A stretch of DNA of 51,093 nucleotides from Burkholderiaceae bacterium. Its GTDB lineage: Bacteria; Pseudomonadota; Gammaproteobacteria; Burkholderiales; Burkholderiaceae_B. Positions 1 through 51,093 of the stretch are shown here, in pieces. How positions within the stretch are numbered: the stretch's first letter is position 1; the number at the start of each line of letters is the position of its first letter. The notes beneath the pieces are model-generated. The model saw only the letters and a program-made list of their open reading frames with translations. It searched no databases and had not been told where the DNA came from. The stretch is from NCBI GenBank assembly GCA_017983955.1, contig JAGOAJ010000023.1, forward strand, positions 1-51,093, given 5' to 3'. A program made the position numbers and the translations under genes.

Positions 1-567
1 TTGCATCATGACCGTTTTACCCGACTTGGGGCTGGCCACGATCAGGGCGCGCTGGCCTTTGCCTATAGGGGCAAAGATATCCATGATGCGGCCGGTGATG
101 TTTTCTTCGCTTTTGATATCACGTTCTAGCGTCATCACTTCGTCGGGGTGCAACGGAGTAAGGTTTTCGAACATGATGCGATGTTTGATGGCCTCGGGCT
201 GCATGCCGTTGACTTTGTCCACCTTGACCAAGGCAAAGTAACGCTCGCCGTCTTTGGGGGTGCGGACTTCGCCTTCGATGGAGTCGCCTGTGTGCAGGTT
301 AAAGCGACGTATCTGTGAGGGCGATATGTAGATATCGTCCGTGCTGGCCAGATAAGACGTTTCAGGCGAACGCAGGAAACCAAAGCCGTCGGGCAGAACT
401 TCCAGAACGCCGTCGCCGAAAATTTGCTCGCCTTGTTTGGCGGTTTTTTTCATGATAGCGAACATAAGCTCTTGCTTGCGCATACGGCTTGCGTTGTCCA
501 GATCCAGGGCGGCGGCCATTTCAAGCAGTTGCGAGACGTGCAATGCTTTTAATTCATTGAGGTGCAT
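1..567 (-). CDS. rho: Transcription termination factor Rho, N-terminal part (cut by window edge)
   Basis: This is the first 189 codons of Rho, the hexameric RNA-dependent ATPase that ends transcription; the gene continues past the left edge. The protein opens [18 protein letters not shown], the usual Rho N-terminal helical domain. The OB-fold RNA-binding domain follows (about residues 50-120, with [10 protein letters not shown]). The fragment ends just after the P-loop, SPKSGKT, with Lys184 as the nucleotide-binding lysine. ATG at 567-565 is the natural family start. The gene lies directly downstream of trxA on the same strand, a common betaproteobacterial pairing. Because the start is intact and only the 3' part is missing, I take it as a normal gene truncated by the window. 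Confidence 0.96.
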
Positions 568-642
568 GAGTGTGAAAAGAGGGGGGTATTAGCAAAGCGA
601 GTGGCGAGCCCAGACTAGGCCCGCGCGCGAAAAGCTGATTAT

Positions 643-969
643 TTATAGGGCTTCGTCGAGGAAAGACTCGAGTTGCGACTTGGACAGCGCCCCCACTTTA
701 GTGGCTTTAGCCTCGCCGTCTTGAAACAGCATAAGGGTGGGGATACCGCGAACGCCAAATTTTGCGGCGGTTTCGGGATTTTCGTCTACATTGACCTTGA
801 CGATGTTAACACGGCCCTGATATTGGGCTGCAGCTTGGTCTAATAGTGGCGCAATCATTTTGCAAGGACCACACCATGCGGCCCAGTAATCGACCAATAC
901 TGGAAGGCTGGCGTCCAGGACATCTGCCTGAAAAGACGCATCGCTTACGTTTTTTATGATTTCGCTCAT
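643..969 (-). CDS. trxA: Thioredoxin 1
   Basis: A 108-residue cytoplasmic thioredoxin, a general dithiol reductant for ribonucleotide reductase, methionine sulfoxide reductases and others. The active site is WCGPCK with Cys33 and Cys36. The buried Asp27 and the cis-proline loop GIPTL are present, and the length is exactly that of the family. The open frame extends 21 codons upstream, but the ATG at 969-967 ([13 protein letters not shown]) matches thioredoxin N termini, so I use it. The gene has its own likely promoter about 80 bases upstream and is followed 75 bases later by rho, so read-through into rho is plausible. Confidence 0.96.
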
Positions 970-1050
970 GATATGAAGAATAAGAGGTGGTGATTGATAA
1001 CCACGATACAGGATAGGATGACTAAAACACAATGTATTCTATATAAGGAA

Positions 1051-1079
1051 GATATACACGTGTTGTCTATTTCTAACAA
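1051..1079 (-). promoter_or_regulatory. Likely sigma-70 promoter for trxA
   Basis: Read on the minus strand, TTGTTA (1079-1074) and TATATC (1056-1051) are separated by 17 bases. The first has four and the second five matches to the consensus boxes. It lies about 80 bases before the trxA start in the gap between divergent trxA and parE. This rests on pattern matching only. Confidence 0.45.
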
Positions 1080-1197
1080 GCATACCATTGTAATGGCTGC
1101 CTGTGCGTGGCTTTTAAATAGAAAAAGCACACCTATTTAGGCAGCAATGGACAGAGTCCGTAAAATACGGCTTTCTTCACCGAAAATTTGGGAATAA

Positions 1198-3159
1198 ATG
1201 GCTACACCACGCTACGATGAGGGATCAATACAGGTACTGAAAGGACTAGAGCCAGTTAGGCAGCGTCCGGGCATGTATACCCGTACAGATAATCCGCTGC
1301 ACATATTGCAGGAAGTCATAGATAACGCCGCCGACGAAGCGCTGGCGGGTTTCAGTAAAACCATCAAAGTCACTTTGCATGTCGATGGCAGCGTCTCTAT
1401 AGAAGACGATGGCCGCGGCATACCGGTAGGCTTGCACCCCGAGGAGCACACGCCCGTTATCGAGCTGGTGTTCACGCGTTTGCACGCTGGCGGCAAGTTC
1501 GACAAAAAAGATGGCGGTGCCTACGCGTTTTCCGGCGGTTTGCACGGCGTGGGGGTGTCTGTCACCAACGCCTTGTCAACGCGGCTGGAAGTGTGTGTAT
1601 GGCGCGATGGGCAAACCCACGAACTGGTGTTTGCCGATGGCGAGGTACTAGAGCCGCTTAAAGAGACTGAACCGGTGGGGCGTCGCAAATCTGGCACACG
1701 TGTCAGGGTATGGCCAGACCCCAAGTATTTTGATTCGGCCACCATACCCATGGCAGAGCTGGTGCATGCCCTGCGCAGCAAGGCCGTGTTGCTTAGCGGC
1801 GTCAAGGTATCGTTGACTATAGAAAAAACCGGCGAACTGCGCGAATGGCAATACCAAGACGGCCTGCGCGGTTATCTGGACGAAGCGCTGGGCGATGTAG
1901 AGCGCGTGGTGCCTGTCTTTCAGGGCAAGCAATACGCCGGGGCCGACGATGACACGTATGCGCTGGGCGAGGGCGCAGAGTGGGTGGTGGTATGGACAGC
2001 CGATGGATCGGTAGTGCGCGAATCCTATGTCAACCTGATCGCCACTACCGCGGGCGGCACCCACGAAGCCGGCTTGCGAGACGGCTTGTTCAATGCTGTC
2101 AAATCGTTTGCTGAATTGCATAGCCTGGTGCCTAAAGGCGTAAAAATTCTGCCTGAAGACGTGTTTGCGCGTGCCAGCTTTGTGTTGTCAGCCAAAGTCC
2201 TGGACCCGCAGTTTCAGGGGCAAATCAAAGAACGCCTGAATAGTCGCGACGCCGTACGATTGGTCAGCGGCTTTGCTAAAAATGCCTTGGACTTGTGGCT
2301 GCATGCCAACGTCGAATACGGTAAAAAGCTTGCTGAAACCGCCATACGTCAGGCCCAGGCTCGCGCCCGTTCCGCCCAGAAAGTGGAAAAACGTAAAAGT
2401 TCTGGGGTGGCGGTGCTGCCCGGCAAGCTGACTGATTGCGAGTCGCACGACAATGCTCGTACCGAAATCTTCCTGGTCGAAGGGGATTCGGCTGGCGGTT
2501 CGGCCAAAATGGGACGCGACAAGGAATACCAAGCCATACTCCCCCTGCGTGGCAAAGTGCTTAATTCCTGGGAAGTGGATCGCGATCGCTTGTTCGCCAA
2601 CAATGAAATTCATGACATTGCCGTGGCGATAGGGGTGGACCCTCACGCGCCTGGCGACGCCGCCGACCTGTCCGGTCTACGCTATGGGCGGGTGTGCATA
2701 TTGTCTGACGCTGACGTGGATGGTTCGCATATACAGGTGTTGTTGTTAACCCTGTTCTTCAAGCACTTCCCCAAGCTGGTTGAAGCCGGCCATGTGTATG
2801 TGGCTAGGCCGCCGCTGTTTCGGGTGGATGTTCCAGCGGCGGGCAAGCGGCCCGCCAGAAAGGTGTATTGCCTGGATGCGGGTGAACTTGAAGCCGTGCA
2901 GGAAAAACTACGTAATGAAAACGTCCGTGAAGGCTCATGGAGCATTAGTCGATTCAAGGGCTTGGGTGAAATGAGCGCCGAACAATTGTGGGATACCACC
3001 ATGAATCCGGACACGCGGCGTTTAATGCCTGTCACGTATGGTGAGCCTGGCATAGCCGCTACCACCGAGATGTTCAATATGCTGATGGGTAAGGGCGAAT
3101 CGGCCCAGCGCCGCGTGTGGCTGGAAGAAAAGGGCAATCTGGCCGAGGTGGATGTATAA
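1198..3159 (+). CDS. parE: DNA topoisomerase IV subunit B
   Basis: This is the ATPase subunit of topoisomerase IV, which with ParC unlinks daughter chromosomes. The N-terminal GHKL ATPase domain shows DNAADEA (from residue 42), [10 protein letters not shown] and [10 protein letters not shown]. The TOPRIM domain has EGDSAGG (Glu428) and DADVDGSH (Asp504), the metal-binding residues. The C-terminal tail has FKGLGEM and [11 protein letters not shown]. At 653 residues it is ParE-sized and lacks the long GyrB insert. That, and the adjacent parC rather than a distant gyrA, argues against GyrB. ATG at 1198 has only a weak ribosome-binding site (TTGGGAAT). The stop is two bases before parC, so the two subunits are very likely cotranslated. 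Confidence 0.96.
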
Positions 3160-3161
3160 AC

Positions 3162-5507
3162 ATGGATAGCATACAAACTGATTTGTTCGACGACGGCTCC
3201 AAGCGAGACGACGACGATAACACCCCTTCTGACAGCATTACGCTGGCGCATTACGCCGAACAGGCTTACCTGGACTATGCGGTATCGGTGGTGCGCGGAC
3301 GCGCTTTGCCTGACGTTACCGATGGTCAGAAGCCGGTGCAGCGACGCATACTCTATGCCATGCAAGCCATGGGTTTGGGACCAGGCGCCAGGCCAGTCAA
3401 GTCGGCCCGCGTGGTGGGCGATGTGTTGGGTAAATACCACCCCCATGGCGACCAGGCTGCCTACGATGCCATGGTGCGCATGGCGCAAAACTTTACGCTG
3501 CGCTATCCGCTGGTCGATGGCCAGGGCAACTTTGGTTCGCGTGATGGCGACAATGCCGCCGCCATGCGATACACCGAGGCGCGTTTGACGCCGTTTGCCA
3601 GGGTGTTGCTGGACGAGCTGGACGAAGGCACGGTGGACTTTGCCCCCAACTATGATGGCAGCCACCATGAGCCCGTGTTATTACCTGCCCGCTTGCCGGT
3701 GATGCTGCTAAACGGCGCATCCGGTATTGCCGTGGGCATGGCGACAGAAATACCATCCCATAATCTGCGTGAAATTGCCGCAGCTTGCGTCGCCTTGGTG
3801 CGCAACCCTAAATTGCCTGACCAGGACCTATATGACCTGGTACCTGGCCCGGACTTTGCGGGTGGTGGACAGATTATTTCCTCGCCTGCCGATATTGCCC
3901 ATGTCTACAGCAGTGGACGCGGCTCTATCAAGGCGCGGGCGCGCTGGATCTTCGAGGAAATGGCCAGGGGCCAGTGGCAGTTGGTGATTACAGAGTTACC
4001 GCCGGGCACTTCGTCGCAAAAAGTCCTGGAGGAAATCGAGGACTGCACCAACCCCAAGGTAAAGGCTGGCAAAAAAACGCTAAGTACAGACCAGCAGCAG
4101 CGCAAGGCTTTGATGCTGGGGCTGCTGGATGCCGTGCGAGATGAATCGGGCAAGCAGGCACCCATACGTTTGGTGTTCGAACCCAAGACTAGTCGCATAG
4201 ACCGTGATGACTTTGTAAATACCTTGTTGGCACAAACCAGTATGGAGGGTAATGTGCCCACCAATCTGGTATGTATAGGCGTGGATGGCCGTCCGGCCCA
4301 ACGTTCCTTGCGCCAAGTGCTGACTGAATGGGTGGGCTTTCGCGCCAGCACCATGACACGGCGCACCCAATATCGCTTGGACAAGGTCACGGACCGCATC
4401 CATGTGCTGCAAGGGCGCATGGTGGTTTATTTGAAAGTTGAAGAGGTCATACAGACCATACGTGAATCCGACGAGCCGCGTGCGGCCTTGATGCAGCGTT
4501 TTGACTTGTCCGAGCGTCAGGCCGAAGACATACTGGAAATGCGTTTGCGGCAGTTGGCGCGCCTGGAAGGCTTCAAGATAGAGAAAGAATTGAACGAACG
4601 CGAGGGCGAACAGGCCGCACTAATGGAACTGTTGAATAATCCCAGCGCTTTCAAACGCTTGATGATCAAGGAAATAGAGGCCGATGCCAAACTTTATGGC
4701 GATGACCGCCGTACCTTGATACAGACCGCTGAGCGCGCTGTGCTGGACACCAAGGTGGTGGACGAGCCTATGACGGTAGTGGTGTCGCAAAAAGGCTGGT
4801 TGCGGGCGCGTCAGGGGCAGGGACACGATCCAATGCAGTTCAGCTTCAAGGCTGGCGATTCGTTGTATGGGACGCTGGAGTGTCGCAGTACCGACGATCT
4901 GGTGGCGATTTCCGACAGCGGGCGGGTATATACCGTGGCTGTGTCCAGTCTGCCGTCAGCGCGCGGTGATGGTCAGCCTGTGTCGTCCATGGTCGACATC
5001 GAGGCGGGTACGCGCATAGTGCATATGGTGGCGGGCAAGCCCGGCCAGCGCTATGTGGTGGGTACCACTGCTGGCTATGGTTTTGTGACTACCCTGAAAG
5101 ACTTAAGCACCCGTCAGCGAGCAGGTAAGCAATTCGTGTCGCTGGACAAGGGCGATGTCTTGCTGAAACCCATGCCATTGCAGGATGATGATCAGTATTT
5201 AGCCTTATACAGTGCCAAGGGACGGTTTTTGGTGGTGGCTTTGTCTGAACTTAAAACCTTGGCTGGCGGGGGGCGCGGGACCATATTAATGGGACTGGAC
5301 GCGGACGATACCTTGGCGCAATGGGTGGCCATAGGATCGGCGGGGATGCAGGCCAGCGGTATTTATCGCAACAAGGAAACTGTCCAGGTGATCAGCCTGG
5401 ATGAGCTGGCCGAGTACGTCGGTCGACGCGCCCGCAAAGGCAAGGTTTTGGCGGTCAAGATCAAGCAGCCCGTGCTTGCGCGACCCTCCAGCGTTGTTTC
5501 GGCTTAA
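3162..5507 (+). CDS. parC: DNA topoisomerase IV subunit A
   Basis: This is the 781-residue breakage-reunion subunit of topoisomerase IV. Its N-terminal domain contains [13 protein letters not shown] and [15 protein letters not shown], and the catalytic tyrosine sits in AMRYTEARL (Tyr137). A coiled-coil tower and a degenerate C-terminal beta-pinwheel follow. The open frame begins upstream inside parE, but ATG 3162, two bases after the parE stop, gives the natural start MDSIQTDLF. The two positions equivalent to the quinolone-contact Ser and acidic residue of enterobacterial ParC are Gln98 and Asp102. I read the Gln as a lineage feature, not a resistance change. About 15 of 34 isoleucine codons are ATA by eye, which is remarkable for such a gene. 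Confidence 0.96.
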
Positions 5508-5550
5508 CGCTTAAAATGGCCGGTTTATTCATTACTTAGATGCGGATGCT

Positions 5551-6585
5551 ATGAGTTTCAAGGTTACCGTTTTACCCAGTAATCATCAGTTCACTGTTGA
5601 AGAAGGCCAGTCTGTCCTAGACGCCGCGTTGGCGGCCAAGATAGTATTGCCTTACAGCTGCCGCAATGGAACTTGCTCTACGTGCAGGGGCAAGGTGGTG
5701 TCCGGGTCTTATGATGCCGGCGCTGCGCCCGAGGCTATTTTGTCACCCGAAGACCGTGAGCAGGGCTACACCCTGTTTTGCCAGGCCAAGCCGTCGTCTG
5801 ACATGGTGATAGAGTCGCATGAAATTCGCATGGCAAGCGATATTCAAATTCGCAAAATGCCGGCTCGGGTTATGGGGCTGACGCCCTTGGGCAATGACGT
5901 CATGGTCATACAGCTGCAATTGCCTGCCAGCGATCCTTTTCCTTACTATCCGGGTCAGTACCTGGAGTTCATACTTAAGGACGGTCGCCGCCGCAGTTAT
6001 TCCATGGCTACACCGCCTGTAGAAAACAATCTGGTTGAGCTGCATATCCGTCACATGCCTGGCGGCGCTTTCACCGACCACGTGTTTGGTACAGGCGCTA
6101 CGCAAATGAAACTGCGTGAAATTGTGCGTGTTGAAGCCCCCTTGGGGTCGTTCTTTTTGCGTGAAGACAGCATCAAGCCCTTGGTTTTCCTGGCCAGTGG
6201 CACAGGCTTCGCGCCCATCAAAGCCATGGTTGAACACATGATAGCCCGCGGCGACACCCGGCCAGTCAGCCTGTATTGGGGTGGGCGTCGTCCTTCTGAT
6301 CTGTATATGGCAGACTTGGCCCAGCAGTGGGCAGCTGACCACCCATGGCTGTCGTTTATTCCTGTGGTGTCGGAAGCTTTGTCGGAAGACCAATGGACCG
6401 GGCGCAGTGGCTATGTGCATCATGCTGTGCTGCAGGATATTCCTGACCTGTCCGGCTATCAAGTCTATGCGTGTGGGGCACCTGCTATGGTCTCTAGCGC
6501 CAAGAAGGATTTCCTGTCGGCCCACGGCTTGCCTGAAGACGAATTCTTCGCCGATGCGTTTACCAGCGAAGCTGATCAGGTTTAA
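5551..6585 (+). CDS. Ferredoxin-domain NAD(P)H flavin reductase (CDP-6-deoxy-glucoseen reductase-like)
   Basis: This 344-residue cytoplasmic electron-transfer flavoprotein has an N-terminal plant-type [2Fe-2S] ferredoxin domain followed by a ferredoxin-NADP reductase module. The cluster ligands are Cys37, Cys42, Cys45 and Cys77 (CRNGTCSTC, then LFCQ). FAD binding is shown by RRRSYSMATPP near residue 148, and NAD(P)H binding by LASGTGFAPIKAM near residue 214. This architecture is shared by AscD/RfbI-type CDP-4-keto-6-deoxyglucose-3-dehydrase reductases and by the reductase components of phenol and toluene hydroxylases. No deoxysugar or oxygenase genes are nearby, so its partner is unknown. It stands alone behind parC and ends at a strong hairpin. 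The family is certain; the physiological role is not. Confidence 0.88.
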   Translation: MSFKVTVLPSNHQFTVEEGQSVLDAALAAKIVLPYSCRNGTCSTCRGKVVSGSYDAGAAPEAILSPEDREQGYTLFCQAKPSSDMVIESHEIRMASDIQIRKMPARVMGLTPLGNDVMVIQLQLPASDPFPYYPGQYLEFILKDGRRRSYSMATPPVENNLVELHIRHMPGGAFTDHVFGTGATQMKLREIVRVEAPLGSFFLREDSIKPLVFLASGTGFAPIKAMVEHMIARGDTRPVSLYWGGRRPSDLYMADLAQQWAADHPWLSFIPVVSEALSEDQWTGRSGYVHHAVLQDIPDLSGYQVYACGAPAMVSSAKKDFLSAHGLPEDEFFADAFTSEADQV

Positions 6586-6607
6586 GCCCCAGGCTGATTA
6601 CTTACCG

Positions 6608-6645
6608 CCCAGGTCGTTGGGTCACTACAACGACCTGGGGAACTT
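6608..6645 (+). terminator. Hairpin terminator after the ferredoxin reductase gene
   Basis: CCCAGGTCGTTG (6608-6619) and CAACGACCTGGG (6628-6639) form a perfect 12-base-pair stem with an 8-base loop. It begins 22 bases after the stop codon. The following GGAACTTTTCG is only moderately T-rich, so the terminator may be imperfect. Confidence 0.65.
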
Positions 6646-6762
6646 TTCGATTCTTGTCATGCTCTTATCTAGGTCTGCCGTAATACTATAAGAAACTCAA
6701 CAGGTCAGGCTTTTTTCTCTTTTGGGGTGGTCAACCCCTTATCGTTCCTTTCAGGGCAATTT

Positions 6763-8088
6763 ATGAGTCAACATCGATTTTTTGGCGCACTATGTAGCAT
6801 GCGCAGCGTTGTGTGGGCGGGGGCTGGCGTATTGCTGGCGTCGTCTATGGCGGCCAGTGCCGCCACCGAGATTAAAGTGTGGCATACGCTGAATGCCCAC
6901 AACAAAGATGTATTCGAAGGCTTGGTCAAGGACTTTAATAAACAACAACAAGATGTCAAGGTTGTCCTAAGCGCATTCGATTCCCAAGGTGCTGTAGACG
7001 CCGCCCTGGCCAAGGCCAGCAAGCCTGCTGATCAACCCCACTTGGTGCAGTTGGATGATCAGCGTGCGCCAGACGATATCGCCAAGCGTAGTTATATACA
7101 GCCTATGTATACGTTATTGGCACAGTATCCGATCAAGGACGCTAAGTGGTTTTTGTCCGAGAACAACACCTTGTTGCGTGATACCAAAGGGCGTTTATTG
7201 GCCTTCCCCTACATGGTCGATGTTCCGGTCATGTTTTACAACATCAATGCGTTTAAAAAAGCCGGCATACAGCCCGCTCAACCGCAGCGTTCCTGGAATG
7301 GCTTACAAGACCAACTGGTGAATTTGGCGAATAAGGGATCGCGTCAGTGTCCTTTGACGTCTGATCAGCCGGTATCCATCAACCTGGAGAACCTGGCAGC
7401 CGTCAATAACCAGCCTTACACCATGGAATCTGCAGGTGGCGGCAAGGCAAAGAAGACAGCTTCTTTCCATTTTGACACGATGTATGTCCGGCATTTGTCG
7501 CTGATGATCAGCTGGGTGCGTACTGAACTGATGGTCAAGCCTACGGCAGATGCCCGGGCGACTACCCGTTTTGCCAATAACGAGTGTGGCGTGCTGCTTT
7601 CGGATTCTGGCAATCTGGGATGGTTCAAGGATAAGCGTGGCCTGGATTTTGCCATTAGCGGCTTGCCTTATTACCCTGAAGTGACCAAGACGCCAGGGGC
7701 ACCGTTTGCCGGCGGGTCAGCCTTATGGTCGATCAAAGGCCATAGCAAAGCAGATAATAGCGCCAGCGCCAAGTTGTTGGCTTGGCTGGCGGCCCCTGAC
7801 CGGGCGGCATCCTGGTATCAGAACACTGGTTTCTTACCCCTAACGCAGCAGGCTTTTGCCGCTACTGGCGATGCCTACTACAAGGGCATGGGGCAGTGGC
7901 GTCAATTGGTGGCGGTGTATTCCGATAAGCCCAGCGTAGCAGGAAAGGGTTTCCGGGTTAACAATTACCCTAAGATAAAAACCATGTTTCAGAACACCCT
8001 GGACCGAGCCCTTAGCGGTCAGGAACCTGCGGTAACTGCCTTGAAATTTGCTTCTACAGAAGCCGGAAAAATCATGCAAGAGCGTTAA
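6763..8088 (+). CDS. UgpB-like extracellular solute-binding lipid-headgroup/sugar ABC protein
   Basis: A 441-residue family 1 solute-binding protein resembling UgpB, the periplasmic receptor for sn-glycerol-3-phosphate or glycerophosphodiesters. A signal peptide runs to about residue 34 (cleavage after SMAASA, before ATEIKVWHTL), and EIKVWHTLNAHNKDVFEGLV is the UgpB-type mature start. FPYMVDVPVMFYN and PFAGGSALWSIKGHSKADN are typical family segments. The ATG at 6763 is preferred over an in-frame GTG at 6727 because the signal peptide then has normal length. No permease or ATPase gene follows; a terminator comes about 90 bases after the stop. It must therefore work with a transporter encoded elsewhere, or act as a stand-alone sensor or chaperone. 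The ligand is inferred from family resemblance only. Confidence 0.8.
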   Translation: MSQHRFFGALCSMRSVVWAGAGVLLASSMAASAATEIKVWHTLNAHNKDVFEGLVKDFNKQQQDVKVVLSAFDSQGAVDAALAKASKPADQPHLVQLDDQRAPDDIAKRSYIQPMYTLLAQYPIKDAKWFLSENNTLLRDTKGRLLAFPYMVDVPVMFYNINAFKKAGIQPAQPQRSWNGLQDQLVNLANKGSRQCPLTSDQPVSINLENLAAVNNQPYTMESAGGGKAKKTASFHFDTMYVRHLSLMISWVRTELMVKPTADARATTRFANNECGVLLSDSGNLGWFKDKRGLDFAISGLPYYPEVTKTPGAPFAGGSALWSIKGHSKADNSASAKLLAWLAAPDRAASWYQNTGFLPLTQQAFAATGDAYYKGMGQWRQLVAVYSDKPSVAGKGFRVNNYPKIKTMFQNTLDRALSGQEPAVTALKFASTEAGKIMQER

Positions 8089-8178
8089 TCAGCTGGGACA
8101 TATCAGCTGGCTGGCAGGATGCCAGGCTGACCTGATTGTCCCATCTGATATTTTTGCCCTAGCTGTATTTCCATGTTG

Positions 8179-8217
8179 AAAACCCTTGTCGCCTGTTTGG
8201 GCGCAAGGGTTTTTTTG
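8179..8217 (+). terminator. Rho-independent terminator after the UgpB-like gene
   Basis: AACCCTTG (8180-8188 region) pairs with CAAGGGTT on the far side. An inner CGCC/GGCG extension and a TGTTT loop complete the hairpin, which runs straight into a run of seven Ts followed by GTGTTTTT. This is a canonical stem plus U-tract. Confidence 0.85.
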
Positions 8218-8317
8218 TGTTTTTCCCTAGGTGCTACCTACGTTCCAGCGGTTTTGATGTCTGATTTTGTACGGGCTGGATAACGGGATAAAACTGTCTG
8301 TTCGTAGAACTCCAGTC

Positions 8318-8329
8318 TGGCGTACGCCA
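8318..8329. promoter_or_regulatory. Perfect palindrome upstream of the pilus operon (possible operator)
   Basis: TGGCGTACGCCA is a 12-base perfect palindrome centred about 70 bases before the pilL start and about 30 bases past a weak promoter candidate. Its placement suits a repressor or activator site, but no regulator gene lies beside the operon, and a 12-base palindrome could occur by chance. Confidence 0.3.
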
Positions 8330-8396
8330 TATGTAGTGTTCAAGATAAGCAGCATCGCCACTTACAGGGCGCTGTACTGTTTACTTGGATGCCGCT

Positions 8397-9281
8397 ATGG
8401 TCAGATTGTTACTTGTTACGCTTGCCGCCGGACTGCTGTCCGCCTGCACACATCTTCCTGAGTGGGTAAGGCTTACGCCTTTGGGTGCGCCTGGGTCCCA
8501 GTCCTTGCCGGTTACCGAAACCAGTCAATACAGCTTTGCATGGCGCTTGTCTGGCGATAGGCAGGTCGCGCCCCTACAGGTGTTTGATAATGGTAAGCAG
8601 ACTTGGCTGCAGTTTCAGCCTGATCAGTCTTTACCGGCTATTTTCCAGCACACGCCGCAGGGCGATCGGCCTTTGACCTACCAGCGTCAGGGTCCATATG
8701 TGGTGCTGCCAGGTGTTTGGCCCCATTTGGTGTTACGTGGCGGACAGCTGCAAAGCCGGGTAGAGCGTGTGCTGGCGGACCAGAAAGATATCAGTGTCAT
8801 TCCTGCAGGCGATAGCGGGGCGGATGATGGCAGGGTGGTCAGCGTGGATATTGCCCAGGCTGATCCGCTAGTTCCGGTTGACCCAGTGGATAGTCAGGCG
8901 ATTGCTTTGACTGAGCCCAGTTTTGGGCCAGCATTGCTTACTGCATTGCCGCAGACGCCGTCGGACAGTCCGGCGTTGGTTGAATTACCCAGCAGCCATG
9001 CTGTCAGCCCCCAAGACAAAAATTTGCGTAGCGCCCTAAGCCGATGGGCCATGGCGGCTGGTTGGACCTTTGAACCCGAGCATTGGGTGGTGGACGCCGA
9101 TATCCCCATTGTCGGTTCGGCCACCTTTGATACTGGTTTCAAACACGCGGTCCAGGATTTGGTGGCGACAACGGAACTGGCTGACCGGCCGCTGCAACCG
9201 TGCTTTTATTCCAATCGAGTGCTGCGCATTGTCCCTTATGCGCAGACCTGTGACCGTAGCGCTGGCGTGGGGGTGTCATGA
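8397..9281 (+). CDS. pilL: PilL/TcpQ-type pilus lipoprotein
   Basis: First gene of the type IVb pilus operon. The 294-residue product starts with a lipoprotein signal (LLVTLAAGLLSAC, lipidated Cys17). A long central region is rich in Pro, Asp and Val. The C-terminal domain (about residues 208-285) has LRSALSRWAMAAGW, TFDTGFKHAVQDLVA and a closing Cys pair, which resembles the TcpQ/PilL domain that helps the outer-membrane secretin assemble. A TTG four codons upstream is an alternative start. ATG 8397 places the basic residue and hydrophobic core of the signal correctly, though neither start has a strong ribosome-binding site. The stop overlaps the pilN start (ATGA). It is shorter than the plasmid R64 PilL, so the name reflects domain and position, not full-length identity. 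Confidence 0.72.
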   Translation: MVRLLLVTLAAGLLSACTHLPEWVRLTPLGAPGSQSLPVTETSQYSFAWRLSGDRQVAPLQVFDNGKQTWLQFQPDQSLPAIFQHTPQGDRPLTYQRQGPYVVLPGVWPHLVLRGGQLQSRVERVLADQKDISVIPAGDSGADDGRVVSVDIAQADPLVPVDPVDSQAIALTEPSFGPALLTALPQTPSDSPALVELPSSHAVSPQDKNLRSALSRWAMAAGWTFEPEHWVVDADIPIVGSATFDTGFKHAVQDLVATTELADRPLQPCFYSNRVLRIVPYAQTCDRSAGVGVS

Positions 9282-10870
9282 GTACCCGCATACTGCACCT
9301 GACCCGGGGGCTGGGGTTGTGCCTGCTGTTGTCGGGCTGTGCGTTAAGTGAACGTATGCAGCAAATCGGTGCTGCTATCAGTCAGACCGGAATAACGCTG
9401 AAAGCCCAGCATGATAGTTTCTCTAAGACCGTATCCAGCCAGGAGGCGAGGCGCGCTGCCCAAGAGGTTGATCGTCCTTGGCTGGCAGGACGCGCCCAGC
9501 CACTGGCGCGTGAGGTCACCTTGCCCCTGGCTTTGCGCGAGCAGGTCAATACCACCTTGCTGTTTGCGGATAGTGAACTTTCCCTGCTGGAGCTGGCGCA
9601 GCGCATCAGTACGGTTACCGCTATCCCCGTCCATGTGCGGCCCGATGCATTGTTGCCCATGGATCAGTTCCTGCCCCGCTTGGGCGGTGGATCAAGCGCT
9701 GCATCGTTGAGCTCGCCCGCCACGGTGGTGTTATCTGGCGGACCTGAGCCTTTGGCGAATTTTCTGGATAGGGTGGGCGCCAGGTTAGGTGTGATGTGGG
9801 CTTATGTAAATCAACGCATAGAGTTTTATAGAACTGAAACCCGGGTATTTAACGTGCGCGCCTTGACCCTTAACGCCAGCGCCGAGGCTTCCTTGGGCCT
9901 GGGTGCTGGCCGTAGTGGCGCAAGCTTTGTCAGCAGTTCGAAAACCACCTTGACTAGTCCCGAGCATGATGTGCTGGCGGTGGTGCGCGCCCGTATTGAG
10001 CCCTTTCTGACGCGTGCCGGAGTACTGGTGGCCGAATCAGGGGCTAGTTCGTCCATAGTGGTGACCGATATGCCCGATGTTTTACAGCGTATAGGGCAGT
10101 ATTTGGATCACGAAAACCGGGCGCTTACACGGCGTGTGCGCTTGATTTTTGAGGAGGTCACAGTTGCTGTGGACGACAGCGCACAAGCAGGGCTGGATTG
10201 GAATTTGGTTTTTTCCAGTGCCAAGCTGGCGGCGGCGATGACCATGCCTGGTGCGGGCTTGGCCGAAATGGGCAGCTTGGGGTTAGGGCTGAAAGAAGGT
10301 CCGTTCGCGGGTTCCGAAGCCATAGTCCAGGCGCTTAGTCAGGCCGGGCGTGTGGTACGCCGCAGCAGCTTGCCCGTACTGACGCTGAATCGACGACCAG
10401 TGACCCACGCGGTGCGAACTACATTTTCATATATAGACAAAGTAGAAACTACGGCCTTGTCTAGTGGTTCCGGTATGGCGCTGCCTTCAGTCTCCGTTAG
10501 CCAAAAAGAAGAAACCGTTGGGTCTTTGTTGACCCTGGTGCCAGATGCCCAGGAGGACGGCCAGATTTTGCTATCTGTCGCTTATGACAACACGGTGGCC
10601 CAGCCACTGAAGACGGTCACTTTTGGTGATAAGGCGAATCCTTTGCAGTTGCAGCAGGTCACCATAGACGGCAATGGAACGGTGCAGCAAGTGGTACTGC
10701 AGCCCGGCCAACCCTTGCTGATTTCTGGTTTTGACCGCACCCAAGAAGAAACCGAAGGACGTCGTCTGAATCCTGGTTTGCCTATGGCCTTGGGTGGCAG
10801 CGATCGCGCCAGCAGTCAGCATTTGACTACTGTCATGGTGGTGACTGCCCAAGTCGAGGAAGGGTTTTAA
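9278..10870 (+). CDS. pilN: PilN-type outer-membrane secretin lipoprotein
   Basis: This 530-residue lipoprotein secretin forms the outer-membrane pore of a type IVb pilus. The signal peptide ends in the lipobox LLLSGC (Cys21). The periplasmic N domains cover about residues 85-270 (LSLLELAQRISTVTAIPVHV, then VVTDMPDVLQRIGQYLD). The C-terminal secretin beta-domain (about 285-525) contains LTRRVRLIFEEVTVAVDD, KEETVGSLLTLVPDAQEDG and the terminal VMVVTAQVEEGF. Size and order match PilN of thin-pilus systems. The start codon overlaps the pilL stop by four bases, and the next gene begins three bases after the stop, so expression is coupled. Membership in the secretin superfamily is clear; the PilN name follows from the lipobox and the neighbours. 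Confidence 0.86.
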   Translation: MSTRILHLTRGLGLCLLLSGCALSERMQQIGAAISQTGITLKAQHDSFSKTVSSQEARRAAQEVDRPWLAGRAQPLAREVTLPLALREQVNTTLLFADSELSLLELAQRISTVTAIPVHVRPDALLPMDQFLPRLGGGSSAASLSSPATVVLSGGPEPLANFLDRVGARLGVMWAYVNQRIEFYRTETRVFNVRALTLNASAEASLGLGAGRSGASFVSSSKTTLTSPEHDVLAVVRARIEPFLTRAGVLVAESGASSSIVVTDMPDVLQRIGQYLDHENRALTRRVRLIFEEVTVAVDDSAQAGLDWNLVFSSAKLAAAMTMPGAGLAEMGSLGLGLKEGPFAGSEAIVQALSQAGRVVRRSSLPVLTLNRRPVTHAVRTTFSYIDKVETTALSSGSGMALPSVSVSQKEETVGSLLTLVPDAQEDGQILLSVAYDNTVAQPLKTVTFGDKANPLQLQQVTIDGNGTVQQVVLQPGQPLLISGFDRTQEETEGRRLNPGLPMALGGSDRASSQHLTTVMVVTAQVEEGF

Positions 10871-10873
10871 ACC

Positions 10874-12217
10874 GTGCATAGTGATACGCCTTTGTTGCTG
10901 CCTGTGGCTTCCACGACTTTAGTGTTTGGTCTGGAGTGGTTTCCCTTGCTGGGCGGGCAGTTGCGCCGCCAAAGCCTGCGCCTGGCGCGTAAGTACGGGG
11001 CTAGTCATTTGGTGCTTAGCGGCGAGCAGGCGGGCTCGGTCGGCATGGCTAGCCTGCGCAAGCTGCGTCCAGGACGCACCGTACCCTTGCAGTCTGCCGC
11101 CCAAAGTCTTGCCAGTTTGTTTCCACAGGGCACGGTGGCCGTGATACTGCCACTACAGGAGCACGGCTGGTGGTTGGCCGCGGTACATGAGGGCGCCGTA
11201 GTGGTGCGTACCGACAGGGTATATGTGTCGCTGGATCAGGCGCAGGCCGCCTTGTCCGACTTGCGTGTGGCCTATCCGCAACTACGTGATCTTACCCAGG
11301 ATGCCGGCACGGCCCCCAGTTTGCATGACTTACAAGCGAGTGGTGCGGCGACGAGCCTGCTGCATAAAGTCAGCCGCTGGCACAGTGTGTTGCCCATGCC
11401 AGTGCAGTTGCTTGCTTTGGCTCTGACGATGGTTGCTGTAGCACCGCCTGTGTGGAAATGGTCGCAGGCCAAGGGCGTTCAGCCGCAAGTCCAAGCTCAA
11501 CCCGATACCCAACTGGCCTGGGAACTGGCTATTCGTCAAGCTACCCATGCGCGTTGCCTACATGGCTTGCAGGGTACGCAGCCAGTGCTGAACTCCCTGT
11601 ATGAATTACCCGTCGCCATAGCTGGTTGGCATTTAGCTCAAGTTGAATGCAGCGCTGGGCGGTCTGCCTGGATGTGTCAGGGTGATTATCAACGGCGCAA
11701 CCAAATCGCCAGTAATGATGGTTTTTTGCGCCTCGCGCCGTCTTTATGGACCAGTCGTTTCCCGACTCTGGATCTGGCTAAGGTGACGTGGACGGTTGCG
11801 GCCACGTGTACGTTGTTTAGTAGCCAGAGCCTGCAAGCCGCAGCACACAATGAACAATATTTATTCAGTGCCTGGCAAGCCATACGTCCGGCATTTTCTC
11901 GTATGGAGGCGGGTCAGCCACAGACCTTACCCGTAAACCCGCCACGTGATAACAAGGGTCAGGCCTTGGTCCAGCCTATCGGCCTGACTGCACCTTTATA
12001 CCGCGAGGTGCACATCCAAGGCCCTTTGCGTTCATTTGAACTGTTGTTACCCCATATCGCCAGCGTGGAATGGCGTCGCCTAGTGTTAAGCCTTAACGAG
12101 GCGATTAAGCCCACGCTGAAAAACAGTCAGCTCAACGTCACTTTCCAAGGAGTACTGTATGAAAACGAATCCTTACCTACTCGCCAGGTCCGCGCAGATG
12201 ACGATGCGCCTACGTAG
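10874..12217 (+). CDS. pilO2: PilO2-type pilus assembly protein
   Basis: A 447-residue protein with a cytoplasmic N-terminal part, one transmembrane segment (about residues 172-195, VQLLALALTMVAVAPPVW) and a larger periplasmic part. This is the layout of PilO2 in type IVb pilus operons, which links the cytoplasmic motor to the periplasmic assembly parts. Residues 15-165 (LEWFPLLGGQLRRQSLRLAR, then SLDQAQAALSDLR) look like a degenerate actin-like fold. The start is GTG at 10874, three bases after pilN. The 3' end overlaps the next gene by 59 bases, an unusually long overlap within the operon. Assignment rests on topology and order more than on sharp motifs. Confidence 0.68.
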   Translation: MHSDTPLLLPVASTTLVFGLEWFPLLGGQLRRQSLRLARKYGASHLVLSGEQAGSVGMASLRKLRPGRTVPLQSAAQSLASLFPQGTVAVILPLQEHGWWLAAVHEGAVVVRTDRVYVSLDQAQAALSDLRVAYPQLRDLTQDAGTAPSLHDLQASGAATSLLHKVSRWHSVLPMPVQLLALALTMVAVAPPVWKWSQAKGVQPQVQAQPDTQLAWELAIRQATHARCLHGLQGTQPVLNSLYELPVAIAGWHLAQVECSAGRSAWMCQGDYQRRNQIASNDGFLRLAPSLWTSRFPTLDLAKVTWTVAATCTLFSSQSLQAAAHNEQYLFSAWQAIRPAFSRMEAGQPQTLPVNPPRDNKGQALVQPIGLTAPLYREVHIQGPLRSFELLLPHIASVEWRRLVLSLNEAIKPTLKNSQLNVTFQGVLYENESLPTRQVRADDDAPT

Positions 12218-12737
12218 TCGGGACCGTTCAGCCAGGTCTGGGTCAGGCCGCAGTGGTGGCGCGGCAGTATTTGCGTCTGCGTATGTCGGTGCCTTGGTTC
12301 TCGCCCTTGCTGCTATCCCAGCTCAGTCGACTGCAGCAACTAGCAAGCTTGCTCCCTCCAGTACGGCTGCCGATGTCGGAGGCGCAATGGCTGTGCGTGA
12401 GTTGATGCGCTTGGATACTGAGCTGGCGCTAAGTGCATCACGCGGCCGTCTGACTGGTGTTGATAAGCGCTCTGAAACCGCTTTGGCCTTGTCGGATCAG
12501 CCTGGTGGTCAGCTTAGGTTGGTAGCCATTTATGGCGTGGGTAAACGACTGCTGGCCGAGGTTTTGGTGGGTAGCCAGCCCTATGTATATATGCGTGGCC
12601 ACCCGCTGCCCATAGGGGCAAAGGCTGGCAGTCATGTTTATAAACTGGGAGGTATTAGTGGTTCCTGCGTACAGCTAGAGCGCCAGGACGAGGCTCATAC
12701 CTTGTGTTTGCATCCTTCGCTTAAGGCCTCGCGATGA
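12159..12737 (+). CDS. pilP: PilP-type pilus biogenesis protein
   Basis: A 192-residue exported protein in the PilP slot between PilO2 and the ATPase. It has a long, strongly basic N terminus, then a hydrophobic stretch (about residues 36-55) and a probable cleavage near STAA. The conserved core follows: AVRELMRLDTELALS, LRLVAIYGVGKRLLAEV, Y-MRGHPLPIGAKAG and YKLGGISGSCVQL. A strong AAGGAG six bases before ATG 12159 supports this start despite its lying inside pilO2. PilP-type proteins are small periplasmic assembly factors of the secretin or inner-membrane complex. The stop overlaps the pilQ start as ATGA. Confidence 0.72.
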   Translation: MKTNPYLLARSAQMTMRLRSRDRSARSGSGRSGGAAVFASAYVGALVLALAAIPAQSTAATSKLAPSSTAADVGGAMAVRELMRLDTELALSASRGRLTGVDKRSETALALSDQPGGQLRLVAIYGVGKRLLAEVLVGSQPYVYMRGHPLPIGAKAGSHVYKLGGISGSCVQLERQDEAHTLCLHPSLKASR

Positions 12738-14509
12738 GACGACGTATTTCAGGGTGGCTGAGTCAGGCTCCCGTGTCGTCCATCCGCCTGATGTCGGTGG
12801 GCGATCGCTATGACAGCGCGCAGGCGATCTCCATCACTAACGCCGAGCAGCTATTCACTATGCAGCCATCTTGCGTGGAGCTTCTGGATCAGCAATTTAG
12901 TGTGCAGTCGTTGGTTGGGCGCTTATGCCCGGTTTTGCTGGATGATGGGACTGTGGCCTTATTTGCCTTGGCCGAGCACGTGGGTAGCGATCAGGCCGAC
13001 GAGTTATCACGGCGTATTGTGCAGCAAGGGTATAGGCCAGCTAGTCCGGCACGTTACATCCTGGCAGCTCCCTTGTTGCTGGCCATAGGGCGAAGGCAAT
13101 TGTTGCTGTCGTCTGGCTTGGCGACAGCGGTTGGTGCGGTAGAGCACTCAACGACAGCACTGGCGGACGCATTTCAGGATCTGGTGGAGTGGGGAGTGCG
13201 CCACCACGCTAGCGACTTGCATATCAACTTATTGCAGGGCGAAGCGGTTTCTGAAGTGCGCTATACCGTGGCGGGCCGCTACGTGGCCCCAGAATGTTTT
13301 CGCGGCATGCCCACCAGCATGCTTAGCGACATGCTTGCAGTGGCGTGGATGGATATACGTGGCGGCAATGGGGCGGTCTTTGACCCCTTGTCTGAGCAGC
13401 AGGGCAGCATTGTTAAGACAGTAAGTGGACAACGCGTGATGTTGCGTTGGGCATCGTTGGCGGCCGAGCGTGGCCCTAGTGTGTGTCTGCGCTTGTTGGT
13501 GCGCGCTACCGATGCCATGGCGCCCGATCTTCAGGAACTGGGTTATTTGCCAGATCAGGTCAGGCAGATACAGCGCTCCTTGATGGCCGAAGGGGGAGCA
13601 GTGGTATTTGCCGGTACCGTAGGTTCAGGTAAGTCCACCACGCTGGCCTCGTTAATTAGTCGCTTACCGGATGATCGCAAGGTGATCACGGTAGAAGATC
13701 CGGTGGAATATTTAATTCCTGGAGCCATACAAAATACTGTGGCGCGCGCCTTGGATGTGGATGCCCATGATCACTATGCAGCGAAACTCAGGGCTTTGAA
13801 ACGCTCAGCCATGAGCGACGTGTTGCTGGGGGAAATACGTGACGCTGAAACAGGCCTGGCGTTTATGGACCTGGCGGGTTCCGGGGTCAGTATTTATAGC
13901 ACTGTCCATGCCCCATCGGCGGCTCTGGTGGCAGAACGCCTGGCCTCGGACTTTATTGGCGTGTCACGTGACTTTCTAGCCACGCCAGGCATGTTGAAAC
14001 TGTTGGTCTACCAAGCCTTGCTGCCCGTATTGTGCCTGAACTGTGCTTTGCCAGCGGATAGCTTGCTTGAAGGTGCAGGACGTGGCCAATGGCAGGCTAG
14101 TCTGGATACCATTACTGCTGTGTATGGGGACATCTCTAGCGGGTTGAAGGTACGTAACCCAGAGGGATGCTCTGCGTGTCGCGAAGCGCAATTGATGTCT
14201 TTGGCTGGCTATGCGGGCAGGACAGTGGCGGCGGAAATTCTTGAGCCCGCCTTACGTCCAGGCTATTTACATAGTGTGCAGACACGCTGTTTACAGTACT
14301 GGCTGGAAAACGAGCAAGAACAGTCTCTTAGTCCCATGGCTATGGAAAACACCCGACGCTCGGCTATGGATAGCGCCATGATCAAGGCGTTTCAGGGCTT
14401 GATAGATCCGCGGGATATTGAGTCGCGCTTTCAGTCTTTCCAGACCTTACGCTTGCGTCGTCAGTTGGATACTGCTCATAAACCTGCCCACTTAAGGGTG
14501 ATCTCATGA
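12734..14509 (+). CDS. pilQ: Pilus assembly ATPase (PilQ, GspE/VirB11 family)
   Basis: A 591-residue secretion ATPase that powers pilin insertion. The Walker A motif is GTVGSGKSTT with Lys300. The Asp box region is ITVEDPVEYLIPGAIQNTV. The Walker B-like stretch is SDVLLGEIRDAETGLAFMDLAGSG, and the His box is STVHAPSAA. This order and spacing identify the GspE/PilT/VirB11 superfamily. It lacks an obvious tetracysteine zinc motif, though it has Cys pairs near LCLNC and GCSAC that may substitute. Here PilQ follows thin-pilus (R64) naming and is not the type IVa secretin PilQ. Both ends overlap neighbours by ATGA, so stoichiometry with PilP and PilR is likely set by coupling. Confidence 0.9.
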   Translation: MRRRISGWLSQAPVSSIRLMSVGDRYDSAQAISITNAEQLFTMQPSCVELLDQQFSVQSLVGRLCPVLLDDGTVALFALAEHVGSDQADELSRRIVQQGYRPASPARYILAAPLLLAIGRRQLLLSSGLATAVGAVEHSTTALADAFQDLVEWGVRHHASDLHINLLQGEAVSEVRYTVAGRYVAPECFRGMPTSMLSDMLAVAWMDIRGGNGAVFDPLSEQQGSIVKTVSGQRVMLRWASLAAERGPSVCLRLLVRATDAMAPDLQELGYLPDQVRQIQRSLMAEGGAVVFAGTVGSGKSTTLASLISRLPDDRKVITVEDPVEYLIPGAIQNTVARALDVDAHDHYAAKLRALKRSAMSDVLLGEIRDAETGLAFMDLAGSGVSIYSTVHAPSAALVAERLASDFIGVSRDFLATPGMLKLLVYQALLPVLCLNCALPADSLLEGAGRGQWQASLDTITAVYGDISSGLKVRNPEGCSACREAQLMSLAGYAGRTVAAEILEPALRPGYLHSVQTRCLQYWLENEQEQSLSPMAMENTRRSAMDSAMIKAFQGLIDPRDIESRFQSFQTLRLRRQLDTAHKPAHLRVIS

Positions 14510-15639
14510 CACGCTACCGTCGTTACACGGCGCGTCACGCTTGGTGGGCTGCTTTAGTTCATGCCCATGATAGATGGCGATTTATGTCGCTTAGGGCTGA
14601 TTATTACGATTATCTGGCGGCCTTGCTGCAAGGCATGCGTGGTGCGCGTACCTTGAAGGACGTTTTCCAAGCGGATGCCAGCCGCTATGGGGCGTCATCA
14701 GTCAGGGGCAGACTGTCTGCGCGCTGGCTACGCACCTTTCAGTTGTCCAGCGGCGATCTGTACAGCACCTGGCTGGCTGAATTTCCCGTGGCCGAGCTGG
14801 GTCTGATACGCATGGCGCAGTCATTTGGCAATACCACGTTGGTCAACACCTTGGCAGAACTGGCCCGGGTTTTGATGCTGACGCGCCAGGCTGGTCAGAT
14901 CGTGATGACTACCTTATGGGCAGCTGCTTTGGCCTTGATGGTTGCCTTATTGCTAATGGCTGCCGTGCCGTGGTTTACCGTGCCCAGGTTGTTTCAGGCA
15001 TTTGCCACTGTGCCGCCAGAATACTACGGCAGCATGACTCGCCAACTTATTGCCTGGTCCGAATTGATACGACAGTCTTTCGTTTTTTTGATGGTGCTAT
15101 GCGTAGGCGGTTGGGCTGTGTTCTTGTGGTCTTTGCCCAATACCTCGGGGCCTATACGTAAGACCCTGGACGCTTATGTGGTCTGGCGCATCTACCGCCA
15201 TGTGCAGGCTTTGCGCTTCCTGGCGTTGCTGTCTCTGGTACTGGGCCGTGATGATAGCGGTTCTACCCAACTGCGTAGAGCCTTGCTATTGAAAAAGCAG
15301 GGCGCCAGTCCCTGGCAGGTCAGTCATATTGACGCCATGTTGGCGCGCATTGATGGTGGGATCACGGGCGCGGCTACCTTTGATACGGGTTTGCTGGATC
15401 GCGAGCATTACTGGTTCTTTAGCGACATGGTGATGGCGCGCGGCTTAAGCCAGGGTTTGGCATTGACCAGCGAGCGTTTGCGTCTGCAGGTGCTGGGCGT
15501 GGTGGCCAGGCAGGCGGCTGTTTTGCGCTGGACCATGCTGCTGGCATGCCTGGCTTTGGTGTTGGGCCTAGGACTGTGGCACTACGCCGTCATTGATGAG
15601 TTACGTCGTTCCCTAATGATTTTTCACGCCAATCAGTAA
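14506..15639 (+). CDS. pilR: Inner-membrane pilus platform protein (PilR, T2SSF family)
   Basis: A 377-residue polytopic membrane protein of the GspF/PilC/PilR type. It forms the platform that connects the ATPase to the growing pilus. Hydrophobic segments are visible at about residues 133-160 (ALALMVALLLMAAVPWF), 192-210 (FLMVLCVGGWAVFLW) and near the C terminus (LLACLALVLGLGLWHYAVI). The duplicated cytoplasmic helical domains show YDYLAALLQGMRGARTLKDV and FLALLSLVLGRD. One member of this family per pilus operon, straight after the ATPase, is the rule. Its start overlaps the pilQ stop by four bases. The next gene begins 23 bases later with its own ribosome-binding site. Confidence 0.88.
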   Translation: MTRYRRYTARHAWWAALVHAHDRWRFMSLRADYYDYLAALLQGMRGARTLKDVFQADASRYGASSVRGRLSARWLRTFQLSSGDLYSTWLAEFPVAELGLIRMAQSFGNTTLVNTLAELARVLMLTRQAGQIVMTTLWAAALALMVALLLMAAVPWFTVPRLFQAFATVPPEYYGSMTRQLIAWSELIRQSFVFLMVLCVGGWAVFLWSLPNTSGPIRKTLDAYVVWRIYRHVQALRFLALLSLVLGRDDSGSTQLRRALLLKKQGASPWQVSHIDAMLARIDGGITGAATFDTGLLDREHYWFFSDMVMARGLSQGLALTSERLRLQVLGVVARQAAVLRWTMLLACLALVLGLGLWHYAVIDELRRSLMIFHANQ

Positions 15640-15662
15640 TGCTGGTTTTTTAAGGATATCTT

Positions 15663-16331
15663 ATGTCTACCCTAACTGCTTCTGCTTCTGCTTCTGCTGT
15701 CCCTGTTGCTTCCGTTGCGACTGTTGGTGCTGTTATTTTCGTTAAGGCTACTAGTAGTCACTCGGGTCTCGCCTTGAGGGCGGTATCCAAACAGCGTGGG
15801 TTTTCGTTGATTGAAGTGTCTATAGTGACGGCCATCGTGCTGTTGCTGGCAATTATCGGCATACCCGCCATAGGGGGCTATGTCGTTGAAAATAAAGTTC
15901 CCAAGGTGGGCGAGGAACTAGCGCGTTTTATCCTGCAAACCAAGGTGAACGGACCGAATGGTTCGGCTACGCCATATGCAGGCATAGCTACCGAGCATTT
16001 TGCGAACCTTGCCAGTGACTCCAGCATATTTACTGTGGCGGACAATGGCGGAACCAAGACCGTGTATCACGGCTTGGGCGCTGACGGCGACGTGAATATC
16101 ACCGAAGCCAGTGCAGGAGCCGCGTTCACCATCACCCTAAACAAGGTAAATAATGCTGCCTGTCCTTCCATAGCGTCGGTCATGCAACGAGTGGTGAATC
16201 AAATTACCGTGCAACCAGACAGTGGCGCGGCAGTCACGGTGAAAAGTGCCTCTCAGGCCTATAACGCGTTAAGCACGGAATCTGCCTGTGGCAAGGGGGA
16301 TGTCAATACCTTTGTCTTTACGGCGGGCTAA
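15663..16331 (+). CDS. pilS: Major type IVb prepilin (PilS-like) with a 46-residue leader
   Basis: The prepilin motif is KQRG-FSLIEVS, so a prepilin peptidase would cut after Gly46 and leave a 176-residue pilin starting FSLIEVSIVTAIVLLLAII, with the conserved Glu5. The mature part has the hydrophobic N-terminal helix and a C-terminal globular domain with Cys167 and Cys209, which probably form the disulfide loop. ATG 15663 has a good AAGGA about six to ten bases upstream and is the only ATG, so the long leader is real unless a non-ATG start nearer the cleavage site is used. The leader has an Ala/Ser/Val-rich stretch encoded by hexamer repeats and a hydrophobic patch. Type IVb leaders are usually shorter. 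Position and size match the major subunit PilS. Confidence 0.85.
   Translation: MSTLTASASASAVPVASVATVGAVIFVKATSSHSGLALRAVSKQRGFSLIEVSIVTAIVLLLAIIGIPAIGGYVVENKVPKVGEELARFILQTKVNGPNGSATPYAGIATEHFANLASDSSIFTVADNGGTKTVYHGLGADGDVNITEASAGAAFTITLNKVNNAACPSIASVMQRVVNQITVQPDSGAAVTVKSASQAYNALSTESACGKGDVNTFVFTAG
15677..15699 (+). repeat. In-frame hexamer repeat inside the PilS leader
   Basis: Three copies of TGCTTC followed by TGCTG encode alternating Ala and Ser. Expansion or contraction would change leader length by two residues per unit without a frameshift. Confidence 0.7.
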
Positions 16332-16341
16332 GGAGGGCGCC

Positions 16342-17355
16342 ATGCAGGATCAACGCGGGTTTGTGCTGCTGGAATTGGTGGTGGGCGCATTGATCGTAAC
16401 GCTGTTGGCGGTGTGGGGCGCCAATACGCTGGCGCGTCGCATGGACGAGGCCAGCGCACAGGCTGCTGCAGTCTGGATGCTATCGGTCAGGGGCGCTGCC
16501 CAGGCTTATGTAGGTCATTATGCCGCGACTTTGAGTCAGGCTGATCCGTCAGTCCTGATGAAGGACCAAGGTTATGCAGACTGGGCAGCGCCCACGCTGG
16601 ACGAGTTGAAGGCCAACGGCTTGTTGGCGACGGGCTTTCCTGACCATGTCCAGTTGGCGGGTAGCGCCGACATACGCGTCATGCGCGAAGGCGATTGCCC
16701 CGGATCACTCTGTCGTGTGACCGCATTCGTTACTAGCAGCCGTCCGTTGCTACGCTTAAACACCGACCAGGTAGATGAACACATGGTAGCGCTGTGGTTG
16801 ATGGCGGTTCAGGGCTTGGGCGGCAAGGTCAGTGATGCGCAACCGCAATGGCTGTCCGGAGCGTCATTTAAGTATGCCAATCCGCCGGTTGCGGGCATGG
16901 TCGTGTTGCCGCCCGGCACGGTGGTTTTAGTGGTCACCCCAGAGCAATCGGGTAGCAGTGATTTTTTGCGAGTGGGCGATAGTCGTGACCCTGATTTTCA
17001 GGGTGAATTGACGGTGCAAGGTGATGTGGTGGCTGCCGCCGATTTTCGAGTAGGCCGGAACTTGATTCTGGATAGTGAAGCTAGCTGGATGATGGGCTGC
17101 GATGATGAGGGCGCTATCACCAAGGATGATAACGGTGGATTGCTGATGTGTCGTAGCGGGCTGTGGCAGTCTACTGGGCGTGGCGGGGGAGGTTATTCGC
17201 TGGAAGCGACTACGGGATGTACGGGGGCGGGTATCAATCCGTTGACTAATAATTGCAGTTGTCCGCCGCATCATAGTCGGGTGCTGATTTCAGATAGCGG
17301 CCCTGGGGCGCCGGGTGGGTATAGATTGTTGGGGTATGTTTGCGTCAGTAGGTAG
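16342..17355 (+). CDS. pilV: PilV-like minor pilin / tip adhesin
   Basis: A 337-residue prepilin-like protein. The short leader MQDQRG precedes FVLLELVVGALIVTLLAVW, a class III signal with Glu5 of the mature part (VLLELV). The long remainder resembles the constant region of PilV, the minor tip adhesin of thin pili, and the C-terminal 60 residues are rich in Gly, Cys and Pro (GCTGAG, NNCSCPPHHSRV, GYVCVSR). The strong TAAGGAGGGCGCC just before ATG 16342 fixes the start, 10 bases after pilS; the upstream extension is a shadow. In plasmid systems the C terminus is swapped by a shufflon. I see no Rci-type recombinase and no repeated sfx-like sites here, so this PilV appears fixed. It is the last gene of the operon. 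Confidence 0.78.
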   Translation: MQDQRGFVLLELVVGALIVTLLAVWGANTLARRMDEASAQAAAVWMLSVRGAAQAYVGHYAATLSQADPSVLMKDQGYADWAAPTLDELKANGLLATGFPDHVQLAGSADIRVMREGDCPGSLCRVTAFVTSSRPLLRLNTDQVDEHMVALWLMAVQGLGGKVSDAQPQWLSGASFKYANPPVAGMVVLPPGTVVLVVTPEQSGSSDFLRVGDSRDPDFQGELTVQGDVVAAADFRVGRNLILDSEASWMMGCDDEGAITKDDNGGLLMCRSGLWQSTGRGGGGYSLEATTGCTGAGINPLTNNCSCPPHHSRVLISDSGPGAPGGYRLLGYVCVSR

Positions 17356-17429
17356 GTTGCAGGTTCTTTCGGTATGTTTATTTCTTAGGTGTGGCGTTGA
17401 TGGTCTTTTAGGCCCGTCCGCGTTTTTGT

Positions 17430-17760
17430 GTGGTGTTGTTGGTCCTGTAGGTACGTACGCCCTTTCGCGGTGGGCTCCTTACTCTGCGGCCCCGCTGCGC
17501 GAAAGCCGCTGCCGTAAGGACCCACCACTGCGGGCTAGTCGCGGGCTCAGAATAGGGTTTAGGGGAGGCTGTGCGCAAGTTGTGAGTTTTAATCGAGTTG
17601 TTAACGCCCGTTGCTTTAACGATGACGCATCGCCCGTGAAGTCTTGCGTCAGCCCACCAGGCAGGCAAGCGTCGGGTTCGCGGGAGCGCCTTTCGCGCAG
17701 CGGGGGCGCAGAGTGAACCCGGCGGTTGACGGCCGATGCCGCTGAAAGAACCACGAACAC
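17430..17760 (-). repeat. Structured intergenic element, copy A
   Basis: This 330-base block fills most of the 424-base gap between the convergent pilV and puuD ends. Its reverse complement matches copy B (30413-30752) at roughly three quarters identity by eye, with shared words such as TGCCGTAAGGACC and TTGACGGCCGATG. On the minus strand it forms a hairpin: a 15-pair stem with one bulged G (17467-17482 with 17514-17528), an internal loop, GCGGC/GCCGC (17505-17509, 17486-17490) and a 14-base loop. A second inverted repeat inside the element joins 17479-17510 with 17685-17716 (30 of 32 complementary). It begins 20 bases after the puuD stop on the puuD strand. No transposase and no target duplication were seen. 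I find no gene in the rest of 17356-17779. Confidence 0.8.
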
Positions 17761-17779
17761 ACCCCCGGCTACCTCCGTG

Positions 17780-19024
17780 TCAGGAACCATCCCATGCTGC
17801 AATTGCTGCGCGTTCAGCGTCTGTCATGCCCGTCATATTGCCTAGTGGCATATATCGACTGGCAACTGTTTGCTTGATCTGCTCCACATGCCGCAGGATG
17901 TCTTGTGGGCTTTCCAGATGTACGCCCGCGGGTGCAGCTGCGAATCCGCCCAGGGTGGGTTTGGCGCTATGGCATTGCACACAACGGGCGGCAATGATGG
18001 TTTGTACTGGGGTCAAGGCAGTGGTAGCGGTTGTGTCAGTCGCTGCTGTTGTGGTCACGGCTGACGTTGCTGCTACAGGTGTGGCCGCTGGTGTTGCTGC
18101 CGGCGCCATCAGCCAGGCGGCGACCGCCAGTAGCACTATGCCTGCCACGGGATAGCCCAACTGGTTTTTGCCGCTATGCCGCAAGACAAAGTACTGACGT
18201 ATCAGCGCGCCGGAAAAAATGAACAGGCTCATGATTTGCCAGGCATAGGGGCTGGTGTAGGTAAATGAATAGTGATTGCTTAGCATCAGCAACACTACAG
18301 GCAGCGTAAAGTAGGTGTTGTGCACAGAACGCTGCTTGCCGCGTTTGCCATCCAGGGGGTTTGGTGCAACACCGGCTTTCAAGGCTTTTACCATGCGGCG
18401 CTGGCCAGGAATAATCCAGAAGAAAACGTTGGCAGACATGGCGGTGGCCATGACAGCGCCGGTCAGCAAGAAGGCGGCACGGCCCTGGAACATTTGCATG
18501 CTTAGCCAGGATACCAGCACCATCATGATGCCCACGGCAACGCTTAAACGGCCGTCGTGTTCCATGTTGGGGCTGATGCGTCGGCACAGTTGGTCGTAGA
18601 CTACCCAACCCGCCAGTAAAAACGCCACGGCCAATGCGCTGGCCTGAAAGCCTGTCATGGTGGCGGCCCATGCCCAGGGGCTGGACGGATTCACCAGATA
18701 GAACGAGGGCTTTAGCAAATACATGATGGCAAATAAAGCAAACCCTGACAGCCAGGTCGAATAGGCTTTCCAGAACGACCAGTGCAGGTCCTCGGGCAGG
18801 TCAGGAGGGCTAACCAGATATTTTTGATTGTGGTAGAAGCCGCCGCCGTGCACTGCCCACATCTCGCCGGACACGCCTGCTTTGCTCTGTGCCGGGTTAC
18901 GTGGTGGGCGCAGGCTGTTGTCCAGCATGACGAAGTAGATGGATTCGCCTATCCAGGCGATGGCAGCGATGACGTGCAGCCATCGCAATAACAGGTTGCC
19001 GAATTCTGACAGGAATGCTTCCAT
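17780..19024 (-). CDS. puuD: Membrane urate hydroxylase with cytochrome c domain
   Basis: A 414-residue PuuD, which oxidises urate to 5-hydroxyisourate. The N-terminal part (about residues 1-310) is the multi-span DUF989-type membrane domain. It opens with LLLRWLHVIAAIAWIGESIYF and contains MWAVHGGGFYHNQKYLVSP, the family hallmark, plus about eight hydrophobic segments. An Ala/Thr-rich linker (about 311-342) leads to a C-terminal cytochrome c domain with CVQCH (Cys348, Cys351, His352) and a likely Met ligand in YMPLGNMTGM. This arrangement passes electrons to the respiratory chain rather than making peroxide. The ribosome-binding site AGAGGA precedes the ATG. It is transcribed after uraH with a 42-base gap, from the palindrome-bearing promoter region. 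The family identity is strong. Confidence 0.93.
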   Translation of the reverse strand: MEAFLSEFGNLLLRWLHVIAAIAWIGESIYFVMLDNSLRPPRNPAQSKAGVSGEMWAVHGGGFYHNQKYLVSPPDLPEDLHWSFWKAYSTWLSGFALFAIMYLLKPSFYLVNPSSPWAWAATMTGFQASALAVAFLLAGWVVYDQLCRRISPNMEHDGRLSVAVGIMMVLVSWLSMQMFQGRAAFLLTGAVMATAMSANVFFWIIPGQRRMVKALKAGVAPNPLDGKRGKQRSVHNTYFTLPVVLLMLSNHYSFTYTSPYAWQIMSLFIFSGALIRQYFVLRHSGKNQLGYPVAGIVLLAVAAWLMAPAATPAATPVAATSAVTTTAATDTTATTALTPVQTIIAARCVQCHSAKPTLGGFAAAPAGVHLESPQDILRHVEQIKQTVASRYMPLGNMTGMTDAERAAIAAWDGS

Positions 19025-19066
19025 GGTTTTCCTCTTGGGTATCAGGGATGATGAAGTTGCAGGCTG

Positions 19067-19420
19067 TCAGCTGCCGCGGTAGGTGGACCAGGTCCATGGC
19101 GTAACCACCAAGGGCACATGATAGTTTTCTGTGGGCTGGGCTACGCCAAACCGCAGGGTGATCTGATCGACGAAGCGCGGTTCGGGCAGGGCTACGCCTC
19201 GGCCGGAAAAGTAATCGCCTGCATGGAAAACCAGTTCGTATACGCCAAGCTGAAAATCAGCGTCTTGCAACAGGGGCTGGTCACAGCGCCCATCGGCGTT
19301 GGTGCGCACCTGTTTTAGTAGGTGGCGCTGGTCGCCATCTATGCGATACAGATCAATAGCAATATTGTTTGCCGGAACGCCATGCATGGTGTCCAGGACG
19401 TGGGTAGAGAGTTTTCCCAT
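19067..19420 (-). CDS. uraH: 5-hydroxyisourate hydrolase
   Basis: A 117-residue transthyretin-like enzyme that opens the ring of 5-hydroxyisourate, the PuuD product, to give OHCU. Family marks are the N-terminal KLSTHVLDTMHGVPA with the catalytic His, the central HYHVPL-like segment NYHVPLVVTPW, and the invariant C-terminal YRGS tetrapeptide. GGAG lies just upstream of the ATG. It is first in a leftward uraH-puuD unit that starts in the 106-base divergent promoter region shared with the GntR gene. The next enzyme, OHCU decarboxylase (UraD), is absent from the window, although spontaneous decay can partly replace it. Confidence 0.95.
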   Translation of the reverse strand: MGKLSTHVLDTMHGVPANNIAIDLYRIDGDQRHLLKQVRTNADGRCDQPLLQDADFQLGVYELVFHAGDYFSGRGVALPEPRFVDQITLRFGVAQPTENYHVPLVVTPWTWSTYRGS

Positions 19421-19443
19421 CTTTGTCTCCGGGTATCTACGTA

Positions 19444-19462
19444 GTCAACAATAATTGTTGAC
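19444..19462. promoter_or_regulatory. Palindromic operator in the uraH / GntR divergent promoter
   Basis: GTCAACAATAATTGTTGAC is a perfect palindrome with 9-base arms around one A. It sits 24 bases from the uraH start and 65 bases from the regulator start. Further TTGAC half-sites occur at 19470-19475 and, inverted, at 19500-19506. AT-rich, roughly two-fold-symmetric sites of this size are typical for GntR/FCD regulators, and the regulator gene lies next door, so autoregulation and control of uraH-puuD are the natural inference. Confidence 0.7.
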
Positions 19463-19470
19463 AATTTATG

Positions 19471-19498
19471 TTGACGATTTTGTGCGAGTACCTAATAA
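19471..19498 (+). promoter_or_regulatory. Likely sigma-70 promoter for the GntR-puuE unit
   Basis: TTGACG (19471-19476) and TAATAA (19493-19498) are separated by 16 bases, about 30 bases before the GntR start. The promoter overlaps TTGAC half-sites of the proposed operator, so bound regulator would hide it. The start point has not been shown. Confidence 0.5.
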
Positions 19499-19526
19499 TT
19501 GTCAATATGTTTAATCTGGATGACCT

Positions 19527-20285
19527 ATGCTACACCTCACATCGCGTCGTGATGATCTTGGCAGAATTGCCGCGCCCAGCGCATCGTCGCTGCTTAGCGG
19601 GCCGCCTGTAGGTGGTGGTCCTGAAATCGCCAGGGTCTATAACGATGTCTTCGATGCCGTCATGGATAGGCGCTTGTTGCCTGGTGCCAAGCTGACCGAA
19701 GCCGCCTTGTGCGACATTTTCCAGTGCTCGCGCGCTACCGTTCGTGCGGCCTTGTCGCAGCTGGCGCATGACCGCATCGTGGTCATACAGCCGAATCGCG
19801 GTGCCTTTGTCTGGGAACCCAGCGCCAAAGAAACCAAAGACGTGTTTGGTATGCGTCGCGCCCTGGAATGCATGGTCATAGACATGTTGTTGGCCTTGCC
19901 CGATTTGGATGATCGTTTAGCGCCCTTGTATGACATGGTGGCGCTGGAACGCAAGGCGTTTGAATGTGGCGATCGCATCAGCTGGATACGTTTATCTAAT
20001 GCCTTTCACGTCGAACTGGCCCGTTTGCTGGATAACGATGTACTGACGGAAACCTTGCACAGCTTGTGCGCGCGCAGCACTTTAATCATTGCTTATTACG
20101 ACACGCCCGGCGACAAGGCCTGTTCCTATATTGAGCACGCCGCATTGCTGGATTTATTGCGACAGGGCGATGGTGCAGGGGCACGTGCTGCCATGGCTCA
20201 TCACCTTGAGGACTGCGAGGACCGCATGCAAGATCACGATGCCGGCCCAGTCGACCCTTGGCTGTCTTTTGGAGTAAAGCGTTGA
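19527..20285 (+). CDS. GntR-family (FCD) transcriptional regulator of purine catabolism
   Basis: A 252-residue DNA-binding regulator. Residues about 33-95 form the GntR winged helix (VYNDVFDAVMDRRLLPGAKL, then CSRATVRAALSQLAHDRIV and NRGAFV). The C-terminal FCD ligand-binding domain (about 100-235) holds the acidic and His positions expected to bind metal and a carboxylated ligand, including DRISWIRLSNAFHVELARL and YIEHAALLDLLRQGD. It lies divergently from uraH-puuD and overlaps puuE by four bases. Local repression relieved by a purine breakdown intermediate is the likely role. The actual ligand cannot be read from the sequence. Confidence 0.9.
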   Translation: MLHLTSRRDDLGRIAAPSASSLLSGPPVGGGPEIARVYNDVFDAVMDRRLLPGAKLTEAALCDIFQCSRATVRAALSQLAHDRIVVIQPNRGAFVWEPSAKETKDVFGMRRALECMVIDMLLALPDLDDRLAPLYDMVALERKAFECGDRISWIRLSNAFHVELARLLDNDVLTETLHSLCARSTLIIAYYDTPGDKACSYIEHAALLDLLRQGDGAGARAAMAHHLEDCEDRMQDHDAGPVDPWLSFGVKR

Positions 20286-21226
20286 ACCAGAATATATCGG
20301 CCTTAACGTCTGACTATCCACGTGACTTAGTGGGCTATGGGCGAAATCCACCGCAGGCGAATTGGCCAGGAAAAGCCCGCGTGGCCGTCCAGTTTGTATT
20401 GAACTACGAAGAGGGCGGCGAGAACTGCGTTTTGCATGGCGACGCTGGCTCTGAACAGTTTTTATCGGAAATTATCGGGGCTGCTGCCTATCCCGCACGC
20501 CATTTGTCGATGGAGTCGATCTACGAATATGGCTCAAGGGCTGGCGTGTGGCGTTTGTTGCGCGAATTCGAACGTCGTAGTCTGCCGCTAACCGTATTTG
20601 CTATAGGCATGGCACTAGAGCGTAATCCTGAGGTCGCCCAGGCCTTGGTCGAACTAGGGCATGAGATTGCTTGTCATGGCTATCGTTGGATACATTATCA
20701 AGATGTTCCTGAAGAAATGGAACGCGATCATTGCCGTCGCTGTATAGATATCGTCTCTTCCTTAACCGGGCAGCACCCGCAAGGCTGGTATACCGGACGC
20801 GATAGTCCCAATACCCGCCGTATCATCCTGGAAGAGGGTAATTTCCTGTACGACTCTGATTACTACGGCGATGACCTGCCCTTGTGGACCCAGGTGCAAC
20901 TGGGTAGTGGTGAACTCAAGCCGCACCTGATCATTCCCTACACCCTGGACACCAACGATATGCGTTTTGCGTCGCCGCAAGGGTTCAATAGCGGCGAGCA
21001 GTTTTTTACCTATCTTAAGGACGCCTTCGATGTCTTGTATGCCGAAGGCGATAGCTGTCCAAAAATGATGTCGGTGGGCCTGCATTGCCGCCTGGTTGGT
21101 CGACCCGGCCGTTTTGCCGCTTTGCAGCGTTTTCTTGACTATATACAGGGCCATGACAGGGTGTGGATACCGACACGCGCCGATATTGCCCGTCACTGGA
21201 TCAAAGAACACCCGTATACCTCGTAA
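20282..21226 (+). CDS. puuE: Allantoinase PuuE (polysaccharide deacetylase family)
   Basis: A 314-residue metal-independent allantoinase of the NodB/polysaccharide-deacetylase fold; it hydrolyses allantoin to allantoate. Typical segments are YPRDLVGYGRNPPQANWPG, AVQFVLNYEEGGEN, SIYEYGSRAGVWRLLREFE, HEIACHGYRWIHYQD and FLYDSDYYGDDLPLW. I choose TTG at 20282: a GGAG lies seven bases upstream, and the start overlaps the GntR stop as TTGA. The frame stays open to a TTG at 20258, which is an alternative. There is no fused UraD domain, unlike some PuuE proteins. It is cotranscribed with the regulator, and alc follows 53 bases later. Confidence 0.92.
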   Translation: MNQNISALTSDYPRDLVGYGRNPPQANWPGKARVAVQFVLNYEEGGENCVLHGDAGSEQFLSEIIGAAAYPARHLSMESIYEYGSRAGVWRLLREFERRSLPLTVFAIGMALERNPEVAQALVELGHEIACHGYRWIHYQDVPEEMERDHCRRCIDIVSSLTGQHPQGWYTGRDSPNTRRIILEEGNFLYDSDYYGDDLPLWTQVQLGSGELKPHLIIPYTLDTNDMRFASPQGFNSGEQFFTYLKDAFDVLYAEGDSCPKMMSVGLHCRLVGRPGRFAALQRFLDYIQGHDRVWIPTRADIARHWIKEHPYTS

Positions 21227-21279
21227 TACCTTAACCGGAGCCTCTCCGGATACCCTCATTCCTATAAGGAGCAATTGTT

Positions 21280-22323
21280 ATGGCTGGACTTAATTTGCCT
21301 GTGGGCACTGTAGTTAATGCGGATGCCGTCGATTTGCCTGGCTTTGCCACTAGGCATGCGAATCTGGCCTCGGAAGACTTCGGTGCAAAAGTGTTGTCGT
21401 GCACTGATGATTTCTTCGCTTCGGCCCAGCGCATGCTGCAGTCGTCCGAGCCCGTGTTCATTGTGGGTAAGTTCGATGATAACGGTAAGTGGATGGATGG
21501 CTGGGAAACTCAGCGTCGCCGCAATGGCGGTCATGACACTGCCATCATACGTTTGGGCATGGCCGGTTCCATCAAAGGGCTGGACATAGACACCAGCCAC
21601 TTCACTGGCAACTTCCCGCCCGCCGCATCAGTGCAGGCCTGCAATAGCGCGGCTGACCCTGATCAGGATACTGTTTGGACAGATCTGGTGCCTGCCACGT
21701 CGCTGGCCGGCAACTCGCATCACTTTATCGATATTGACGACGAACGTGTCTGGACTCATTTGCGCCTTAATATCTATCCTGACGGCGGTGTGGCGCGTTT
21801 CCGCGTGTATGGCCAGCCTGCGTGCGATTGGGACGCGAAAGACCCGGATGCCGTTTACGAGGTTTCGGCCTTGTCCAACGGCGGGCGTGTGGTGGGCTAT
21901 AACAACGCGCACTTCGGCACGCCGTTTCGCCTGATTATGCAGGGCAGGGGCGTCAACATGGGCGATGGCTGGGAGACCCGCCGTCGCCGCGAACCTGGCT
22001 ACGACTGGTGCGTTATCGAATTGGGTCACGCGGCTATCGTTGAAAAGGTAGAAGTGGATACCGCTCACTTCAAGGGTAACTATCCTGACCGCGTTTCCAT
22101 ACAAGCGGCCCGCGTAGATGCCTCCACTGACCAGTCGCTAATCACGCAGGCTATGTTCTGGCCAGAATTACTGGCGGAACAAAAAACGGAAATGCATAAA
22201 CAGCATTTTTACGAAGGCGAGTCCTTACAGGCTTTGGGACCCGTGACGCATGTACGCGTCAATATGTATCCCGATGGCGGTATCAGCCGTGTGCGCGTTT
22301 GGGGGCGGTTGGCTAAAAGCTAA
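21280..22323 (+). CDS. alc: Allantoicase
   Basis: A 347-residue allantoicase, which splits allantoate into urea and ureidoglycolate. The protein is built of two related jelly-roll repeats: each contains a GWETRRRR-type segment (WMDGWETQRRRNGGHD near residue 71 and MGDGWETRRRREPGYD near 228). Each repeat also has a D-HF-GN-P stretch (DTSHFTGNFPP and DTAHFKGNYPD) and a VR-N-YPDGG-R-RV tail. Duplication of this kind is normal for the family. A clear AAGGAG precedes ATG 21280. It follows puuE, the enzyme before it in the pathway. A ureidoglycolate lyase or urease is not in the window. Confidence 0.95.
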   Translation: MAGLNLPVGTVVNADAVDLPGFATRHANLASEDFGAKVLSCTDDFFASAQRMLQSSEPVFIVGKFDDNGKWMDGWETQRRRNGGHDTAIIRLGMAGSIKGLDIDTSHFTGNFPPAASVQACNSAADPDQDTVWTDLVPATSLAGNSHHFIDIDDERVWTHLRLNIYPDGGVARFRVYGQPACDWDAKDPDAVYEVSALSNGGRVVGYNNAHFGTPFRLIMQGRGVNMGDGWETRRRREPGYDWCVIELGHAAIVEKVEVDTAHFKGNYPDRVSIQAARVDASTDQSLITQAMFWPELLAEQKTEMHKQHFYEGESLQALGPVTHVRVNMYPDGGISRVRVWGRLAKS

Positions 22324-22385
22324 GTAGCTCCCTCTATATAAAAAATGAAGTGGCTGCCGATAGAGCGGCCACCAAGGAGACAAGC

Positions 22386-22448
22386 ATGAGGCCATCCCTT
22401 TATCGCCAAGGGTCTGTTGCTTGTCGTAGTGCTGCAGGCGTAGCATAG
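22386..22448 (+). CDS. Possible 20-residue leader peptide upstream of xdhA
   Basis: In the 172-base gap before xdhA a perfect AAGGAGA stands seven bases before an ATG that opens a 20-codon frame ending in TAG (MRPSLYRQGSVACRSAAGVA). The ribosome-binding site is better than that of xdhA itself. A small hairpin (GTGGC 22350-22354 with GCCAC 22368-22372) lies just upstream. The peptide resembles nothing I recognise. It could be a translated leader that controls xdhABC, the remnant of a gene, or chance. No conservation data were available. Confidence 0.35.
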   Translation: MRPSLYRQGSVACRSAAGVA

Positions 22449-22495
22449 GTAGTAGCTACATCGCAGGCAGCTTTAGTCAACAGGCAGAGGGCCTT

Positions 22496-23941
22496 ATGCA
22501 GCAAAGAAATACAGTACGTTTTTATCTCAATGGACGTAAGCACGAAGTGCAGCCGGTATCGCCCACCCAGACGGTGTTGCAATACCTGCGCGAGCAACTG
22601 CGCCTGATGGGCACTAAGGAAGGCTGCGCCGAGGGCGATTGCGGAGCCTGTACGGTGACGGAAGCCAGTCTGGATAGCGCTGGGGCAGTGCATTATCGAT
22701 CCATTAACGCGTGCATACGTTTTCTGCCTACTGTCGATGGGAAATCCTTGTGGACGGTAGAAGGGCTAGCGGCTCCGGGTGCTGGCCTGCACCCCGTCCA
22801 ACAGGCATTGGTCGATCACCATGGTTCGCAGTGCGGGTTTTGCACGCCGGGTTTTGTCATGTCCATGTACACCATGTATCAGAACGGCATACGCCAGCCG
22901 GAACGCGACGAAGTCCTGGACAACCTATCGGGCAATCTGTGCCGTTGCACAGGCTACCGTCCTATTATTGATGCGGCCCAGGCCATGGACGACTACCCGA
23001 CGGCGGCTTTGGATCATGATCTGGTCAAGCAGCAATTGCAGCAACTGGCCGAGCAGTCGGAAGGTATGCTGGCGGTCACTACCCAAAAACAGCGTTATGC
23101 CGCGCCCACCAGCGTGTCCGCGCTGGCCCAGTTGGTGCAGGAATATCCCGAAGCCACCTTGTTGGCTGGCGGTACAGATGCCGGTTTGTGGGTGACCAAG
23201 CAGTTGAAAACTTTGGATAACGTTATTTATCTGGGCGATGTGCAAGGCTTGGCGGAAATTCAGCGTCGCGATGGCTATCTGGATATAGGCGCAGCCGTGT
23301 TATTGAATGACGCCTACGCCGCCATCGCGCTCGAATACCCCGAGGCCACGGAACTTTGGAAGCGCTTTGCCTCCATGCCTATACGCAATTCCGGTACCTT
23401 GGTGGGGAATGTCGCCAATGGTTCGCCGATAGGGGATTCCGCGCCGTTTTTAATTGCCATAGGCGCACAGGTGGTGCTGCGCAAAGGTGAACGTCAACGG
23501 ACTATGGCGCTGGACCAGCTGTATCTGGATTATCGCAAGCAAAATCGCGAACCCGGCGAATTCCTACAAGCCGTGCTGGTGCCGTTGCGGCGTCCCGGCG
23601 TGCAGGTGGCCACCTATAAACTGTCCAAGCGCTTTGATCAGGACATTTCCGCCGTGTGCAGTGCTTACGCAATAGAACTGGATCAGGGCAATGTTGCCTC
23701 AGTATGCATAGCTCATGGTGGCATGGCCGCCACATCAAAACGCGCCAGCCAGACCGAAGCCGTCTTGTTGGGCCAGCCCTGGAATGAAGCCACAGTGCAA
23801 TTGGCCATGCAGGCAATGGCGGCTGACTACCAGCCGATGACGGATATGCGGGCCAGTAGCGATTACCGTCTTAAAGCAGCACAAAATTTGCTGTATCGCT
23901 TCTATCTGGAAAGCACTGGCACGGACGCAACGCGCGTATAA
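22496..23941 (+). CDS. xdhA: Xanthine dehydrogenase small subunit (2Fe-2S and FAD)
   Basis: This 481-residue XdhA carries the iron-sulfur and flavin parts of xanthine dehydrogenase. The plant-type [2Fe-2S] cluster is bound by Cys44, Cys49 and Cys52 (GCAEGDCGAC) and a later Cys. The second cluster domain shows QCGFCTPG and NLCRCTGYRPI. The FAD domain starts near residue 205 (LLAGGTDAGLWVTK) and includes RNSGTLVGNVANGSPIGDSAP. The electrons leave here to NAD+. It partners with XdhB, whose gene starts 11 bases on. The purine context (puuD, uraH, puuE, alc) supports true xanthine activity rather than another molybdenum hydroxylase. Confidence 0.95.
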   Translation: MQQRNTVRFYLNGRKHEVQPVSPTQTVLQYLREQLRLMGTKEGCAEGDCGACTVTEASLDSAGAVHYRSINACIRFLPTVDGKSLWTVEGLAAPGAGLHPVQQALVDHHGSQCGFCTPGFVMSMYTMYQNGIRQPERDEVLDNLSGNLCRCTGYRPIIDAAQAMDDYPTAALDHDLVKQQLQQLAEQSEGMLAVTTQKQRYAAPTSVSALAQLVQEYPEATLLAGGTDAGLWVTKQLKTLDNVIYLGDVQGLAEIQRRDGYLDIGAAVLLNDAYAAIALEYPEATELWKRFASMPIRNSGTLVGNVANGSPIGDSAPFLIAIGAQVVLRKGERQRTMALDQLYLDYRKQNREPGEFLQAVLVPLRRPGVQVATYKLSKRFDQDISAVCSAYAIELDQGNVASVCIAHGGMAATSKRASQTEAVLLGQPWNEATVQLAMQAMAADYQPMTDMRASSDYRLKAAQNLLYRFYLESTGTDATRV

Positions 23942-23952
23942 AGGGATACATC

Positions 23953-26325
23953 ATGCAAAAGAATACGTGGCAAACTGTAGGCCAGCCGCTGGCGCACGAA
24001 AGCGCTGCACTGCACGTCAAGGGTACGGCGCTGTATACCGATGATTTACCCGAGCGCCATGGCATGTTGCATGCCGCGTTCGGACTGGCTGAACGTGCTC
24101 ATGCACGCGTGCTGTCCATGGATTTAAGCGCTGTTCGGCAGGCCGAGGGTGTGGTGGATGTGATTAGCCTGGACGATGTACCAGGGCATAAATACCTGGG
24201 ACCATTTCTGGCTGACGAGCCCGTGTTCGTGGATGAAATTACCCAATATCTGGGTCAGCCCTTGTTTGCGGTGGCCGCTACTAGCCACGACCTGGCGCGC
24301 CGCGCTGCTAGGTTGGCCGTGGTCGAGTACGAAGACCTGCAGCCCATACTGACGGTAGAAGAGGGGGCCAAGCAGCAGGCCTATGTTTTGCCGCCTGTGC
24401 GTATCCAAAAGGGTGATGTCCCGGCTGCACTAGCACTAGGCCCCAGGCGTTTACAGGGTGAGTTTTATTGCGGCGGCCAGGAACAGTTTTATCTGGAAGG
24501 CCAAATCGCTTATGCGGTTCCCGGCGAACAGCAGGAAATGCAGGTGTATTGTTCTACCCAACACCCCACCGAAATGCAGTTTATGGTCGCCCATGTGCTA
24601 AATCAGCCCGCGCATACCGTGAAGGTCGAGTGCCGTCGCATGGGCGGTGGCTTCGGTGGCAAGGAAAGCCAGTCCTGGCCTTTTGCCACAGTGGCAGCCC
24701 TGATTGCGCAGCGTACCGGTTTACCCGTGAAACTGCGTCCAGATCGCGACGACGATTTCATGATTACCGGCAAGCGTCACGATTTTCGCGTTTTATATGA
24801 CGTGGCCTACGGTGATGACGGTCAAATCAAAGCGGTGGCTTTCGAGCATCAGGTGCGCTGCGGTTATTCGGCAGACTTGTCGGGCGCGGTGGCTGATCGT
24901 CAGGTGTTTCATACCGACAACACCTATTTTCTGGACACTTTCGATATTTTATCGCTGCGTATCAAGACTCATACGCAGTCGAATACGGCATTTCGTGGCT
25001 TTGGCGGCCCGCAAGGCATACTGGCGATCGAATACGTCATTGACGATATTGCCATCAGTTTGGGTAAAGACGCGCTGGACGTGCGCAAGCTGAACTTTTA
25101 TGGCCACACTGAGCGTAACGTCACGCCGTATCAAATGAAGATTACGGATAACGTCATACACGAACTGGTGGACCAGCTGGAAGTGTCGTCTGATTACCGC
25201 GCGCGTCGTCAGCAGGTTATTCAATTCAATCAGGAAAACCGCATACTGAAAAAGGGTCTGGCCTTGGTGCCGGTCAAGTTTGGCATTTCGTTTACTGCTA
25301 CCCACTTGAATCAAGCGGGTGCCCTGGTGCATATTTATACCGATGGTTCCGTGCTGGTCAACCACGGCGGCACAGAAATGGGACAGGGCTTGAATACCAA
25401 GGTGGCCCAGGTGGTGGCCGAAGAACTAGGTTTGGGTATTGCCAGTATTAGGGTGTCTGCGGCTGATACTTCAAAAGTTGCCAATACTTCGGCAACGGCA
25501 GCATCAACGGGCACGGACTTGAACGGTAAGGCGGCGCAGGACGCTGCCCGCAAAATCAAGACCGCCCTGATCGCCTATGCCGCTGATCACTATGGCTGCG
25601 ATGCGGCAGATATCATGTTCCGATCGGGGCAAGTAATCTGCGGCGATCGTGTCACGCTGGCGTTTGCGGACTTTGTGCAGCAGGCCTGGATGGCGCGCAT
25701 ACCCTTGTGGTCGTCAGGCTTTTATCGCACCCCTAAAATCCATTACGACGTTAAAACCCTGACGGGGCGTCCGTTTTACTATTTTGTATATTGTGCCGCC
25801 GTTGCTGAGGTGGTGATAGACACTCTGACCGGCGAAAACCGCTTGTTGCGGGCCGACATCCTGTATGACGCAGGCCGGGCGCTGAATCCGGCGCTGGACC
25901 TGGGGCAGGTGGAAGGCGGATTTATACAAGGTATGGGCTGGTTGACCACTGAAGAACTATGGTGGGATGACAAGGGCAGGCTGATGACGCATGCTCCATC
26001 CACCTACAAAATTCCGTCCATATCGGATTGCCCGCCCATCATGAATGTTGCCTTTTTTGAAAACGGCAATACGGAAAACAATATTTACCAATCCAAAGCT
26101 GTGGGTGAACCGCCGCTACCGGCCGCCACTGCGGTGCTGTTGGCTATACGTGATGCGATTGCGGCCTGCGCTCAGCCTGGCGTGGCGCCACGCCTTGACG
26201 CCCCAGCTACCCCAGAGCGAATTCTGCAGACGCTGGATCAGGTGCAGCAGCCGCTGATGCCGTCTTCAGACGACCAAGCGCTTTATGGCGAGTCATTGCC
26301 GTCTACGCAGGAGTCTGTTGTTTGA
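23953..26325 (+). CDS. xdhB: Xanthine dehydrogenase molybdenum-binding subunit
   Basis: A 790-residue catalytic subunit holding the molybdopterin cofactor, where hypoxanthine and xanthine are hydroxylated. Motifs include GQEQFYLEGQIAYA, GGGFGGKESQ, the substrate-guiding Arg in AFRGFGGPQG, GGTEMGQGLNTKVAQ, TSATAASTGTDLNG and the catalytic glutamate in KAVGEPPLPAA near the C terminus. Length and order match bacterial XdhB. The 5' end has MQKNTWQTVGQPLAHESA, the usual family opening. The last base of its stop is shared with the xdhC start, so the maturation factor is made in step with the enzyme. Confidence 0.96.
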   Translation: MQKNTWQTVGQPLAHESAALHVKGTALYTDDLPERHGMLHAAFGLAERAHARVLSMDLSAVRQAEGVVDVISLDDVPGHKYLGPFLADEPVFVDEITQYLGQPLFAVAATSHDLARRAARLAVVEYEDLQPILTVEEGAKQQAYVLPPVRIQKGDVPAALALGPRRLQGEFYCGGQEQFYLEGQIAYAVPGEQQEMQVYCSTQHPTEMQFMVAHVLNQPAHTVKVECRRMGGGFGGKESQSWPFATVAALIAQRTGLPVKLRPDRDDDFMITGKRHDFRVLYDVAYGDDGQIKAVAFEHQVRCGYSADLSGAVADRQVFHTDNTYFLDTFDILSLRIKTHTQSNTAFRGFGGPQGILAIEYVIDDIAISLGKDALDVRKLNFYGHTERNVTPYQMKITDNVIHELVDQLEVSSDYRARRQQVIQFNQENRILKKGLALVPVKFGISFTATHLNQAGALVHIYTDGSVLVNHGGTEMGQGLNTKVAQVVAEELGLGIASIRVSAADTSKVANTSATAASTGTDLNGKAAQDAARKIKTALIAYAADHYGCDAADIMFRSGQVICGDRVTLAFADFVQQAWMARIPLWSSGFYRTPKIHYDVKTLTGRPFYYFVYCAAVAEVVIDTLTGENRLLRADILYDAGRALNPALDLGQVEGGFIQGMGWLTTEELWWDDKGRLMTHAPSTYKIPSISDCPPIMNVAFFENGNTENNIYQSKAVGEPPLPAATAVLLAIRDAIAACAQPGVAPRLDAPATPERILQTLDQVQQPLMPSSDDQALYGESLPSTQESVV

Positions 26326-27314
26326 TGGATGCAGCTATGCTTTTGCCTGGCGCGCCAGGCGTCTCGCCGTCAGTCTGGTTTGCTCATTTGCTGGCCAAGC
26401 TGGAAGCAGGCCAGCCTCAAGTTTTGATTACTGTGGTCAGGGCCTTGGGCTCCGTGCCCCGCGACCCTGGCGCCCGTATGTGGGTAGGGCCGGATTTGAC
26501 CGTCGACACCATAGGTGGTGGCCATCTGGAGTGGCAGGCCATTGCCCGGGCGCGCAACATGTTGCAGCAGGCCAGCAGCCAGCGGGAAGTTGTGCGCTAT
26601 GCGCTAGGCCCCAGTCTGGGGCAGTGTTGTGGCGGTGTTGTCTGGCTGGCTTTCGAACGCCTGGACCAAACGGATTTGGACTGGGGTCGTTTGCTGCTGC
26701 AGGCCGTAGACGAAGGCCGTTCGGTGCAGCGACTGGTCCGCCTGGGCGATAGCGACGGACTGGCGGTGTCTGGGGCTGCGGTTGAAATCATTCCGGCAGC
26801 AACGGATGCGAGCTGCGCTTGGAATGAAGCCGACAATCAGGTGGTTGACGTCTGGGCCGCGCCAGCCACCCACATCGTGGTCTGTGGCGCTGGTCACGTA
26901 GGGCATGCAGTCATCAATATCCTGGGTAGCTTGCCAGTGCAGGTCAGTTGGCTGGACCCGCGTGAAGATTGCTGGCCGGTACAGCCGCCGCGCAATGTGC
27001 GCTGTATCCAAGGCGATGCCGACGATGTGGTCGACTTGCCGGATAACGCGTATTGGCTGGTGCTGACCCATAACCATGCTCTGGATATGCAGTTGGTCGA
27101 AGCGATTTTTCAGCATAGAACGTTTCGTTTCCTGGGCCTGATCGGCTCTAAAACCAAGAAGGCGCGCTTTGTGTCGCGCCTAAGCCGTCGCTTTCCCAGC
27201 GAACTGGTCGAGCGTATGCAATGCCCCATAGGGCTGATTGCAACATCCAGTAAAGACCCCGCAATTATCGCTGTCTCTGTGGTGGCGCAAATCCTTAGTG
27301 TCACGGGCGCTTAG
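26325..27314 (+). CDS. xdhC: XdhC, molybdenum cofactor chaperone for xanthine dehydrogenase
   Basis: A 329-residue XdhC/CoxI-family protein. These bind the molybdenum cofactor, promote its sulfuration and insert it into XdhB; they are not part of the mature enzyme. Visible marks are VRALGSVPRDPGARMWV, TIGGGHLEW, the LGQCCGGVVWL cysteine motif, and a C-terminal Rossmann segment THIVVCGAGHVGHAVINIL followed by LIGSKTKKARF. ATG 26325 overlaps the xdhB stop by one base, with GGAG eleven bases upstream; a TTG one codon earlier is less likely. It closes the purine operon; alaS follows after 61 bases with its own probable promoter. Confidence 0.93.
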   Translation: MDAAMLLPGAPGVSPSVWFAHLLAKLEAGQPQVLITVVRALGSVPRDPGARMWVGPDLTVDTIGGGHLEWQAIARARNMLQQASSQREVVRYALGPSLGQCCGGVVWLAFERLDQTDLDWGRLLLQAVDEGRSVQRLVRLGDSDGLAVSGAAVEIIPAATDASCAWNEADNQVVDVWAAPATHIVVCGAGHVGHAVINILGSLPVQVSWLDPREDCWPVQPPRNVRCIQGDADDVVDLPDNAYWLVLTHNHALDMQLVEAIFQHRTFRFLGLIGSKTKKARFVSRLSRRFPSELVERMQCPIGLIATSSKDPAIIAVSVVAQILSVTGA

Positions 27315-27335
27315 CCCGCAAGTCAAATCTACCTC

Positions 27336-27341
27336 TATAAT
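27336..27341 (+). promoter_or_regulatory. Candidate -10 box of the alaS promoter
   Basis: TATAAT lies 35 bases before the alaS start in the gap after xdhC. A matching -35 box at normal distance is poor, so an activator or read-through from xdhC may also contribute. Confidence 0.45.
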
Positions 27342-27375
27342 CAATGGTTACTTCTAATTTAGCGTTGTTTCCGCA

Positions 27376-29997
27376 ATGAAAACCTCTGAAATACGTCAAA
27401 AATTCCTATCGTTTTTTGAATCGAAAGGGCATCAGGTCGTGCCGTCATCATCGCTGGTGCCTGGCAATGACCCCACGCTGCTGTTCACCAACGCGGGTAT
27501 GGTGCAGTTCAAGGATGTATTCACAGGCAAGGAAACCCGCCCTTACCACCGGGCTACATCGTCCCAGCGCTGCGTGCGCGCAGGCGGCAAGCACAATGAC
27601 TTGGAAAACGTCGGCTATACCGCGCGTCACCATACATTTTTTGAAATGCTGGGCAACTTCAGCTTTGGGGATTACTTCAAACGCGAAGCCATACACCACG
27701 CCTGGGAACTGTTGACCCAGGTATATGGGCTGCCCGCCGAAAAACTGTGGGTTACCGTTTATCACGAAGATGATGAAGCCTACGACATCTGGGCCAAAGA
27801 AATTGGCGTGCCCACTGAACGCATCATACGTATAGGTGACGACGAAGGCGGTCGCTACTCGTCAGATAACTTCTGGCAAATGGGCGACACCGGCCCTTGC
27901 GGCCCATGTTCCGAAATTTTCTACGATCACGGCCCGGAAATCTGGGGCGGCCCTCCTGGTTCGCCTGAAGAAGACGGCGACCGCTATATCGAAATCTGGA
28001 ACCTGGTTTTCATGCAATTCGAGCGCGACGCACAAGGCAATATGCCCTTGCTGCCCAAGCCCTGCGTGGACACCGGCATGGGACTGGAGCGCATTGCCGC
28101 CGTATTGCAGCACGTGCATTCCAACTATGAAATTGATTTGTTCCAGGCCTTGATCAAGGCCGCTGCGCGTGAGACCGGCACTACCGACCTGGCCGATAAC
28201 TCGCTGAAAGTTATCGCCGATCACATCCGCGCCTGTAGCTTCCTGATCCTGGATGGCGTCATTCCCAGCAACGAAGGGCGTGGTTACGTCTTGCGTCGCA
28301 TAATACGTCGTGCCTTGCGCCACGGCCATAAGCTGGGTCAGTCCGGCGTGTTCTTCCATCGTTTGGTGGCTGATTTGGCTGCCCAGATGGGCGAGGCCTA
28401 CCCAGAATTAGTGGCTCAGCAAGACCGTATTGCCCAGGTGCTGAAGCAAGAAGAAGAACGCTTCAGTTTGACGCTGGAACACGGTATGAAAATTCTGGAC
28501 GCTGCCTTGGCAGAAGTGCCCGAAGGCGGGCGTCTGGATGGTCAGACCTTGTTCACTTTGTACGACACCTATGGCTTTCCGGTAGACCTGACTGCCGACA
28601 TTTGTCGTGAGCGTAAAGTCGATGTGGATCTGGATGGCTTCGAAACCGCCATGACGCGTCAGCGCGATCAAGCCCGTGCTGCAGGCAAGTTCAAGGCGGC
28701 CGAAGGCCTAAGCTATAACGGCGCAGAAACCCGCTTCGAAGGCTACGACCACCTGCAAAGCCAGGGCAAGGTTGTTGCCTTGTATGTAGCTGGCACGTCG
28801 GTGGATAGCGTTGAGGCAGGTCAGGAAGCTATCGTTGTGCTGGACGCTACCCCGTTCTACGCCGAGTCTGGTGGTCAGGTCGGTGATACCGGTTTTTTGC
28901 TGGGTCAGGCTGCCCGCTTCCAAGTGGCGGATACCCAAAAAATTCAAAGCAACGTTTCAGGCCATCATGGTCAGTTGCTGGAAGGGCGTCTTACCGTCGG
29001 CGATATCGTAGAGGCCCAGGTAGATGCACAGCAACGTGCTCGCACCGTGCGCAATCACTCGGCTACCCACTTGATGCACAAAGCCTTGCGCCAAGTGCTG
29101 GGCCAACACGTGCAACAGCGCGGCTCGCTGGTCGATGCCGACAAAACCCGCTTTGACTTTGCGCACGACGCACCCATGAACGCTCAGCAAATCGCCAGCG
29201 TAGAGCAGATAGTCAATGCTGAAATTTTGCTTAACCAAGCAGTAGCCGCACAGACCATGTCGTATGACGATGCAGTGCAGGGCGGGGCGGTAGCCCTGTT
29301 TGGCGAAAAATACGGCGACAGCGTACGCGTGCTGGACATAGGCTTTTCACGTGAACTGTGCGGTGGCACGCACGTAGCACGTACCGGCGACATAGGCTTG
29401 TTTAAGATTTTGTCCGAAGGCGGCGTCGCCGCCGGCGTACGCCGCATCGAAGCCGTTACTGGCGAAAATGCATTGAACTGGGTGCAGCAAACCAATGCAG
29501 CACTACAGCACGCTGCCAGCTTGCTGAAAACCCAGCCTGCTGACTTGGCCGACCGCATCGTATTAATGCAAAACCAGTTGCGTACCCTGGAACGCGAGCG
29601 CGACCAATTACAAAGCAAACTGGCCGCGTCAGCGGGCAACGATTTGGTCAGCCAGGCCTTGGTACTGAATGGCGACGCCAAACTGCTGGTGGCCAATATC
29701 GCCGGTGCGGACCCCAAGGCCTTGCGTGGCATGGTGGATCAGCTTAAAGATCGTTTAAAGTCAGCTGTCGTCTTGCTGGCGGCTGTCGCTGATGGGAAAA
29801 TCAGCCTGGTAGGCGGCGTTACAGCCGACTTGTCAGCCAAGCTCAAAGCGGGCGACCTGGTCAGCACCGTGGCCTCTCAGCTAGGCGGCAAGGGCGGTGG
29901 CCGCCCCGATATGGCCATGGGTGGCGGTACTGACATCGCCGCACTGGATGGCGCCTTGGCCGGTGTAGAAGCCTGGGCTCGCGAAAAGCTGGCCTAA
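27376..29997 (+). CDS. alaS: Alanyl-tRNA synthetase
   Basis: An 873-residue class II synthetase, full length for the family. The aminoacylation domain opens with [24 protein letters not shown] and has [12 protein letters not shown] and TGMGLERI. The editing domain holds [12 protein letters not shown] (HxxxH zinc motif) and [13 protein letters not shown]. The C-terminal oligomerisation/C-Ala domain ends [24 protein letters not shown] 27376 is the natural start. By eye about 9 of 36 isoleucine codons are ATA. It stands between the purine operon and a TusA-family gene and ends at a GC-rich hairpin. Confidence 0.97.
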
Positions 29998-30004
29998 TAG
30001 GATT

Positions 30005-30044
30005 GCGCGGCGGCTGAATCCCAACCGCCGCGCTTAAGTTTTAA
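30005..30044 (+). terminator. Hairpin terminator between alaS and the TusA-family gene
   Basis: GCGCGGCGG (30005-30013) and CCGCCGCGC (30025-30033) form a perfect 9-pair GC stem with an 11-base loop. TTAAGTTTTAA follows, a moderate T tract. It overlaps the leader of the next gene, so partial read-through is possible. Confidence 0.7.
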
Positions 30045-30052
30045 GCATAATC

Positions 30053-30301
30053 ATGACTGATACTCTGACCCCACCCTCAGCAGACCTGGAAACCGACGCC
30101 TCGGGGCTGAAATGCCCCATGCCCATACTGCGCGCCAAAAAAGCCTTGGCGCAGCTGGAAAGCGGTCAAGTCCTGAAGGTGATCACCACCGACATCCACG
30201 CTTTGCGTGACTTCCAGGCCTTTGCCAAGCAAACCGGCAATACCTTGCTTGCTCAGATCGAGTCTGAAAGCAATATCGTTCATTACCTGCAGCGTCGCTG
30301 A
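30053..30301 (+). CDS. TusA/SirA-family sulfur carrier protein
   Basis: An 82-residue small cytoplasmic protein with the TusA-family motif GLKCPMPILRAKKAL; Cys20 of CPxP would carry the persulfide. It fits the two-layer TusA fold in length and has the VITTDIHALRDFQAFAKQTG stretch common in the family. TusA itself relays sulfur for 2-thiouridine in tRNA. Stand-alone paralogues serve other sulfur transfers, for example to molybdenum cofactor enzymes. It lies just after alaS, past a hairpin, with its own ATG at 30053. No tusBCD partners are seen, so the exact relay is unknown. Confidence 0.85.
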   Translation: MTDTLTPPSADLETDASGLKCPMPILRAKKALAQLESGQVLKVITTDIHALRDFQAFAKQTGNTLLAQIESESNIVHYLQRR

Positions 30302-30314
30302 TCGAAAGTCCCAT

Positions 30315-30378
30315 TCTGAGCTTGCAACAAGCCCGCAAGGGCGGTGCGACTAATGTACCCGCAGCGCTAAGGCTCAGA
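30315..30378 (+). other. Possible stem-loop in the TusA-family 3' region
   Basis: TCTGAGC (30315-30321) can pair with GCTCAGA (30372-30378). The span between includes the small hairpin GCCC-GCAA-GGGC (30331-30342), with a GNRA loop. No T tract follows. It may be a 3' end structure or chance. Confidence 0.3.
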
Positions 30379-30412
30379 TTACGCTCGTGAAGCGTCAGTA
30401 CTCACACACCAA

Positions 30413-30752
30413 ACACTGTCTAGTTCCTTCTGTGCCATCGGCCGTCAATCGCCGTACTCACTCTGTGCCCCCGCTTGCGCGAAAGGCACTCCCGTGACCA
30501 CGACGCTTGCCCGCCTTATGGGCTGACACAAGACTTCACTGGCGATGCTTCATCGTTAATTTACTGGGTGTTAGCAACTTGCTATAGACATACGTCTACC
30601 CAACCCACACAACCACCCCCAAAAGACCTGTTCTGAACCCACGCCTAGCCCGTAGTGGTAGGTCCTTACGGCAGTGGCTTTGACGCAGCGGGGCCACCGA
30701 GTAAGGAGCCTGCCACTTAAGGGCGGACGTCCCTATAGGACCAGCAAGCTAA
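30413..30752 (+). repeat. Structured intergenic element, copy B
   Basis: Inverted and diverged copy of the element at 17430-17760, lying about 110 bases after the TusA-family stop and about 190 bases before ectA. Its plus strand corresponds to the minus strand of copy A. The main hairpin is kept: 30655-30669 pairs with 30701-30716 around one bulged G; inside it GTGGC (30674-30678) pairs with GCCAC (30693-30697), with a 14-base loop. Two pairs differ from copy A by full compensatory change (30675/30696 and 30660/30711) and two by a switch between U-A and U-G. The second inverted repeat of copy A is partly decayed here. It ends in two similar units of about 30 bases containing GGACGTCC- or CGGACGTAC-like words. 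Confidence 0.8.
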
Positions 30753-30835
30753 TACGAGAAGAGCGGACGTACCCACAAGACTAACAAGCAGACACCAGAC
30801 CTTGTCATCTCACAGTAACAAAGTAATACACTGGG

Positions 30836-30864
30836 TTGACACAGATACTTAGACACAATACCAT
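30836..30864 (+). promoter_or_regulatory. Sigma-70 promoter for ectABCD
   Basis: A consensus TTGACA (30836-30841) and TACCAT (30859-30864) are exactly 17 bases apart, about 80 bases before the ectA start. The gap between it and ectA would form a leader of roughly 70 bases. Osmotic control is expected from the genes, but no regulator (EctR-type) lies nearby. Confidence 0.65.
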
Positions 30865-30943
30865 TTGAGTTGAAATGATTTTCAGTGAATTGATTTCTAT
30901 AGTCATAGATCAACTGAGGATTGCCCACTTAAACGTAACTATC

Positions 30944-31486
30944 ATGTCAACTATCAACCTTCGCCAGCCGAAAAAACAAGATGCTTATGCCATCCATCAA
31001 CTGATTGCACAGTGCCCGCCGCTGGACCTCAACTCCATCTACACCTATTTGTTACTTGCCGAGCACCATGCATCTACCTGTGTAATAGCAGAGCTTGATG
31101 GCGGGCAGCTAGGTGGATTTATCTCTGCTTATGTCCATCCCAATCAGACCGATACGCTGTTTATCTGGCAGGTTGCCGTATGCGTTGATGCCAGGGGATG
31201 TGGCTTGGGTCAGCGCATGATTCAACACCTGCTGCAGCGTCCACGGCTTGAACCTATCCGTTACTTGGAAACCACGGTGGGGCCAGCCAACATGGCGTCA
31301 CGCCGTATGTTTGCGAGGGTTGCGGATAGTGCCTGCGCAGCAGTCAATGAAAGTGCCTTGTTTGATCGCAGCTTATTTGGACCTGATGGTCACGAGGATG
31401 AGCGCTTGATACGCATTGGTCCTTTGAGCTGCGCTGCTGGCATGGTCATTGAATCGCACACACCGATAGTTCACGCTCTTATTTAA
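30944..31486 (+). CDS. ectA: L-2,4-diaminobutyrate N-acetyltransferase
   Basis: The first committed acetylation step of ectoine synthesis: EctA moves acetyl from acetyl-CoA to diaminobutyrate. The 180-residue protein is a GNAT enzyme. It has the EctA opening LRQPKKQDAYAIHQLIAQC, the SIYTYLLLAEHHASTCVIAE segment, the acetyl-CoA loop VDARGCGLGQRMI and the TTVGPANMASRRMF tail. The frame is open to an ATG at 30875, but ATG 30944 gives the family N terminus; its ribosome-binding site is poor. EctB acts before it in the pathway and its gene follows after 17 bases. Confidence 0.93.
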   Translation: MSTINLRQPKKQDAYAIHQLIAQCPPLDLNSIYTYLLLAEHHASTCVIAELDGGQLGGFISAYVHPNQTDTLFIWQVAVCVDARGCGLGQRMIQHLLQRPRLEPIRYLETTVGPANMASRRMFARVADSACAAVNESALFDRSLFGPDGHEDERLIRIGPLSCAAGMVIESHTPIVHALI

Positions 31487-31503
31487 ACGAGACAGGACAT
31501 ATT

Positions 31504-32811
31504 ATGAATCTAGAAATATTCGACCGCATGGAATCCGAAGTGCGGGGTTATGTACGTTCATTTCCCGTGGTGTTTAAACACGCTATTGGGTCCATCCTGA
31601 CTGACGAAGCTGGCCGCGAATACATTGATTTTTTCAGTGGTGCCGGAACCTTGAATTATGGGCACAACAACCCGCTGTTCAAGCAGAAGCTGATCACTTA
31701 TTTGCAGGACGACGGCGTGGTGCATGGTCTGGACATGGCCACCAGCGCGAAGAAGGAATTCCTGGAAACGTTAGACAGGGTGTTGTTCAAGCCGCGTGGC
31801 TGGGAATATACCGTGCAGTTCACTGGCCCGACTGGCACGAATGCGGTCGAGGCGGCGTTGAAGCTTGCCCGTCAGGTCAAGGGTAGGCAAAATATTATTT
31901 CGTTTACGCATGGTTTTCATGGCGTCAGCGGCGGCTCGCTGGCGGTGACCGCCAATGCAAAGTTCCGTGCGGCTGCTGGCGTGGCTTTGGCCAACACCAG
32001 CTTTATGCCCTACGACGGTTACTTGGGCGCCGACATGGACACCATTGCCTTTATGGATCGCATGCTATCCGATTCCAGTAGCGGCATAGACCATCCTGCC
32101 GCCGTCATCGTGGAAACGGTACAAGGCGAAGGCGGTGTGAATGTTGCTTCGGCGCGTTGGCTGAAAGGCTTGGAAGCGCTGTGTCGTCGTCATGACATGC
32201 TGCTGATTGTGGATGATATCCAGGTGGGTTGTGGACGGACTGGTGATTTCTTTAGCTTTGAACAGGCTGGCATACGTCCTGACATTGTGACCTTGTCCAA
32301 ATCCCTGTCCGCTTATGGCCTGCCTATGTCTTTGGTGCTCTTTCGTCCCGAGCTGGATATCTGGAAACCTGGTGCACATAGTGGTACTTTCCGCGGCAAT
32401 AACCTGGCTTTTGTGGCGGCAACGGCCGCCTTGAATACCTATTGGGCAGATGGTACGTTTGCCGCCGAAACGGCTCGTAAAGCCGATATCGTGCAAAAAA
32501 CCTTGAAGAGTATTGCGGGTATGTACCCAGACTTAGGGCTGACAGTCCGGGGGCGCGGCCTGATTCAAGGATTGGCTTCCACCAGGCACCCTGAGCTGGC
32601 TAGTCTAGTGGCTAAGCAAGCCTTTGAGCATGGCCTGATCATCGAGACTTCGGGTGCGGATGACGAGGTGTTGAAAGTGCTGCCGGCGCTAACCATAGAT
32701 GATCGGCAGTTAAGCCTGGGCTTGGACATCATTGAACGTAGTGTGGCGGATGTATTCGCAGGACAGGGCGTTAAAGCCAAAGTATTGAAATTCGGTGGAG
32801 CAGGGCGATGA
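31504..32811 (+). CDS. ectB: Diaminobutyrate-2-oxoglutarate transaminase
   Basis: A 435-residue PLP-dependent class III aminotransferase that makes L-2,4-diaminobutyrate from aspartate semialdehyde and glutamate. The N terminus ([19 protein letters not shown]) is characteristic of EctB. The [16 protein letters not shown] and [14 protein letters not shown] segments bind [14 protein letters not shown] carries the Asp that holds the pyridine nitrogen, and [10 protein letters not shown] has the Schiff-base Lys266. ATG 31504 has an AGGA nearby. Its stop overlaps the ectC start by ATGA. It is distinguished from generic ornithine transaminases by the ectoine neighbours and this N terminus. Confidence 0.96.
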
Positions 32812-33203
32812 TAGTTAGAAATGTAAAAGACGTAATAGGCACCAAGGACGAAATCAAGACGGATACATGGATGAGCCGCCGCGTCTTGTTAAAGCAAGAC
32901 GGCATGGGGTTTTCATTTCATGAGACCACCATTTTTCCTGGCACAGAAACCCATATTCACTATCAGAACCACCTTGAGGCGGTTTGGTGTATTGAAGGCG
33001 ATGGCGAGATTGAAACCATAGCCGATGGGAAAAAATATGCCTTGGGGCCGGGCGTGGTCTACGCTCTGGATCAACATGACGAGCATTGGCTGCGTGGCGG
33101 CTCCGAAGCCTTGCGCGTTATTTGTGTATTTAATCCGCCATTGACCGGAACCGAGGTGCATGATCAGGATGGCGTGTACCCCGCTGATGTGTCAGTGGAT
33201 TAA
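32808..33203 (+). CDS. ectC: Ectoine synthase
   Basis: A 131-residue cupin that cyclises N-gamma-acetyl-diaminobutyrate to ectoine. It opens [12 protein letters not shown], as EctC proteins do. The cupin core has [29 protein letters not shown], with the metal-site Glu, Tyr and His region, and [14 protein letters not shown]. The length is exactly that of the family. The gene overlaps ectB by four bases and ectD begins 11 bases after its stop, so the four genes form one operon. Confidence 0.97.
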
Positions 33204-33213
33204 AGGAGGTTTT

Positions 33214-34131
33214 ATGACTATTACGGATACGTATCCTTCCCGTATAGATCGAGGCGCAGCTATTATTGCCAGGCAGCATCCAGTGATCTATGGGGACGGG
33301 GCCTACGCTAGTGCGCTGTCGTCTGAACAGCTCGATACTTATGAAAGTAATGGTTTTCTGGTGATGGATCAGGTATTTTCAACATCGGAAGTCGCTGCTT
33401 TGCTTGATCAAGTGAATGCGATGACGCAGGACCCGGCTGTTACCGCGCTGGACGAGGCCATTAAAGAACCCGGCAGCGATGCGGTTCGGTCTATTTTTCG
33501 AGTGCATGAGTTGAATACGCATATAGCTGCACTGTCACGTGATTCACGGGTAGTGAATGTGGCCAGGCAACTGCTGGGTTCGGAAGTCTATATCCATCAG
33601 TCACGCGCGAATTTAAAACCTGGTTTAAACGGCAAAGAGTTTTATTGGCATTCGGACTTCGAAACCTGGCATACCGAAGATGGCATGCCAGAAATGCGGG
33701 CCTTAAGCTGTTCCGTGCTGTTAACTGACAACACCGCGTGTAATGGCCCCTTGATGCTGGTTCCGGGATCGCACAGGCACTTTATTTCATGTCAGGGGGA
33801 AACGCCCGATATGCATTATAAAAAGTCGCTTAAGCAGCAAGAGTATGGCGTCCCCGATCCTTTAAGCCTGGAGCTGTTGGCTGAGCAGGGCGGAATCGAG
33901 CCGGTGATAGCCCCAGCGGGTTCTGTGGTGTTCTTTGATTGCAATACTCTGCATGGGTCTAGCGGTAACCTTACGCCCTGGCCACGTGCGAATGTATTCA
34001 TCGTCTACAACAGCATAGAAAACACCTTGAACCCACCGAAATATGGCTTAAGTCCGCGACCAGGTTACATCGCTGCTCGTCCGCCTCATGCCGCCCTGGG
34101 GGTGCAGTCTGTCGATGGCGATCTCTGTTAA
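33214..34131 (+). CDS. ectD: Ectoine hydroxylase
   Basis: A 305-residue non-haem iron, 2-oxoglutarate dioxygenase that converts ectoine to 5-hydroxyectoine, a better stabiliser under heat and drying. The facial iron triad is His146 and Asp148 (YWHSDFETWH) with His247 (DCNTLHGSSGN). The opening DTYPSRIDRGAAIIARQHPVIY and HQSRANLKPGLNGKEFYWHSDFE are EctD signatures. AAAGGAGG just before ATG 33214 fixes the start and rejects the upstream overlap with ectC. It is the last gene of ectABCD. No specialised aspartokinase (ask_ect) gene follows. Confidence 0.96.
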   Translation: MTITDTYPSRIDRGAAIIARQHPVIYGDGAYASALSSEQLDTYESNGFLVMDQVFSTSEVAALLDQVNAMTQDPAVTALDEAIKEPGSDAVRSIFRVHELNTHIAALSRDSRVVNVARQLLGSEVYIHQSRANLKPGLNGKEFYWHSDFETWHTEDGMPEMRALSCSVLLTDNTACNGPLMLVPGSHRHFISCQGETPDMHYKKSLKQQEYGVPDPLSLELLAEQGGIEPVIAPAGSVVFFDCNTLHGSSGNLTPWPRANVFIVYNSIENTLNPPKYGLSPRPGYIAARPPHAALGVQSVDGDLC

Positions 34132-34163
34132 TCGCTGTTTTCCAGAGCGCGCTAAGGTGCGGC

Positions 34164-34193
34164 TTGCAGTAACAGGCCTATAGGTGCTAAAAT
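34164..34193 (+). promoter_or_regulatory. Likely promoter of rpsP-rimM-trmD
   Basis: TTGCAG (34164-34169) and TAAAAT (34188-34193) are separated by 18 bases. The start of rpsP is 36 bases further on. It lies in the only gap between ectD and the ribosomal operon. Confidence 0.6.
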
Positions 34194-34228
34194 GCTTTGT
34201 TATTCACACGACTTTCAAAGGATTACCA

Positions 34229-34483
34229 ATGGTTGTGGTTCGTCTGGCCCGTGGTGGCTCGAAGAAGCGTCCGTTTTACAGTGTTGTAGCTGCCGATTCA
34301 CGCGATCGTCGCGATGGCCGTTTTATTGAACGCTTGGGTTTTTACAACCCTGTCGCTAACGAAGGCCAAGAAAGCCTGCGTCTGGCGTTGGACCGCGTTC
34401 AGTATTGGACTGGCACCGGTGCACAACTTTCGCCTGCGGTAAGCCGTCTGGTTAAAGAATACTCGGCAAAAGTAGCCGCCTAA
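34229..34483 (+). CDS. rpsP: 30S ribosomal protein S16
   Basis: An 84-residue S16, a small-subunit assembly protein. [20 protein letters not shown] and the following [14 protein letters not shown] are diagnostic. The frame is open 15 codons upstream, but ATG 34229, with AAAGGA nine bases before, is the ribosomal start. It heads the conserved rpsP-rimM-trmD operon. Confidence 0.97.
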
Positions 34484-34517
34484 GCGCGCTACTTGTTGCA
34501 ATACCACCAACGTTCAG

Positions 34518-35141
34518 GTGCTTGTTTCTGATACCTCGCCTAGCGGGGCTCCCGAAGACCTAGTTGAACTCGGGCGCGTAGTATCGGCTTATGGGGTACG
34601 TGGTTGGATAAAAATCCAGCCACATGCTGCCAATGGGCAAGTGCTTCTGGGCGCTAAAACCTGGTGGGTTAAAACGTCTGCTCCTTTAGGGGATGCAGGC
34701 GTTTTGTCGTCTGCTCGGGCGGTAAAGGTCGCGGCTAGCCGCATGCACTCTGGCACTGTGGTTGCACAATTGGCTGGCATGACTGATAGGGATCAGGCTG
34801 AAGCAATGAAGGGGCATACCATCAGTGTGTCCAGATCGGCGTTCCCGGCTGCTGACGATGACGAATATTATTGGGTCGATCTGATCGGTTGTCGATTATT
34901 TGGCGAAGATGATAATGATCAGCCCGTGCTTATCGGTCAGGTGCGTAACGTGATTGATAATGGCGCGCATGCCGTCTTGCAAGTAGCTAGGGCAACACAG
35001 GCCGATAATGGTGACTTGCAGTTTCTGAAAACAGACAAGGATCGCGAAATCGAGGTCTTGGTGCCGTTTGTCAGTGCTCATGTGCATACTGTGGATCTAG
35101 CCAATAAAACCCTGCACAGTAACTGGCCGATTGATCTTTAG
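34518..35141 (+). CDS. rimM: Ribosome maturation factor RimM
   Basis: A 207-residue 16S rRNA processing factor that binds S19 in the 30S head during assembly. The N-terminal RimM beta-barrel shows VELGRVVSAYGVRGWIKIQP, and the C-terminal PRC-barrel shows YYWVDLIGCRLF and VLVPFVSAHVHTVDL. The start is GTG at 34518, 34 bases after rpsP. The protein carries a short extra N-terminal tail (LVSDTSPSGAPED) ahead of the conserved core. Its place between rpsP and trmD is universal in proteobacteria. Confidence 0.94.
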   Translation: MLVSDTSPSGAPEDLVELGRVVSAYGVRGWIKIQPHAANGQVLLGAKTWWVKTSAPLGDAGVLSSARAVKVAASRMHSGTVVAQLAGMTDRDQAEAMKGHTISVSRSAFPAADDDEYYWVDLIGCRLFGEDDNDQPVLIGQVRNVIDNGAHAVLQVARATQADNGDLQFLKTDKDREIEVLVPFVSAHVHTVDLANKTLHSNWPIDL

Positions 35142-35168
35142 CAGCACGATTTAACTGCGCCTTCACGA

Positions 35169-35207
35169 CCCCCCCCCATCTTTAAGCGCTTTTCTCCAGC
35201 CGCTTAA
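35169..35207. repeat. C9 tract and small hairpin between rimM and trmD
   Basis: Nine consecutive Cs (35169-35177) are followed by TTAAGCG (35182-35188) and its complement CGCTTAA (35201-35207). The pair lies 60-90 bases before the trmD start. Such a homopolymer can slip in replication. It is intergenic, so it could alter spacing but not a frame. Confidence 0.55.
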
Positions 35208-35264
35208 CTCCAAAAACCTACTTCAGTATTACTATCGGTGTTTGACTCTACCGGCCAGCTTGCT

Positions 35265-36032
35265 ATGCGCTTTGATGTTGTCTCTTTGTTTCCCGATATG
35301 TTTAGCGTCGTGCGTGATGCAGGTGTTACCGGGCGTGCTCATAAGCAGAGTCTGTGGTCTTTAATGGCCTGGAATCCGCGCGACTATACCCATGATGTGC
35401 ATAGGACCGTGGATGACCGCCCGTATGGGGGTGGCCCAGGCATGGTGATGTTGGCCGAGCCGCTGGAGCAGGCCGTAGAGGCAGCGCAAGCCAGTCGTGC
35501 CGCAGCAGGCCTGGAGCAGCCTGCTCCTGTCATGCTGATGAGTCCGACCGGGCGGCGATTTGATCAGGGTATGGCTCAGGAGCTGGCTTCCAGTCCTGGC
35601 GCTATCCTGATCTGTGGTCGCTATGAAGGCATAGACCAGCGGTTTATAGATCGTTGCGTTACCCACGAGGTGTCGCTGGGAGATTTTGTGCTGTCTGGTG
35701 GGGAGATTGCAGCCTTGGCCATTATGGACAGCGCAGTGCGGTTATTGCCAGGGGCCTTGAATCATGCTGATTCCGCGCTAGAGGATTCTTTTAATGCCAG
35801 TTTGACTGGCTTGCTGGACAGCCCACACTACACCCGCCCAGAGCAGTATCGGGGCCAAACCGTGCCGGCGCCTTTGTTGTCCGGGCATCATGTCAATATT
35901 GCCTTATGGCGGCGTCAGCAGTCTTTGGCGTTGACTGCCGATAGGCGTCCTGATTTGATCGCCAGCGCCCGCAGCGCAGGCCTGTTGTCCAAAGCGGACG
36001 AGGCCTTTTTGAAGCAGCTTACAAGCAAATAA
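35265..36032 (+). CDS. trmD: tRNA (guanine-N1)-methyltransferase
   Basis: A 255-residue SPOUT methyltransferase that makes m1G37 in tRNAs and so prevents frameshifting. It opens [13 protein letters not shown], and it has [31 protein letters not shown] and the knot loop [21 protein letters not shown] 35265 gives exactly the E. coli length. An in-frame GTG at 35238 would add nine residues and cannot be excluded, as neither start has a clear ribosome-binding site. The usual next gene, rplS (L19), is missing; the operon ends at a terminator shared with valS. Confidence 0.94.
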
Positions 36033-36060
36033 AAAACCCCAGGTGTATGCCTGGGGTTTT
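36033..36060. terminator. Bidirectional terminator between trmD and valS
   Basis: AAAACCCCAGG (36033-36043) and CCTGGGGTTTT (36050-36060) form a perfect 11-pair stem around TGTATG. It is flanked by A and T runs so that it works on both strands, and it lies between two convergent genes. Confidence 0.92.
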
Positions 36061-36067
36061 GTTTACT

Positions 36068-38935
36068 TTAACGGGCTAGTTTGGTCAGTTGTTCCCTGAC
36101 CTTATCCAGCGTGACGCCAAACTGAGCTACACGCAGCTTTTCCTGTTCAACGACTGCCGCTGGGGCACGCTCGACGAAGCTGGCATTGCCCAGCTTGGCC
36201 TGTGCTTTGGCGATTTCATTTTCCAGGCGGGCAATTTCCTTGCTCAGACGCAGTTGCTCGGCCTCGACATCAATCTCCACGTGCAGCATTAGCTGGGTTA
36301 CCCCAACAATCTGTACGGGTGCGCCTTCGTCCGGTAACTGGTCAACGATGCTAATGCTTTCCAGTTTGGCTAAAGCCGCCAGATAGGCGCTGTTGGCCTG
36401 CAAAACCGCGCTGTCGCCCTGGGCGATCAAGGGCACGCGAGCGGCAGGCGATAGGTTCATTTCGCCACGCAAAGCACGTACGGCGTCGATTTGAGCCTTC
36501 AGCTCTGTGACCTGAGCTTCGGCTGCAGGCGCTAATGCTTCCAGATCAGCGATAGGCCAGGGCTGTATGCACAGGCTGGTTTCTTGGTCGGCGGTGCGTT
36601 TGCCGGCGACGATGGAGACCTTTTGCCAGAGTTCTTCTGTAATAAAGGGAATGATGGGGTGCGCCAGGCGTAACACTGTTTCCAGTACGCGTATCAGGGT
36701 ACGGCGCGTGCCCAACTGTTGTGCGGGCGTACCGTGCTGCAATTGCACCTTGGCCAGTTCCACATACCAGTCGCAGTATTCATCCCAGACAAAGTGATAA
36801 ATAGCATTGGCAATGTTGTCGAAGCGGTAATCAGTAAAGCCGCGCTCCACATCGGCTTCCAGTCGCTGCAATTGGCTGATGATCCACTGATCGACAAATG
36901 ACAGTTCGGGCTGGATGGCGGATTGATCGTTATCTGCAGGTAGCAGGTGGCCTTCGGTGTTCATCAGCACATAACGGGTGGCATTCCACAGTTTATTGCA
37001 GAAGTTGCGATAGCCTTCACAGCGTTTCAGATCGAAGTTAATGTTTCGACCCAGGGTGGCGTAGGCCGCCATGGTAAAGCGCAGAGCGTCCGTGCCATAG
37101 GGCGGAAAGCCATCCGGGTAGTTCTTGCGGGTGGTCTTGCGGATTTGTTCCGCCTGGCGTGGGTTCATCAGGCCGGTGCTGCGCTTTTCCAGCAGGTCTT
37201 CCAGCGAAATGCCGTCAATAAGGTCCACGGGGTCTATGGTGTTGCCCCTGGATTTGCTCATTTTCTTGCCTTCCATGTCGCATACTAAGCCGTGGACATA
37301 GACGGTTTTGAACGGAACTTTGCCGGTCAGGTGCATGCTCATCATGACCATGCGGGCGACCCAGAAGAAAATAATGTCGAAGCCGGTGACCAGCACGCTG
37401 GATGGCAGATAGCGATCAAGGTCTGGAGTTTGTTCTGGCCAGCCCAGGTCGGTAAATGGCACCAAAGCAGATGAAAACCAGGTGTCCAGCACGTCTTCGT
37501 CGCGACGTAAGGGGCCGCTTACGCCCGCTGCGCGGGCCTGTTCTTCGGCATCGGCCTGGTTTCGGGCTACGAAAATTTGGCCGTCTTCTGCGTACCAGGC
37601 GGGGATCTGGTGACCCCACCACAGTTGGCGGGAAATACACCAGTCTTGTATGTTTTCCAGCCACTGGTTATAGGTATTGGCCCAGTTGTCTGGGTAGAAG
37701 TTGATGCGTCCGTCCGCCACCACATCCAGCGCGACCTGGGTAATGCTTTTCCCAGGGTGCAGTGCTGTGTCGGGTGCGGGTTTGCTCATGGCGACAAACC
37801 ATTGGTCGGTCAGCATGGGTTCGATAACGGTGTCGGTGCGGTCGCCGCGCGGCACCATCAGCTTGTGCGGCTTTACGGCCTGCAAGGCATCGGCGGCTTT
37901 CAGGTCTTCGACGACCAGCTTGCGTGCTTCGAATCGGTCCATGCCCTGATAGCGAGCCGGCGCGGTATCGGCAATTTTGGCGTCCAGCGTCAGTATGCTG
38001 ATGATGTCCAGGTTGTGGCGCTGGCCAACGGCATAGTCGTTAAAGTCGTGAGCTGGGGTAACTTTGACCACCCCCGTGCCAAATTCGCGATCCACATAGT
38101 CGTCGGCAATCACGGGTATCTGGCGGCCTACCAGGGGTAGGGTGACAGTCGTGCCTATCAGGTGGGCGTAGCGTTCGTCTTCGGGGTGCACCATGACAGC
38201 CACGTCGCCCAGCATGGTTTCAGGGCGGGTAGTGGCAACAACCAGGTGGGTCAGACCGTTAACGGGCTGTGTCAGTGGGTAGCGTATTTCCCACATAAAG
38301 CCGTCTTCTTCCTCGCTGACGACTTCAAGGTCGGATACTGCCGTGCCCAGCACGGGATCCCAGTTGACCAAGCGCTTGCCGCGGTAGATCAGGCCTTGTT
38401 CGTGCAGGCGCACAAAGGTTTCTACGACGCCTACTGACAGCTTGTCGTCCATGGTGAAGTATTCACGCGACCAGTCGGCTGATGAACCCAAGCGACGGAA
38501 CTGTTCGGTAATGGCGTTGCCTGATTCTTCTTTCCACTCCCAGACTTTCTTGACGAAGTCGGTGCGCCCCAGGTCGTGACGCGATACGTTTTGCGCGTCC
38601 AGCTGGCGTTCAACCACGATCTGGGTGGCGATGCCGGCGTGGTCGGTGCCGGGTACAAGTACGGTGTCGTCGCCGCGCATGCGGTGGTAGCGCGTCAGGC
38701 CATCCATGATGGTCTGGTTAAAGGCGTGACCCATGTGCAGTGTGCCGGTCACGTTAGGTGGCGGGAACTGAATGACAAAAGGCTGGCTGACTTGTGGGGC
38801 GGTAGGGGGCACGTGTTGGCCGCCCGTAAAATACCCTTTGCTTTCCCATTGCGCATACCAGCGCGCCTCGATATCTTGAGGTTCAAAGCTTTTAGAGAGT
38901 TGTTCGGGCTGGGGTGTTGCTGATGGTGTTGTCAT
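36068..38935 (-). CDS. valS: Valyl-tRNA synthetase
   Basis: A 955-residue class I synthetase. The HIGH-type motif is [13 protein letters not shown], and the KMSKS motif lies in [16 protein letters not shown]. The CP1 editing domain covers about residues 210-360 ([20 protein letters not shown]). A C-terminal anticodon-binding domain and a closing coiled coil ([23 protein letters not shown]) complete the ValS layout. The frame is open 23 codons upstream, but [20 protein letters not shown] from 38935 is the reasonable start. It is alone on the minus strand, convergent with trmD. Confidence 0.96.
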
Positions 38936-39124
38936 GGTGTAAATAAAAGAGGCCAGGGCCGCCAGGGCGGTTAAGGTCTGACTATATAGGAAAGTAGGGC
39001 GCAAAGTCCTATTTTAAGGTAGGGCGCGCGGCGGATGGCATGTTAAAATGTTCGGCTAACATAAACTTTAGCAAAGTTCTTGTTTTTATTGAAGAAACCG
39101 CTATATCACCTTTTGGGATTTTAC

Positions 39125-39550
39125 ATGGCTATTGAACGCACCCTTTCTATTATCAAACCTGATGCTGTTGCCAAGAACGTTATCGGCCAGATTGTCGCCC
39201 GCTTTGAGCAGGCTGACCTCAAGGTTATCGCCGCGCGCTTGCAGCAATTGTCGCGTAACGACGCAGAACGTTTCTACGCCGTACACAGCGAGCGTCCTTT
39301 CTACAAAGACCTGGTTGATTTCATGGTGTCTGGCCCCGTATTCATTCAGGTGCTTGAAGGCGATAACGCTATCCAGAAAAACCGCGACCTGATGGGCGCC
39401 ACCGATCCCAAAAAAGCCGACGCAGGTACCATACGCGCCGACTTCGCTGACAGCATAGACGCCAACGCCGTACATGGCTCGGATGCTGTTGAAACTGCTG
39501 CTGTTGAAATTGCTTTCTTCTTCCCTGAAAGCAACATCCACAGCCGTTAA
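39125..39550 (+). CDS. ndk: Nucleoside diphosphate kinase
   Basis: A 141-residue enzyme that balances nucleoside triphosphates by phosphate transfer from ATP. It opens [15 protein letters not shown], and the phospho-accepting His117 is in [20 protein letters not shown]. The length equals the family norm; the 15-codon upstream extension is discarded. A TAAAAT box (39044-39049) and a small inverted repeat (39064-39078) lie upstream. It precedes rlmN by 34 bases, an order common in betaproteobacteria. Confidence 0.96.
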
Positions 39551-39584
39551 TTGCTGATTTTTACGCGTACTCCCACCATACATT

Positions 39585-40736
39585 ATGTCTACTGCCCAAA
39601 CCGTTAATTTACTAGGTCTTGATTCCGCCGCGCTCGTCTCTTTGGTCGAGCAGTGGGGTGGCAAGCCGTTTCGGGCCAAGCAGTTGCAGCGGTGGGTGCA
39701 TCAGCGTGGGGTTGATTCCTTTGACCTCATGACTGATCTGGCGCGTGATTTCCGCGAGCAACTGGCTAAAAGCTGTTCGGTGAGTGCGCCTGCCGTATCC
39801 ACCGAACAACGCTCTAGCGACGGTACACGCAAGTGGCTGTTCGATGTCGGCAATAACAATGCCGTGGAAACTGTCTTCATTCCCGAAGACGATCGCGGCA
39901 CCCTGTGTATTTCCAGCCAGGCTGGTTGCACGGTAGCGTGTCCGTTTTGTTCTACCGGTTATCAGGGCTTCAATCGCAACCTGACAACCGCCGAAATTAT
40001 TGGGCAGCTATGGCATGCGCGGCGTGCCGTGCAGGCCGATCTGGAAAACGCTCGTATTGGCGGCGCAGCATCTAACGCCGATCCTGCGCGGGTTATTAGT
40101 AATGTGGTGTTCATGGGCATGGGTGAGCCCTTGCTGAATTATGATCAGGTTCTGGGTGCCTTGCGCCTGATGCTGGACGATAACGCCTACGGTTTGTCGC
40201 GTCGTCGGGTTACGGTATCGACTTCAGGTGTTGTGCCTTTTATAGACCGCTTGGGCCAGGAATGTCCGGTTGCCTTGGCCGTGTCTTTGCACGCGCCCAA
40301 CGACCAGTTGCGCGATCGCTTGGTGCCGCTGAACCGCAAATACCCCCTGGCTGAACTATTGGCGGCCTGTAATCGTTATTTGCAGTATGCCCCCCGCGAT
40401 TTCATCACTTTCGAATACATCATGCTGGATGGCGTTAATGACACCGACCAACATGCAAAAGAATTAGTTACTATTGCGCAACAAGTTCGTTGCAAATTCA
40501 ATCTGATTCCATTCAATCCATTTCCGCAGTCTGGCCTTAAACGCTCATCGGCGGCCAGGGTACGTCAGTTTGCTGGATTGTTGATGGACGCAGGCGTAGT
40601 AACCACCGTAAGAAAAACGCGCGGCGACGACATTGCTGCGGCATGCGGGCAGTTGGCTGGCGATGTCCAGGACCGCACCCGTATTCAGCAGCGTTTGCCA
40701 GATCGCGCGGTTATTCCTATTCACCAGGAACGTTGA
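39585..40736 (+). CDS. rlmN: 23S rRNA/tRNA adenine-C2 methyltransferase RlmN
   Basis: A 383-residue radical SAM enzyme that methylates C2 of A2503 in 23S rRNA and A37 in tRNAs. The [4Fe-4S] Cys triad is Cys115, Cys119 and Cys122 (GCTVACPFC). SAM and mechanism residues lie in [14 protein letters not shown] and [15 protein letters not shown], and the C-terminal catalytic Cys is in [10 protein letters not shown]. It has the N-terminal helical domain typical of RlmN ([21 protein letters not shown]). The stop is shared by one base with the next gene. Confidence 0.96.
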
Positions 40737-41224
40737 TGAATCAAGCCTCACCACTCTTGTCTGCTAGCGTCGATACGGCCGCCGCTACTGGGCTAGGCAG
40801 CACATTGCGCGCATTGCGCGAGGCTCAGCGCCTCACCCCCTCGGAAGTATCGTCGCGGCTGAAGTTCTCTATCAGCCAGCTCGATGCCTTGGAAACCGAA
40901 CAATGGGATCGCCTCCCTGTAGGCATGCCCTTGCGGGGTTTTGTGAAAAACTATGGCCGCTTCCTGGAAGCCGATGTCGACGCTTTGTTGACCATGCTGG
41001 ATCATCAAGTGGGGCCGGTCAAGACCAGTTTTGTCAATGCGGGCACACCCAGTTCCTTAGCGCCTACCGACCTGCACATGCAGGGCGAACCAGTACGTAG
41101 GCCTTGGGGTTGGCTGCTTGTTATTCTGGCTTTGTTGTTTGTTGCAGCCTTCTACGCCATAGAGCGCGGCTGGATTCCTGAATCATGGCTGGTGCTGGAC
41201 TGGCTGAAAACACTGAAATCATGA
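40736..41224 (+). CDS. Short RodZ-like helix-turn-helix membrane protein
   Basis: A 162-residue protein with a Cro/RodZ-type helix-turn-helix (about residues 20-85, [21 protein letters not shown] to [20 protein letters not shown]) and one transmembrane segment near 122-141 ([18 protein letters not shown]). Only about 20 residues remain after the membrane. RodZ proteins that anchor MreB to cell shape usually have a long periplasmic domain that is absent here. The gene lies between rlmN and ispG, the standard rodZ position, overlapping both by one and four bases. I see it as a shortened RodZ; a membrane-bound regulator is the alternative. Confidence 0.75.
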
Positions 41225-42537
41225 TAGATATCTTGGACGCATCAGGCGCCAGTCTTCCTTTACCGGTTGGCGCAGCCAAATCACGGCTTACCCGTGGCGC
41301 TATCGTGCGCTGGGGCGGTACGGCTGTGCAAATTGGTGGCAATGCACCTGTGGTGGTGCAGTCCATGACCAATACGGACACGGTGGATGCTATCGCCACC
41401 GCGATACAGGTCAAAGAACTCGCCTTGGCGGGTTCCGAACTGGTGCGTATCACGGTCAACACGCCAGAAGCCGCACGCGAAGTGCCTGCCATACGCGAAC
41501 AGCTGGACCGCATGGGTGTGTCTGTGCCCTTGGTGGGCGATTTTCACTACAACGGTCACAAGCTGCTTAGCCAGTTTCCCGAGTGCGCCCAGGCCTTGTC
41601 AAAATACCGCATTAACCCCGGTAATATGGGCGGAGGTAAAAAACGCGACGATAACTTCTCGCAGATGATAGAGATCGCTTGCCGCCACCAGAAACCAGTA
41701 CGCATAGGCGTTAACTGGGGTAGCCTGGATCACGAACTGATGGCGCGCATGATGGATGAAAATAGTCGCCGCGCCCAGCCCTGGACAGCACAGGCCGTTA
41801 TGCGCGACGCTTTGGTGGTGTCCGCCATCACCAACGCCCAACGCGCCGAAGAGTTGGGCTTGTCGCCAGACGCTATTGTGCTGTCCTGCAAGGTCAGCCA
41901 TGTGCAGGATTTGATTACGGTCTATCAGGATCTATCATCGCGTTGCGACTATCCGCTGCACCTGGGGCTGACCGAAGCCGGTATGGGCAGCAAGGGCATC
42001 GTGGCTTCCACGGCAGCCTTGGCGGTATTGTTGCAGCAGGGCATAGGCGACACCATACGAATCTCACTGACTCCCGAACCCGGTGGCGACCGTAGTCGTG
42101 AAGTCATCGTCGCCCAGGAAATTCTGCAAACCATGGGTTTGCGTGCCTTCACGCCTATGGTGGTGGCTTGCCCAGGATGCGGTCGTACCAGCAGCACCGT
42201 TTTTCAGGAATTGGCCGACAGCATACAAACGTATTTGCGTCAGCAGATGCCCATCTGGAAAAACCGTTATCCTGGCGTGGAAAGCATGAATGTTGCCGTC
42301 ATGGGTTGCGTGGTCAATGGGCCAGGTGAAAGCCGTCATGCCGATATAGGCATTAGCCTGCCCGGCACGGGGGAAGTCCCGTCTGCGCCGGTTTATATTG
42401 ATGGTCAGCGCACTCAGACCCTGAAAGGCGATACCATTGCGCAAGAATTTCAGTCCATCGTCGAACAATACGTGCAGCGGCGCTACGGTGCGCCATTGTT
42501 GTCCGGCACCAATGAATCGGGTCCTGTTACCCAATAA
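41221..42537 (+). CDS. ispG: 4-hydroxy-3-methylbut-2-en-1-yl diphosphate synthase (flavodoxin-type IspG)
   Basis: A 438-residue iron-sulfur enzyme of the methylerythritol phosphate route to isoprenoids. The cluster ligands are Cys317 and Cys320 (CPGCGRTSS) and Cys363 ([11 protein letters not shown]), with the partner Glu. The TIM-barrel half shows [12 protein letters not shown] and [21 protein letters not shown] 41221 overlaps the preceding stop as ATGA; the open frame starts earlier inside that gene. It is longer than the E. coli form (372 residues), as is usual in betaproteobacteria. Confidence 0.96.
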
Positions 42538-42550
42538 TCAAGAATAGTTT

Positions 42551-43840
42551 ATGACGTCGTCGTTTCAAAAGGTTCCTGCCTTAACCGGCATGAAAGATGT
42601 ATTACCGGATAGCAGTGCCCAGTGGGAAGGCCTGGAATCCATAGTTCGTGACTGGCTGGCCAGCTATGGCTACCGCAATATGCGCACCCCCATCCTGGAG
42701 CACACCAGGCTATTTACGCGTGGCATAGGCGAGGTTACCGATATCGTCGAAAAGGAAATGTATTCTTTTACCGATGCCTTGAATAATGAACAGCTAACCA
42801 TGCGGCCTGAATTTACCGCTGGCATGGTCAGGGCCACCATAGAACACAACCTGCTCTACGACAGGCCGCATCGCGTCTATGCCATGGGACCTGTGTTTCG
42901 CCACGAAAAACCGCAGCGTGGACGTTATCGTCAGTTTCATCAAATAGACGTTGAAGCCCTGGGCTTTGCCGGGCCTGATGTGGACGCCGAACAAATCCTT
43001 ATGCTGGCGCGCCTGTGGAAGCTGCTGGGTCTGACCGATATACGCCTGGAGCTGAATTCCTTGGGGCAGGCCGATGAGCGTGCTGCGCATCGCGCCGCGT
43101 TGATTGCTCACCTGGAACTGCACAAAGATGTGCTGGATGCCGAAGGGAAGCGGCGTATGTACACCAACCCTTTGCGGGTGCTGGACACCAAAAATCCTCA
43201 GATGCAGGACATGGCCAACCAGGCACCGCGCTTATTTGATTTCCTGGGCGAAGAATCACTGGCCCACTTCCAGGCCGTATGTCAGCGCCTGGATGATGCG
43301 GGCATAGAATACCGTTTGAATCCGCGCCTGGTGCGTGGGTTGGATTACTATAATTTGACCGTATTCGAATGGGTAACCGATCGTTTGGGCGCCCAGGGCA
43401 CGGTATGCGGCGGTGGTCGTTACGATGACCTGATCGCTTTAGTGGGCGGCAAGCCCGCGCCAGCAGTAGGTTTTGCCATAGGCGTAGAGCGGCTACTGGA
43501 TTTATGGATGCAGTCAGCACCGCAACTCCCTCAGGCCGAATGTCAGGTTTACTTGATACACCAGGGGCCAGATGCCAGTCGTCGGGCGGCGATGGTGGGC
43601 GAATCCTTGCGCGATGCTGGACTGCGGGTTATTGTCCACGCCGGCCCGTCTGGCTTCAAGGCGCAATTCAAGCGCGCTGATGCTAGCGGGGCAGCCGTGG
43701 CCGTTATTATTGGCGATAATGAAATCGCCCAAGGCGCAGCCAGCGTCAAGTGGCTGCGTCAGCCCGTGGATGCAGTTCAAGAACAGCAGGAAGCGATCCC
43801 CTTCGATCGCCTGGTTACACAGTTGACATTAAAGGTTTAA
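42551..43840 (+). CDS. hisS: Histidyl-tRNA synthetase
   Basis: A 429-residue class II synthetase. Motif 1 lies near [17 protein letters not shown]. Motif 2 is [23 protein letters not shown]. The histidine-specific loop is [15 protein letters not shown], and motif 3 is [13 protein letters not shown]. The C-terminal anticodon-binding domain runs from about 330. It follows ispG by 13 bases within the same housekeeping run. Confidence 0.97.
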
Positions 43841-43843
43841 AGC

Positions 43844-44479
43844 ATGGCATACGATCTAGAAGAACAGGAAAAACTGGACGCTTTGCGTGCATGGTGGGAC
43901 CGTTACGGCACATTGTGCGCGGTTATAGTGTTTGTTATTGTGGCTGGTATCGTGGGCTGGCGTGGCTGGCAGTGGTATCAGGGGCATCAGTCCAACCAGG
44001 CCATGAGCTATTTCGAAGCCCTGGAAACCGCTACGGGTCAAGAGGGCGATGATGCCCTGGCGCGCATCAAGGCGGCCAGCAGTACATTGCGCACTGATTT
44101 TGCACAATCGGGCTACACCACGCGTGGTGCTTTGGTGGCCGCGCAGGCCCTACAGGCTCGTAACGACCTGGACGGCGCACGCGAACAACTAGAGTGGTTA
44201 ATTAAAAACAGTAGCGACATGGCGCTAGTGCCTTTGGCTAAATTGCGTCTGGCTGGCATACTTATTGATCAGCAGCACTATGATCAGGCGCTGGCCCAAC
44301 TGGATAACGCTCCAGCGGCATTTGCCGGCTTGTACGCTGACCGTAAGGGCGATGCCTTGATGGCTCAGGGTAAAACCGCCGAAGCGCGTGCTGCCTGGGA
44401 AACTGCCGTACAGGCGCTGGGTAGCGACCCTGTGTCACAAATCGTGCAACTAAAAATAGATGCTTTAGGTGGAGCTTAA
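43844..44479 (+). CDS. yfgM: YfgM-family translocon-associated protein
   Basis: A 211-residue inner-membrane protein with a cytoplasmic N terminus (MAYDLEEQEKLDALRAWWDRYG), one transmembrane segment (about 24-45) and a periplasmic part made of TPR-like helices. YfgM binds the SecYEG translocon and the periplasmic chaperone PpiD, and helps outer-membrane protein delivery. The gene sits between hisS and bamB, its conserved location, three bases from each neighbour. The central and C-terminal repeats (LVPLAKLRLAGILIDQQHYD, GKTAEARAAWETAVQAL) support the family. Confidence 0.92.
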   Translation: MAYDLEEQEKLDALRAWWDRYGTLCAVIVFVIVAGIVGWRGWQWYQGHQSNQAMSYFEALETATGQEGDDALARIKAASSTLRTDFAQSGYTTRGALVAAQALQARNDLDGAREQLEWLIKNSSDMALVPLAKLRLAGILIDQQHYDQALAQLDNAPAAFAGLYADRKGDALMAQGKTAEARAAWETAVQALGSDPVSQIVQLKIDALGGA

Positions 44480-44482
44480 TAC

Positions 44483-45640
44483 ATGCAAACAGCCATTGCT
44501 CGTCGTGTTTTACGTAGTTCTGTCCTAGCCCTGGGCGTGCTTGCCCTGGCGGGGTGTTCCATGTTCTCCAGCAAGAATGAACGCTATGAACCCGTTCCAT
44601 TGACTGAGTACGCAGCCGGGGTATCGGCCAATGTCGCCTGGACTGTGTCCGTGGGCAGTGGCGGCGGCTATGGCTTTGCCCCTACTCTGGTGGGTGAGTC
44701 TGTCTATGCGGCTACACCTAGTGGCAGCGTTAGCAAAGTCAACTTGGCGACTGGGGCAGTCCAGTGGCAGGCCAATACAGGCGGAAAATTATCCGCAGGT
44801 GCGGGCTCGGACGGTCAAATTACGGCTGTTGCCGCTGCCGACGGCACAGTAACGGCCTACAACGACCAGGGTGTGCAAGTCTGGCAGGCCAAGGCCACTA
44901 GCGAAGTCAGCGTGCCTCCAGTCGTGGGCAATGGCATGGTGATTGTTCGCAGCAGCGACTATCGCATACAGGCCTTTGATGCCGCTACTGGCGAGCCGCG
45001 TTGGAATATCCAGCGCCCAGGTCCTGCGTTGGCCCTTAAAACCAGCATGCAAATGCGTATCGTCGATGGCCTGCTGATTAGCGGCTTGCCCAACGGCAAA
45101 CTGATCGCCATCAACGTTACCAATGGCCATGTCCAATGGGAAGGCACGGTATCGGTCTCGCAGGGTGCTACCGACCTGGAACGCATCAGCGACGTGGTGG
45201 GTATTCCCCAAATACAGGGTCCATTGCTGTGTGGCGTGTCTTATCAGGGCCGTATGGTGTGTTTTGATGTCTCGCAAGGCGGTATGCCCATCTGGGAACA
45301 ACGGTTTTCCAGCAGCACAGGCATGACATCAGACTCTCAGTATGTTTATGCCGCCACTCAGCGCGATACGGTCTACGCCTATAGCCTGGCTGATGGCCAG
45401 GAAGTCTGGAAACAAGACGGTCTGCGTAATCGCCGATTGTCATCGCCCGCCGTCATTCCTCAGGCCTTGGCCTTTGGTGACCTCGAGGGCTATGTACATT
45501 TCCTGTCGCGTACCGACGGTCATTTGCTGGGCCGCGTCAATGTTGGCGGCGGCGCCATTCTTTCACCGCTGGTCGCCACCCCACGCGGCGTGCTGGTGCA
45601 AACCGGTGGTGGTAATTTGTTGTTGGTTGGTATCAATTGA
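44483..45640 (+). CDS. bamB: Outer-membrane assembly lipoprotein BamB
   Basis: A 385-residue lipoprotein of the BAM complex that inserts beta-barrel proteins. The signal ends in LALAGC with lipidated Cys25. The mature part is an eight-bladed PQQ-like beta-propeller; repeats such as [32 protein letters not shown] and [10 protein letters not shown] are visible, each ending in a Trp strand. It matches BamB length. Its stop overlaps the der start (TTGA), tying a cell-envelope gene to a ribosome GTPase, as in other proteobacteria. Confidence 0.95.
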
Positions 45641-47067
45641 AAAACCTTGAATTCAAGCCGGTAGTTGCACTGGTAGGGCGTGCCAACGTTGGCAAGTCCA
45701 CGCTGTTCAATCGCATTACGCGTTCGCGAGCAGCACTGGTTGCTGACTTTGCCGGGCTGACCCGCGATCGCCATTATGGCGAAGGCAGGATCGGTAAGCA
45801 CCCCTTTATCGCTATTGATACTGGGGGGTTCGAGCCCGTCGCTAAAGACGGCATACTGCTGGAAATGGCCCGGCAAACTCAGCAAGCCATTGCGGAATCC
45901 GACGTAGTCATCTTTCTGGTTGATGCCCGTGCAGGCATTAACGCACACGATCATGAAATCGCCAGCCTGCTGCGTAAAACCAGTCAGCGTGTGGTTTTGG
46001 CGGTCAATAAAGCCGAAGGCATGCGTTATGGCTCGGCAGCCGTGGAATTTCATGAGCTCGGTCTGGGTGAACCTCATCCGATTTCGGCGTCGCATGGCGA
46101 TGGCGTGGTGGACCTGATAGAGCTGGCTCTGGACTGGCTGGACGATGACGCCCAGCAAGACGACCAACTTGAAGACGATTTTGTACCCGACGACCATGAC
46201 CCGGATCTGTCCGCGCTAGATGAAGCAGCACCCGACGACGCCGTAGCTGCAGAGCAACCCTTTACCTCGCACCGCGTTAAGTTGGCGATTGTGGGGCGTC
46301 CCAACGTTGGCAAGTCCACGCTTATCAATACCTTGCTGGGCGAAGAAAGGGTGATTGCCTTTGACATGCCGGGCACTACACGCGATGCGATAGAAATTGA
46401 TTTTGATCGTGGCGGGGTGGCTTACACCCTGATAGACACGGCGGGTTTACGTCGTCGCGGCAAGGTGTTTGAAGCAATCGAAAAGTTTTCAGTCATTAAA
46501 ACGCTGCAGGCCATAGAGGCCAGTAACGTGGTGGTCTTAATGCTGGATGCCCAGTTAGAAATTTCCGATCAAGACGCACACATTGCGGGTTTTGTGTTGG
46601 AAACCGGACGTGCCCTAGTCGTGGCCATCAACAAGTGGGATGGTCTGGACAGCGAGCATCGCGACCGTATCTTGCGCGAATTCGAGCGCAAGTTGCGTTT
46701 CTTGTCTTTCGCCAAAATGCACACTGTATCGGCGCTGAACGGGCAAGGGGTTAACGCCTTGCTGAAATCGGTCAACGCTGCCCATGCTGCCGCGTTTGCA
46801 AAGCTGTCTACGCCTAAGCTGACGCGTTCGTTGCTGGCTTCGATCGAGCAGCAGCCGCCACCACGCAAGGGAATATTCCGGCCCAAGATGCGTTATGCCC
46901 ACCAGGGCGGCCAGAATCCACCGCTTATCGTTATACATGGCAGTGGTCTGGATGCTATCGCGGATTCCTACCGGCGTTATCTGGAAACTCGTTTTCGCAA
47001 TGAATTCAAGCTCGCGGGCACGCCCTTGCGCATAGAATTCAAGTCATCCCACAACCCATATGTTTAG
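45637..47067 (+). CDS. der: Ribosome assembly GTPase Der (EngA)
   Basis: A 476-residue tandem GTPase needed for 50S subunit maturation. The first G domain has GRANVGKST (residues 14-22) and the second [15 protein letters not shown] and DTAGLRRRG are the switch II segments and NKAEG and NKWDG the base-recognition motifs. A KH-like C-terminal domain ends the protein ([15 protein letters not shown]). The acidic linker between the G domains is long (Asp/Glu-rich, about residues 165-205). The start is TTG at 45637, overlapping the bamB stop. In G1 the usual Pro is Ala, which is tolerated in this loop. Confidence 0.95.
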
Positions 47068-47076
47068 GGGAATGCA

Positions 47077-48153
47077 TTGAGCCGTTTCTTAAGCGACCAT
47101 GTCGCTGAACTTACGCCTTATACGCCAGGTGAGCAGGCCGTTATCCCGAACCTGCTCAAGCTCAATACGAACGAGCATCCCTACGGCCCGTCGCCACGTG
47201 CCCTGGCTGCCATCCAGGCTGCTACCGCAGACACCTTACGTCTTTACCCGGATTACAGCGCGCTGGCTTTGCGCACGGCCGTTGCCGATCTTCACGGGCT
47301 GCAGCCAGATCAGGTGTTTTTGGGCAATGGCTCTGATGAAGTCCTGGCGCATGTATTTGATGGCCTGTTACAGCACGGCGATCGGCCCTTGCTGATGCCG
47401 GATATCACCTATAGCTTCTATCGTACCTATTGCAAGATGTACGATATTCAGCCTGAACTCGTGCCTTTGGCCGATGATTTTTCCATACGTGTCTCTGATT
47501 ACACCGCGCCACGCAGCACGCGACCCGCTGGCATTATTTTCGCCAATCCGAATGCGCCTACCGGGATGGCATTATCCTTGGCTGATATTGAAGCCATAGT
47601 CAGCGCCAACCCGGACATTCCCGTGGTCGTGGACGAGGCCTATGTGGATTTTGGCGCCGAATCGGCATCTGCTTTGTTGGGCCGCTACGATAATCTGGTG
47701 GTGATACACACCCTGTCCAAATCACGGGCACTGGCTGGCTTGCGCGTAGGTTTTGCCTTGGCTAGCAAGGCGATTGTGGATGGGTTGATCAGGGTCAAAG
47801 ATAGTTTTAACTCCTATCCCGTTGACAGCTTGGCGCAGGCAGGGGCTATGGCATCCATACTGGATACTGATTATTTTCAAGCATCTTGCCAGGCCATTAT
47901 TCGTGCCCGCAATGATCTGGATAAGCAATTGACTGCCATGGGCTTTCAGGTGCTGCCATCGGCCGCTAACTTTGTGTTTGCACGCCACCCCGATCACGAC
48001 GCGGCGTCAGTGGCTGCGGGCTTGCGCCAGGATGGTATCTTGGTCAGGCATTTTACGTTACCGCGTATCCAGCAGTTTTTACGCATCACTGTGGGAACTC
48101 CTGATGATTGCGCGCGTCTATGTAATACACTGAGAAAAATCCTAGTCAATTAA
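47077..48153 (+). CDS. hisC: Histidinol-phosphate aminotransferase
   Basis: A 358-residue PLP class I/II aminotransferase of histidine synthesis. [14 protein letters not shown] is the HisC N-terminal signature, and [14 protein letters not shown] carries the Schiff-base Lys215. DEAYVDF holds the cofactor. The start is TTG 47077 with AGGGG six bases upstream; an ATG five bases earlier leads straight into a stop, so it is not the start. It may be one of two hisC copies, since the main his operon is not here. A phenylalanine/tyrosine transaminase role is less likely but possible. Confidence 0.93.
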
Positions 48154-48278
48154 CCTTGACATCGGGTGTATGCTATTACTTAGGCAGGGGCTGAACGTGC
48201 GCATTCAGGGAAAACCCTGTACAGTGTATTGTTTCCACCCGTCTTCACTTTAAAAACAACATAATCGGAGCCTAGCCA

Positions 48279-48515
48279 ATGAGCAACAAAGGGCAAGTAC
48301 TACAAGATCCATTCCTAAACGCCCTCCGCAAAGATCACGTTCCTGTATCTATTTATCTGGTCAACGGAATTAAGCTGCAAGGTCAGGTCGAATCTTTCGA
48401 CCAATATGTGGTGTTGCTGCGCAACACTGTGACCCAAATGGTGTACAAACATGCAATATCCACCGTGGTTCCGGCTCGTCCGGTTAATCTCAACGTGGAA
48501 GAGCCTTCTGAATAA
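48279..48515 (+). CDS. hfq: RNA chaperone Hfq
   Basis: A 78-residue Sm-like hexamer that matches small RNAs to messengers. It opens [21 protein letters not shown], and has the Sm1 stretch [24 protein letters not shown] and the Sm2 motif [13 protein letters not shown]. The C-terminal tail is very short. CGGAG lies about ten bases before the ATG. The 125-base gap after hisC has a TTGACA (48156-48161) but no convincing -10 box at the right distance. A terminator-like hairpin follows before hflX. Confidence 0.97.
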
Positions 48516-48542
48516 GTATCAAGTGCGTTCGCAGGACCTAAT

Positions 48543-48576
48543 GCCCGCCGTGTGCTTCGCGCCGGCGGGCGTTTTA
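48543..48576 (+). terminator. Attenuator-like terminator between hfq and hflX
   Basis: GCCCGCCG (48543-48550) pairs with CGGCGGGC (48563-48570) around a 12-base loop, followed by GTTTTATT. It ends only 15 bases before the hflX start, so it probably lowers hflX relative to hfq rather than isolating it. Confidence 0.8.
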
Positions 48577-48590
48577 TTCGTGAGCCGCTT

Positions 48591-49700
48591 ATGAAAACAT
48601 TAGTCATTAGTGTTGACCTTGGGCAACCCGACTATCAGGCGCATGCCGACGAGTTCATCATGCTGGCCAAAAGCGCAGGTGCTGATATTGTCAGTCATGT
48701 GGTCGCCAAACGCGATCGTCCTGATGCGGCATTGTTTATTGGTTCTGGCAAGGTCCAGGAAGCTGTTCTGCTGGCCGATTCCACCGATGTGGATATCGTC
48801 TTGTTTGATCAGCCGCTTAGTCCCGCCCAGCAGCGCAATCTGGAACGTCAGTTTCAGCGTCGAGTCATAGACCGTGTGGCATTGATTCTGGATATTTTTG
48901 CCCTACGTGCTAAAAGTCATGAAGGCAAAATGCAGGTCGAACTGGCGCACTTGCAGTACTTGTCCACCCGCTTGACTGGCATGTGGAGCCACCTGGAGCG
49001 TCAAAAGGGCGGTATCGGCATGCGTGGCGGCCCTGGCGAAACCCAGATAGAACTGGACAGGCGCATGATAGGCGACAAGGTTCGTTCACTGCGCGAGCGT
49101 CTTAAGCGCGTGCAGCGGCAACGTACTACGCAGCGTCGTTCACGTGCTCGGGGTAATATAATGTCTGTATCCTTGGTGGGTTACACCAACGCCGGGAAAT
49201 CGACTTTATTTAACGCGCTGACACGGGCCGGTGCTTATACTGCTGACCAGCTGTTCGCCACCTTGGATACCACCACGCGGCGTGTCTGGGTAGAAGGCGC
49301 GGGTCAAGTCGTGGTATCGGATACGGTTGGTTTTATACGGGATTTACCGCCTACATTGATCGCGGCGTTTCGTGCCACGCTAGAAGAAACGGTTCAGGCC
49401 GATTTACTGTTGCATGTGGTGGATGCGGCTAGTCCACAACGCGACGAACAGATAGCTGAAGTAAATAAAGTATTGGGCGATATCGGTGCGGATGAAGTTC
49501 CGCGGATATTGGTATATAACAAGATCGACGAAGCGGGCTATGCACCGCGAGTAGAACGTAACGAACATGGTACCATTGCGCGAGTCTTTGTCAGCGCTCT
49601 GGAGCGCGCCGGTTTAGATGGTTTGCGTGAAGCTATTGTCGAATCAGGTCAAATCGCGGGAAATAATGCGTTTAACATCGAAAATATACAATCTGAATGA
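48591..49700 (+). CDS. hflX: Ribosome-associated GTPase HflX
   Basis: A 369-residue GTPase that splits stalled or heat-damaged ribosomes. The N-terminal HflX domain includes LFIGSGKVQEAVLLAD and FDQPLSPAQQRNLERQFQ. The linker is basic (LRERLKRVQRQRTTQRRSR). The G domain has GYTNAGKSTLFN (P-loop), DTVGFIRDLP and NKID. ATG 48591, rather than the longer frame from 48552 inside the terminator hairpin, is the better start. The 3' end overlaps hflK by 35 bases. Confidence 0.96.
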   Translation: MKTLVISVDLGQPDYQAHADEFIMLAKSAGADIVSHVVAKRDRPDAALFIGSGKVQEAVLLADSTDVDIVLFDQPLSPAQQRNLERQFQRRVIDRVALILDIFALRAKSHEGKMQVELAHLQYLSTRLTGMWSHLERQKGGIGMRGGPGETQIELDRRMIGDKVRSLRERLKRVQRQRTTQRRSRARGNIMSVSLVGYTNAGKSTLFNALTRAGAYTADQLFATLDTTTRRVWVEGAGQVVVSDTVGFIRDLPPTLIAAFRATLEETVQADLLLHVVDAASPQRDEQIAEVNKVLGDIGADEVPRILVYNKIDEAGYAPRVERNEHGTIARVFVSALERAGLDGLREAIVESGQIAGNNAFNIENIQSE

Positions 49701-50982
49701 TCCAGGCTGGGGGCGTGGGAATAATAGCGACTCCGAGCCGCCACGCCGTCCTGCCAAGGGCGATGGCCCTCCTGATCTGGACGAGGTCTGGCGCGATTTC
49801 AACAATCGCCTGGGTTCGTTATTCGGCCGTAAGCCTAACCGGGGCGGTAACCGCTTCGGTGGTGGCGGTAATGGCAATGGCACCGGTGGTCTGCAATTAC
49901 CCAAGGGCTCACCTAAGTTAGTCGCGCTGCTGGCTGTGGCTGCAGTGGGCTTGTGGGCGGCCAGTGGCTTTCTGATCGTTCAGGAAGGGCAGGTTGCTGT
50001 AGTGACCAAGTTTGGTAAGTACACCAAGACCTTACCGCCAGGCTTGCAATGGCGTCTTCCCTATCCGATAGAAGCTCACCAAATGGTGAACATCTCGCAA
50101 CTGCGTACGTTCGAAGTCGGCTTCCGTGGCACGGCTCGCAACAAGGTATTGCCTGAATCTCTGATGCTGACCACCGATGAAAACATCGTTGATCTGCAGT
50201 TTGTAGTGCAGTACCGCCTGATGTCCACTGGCGCGCCTGACTACCTGTTTAAAACCAGTCAGCCTGACGAATCCGTACGCCAGGCGGCAGAAACCGCCAT
50301 GCGTGAAATCGTGGGTAAAAAACCCATGGACTTTGTGCTGTACTCAGGTCGTACCGAAGTCGCCACCGAGGTACAGAAACTGGCACAGAGCATACTGGAT
50401 GTTTATCAGACAGGGGTACAAATCAGTACCGTAGCTATACAGAACGTACAGCCGCCAGAACAAGTTCAGGCGGCGTTTGACGATGCCGTTAAGGCTGGCC
50501 AAGACCGCGAACGCCAAATAAACGAAGGAAATGCCTATGCCAATAAGGTACTTCCCGAGGCCGAAGGCCAAGTTGCCCGCATGGTGCAGCAGGCTGAAGG
50601 GTATCGCGCCCAGGTTATCGGTGATGCGCAGGGTGATACCTCACGCTTTAGCAGTGTGGAAATCGAATTCGCCAAGGCACCTGCCATAACGCGCGAACGC
50701 CTGTATCTGTCCACTATGCAGGAAATTCTGGAAAATTCCAGCAAGGTCATGATCGATTCCCAGTCCAGCAATAACATGCTGTATTTGCCGTTGGATAAAA
50801 TCATGGGTCAGGTGGCAAGCAAGTCGACATCCAGTGGCTCTACGCTGGAAAATGCCACGACGGCAGCAGCGGCTACTACCACCTTGCCAGCGCGTCCTGC
50901 CGTACCTGATCGCGCCCGCACCGTCCCTGACGGCAGCGGTTCGCAGTCTAACTCGCTGAATGTCAGCCCGTATTCCCGCTAG
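49666..50982 (+). CDS. hflK: HflK, membrane protease modulator (SPFH protein)
   Basis: A 438-residue SPFH-domain protein that with HflC cages FtsH and controls its proteolysis. A Gly/Asn-rich cytoplasmic N terminus is followed by one transmembrane segment (about residues 84-104, KLVALLAVAAVGLWAASGFLI). The periplasmic SPFH domain comes next (EGQVAVVTKFGKYTKTLPPGLQWRLPYP), then a long coiled coil with the family stretch VKAGQDRERQINEGNAYAN. The start is ATG 49666 inside hflX; no later in-frame ATG would keep the conserved LNDPGWGRGN opening. hflC starts 12 bases after the stop. Confidence 0.95.
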   Translation: MRLTSKIYNLNDPGWGRGNNSDSEPPRRPAKGDGPPDLDEVWRDFNNRLGSLFGRKPNRGGNRFGGGGNGNGTGGLQLPKGSPKLVALLAVAAVGLWAASGFLIVQEGQVAVVTKFGKYTKTLPPGLQWRLPYPIEAHQMVNISQLRTFEVGFRGTARNKVLPESLMLTTDENIVDLQFVVQYRLMSTGAPDYLFKTSQPDESVRQAAETAMREIVGKKPMDFVLYSGRTEVATEVQKLAQSILDVYQTGVQISTVAIQNVQPPEQVQAAFDDAVKAGQDRERQINEGNAYANKVLPEAEGQVARMVQQAEGYRAQVIGDAQGDTSRFSSVEIEFAKAPAITRERLYLSTMQEILENSSKVMIDSQSSNNMLYLPLDKIMGQVASKSTSSGSTLENATTAAAATTTLPARPAVPDRARTVPDGSGSQSNSLNVSPYSR

Positions 50983-50994
50983 GAGCCCTACAAC

Positions 50995-51093
50995 ATGCAA
51001 CGCTTTTTTCCTGCTTTAGTCGGGCTGGTTATTGTTCTGGCAGTATTGTCATCGTGCGTATTCGTCGTGCGCGAACGCGACGCTGTCCTGGTT
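50995..51093 (+). CDS. hflC: HflC, N-terminal fragment (cut by window edge)
   Basis: The first 33 codons of HflC, partner of HflK. The sequence opens MQRFFPALVGLVIVLAVLSS, a membrane anchor, then CVFVVRERDAVLV, the usual start of the HflC SPFH domain. TAGGAG ten bases upstream of ATG 50995 supports the start, and the reading frame is open to the window edge. Confidence 0.93.
   Translation, partial: MQRFFPALVGLVIVLAVLSSCVFVVRERDAVLV

Follow-up and report, generated by a model that had tools for sequence, protein, structure and literature searches.

Two diverged, inverted blocks in the window (the whole stretch of 51,093 nucleotides analysed), here called A and B, are members of a genus-restricted repeat family. 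The explanation that accounts best for them, held to be reasonably probable, is that they are non-autonomous, MITE/REPIN-like elements of this genus, derived from a longer form that carries an Rpn-like gene, spread by insertion and decaying in place. No gene of the Rpn kind is known to be carried within a defined mobile element, which is why the gene-bearing version of this family matters.

The relationship between A and B is clear from their alignment by blastn (window positions 17397-17751 on the plus strand against 30787-30423 on the minus strand), in which 279 of 365 columns are identical (76%) with 10 gap columns at E 3e-74. This bears out the earlier note, which had seen diverged inverted copies at roughly three quarters identity, and slightly extends its coordinates (17430-17760 and 30413-30752). 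In a self-comparison at E 1e-5 the pair is by far the largest repeat in the window. The genes between the copies are also those named at the time: hydroxyisourate hydrolase, a GntR/FCD regulator, PuuE, allantoicase, XdhA/B/C, AlaS and TusA. The idea that A and B specially bracket this purine block did not survive, since they are two of about 35 loci in the genome and the word "bracket" is therefore misleading. A lies between an ORF at 16288-17355 (plus strand; Pfam-negative at E 1e-4) and the urate oxidase gene at 17780-19024 (minus strand; Urate_ox_N), so that two genes converge on it, and B lies between tusA (30053-30301, plus strand) and ectA (30875-31486, plus strand). Three mechanically called ORFs (133, 107 and 139 aa) extend into A; two are Pfam-negative and one has a weak sub-threshold match (E 0.0075). 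B holds no ORF of at least 60 aa. The parts of the two copies are as follows.

17385-17421 and 17426-17462, plus strand: copy A, two outer units of ~40 bp on the H1 side (nhmmer H1-side unit model, E 5e-6 and 4e-8; inner unit in the training set)
17457-17538, plus strand: copy A, hairpin H1 (CM R2, 104 bits, E 5e-21, in the training set; RNA fold z -3.8 on the plus strand, -6.4 on the minus strand)
17539-17656, no strand: copy A, 118-bp spacer of the long class, the stretch separating the H1 and H2 matches
17657-17738, minus strand: copy A, hairpin H2, in the opposite orientation to H1 (CM R3, 101 bits, E 5e-23, in the training set; RNA fold z -4.8 on the plus strand, -2.2 on the minus strand)
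17723-17754, minus strand: copy A, H2-side outer unit (nhmmer H2-side unit model, E 1.4e-8; in the training set)
30413-30451, plus strand: copy B, H2-side outer unit that overlaps the arm of H2 (nhmmer E 2.7e-8; a training-set member)
30436-30518, plus strand: copy B, hairpin H2 (CM R3, 92 bits, E 1e-20, in the training set; RNA fold z -2.9 on the plus strand, -4.9 on the minus strand)
30519-30644, no strand: copy B, spacer of 126 bp, of which 30607-30644 resembles the 3' UTR of the rpn-like gene in the gene-bearing copy (82%, 38 bp, E 1.9e-6)
30645-30726, minus strand: copy B, hairpin H1 (CM R2, 94 bits, E 1.3e-18, in the training set; RNA fold z -5.7 on the plus strand, -4.0 on the minus strand)
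30721-30758 and 30763-30795, minus strand: copy B, two outer units of ~40 bp on the H1 side (nhmmer E 2.9e-7, in the training set, and 0.0014)

This architecture is that of the family. Scans of the genome with CM R2 and R3 found 36 H1 and 33 H2 places at these loci, including 31 short facing H1/H2 pairs of uniform relative orientation and, in addition, a pair that encloses a gene. An element thus reads as ~40-bp units, H1, a spacer, H2 in inverted orientation and ~40-bp units again, where H1 and H2 are related hairpins of ~75-80 nt each. The unit arrays extend past the innermost unit (nhmmer), and the end units of the H1 and H2 sides resemble each other (2 of 2000 shuffles scored as high). Alternating clusters of hairpins occur on C50, C43 and C2. 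At 33 loci no called ORF longer than 120 aa overlaps the element by more than 60 bases, the greedy caller discarding conflicting ORFs. Across 268 family genomes, the H1 and H2 models match this genome and one congener (G001); the other 266, scanned under stricter filters with 17 candidates scored per genome where listed, gave no match. The earlier suggestion of a lineage-specific repeat is thereby supported. Copy A has no match among plasmid and phage records and the core pattern none among viral contigs, and an origin from a mobile vector was set aside.

The hairpins are conserved as structures. In the H1 alignment 94.4% of cells are paired, and 13 pairs and 62 cells have changed on both sides (0 of 500 shuffles as high); in H2 87.7% of cells are paired, with changes on both sides in 8 pairs (14 of 500 shuffles as high) and 42 cells (0 of 500). 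The modelled strand holds 18 (H1) and 71 (H2) C-A cells versus 2 and 4 G-T cells, an excess that leaves the complement 96.6% and 97.4% paired, respectively. A reading of the hairpins as DNA palindromes, drawn from near-absent G-U pairs, held on the modelled strand only, its C-A cells being G-U on the complement. Since wobble pairs are tolerated almost only on one strand, which in each hairpin reads from the inside of the element outward, the hairpins probably act as RNA or as single-stranded DNA of that favoured strand. RNA folding of the hairpins of A and B shows the same asymmetry (z -4.8 to -6.4 on the complement versus -2.2 to -4.0 on the modelled strand).

The only gene found inside the family encodes a DUF4351/Rpn-like protein and is present in two copies at 94% DNA identity. 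On C2, H2 at 34937 is followed by an ORF of 357 aa and by H1 at 36279. The C50 copy shares 1658 columns with it at that identity, in an alignment that starts 26 bp outside H2 and ends 7 bases beyond the stop codon, and has no H1 beyond the gene. As duplicates, the two amount to about one event linking gene and element, to which the orthologous site is added; in the sister species the gene is truncated and fused to a hybrid H2/H1 hairpin. The 357-aa protein matches DUF4351 (PF14261; E 1.5e-7, 31.8 bits versus a cut-off of 25) and, modestly, RpnA (hhalign E 2.7e-4, probability 41.7), with which its D...E-x-Q region aligns. Any nuclease domain lies below Pfam detection, Transposase_31 is weak in three of seven aligned proteins (best E 0.015) and absent from this one, and a search of solved structures gave no meaningful match. 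To judge from sequence likeness, it is probably a DNA-cutting protein.

The short elements carry traces of this gene's surroundings. Its 3' UTR matches the spacers of nine of them, B included (E <= 3e-4), and in three (#24, #25 and #30) the match runs almost to the stop codon; part of it is the H1-adjacent stretch common to most copies. The coding sequence has no match at E 1 among 33 short-element fragments, and the leader has one weak match of 16 bp (E 0.41). We infer that the gene-bearing form is ancestral to the short copies, and the parent of the family is probably an Rpn-bearing element. Its inverted terminal repeats would each comprise one or more degenerate ~40-bp units followed by an ~80-nt hairpin, H1 at one end and the related H2 at the other, and the short copies would most simply be gene-less derivatives of the longer form with the gene between H2 and H1. 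As a weaker step, the Rpn-like enzyme would cut at the hairpins or units and so spread the element by recombination, after which copies would decay where they sit, as B clearly did in the sister species.

Comparison with the sister species informs how the copies came to their sites. At six of 21 sites compared, the sister locus looks empty, with a gap of at most 26 bp versus 330-530 bp here; at #23, #3 and #18 the gaps are 4, 9 and 14 bp, approximate values since they are BLAST ends. Remnants detected by CM or BLAST occur at five sites (B, #4, #12, #29 and #30), weak remnants at two (A and #8), and the other eight were assigned to neither class. CM scans found five places in the sister species. 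At its site A the models found no hairpin at E 1, and its likeness to copy A is not significant (37 of 500 same-strand shuffles scored as high, and 74 of 500 when both strands were allowed), while against the sister's own H1, a comparison chosen afterwards, no shuffle of 500 scored as high. The gene-bearing site on C50 corresponds there to a gap of 154 bp without a CM match; it is not cleanly empty, this gap being H1-like against the sister's own H1 (0 of 500 shuffles as high; 110 of 500 against the C50 element). No clear target-site duplication was seen at eight sites inspected, where the flanks are too diverged to fix the element ends. In the sister species the 13-kb block between A and B is collinear and has the same orientation as here, which leaves the rearrangement that the earlier note had envisaged unsupported; an inversion was rejected. 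One difference stands at its edge: ectABCD lies between B and rpsP here but not in the sister species, and a supposed breakpoint at B amounts only to this.

The narrow sites are taken to reflect insertion and not loss. The opposite history, in which they are near-exact losses from an ancestral, static family that decays in the sister species and is kept here, is improbable; the full and weak remnants at shared sites, B and A among them, and the smaller sister genome (2.8 versus 3.3 Mb) agree with it, but #23, #3 and #18 would each need a near-scarless loss, of ~526, 412 and 404 bp. A different origin would make the family REP/BIME-type repeats with a chromosomal role, spread by a RAYT-type transposase since lost, in one copy of which the rpn-like gene merely landed. 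The facing pairs, the alternating clusters and the absence of coding remnants from the short-element fragments suit this account, and REPs are described in the available part of PMC3733652 as oppositely oriented dimers that lie mainly downstream of genes. It is nevertheless unlikely: Y1_Tnp (PF01797) has no match in the genome (94.46% complete), while the same search was positive in five of 14 control genomes, and a RAYT was set aside as mobiliser; the hairpins are ~80 nt and not 20-40; and the UTR homology approaches the stop codon in three short elements.

A role as RNA is compatible with mobility. The hairpins would then be functional parts of 3' UTRs or sRNAs, active in mRNA protection, termination or protein binding, which may explain their retention. 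The strong compensatory change, the one-sided wobble and the deeper folds of the complement all favour it. In the gene-bearing copy, moreover, H1 has its favoured strand in common with the gene, so that H1 would fall in the 3' UTR, and a Bordetella repeat of similar size overlaps small transcripts according to the accessible text of PMC3110155. Against these stand the opposite favoured strands of H1 and H2, by which a single transcript carries only one favoured hairpin, and the lack of a fixed orientation to flanking genes (11 convergent, 12 tandem and 7 divergent of 30 loci). Whole-element RNA folds stand out only moderately (z -1.8 and -2.5), and a hairpin of single-stranded DNA could yield the same strand bias. 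The Rfam scan of the window returned no match at or above any family's gathering threshold. Of the earlier proposal of an RNA family, the strand bias fits a structure in RNA or single-stranded DNA, while Rfam lends nothing; a functional RNA as the explanation is somewhat unlikely.

Beside the preferred reading, of gene-less elements spread by insertion from an Rpn-bearing parent, stands a bolder one: the Rpn/DUF4351 nuclease may itself be the mobilising enzyme, the hairpin-bearing inverted ends that bound its gene having spawned dozens of gene-free copies and the family having decayed where the gene is broken. This is unlikely. If true, a single PD-(D/E)XK nuclease would be driving a mobile element, and elements of that sort are, by published work, not known. 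Rpn genes are widespread and commonly labelled putative transposases. In the part of preprint PMC10327210 available, they have no identifiable terminal inverted repeats or target duplications, a transposase role is thought highly unlikely, and their products are seen as toxin-antitoxin and phage-defence nucleases. No literature linking a recombination-promoting nuclease with terminal inverted repeats was found.

Several known systems share features with the family; its end build, tandem ~40-bp units with a long hairpin favoured on one strand, does not appear in the portions of the related literature examined. The Bordetella BRE, described from Alcaligenaceae, is also dispersed, mostly intergenic and of similar unit size (PMC3110155, in part). 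In contrast to this family, confined to this genome and G001 among those scanned, BRE, compared by description only, is a unit of ~75-91 bp, often in tandem and present in several betaproteobacterial families. REPINs and BIMEs share the opposite-orientation hairpin pair, the short spacer, the intergenic dispersal and the clusters of alternating units, but not the ~80-nt hairpins with a shared inner core, the outer units, the missing RAYT or the DUF4351/Rpn-like gene. The palindrome of 20-40 bp typical of REPs of the GTAG/CGTC super-family is exceeded by hairpins of ~75-80 nt, and a reverse-strand GTAG, seen by eye in 18 of 27 H1 (not in A), lies inside the outer stem and not at a free end. With MITEs the family shares short, dispersed copies, inverted ends, a longer relative that carries a gene and has the same ends, and narrow sister-species sites, but it lacks a clear target duplication and the gene of its longer form belongs to no accepted transposase family, going by the part of PMC10327210 available. 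TIRtrons, as the accessible text of PMC3733652 describes them, are genes for tyrosine transposases that lie between long inverted repeats with partial self-complementarity, some of which are also dispersed as dimers. They too set a gene between palindromic inverted repeats which recur elsewhere as a dispersed family, although the gene here is DUF4351/Rpn-like and not a Y1 transposase.

The protein itself resembles the Rpn (YhgA-like) recombination-promoting nucleases, with which it shares the DUF4351 C-terminus and the alignable D...E-x-Q region. The two gene copies differ by a gap of four residues, as the available text of PMC10327210 reports for RpnS repeats. Unlike the published rpn genes, which by the same partial source lack identifiable terminal inverted repeats, this one sits between H2 and H1. 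An Rpn-like gene inside a dispersed, hairpin-ended element, together with narrow sister-species sites and a truncated gene in the decayed family, makes the question of how rpn genes move directly testable.

Copies A and B, the two inverted blocks in the window, are true members of a mobile-looking repeat family that is private to its genus so far. The earlier note had read them as diverged inverted copies, and blastn bears this out: 17397-17751 aligns with 30787-30423, with 279 of 365 columns identical (76%, E 3e-74). The gene identities it named between the two were confirmed. Its suggestion that the inverted copies could allow rearrangement of the 13-kb block is not supported, as window 13500-30302 is collinear with the sister species (G001) in the same orientation, at 76-82% identity. 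Rfam returned no family at gathering score over the window. Mechanical ORF calling extends ORFs of 133, 107 and 139 aa into copy A, none with an above-threshold Pfam match. Between copy B and rpsP, window 30875-34131 holds ectA, a class-III aminotransferase gene in the EctB position, ectC and a PhyH gene in the EctD position; the sister has an element remnant and then rpsP after tusA, with an ect-like stretch close to the end of a different contig. Self-comparison of the window also gave a 39-bp direct repeat of 90% identity (45673-45711 and 46291-46329).

Counting self and small inverted arms, 62 pieces of the genome match copy A. Covariance models (CMs) of the two hairpins at opposite element ends, H1 and H2, which share a common core, return 60 and 63 hits at E <= 0.001, and each model picks up the other hairpin as well. 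When every place is given to the model that fits it better, 36 H1 and 33 H2 remain, spread over about 35 loci; many of these places had been in the training sets. Short facing pairs number 31; a further pair, on contig C2, is spaced about 1.3 kb, and five hairpins stand alone (four H1, one H2). The proposal of a lineage-specific repeat stands: among 268 genomes of the family the CMs match only this genome and the sister species, a member of the same genus; that scan used stricter filters and, where candidates were listed, scored 17 per genome. The same two emerged from a DNA search of 61 genomes that included this one. An exact core-pattern scan of 84,980 named species genomes, which may omit records of the window's own genome, found only 'Alcaligenaceae bacterium strain CGII-43', with two stretches. 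Copy A has no match in plasmid and phage records, nor the core pattern in viral contigs. Two copies, L009 (C20, ~15.5 kb) and L010 (C6, ~18.3 kb), are almost identical, part of the flank included, as if element and adjoining piece had been duplicated as one.

Alignments of 27 sequences per hairpin show covariation in both. In H1, 94.4% of cells pair, and both-side changes occur in 13 of 27 pairs and 62 cells (0/500 shuffles as high); H2 has 87.7% paired and both-side changes in 8 of 26 pairs (14/500) and 42 cells (0/500), the shuffle counts not being probabilities because shuffles do not preserve relatedness. With partners slid, pairing is at most 43.5% and 37.6%. The modelled strand holds two G-T cells in H1 and four in H2, every one from a single sequence, and C-A cells numbering 18 (H1) and 71 (H2), in eight pairs each, although cells are not independent events. 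Since a C-A cell is G-U on the complement, the complement is paired in 96.6% (H1) and 97.4% (H2) of cells. RNA folds of the four window hairpins give z of -6.4, -4.8, -5.7 and -4.9 on the complement against -3.8, -2.2, -4.0 and -2.9 on the modelled strand; DNA folds favour the complement in three, the strands being about equal in the fourth. From this wobble bias and these folds we infer that it is the complement strand whose structure acts, either as RNA or as single-stranded DNA, and the hairpins may have an RNA role. This strand points from inside outward in all facing pairs, which puts the favoured forms of H1 and H2 on opposite strands. An RNA fold of the entire copy A gives z of -1.8 and -2.5, with pairing mainly between H1 and H2.

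Spacers are mostly ~77 or ~119 bp, and degenerate units of 39-41 bp flank the hairpins on the outer side. H1 units match 60 times in 30 of 33 loci (1-4 per locus) and H2 units 41 times in 31 of 33 (1-3, some weak); in the 27 training copies the innermost match is expected by construction, and only further matches support arrays, clearly at the H1 end and less strongly at the H2 end. The consensus sequences of the two unit types are alike (score 26, shuffled mean 13, 2/2000 shuffles as high). At the 33 of 35 loci analysed with a simple greedy ORF caller, which drops ORFs clashing with longer ones, no called ORF longer than 120 aa shares more than 60 bases with any element. Where both neighbours were called (30 loci), 11 pairs are convergent, 12 tandem and 7 divergent.

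Thirty flank pieces were searched in the sister species, giving 24 rows; #15 and #27 were left aside, and 21 sites were aligned locus to locus. From these, #19, #22 and #32 (single flank only) were removed and sites A, B and #8 brought in, so that the final set again has 21 sites, with #12 completed from other alignments. At six sites (#3, #9, #11, #18, #23, #26) the sister gap is at most 26 bp against 330-530 bp here, element #9 being a single H1. Remnants were detected by CM or BLAST at five (B, #4, #12, #29, #30). Sites A and #8 have no CM match and are H1-like solely against the sister's own H1 (0/500 shuffles as high); against the copy in this genome, 37/500 (A, same strand) and 110/500 (#8) score as high. 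Six sites (#6, #14, #21, #24, #25, #28) have gaps of 51-125 bp with no remnant detected, and #1 and #7 (0/200 each) are ambiguous, flanks having been part of the compared sequence. No clear target duplication was seen at the eight printed sites. The narrow gaps and remnants together indicate that the family is older than the split of the two species and has since decayed in the sister, and that insertion probably continued in the present lineage. At #30 (L148, sister C1, ~338 kb) a 46-bp H2 core is 98% identical across species, against ~77% in the flanks. Sister loci L112 (C3, ~48.3 kb) and L113 (C4, ~48.9 kb) are apparent H1-arm/H2-arm hybrids joined near the hairpin loop, possibly a recurrent deletion product.

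The distant pair on C2 encloses a gene:

C2 34937-35019, H2 (CM)
C2 35151-36221, 357-aa ORF, between H2 and H1
C2 36279-36361, reverse strand, H1 (CM)

The C-terminus of the protein is DUF4351 (E 1.5e-7, over cut-off). A tblastn search of plasmids matches 57 records, none reaching 60% identity and at least 43 of them from cyanobacterial genera; those with an annotation among the 25 matches listed are DUF4351, 'cytosolic' or hypothetical proteins. On Synechococcus elongatus plasmid pIITB7_1 (L167) a DUF4351 homologue adjoins DISARM drmA and a further DUF4351 ORF of small size, an arrangement suggestive of a defence locus. Residues D63, E83 and Q85 are invariant in seven aligned proteins (two from this genome), among which DUF4351 is matched in five, Transposase_31 weakly in three and HTH_7 in two. 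In a profile comparison, 89 columns spanning the D63-E83-Q85 region align with E. coli RpnA (E 2.7e-4, probability 41.7). The sole other match in the genome, on C50, has 97% protein identity; the 4-residue gap between the two proteins resembles variation reported for RpnS in PMC10327210. The loci share 1658 columns at 94% identity, a stretch that starts 26 bp outside H2, ends 7 bases beyond the stop codon and has the order H2-H1'-H2-gene. At the orthologous site in the sister, whose genome has five hairpin places by CM scans, the gene ends inside the E-x-Q motif, fused to an H2-arm/H1-arm hybrid.

The 54-base 3' UTR matches 9 of 33 short-element fragments at E <= 3e-4 (copy B, 82% over 38 bp), a match that is partly the H1-adjacent stretch found in most copies; in #24, #25 and #30 the homology nearly reaches the stop codon. 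The leader gives a single 16-bp match (E 0.41) and the coding sequence none in the same fragments. The simplest story is that the short elements derive from the gene-bearing form by losing the gene; alternatively, the gene entered an already old element. As described in PMC5350276, RpnA is a DNA endonuclease of little sequence specificity whose overexpression raises RecA-independent recombination. An Rpn-like enzyme could cut at hairpins or units and start recombination, which might copy the element to new places or onto copies already present. PMC10327210 counts against such Rpn-driven spread: the rpn genes it describes lack both terminal inverted repeats and target duplications, and it judges a transposase role highly unlikely.

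The novelty is the tie between repeat family and Rpn-like gene, with few events behind it. The family departs from REP in both size and RAYT, and is close in kind to MITEs, REPINs and TIRtrons alike.
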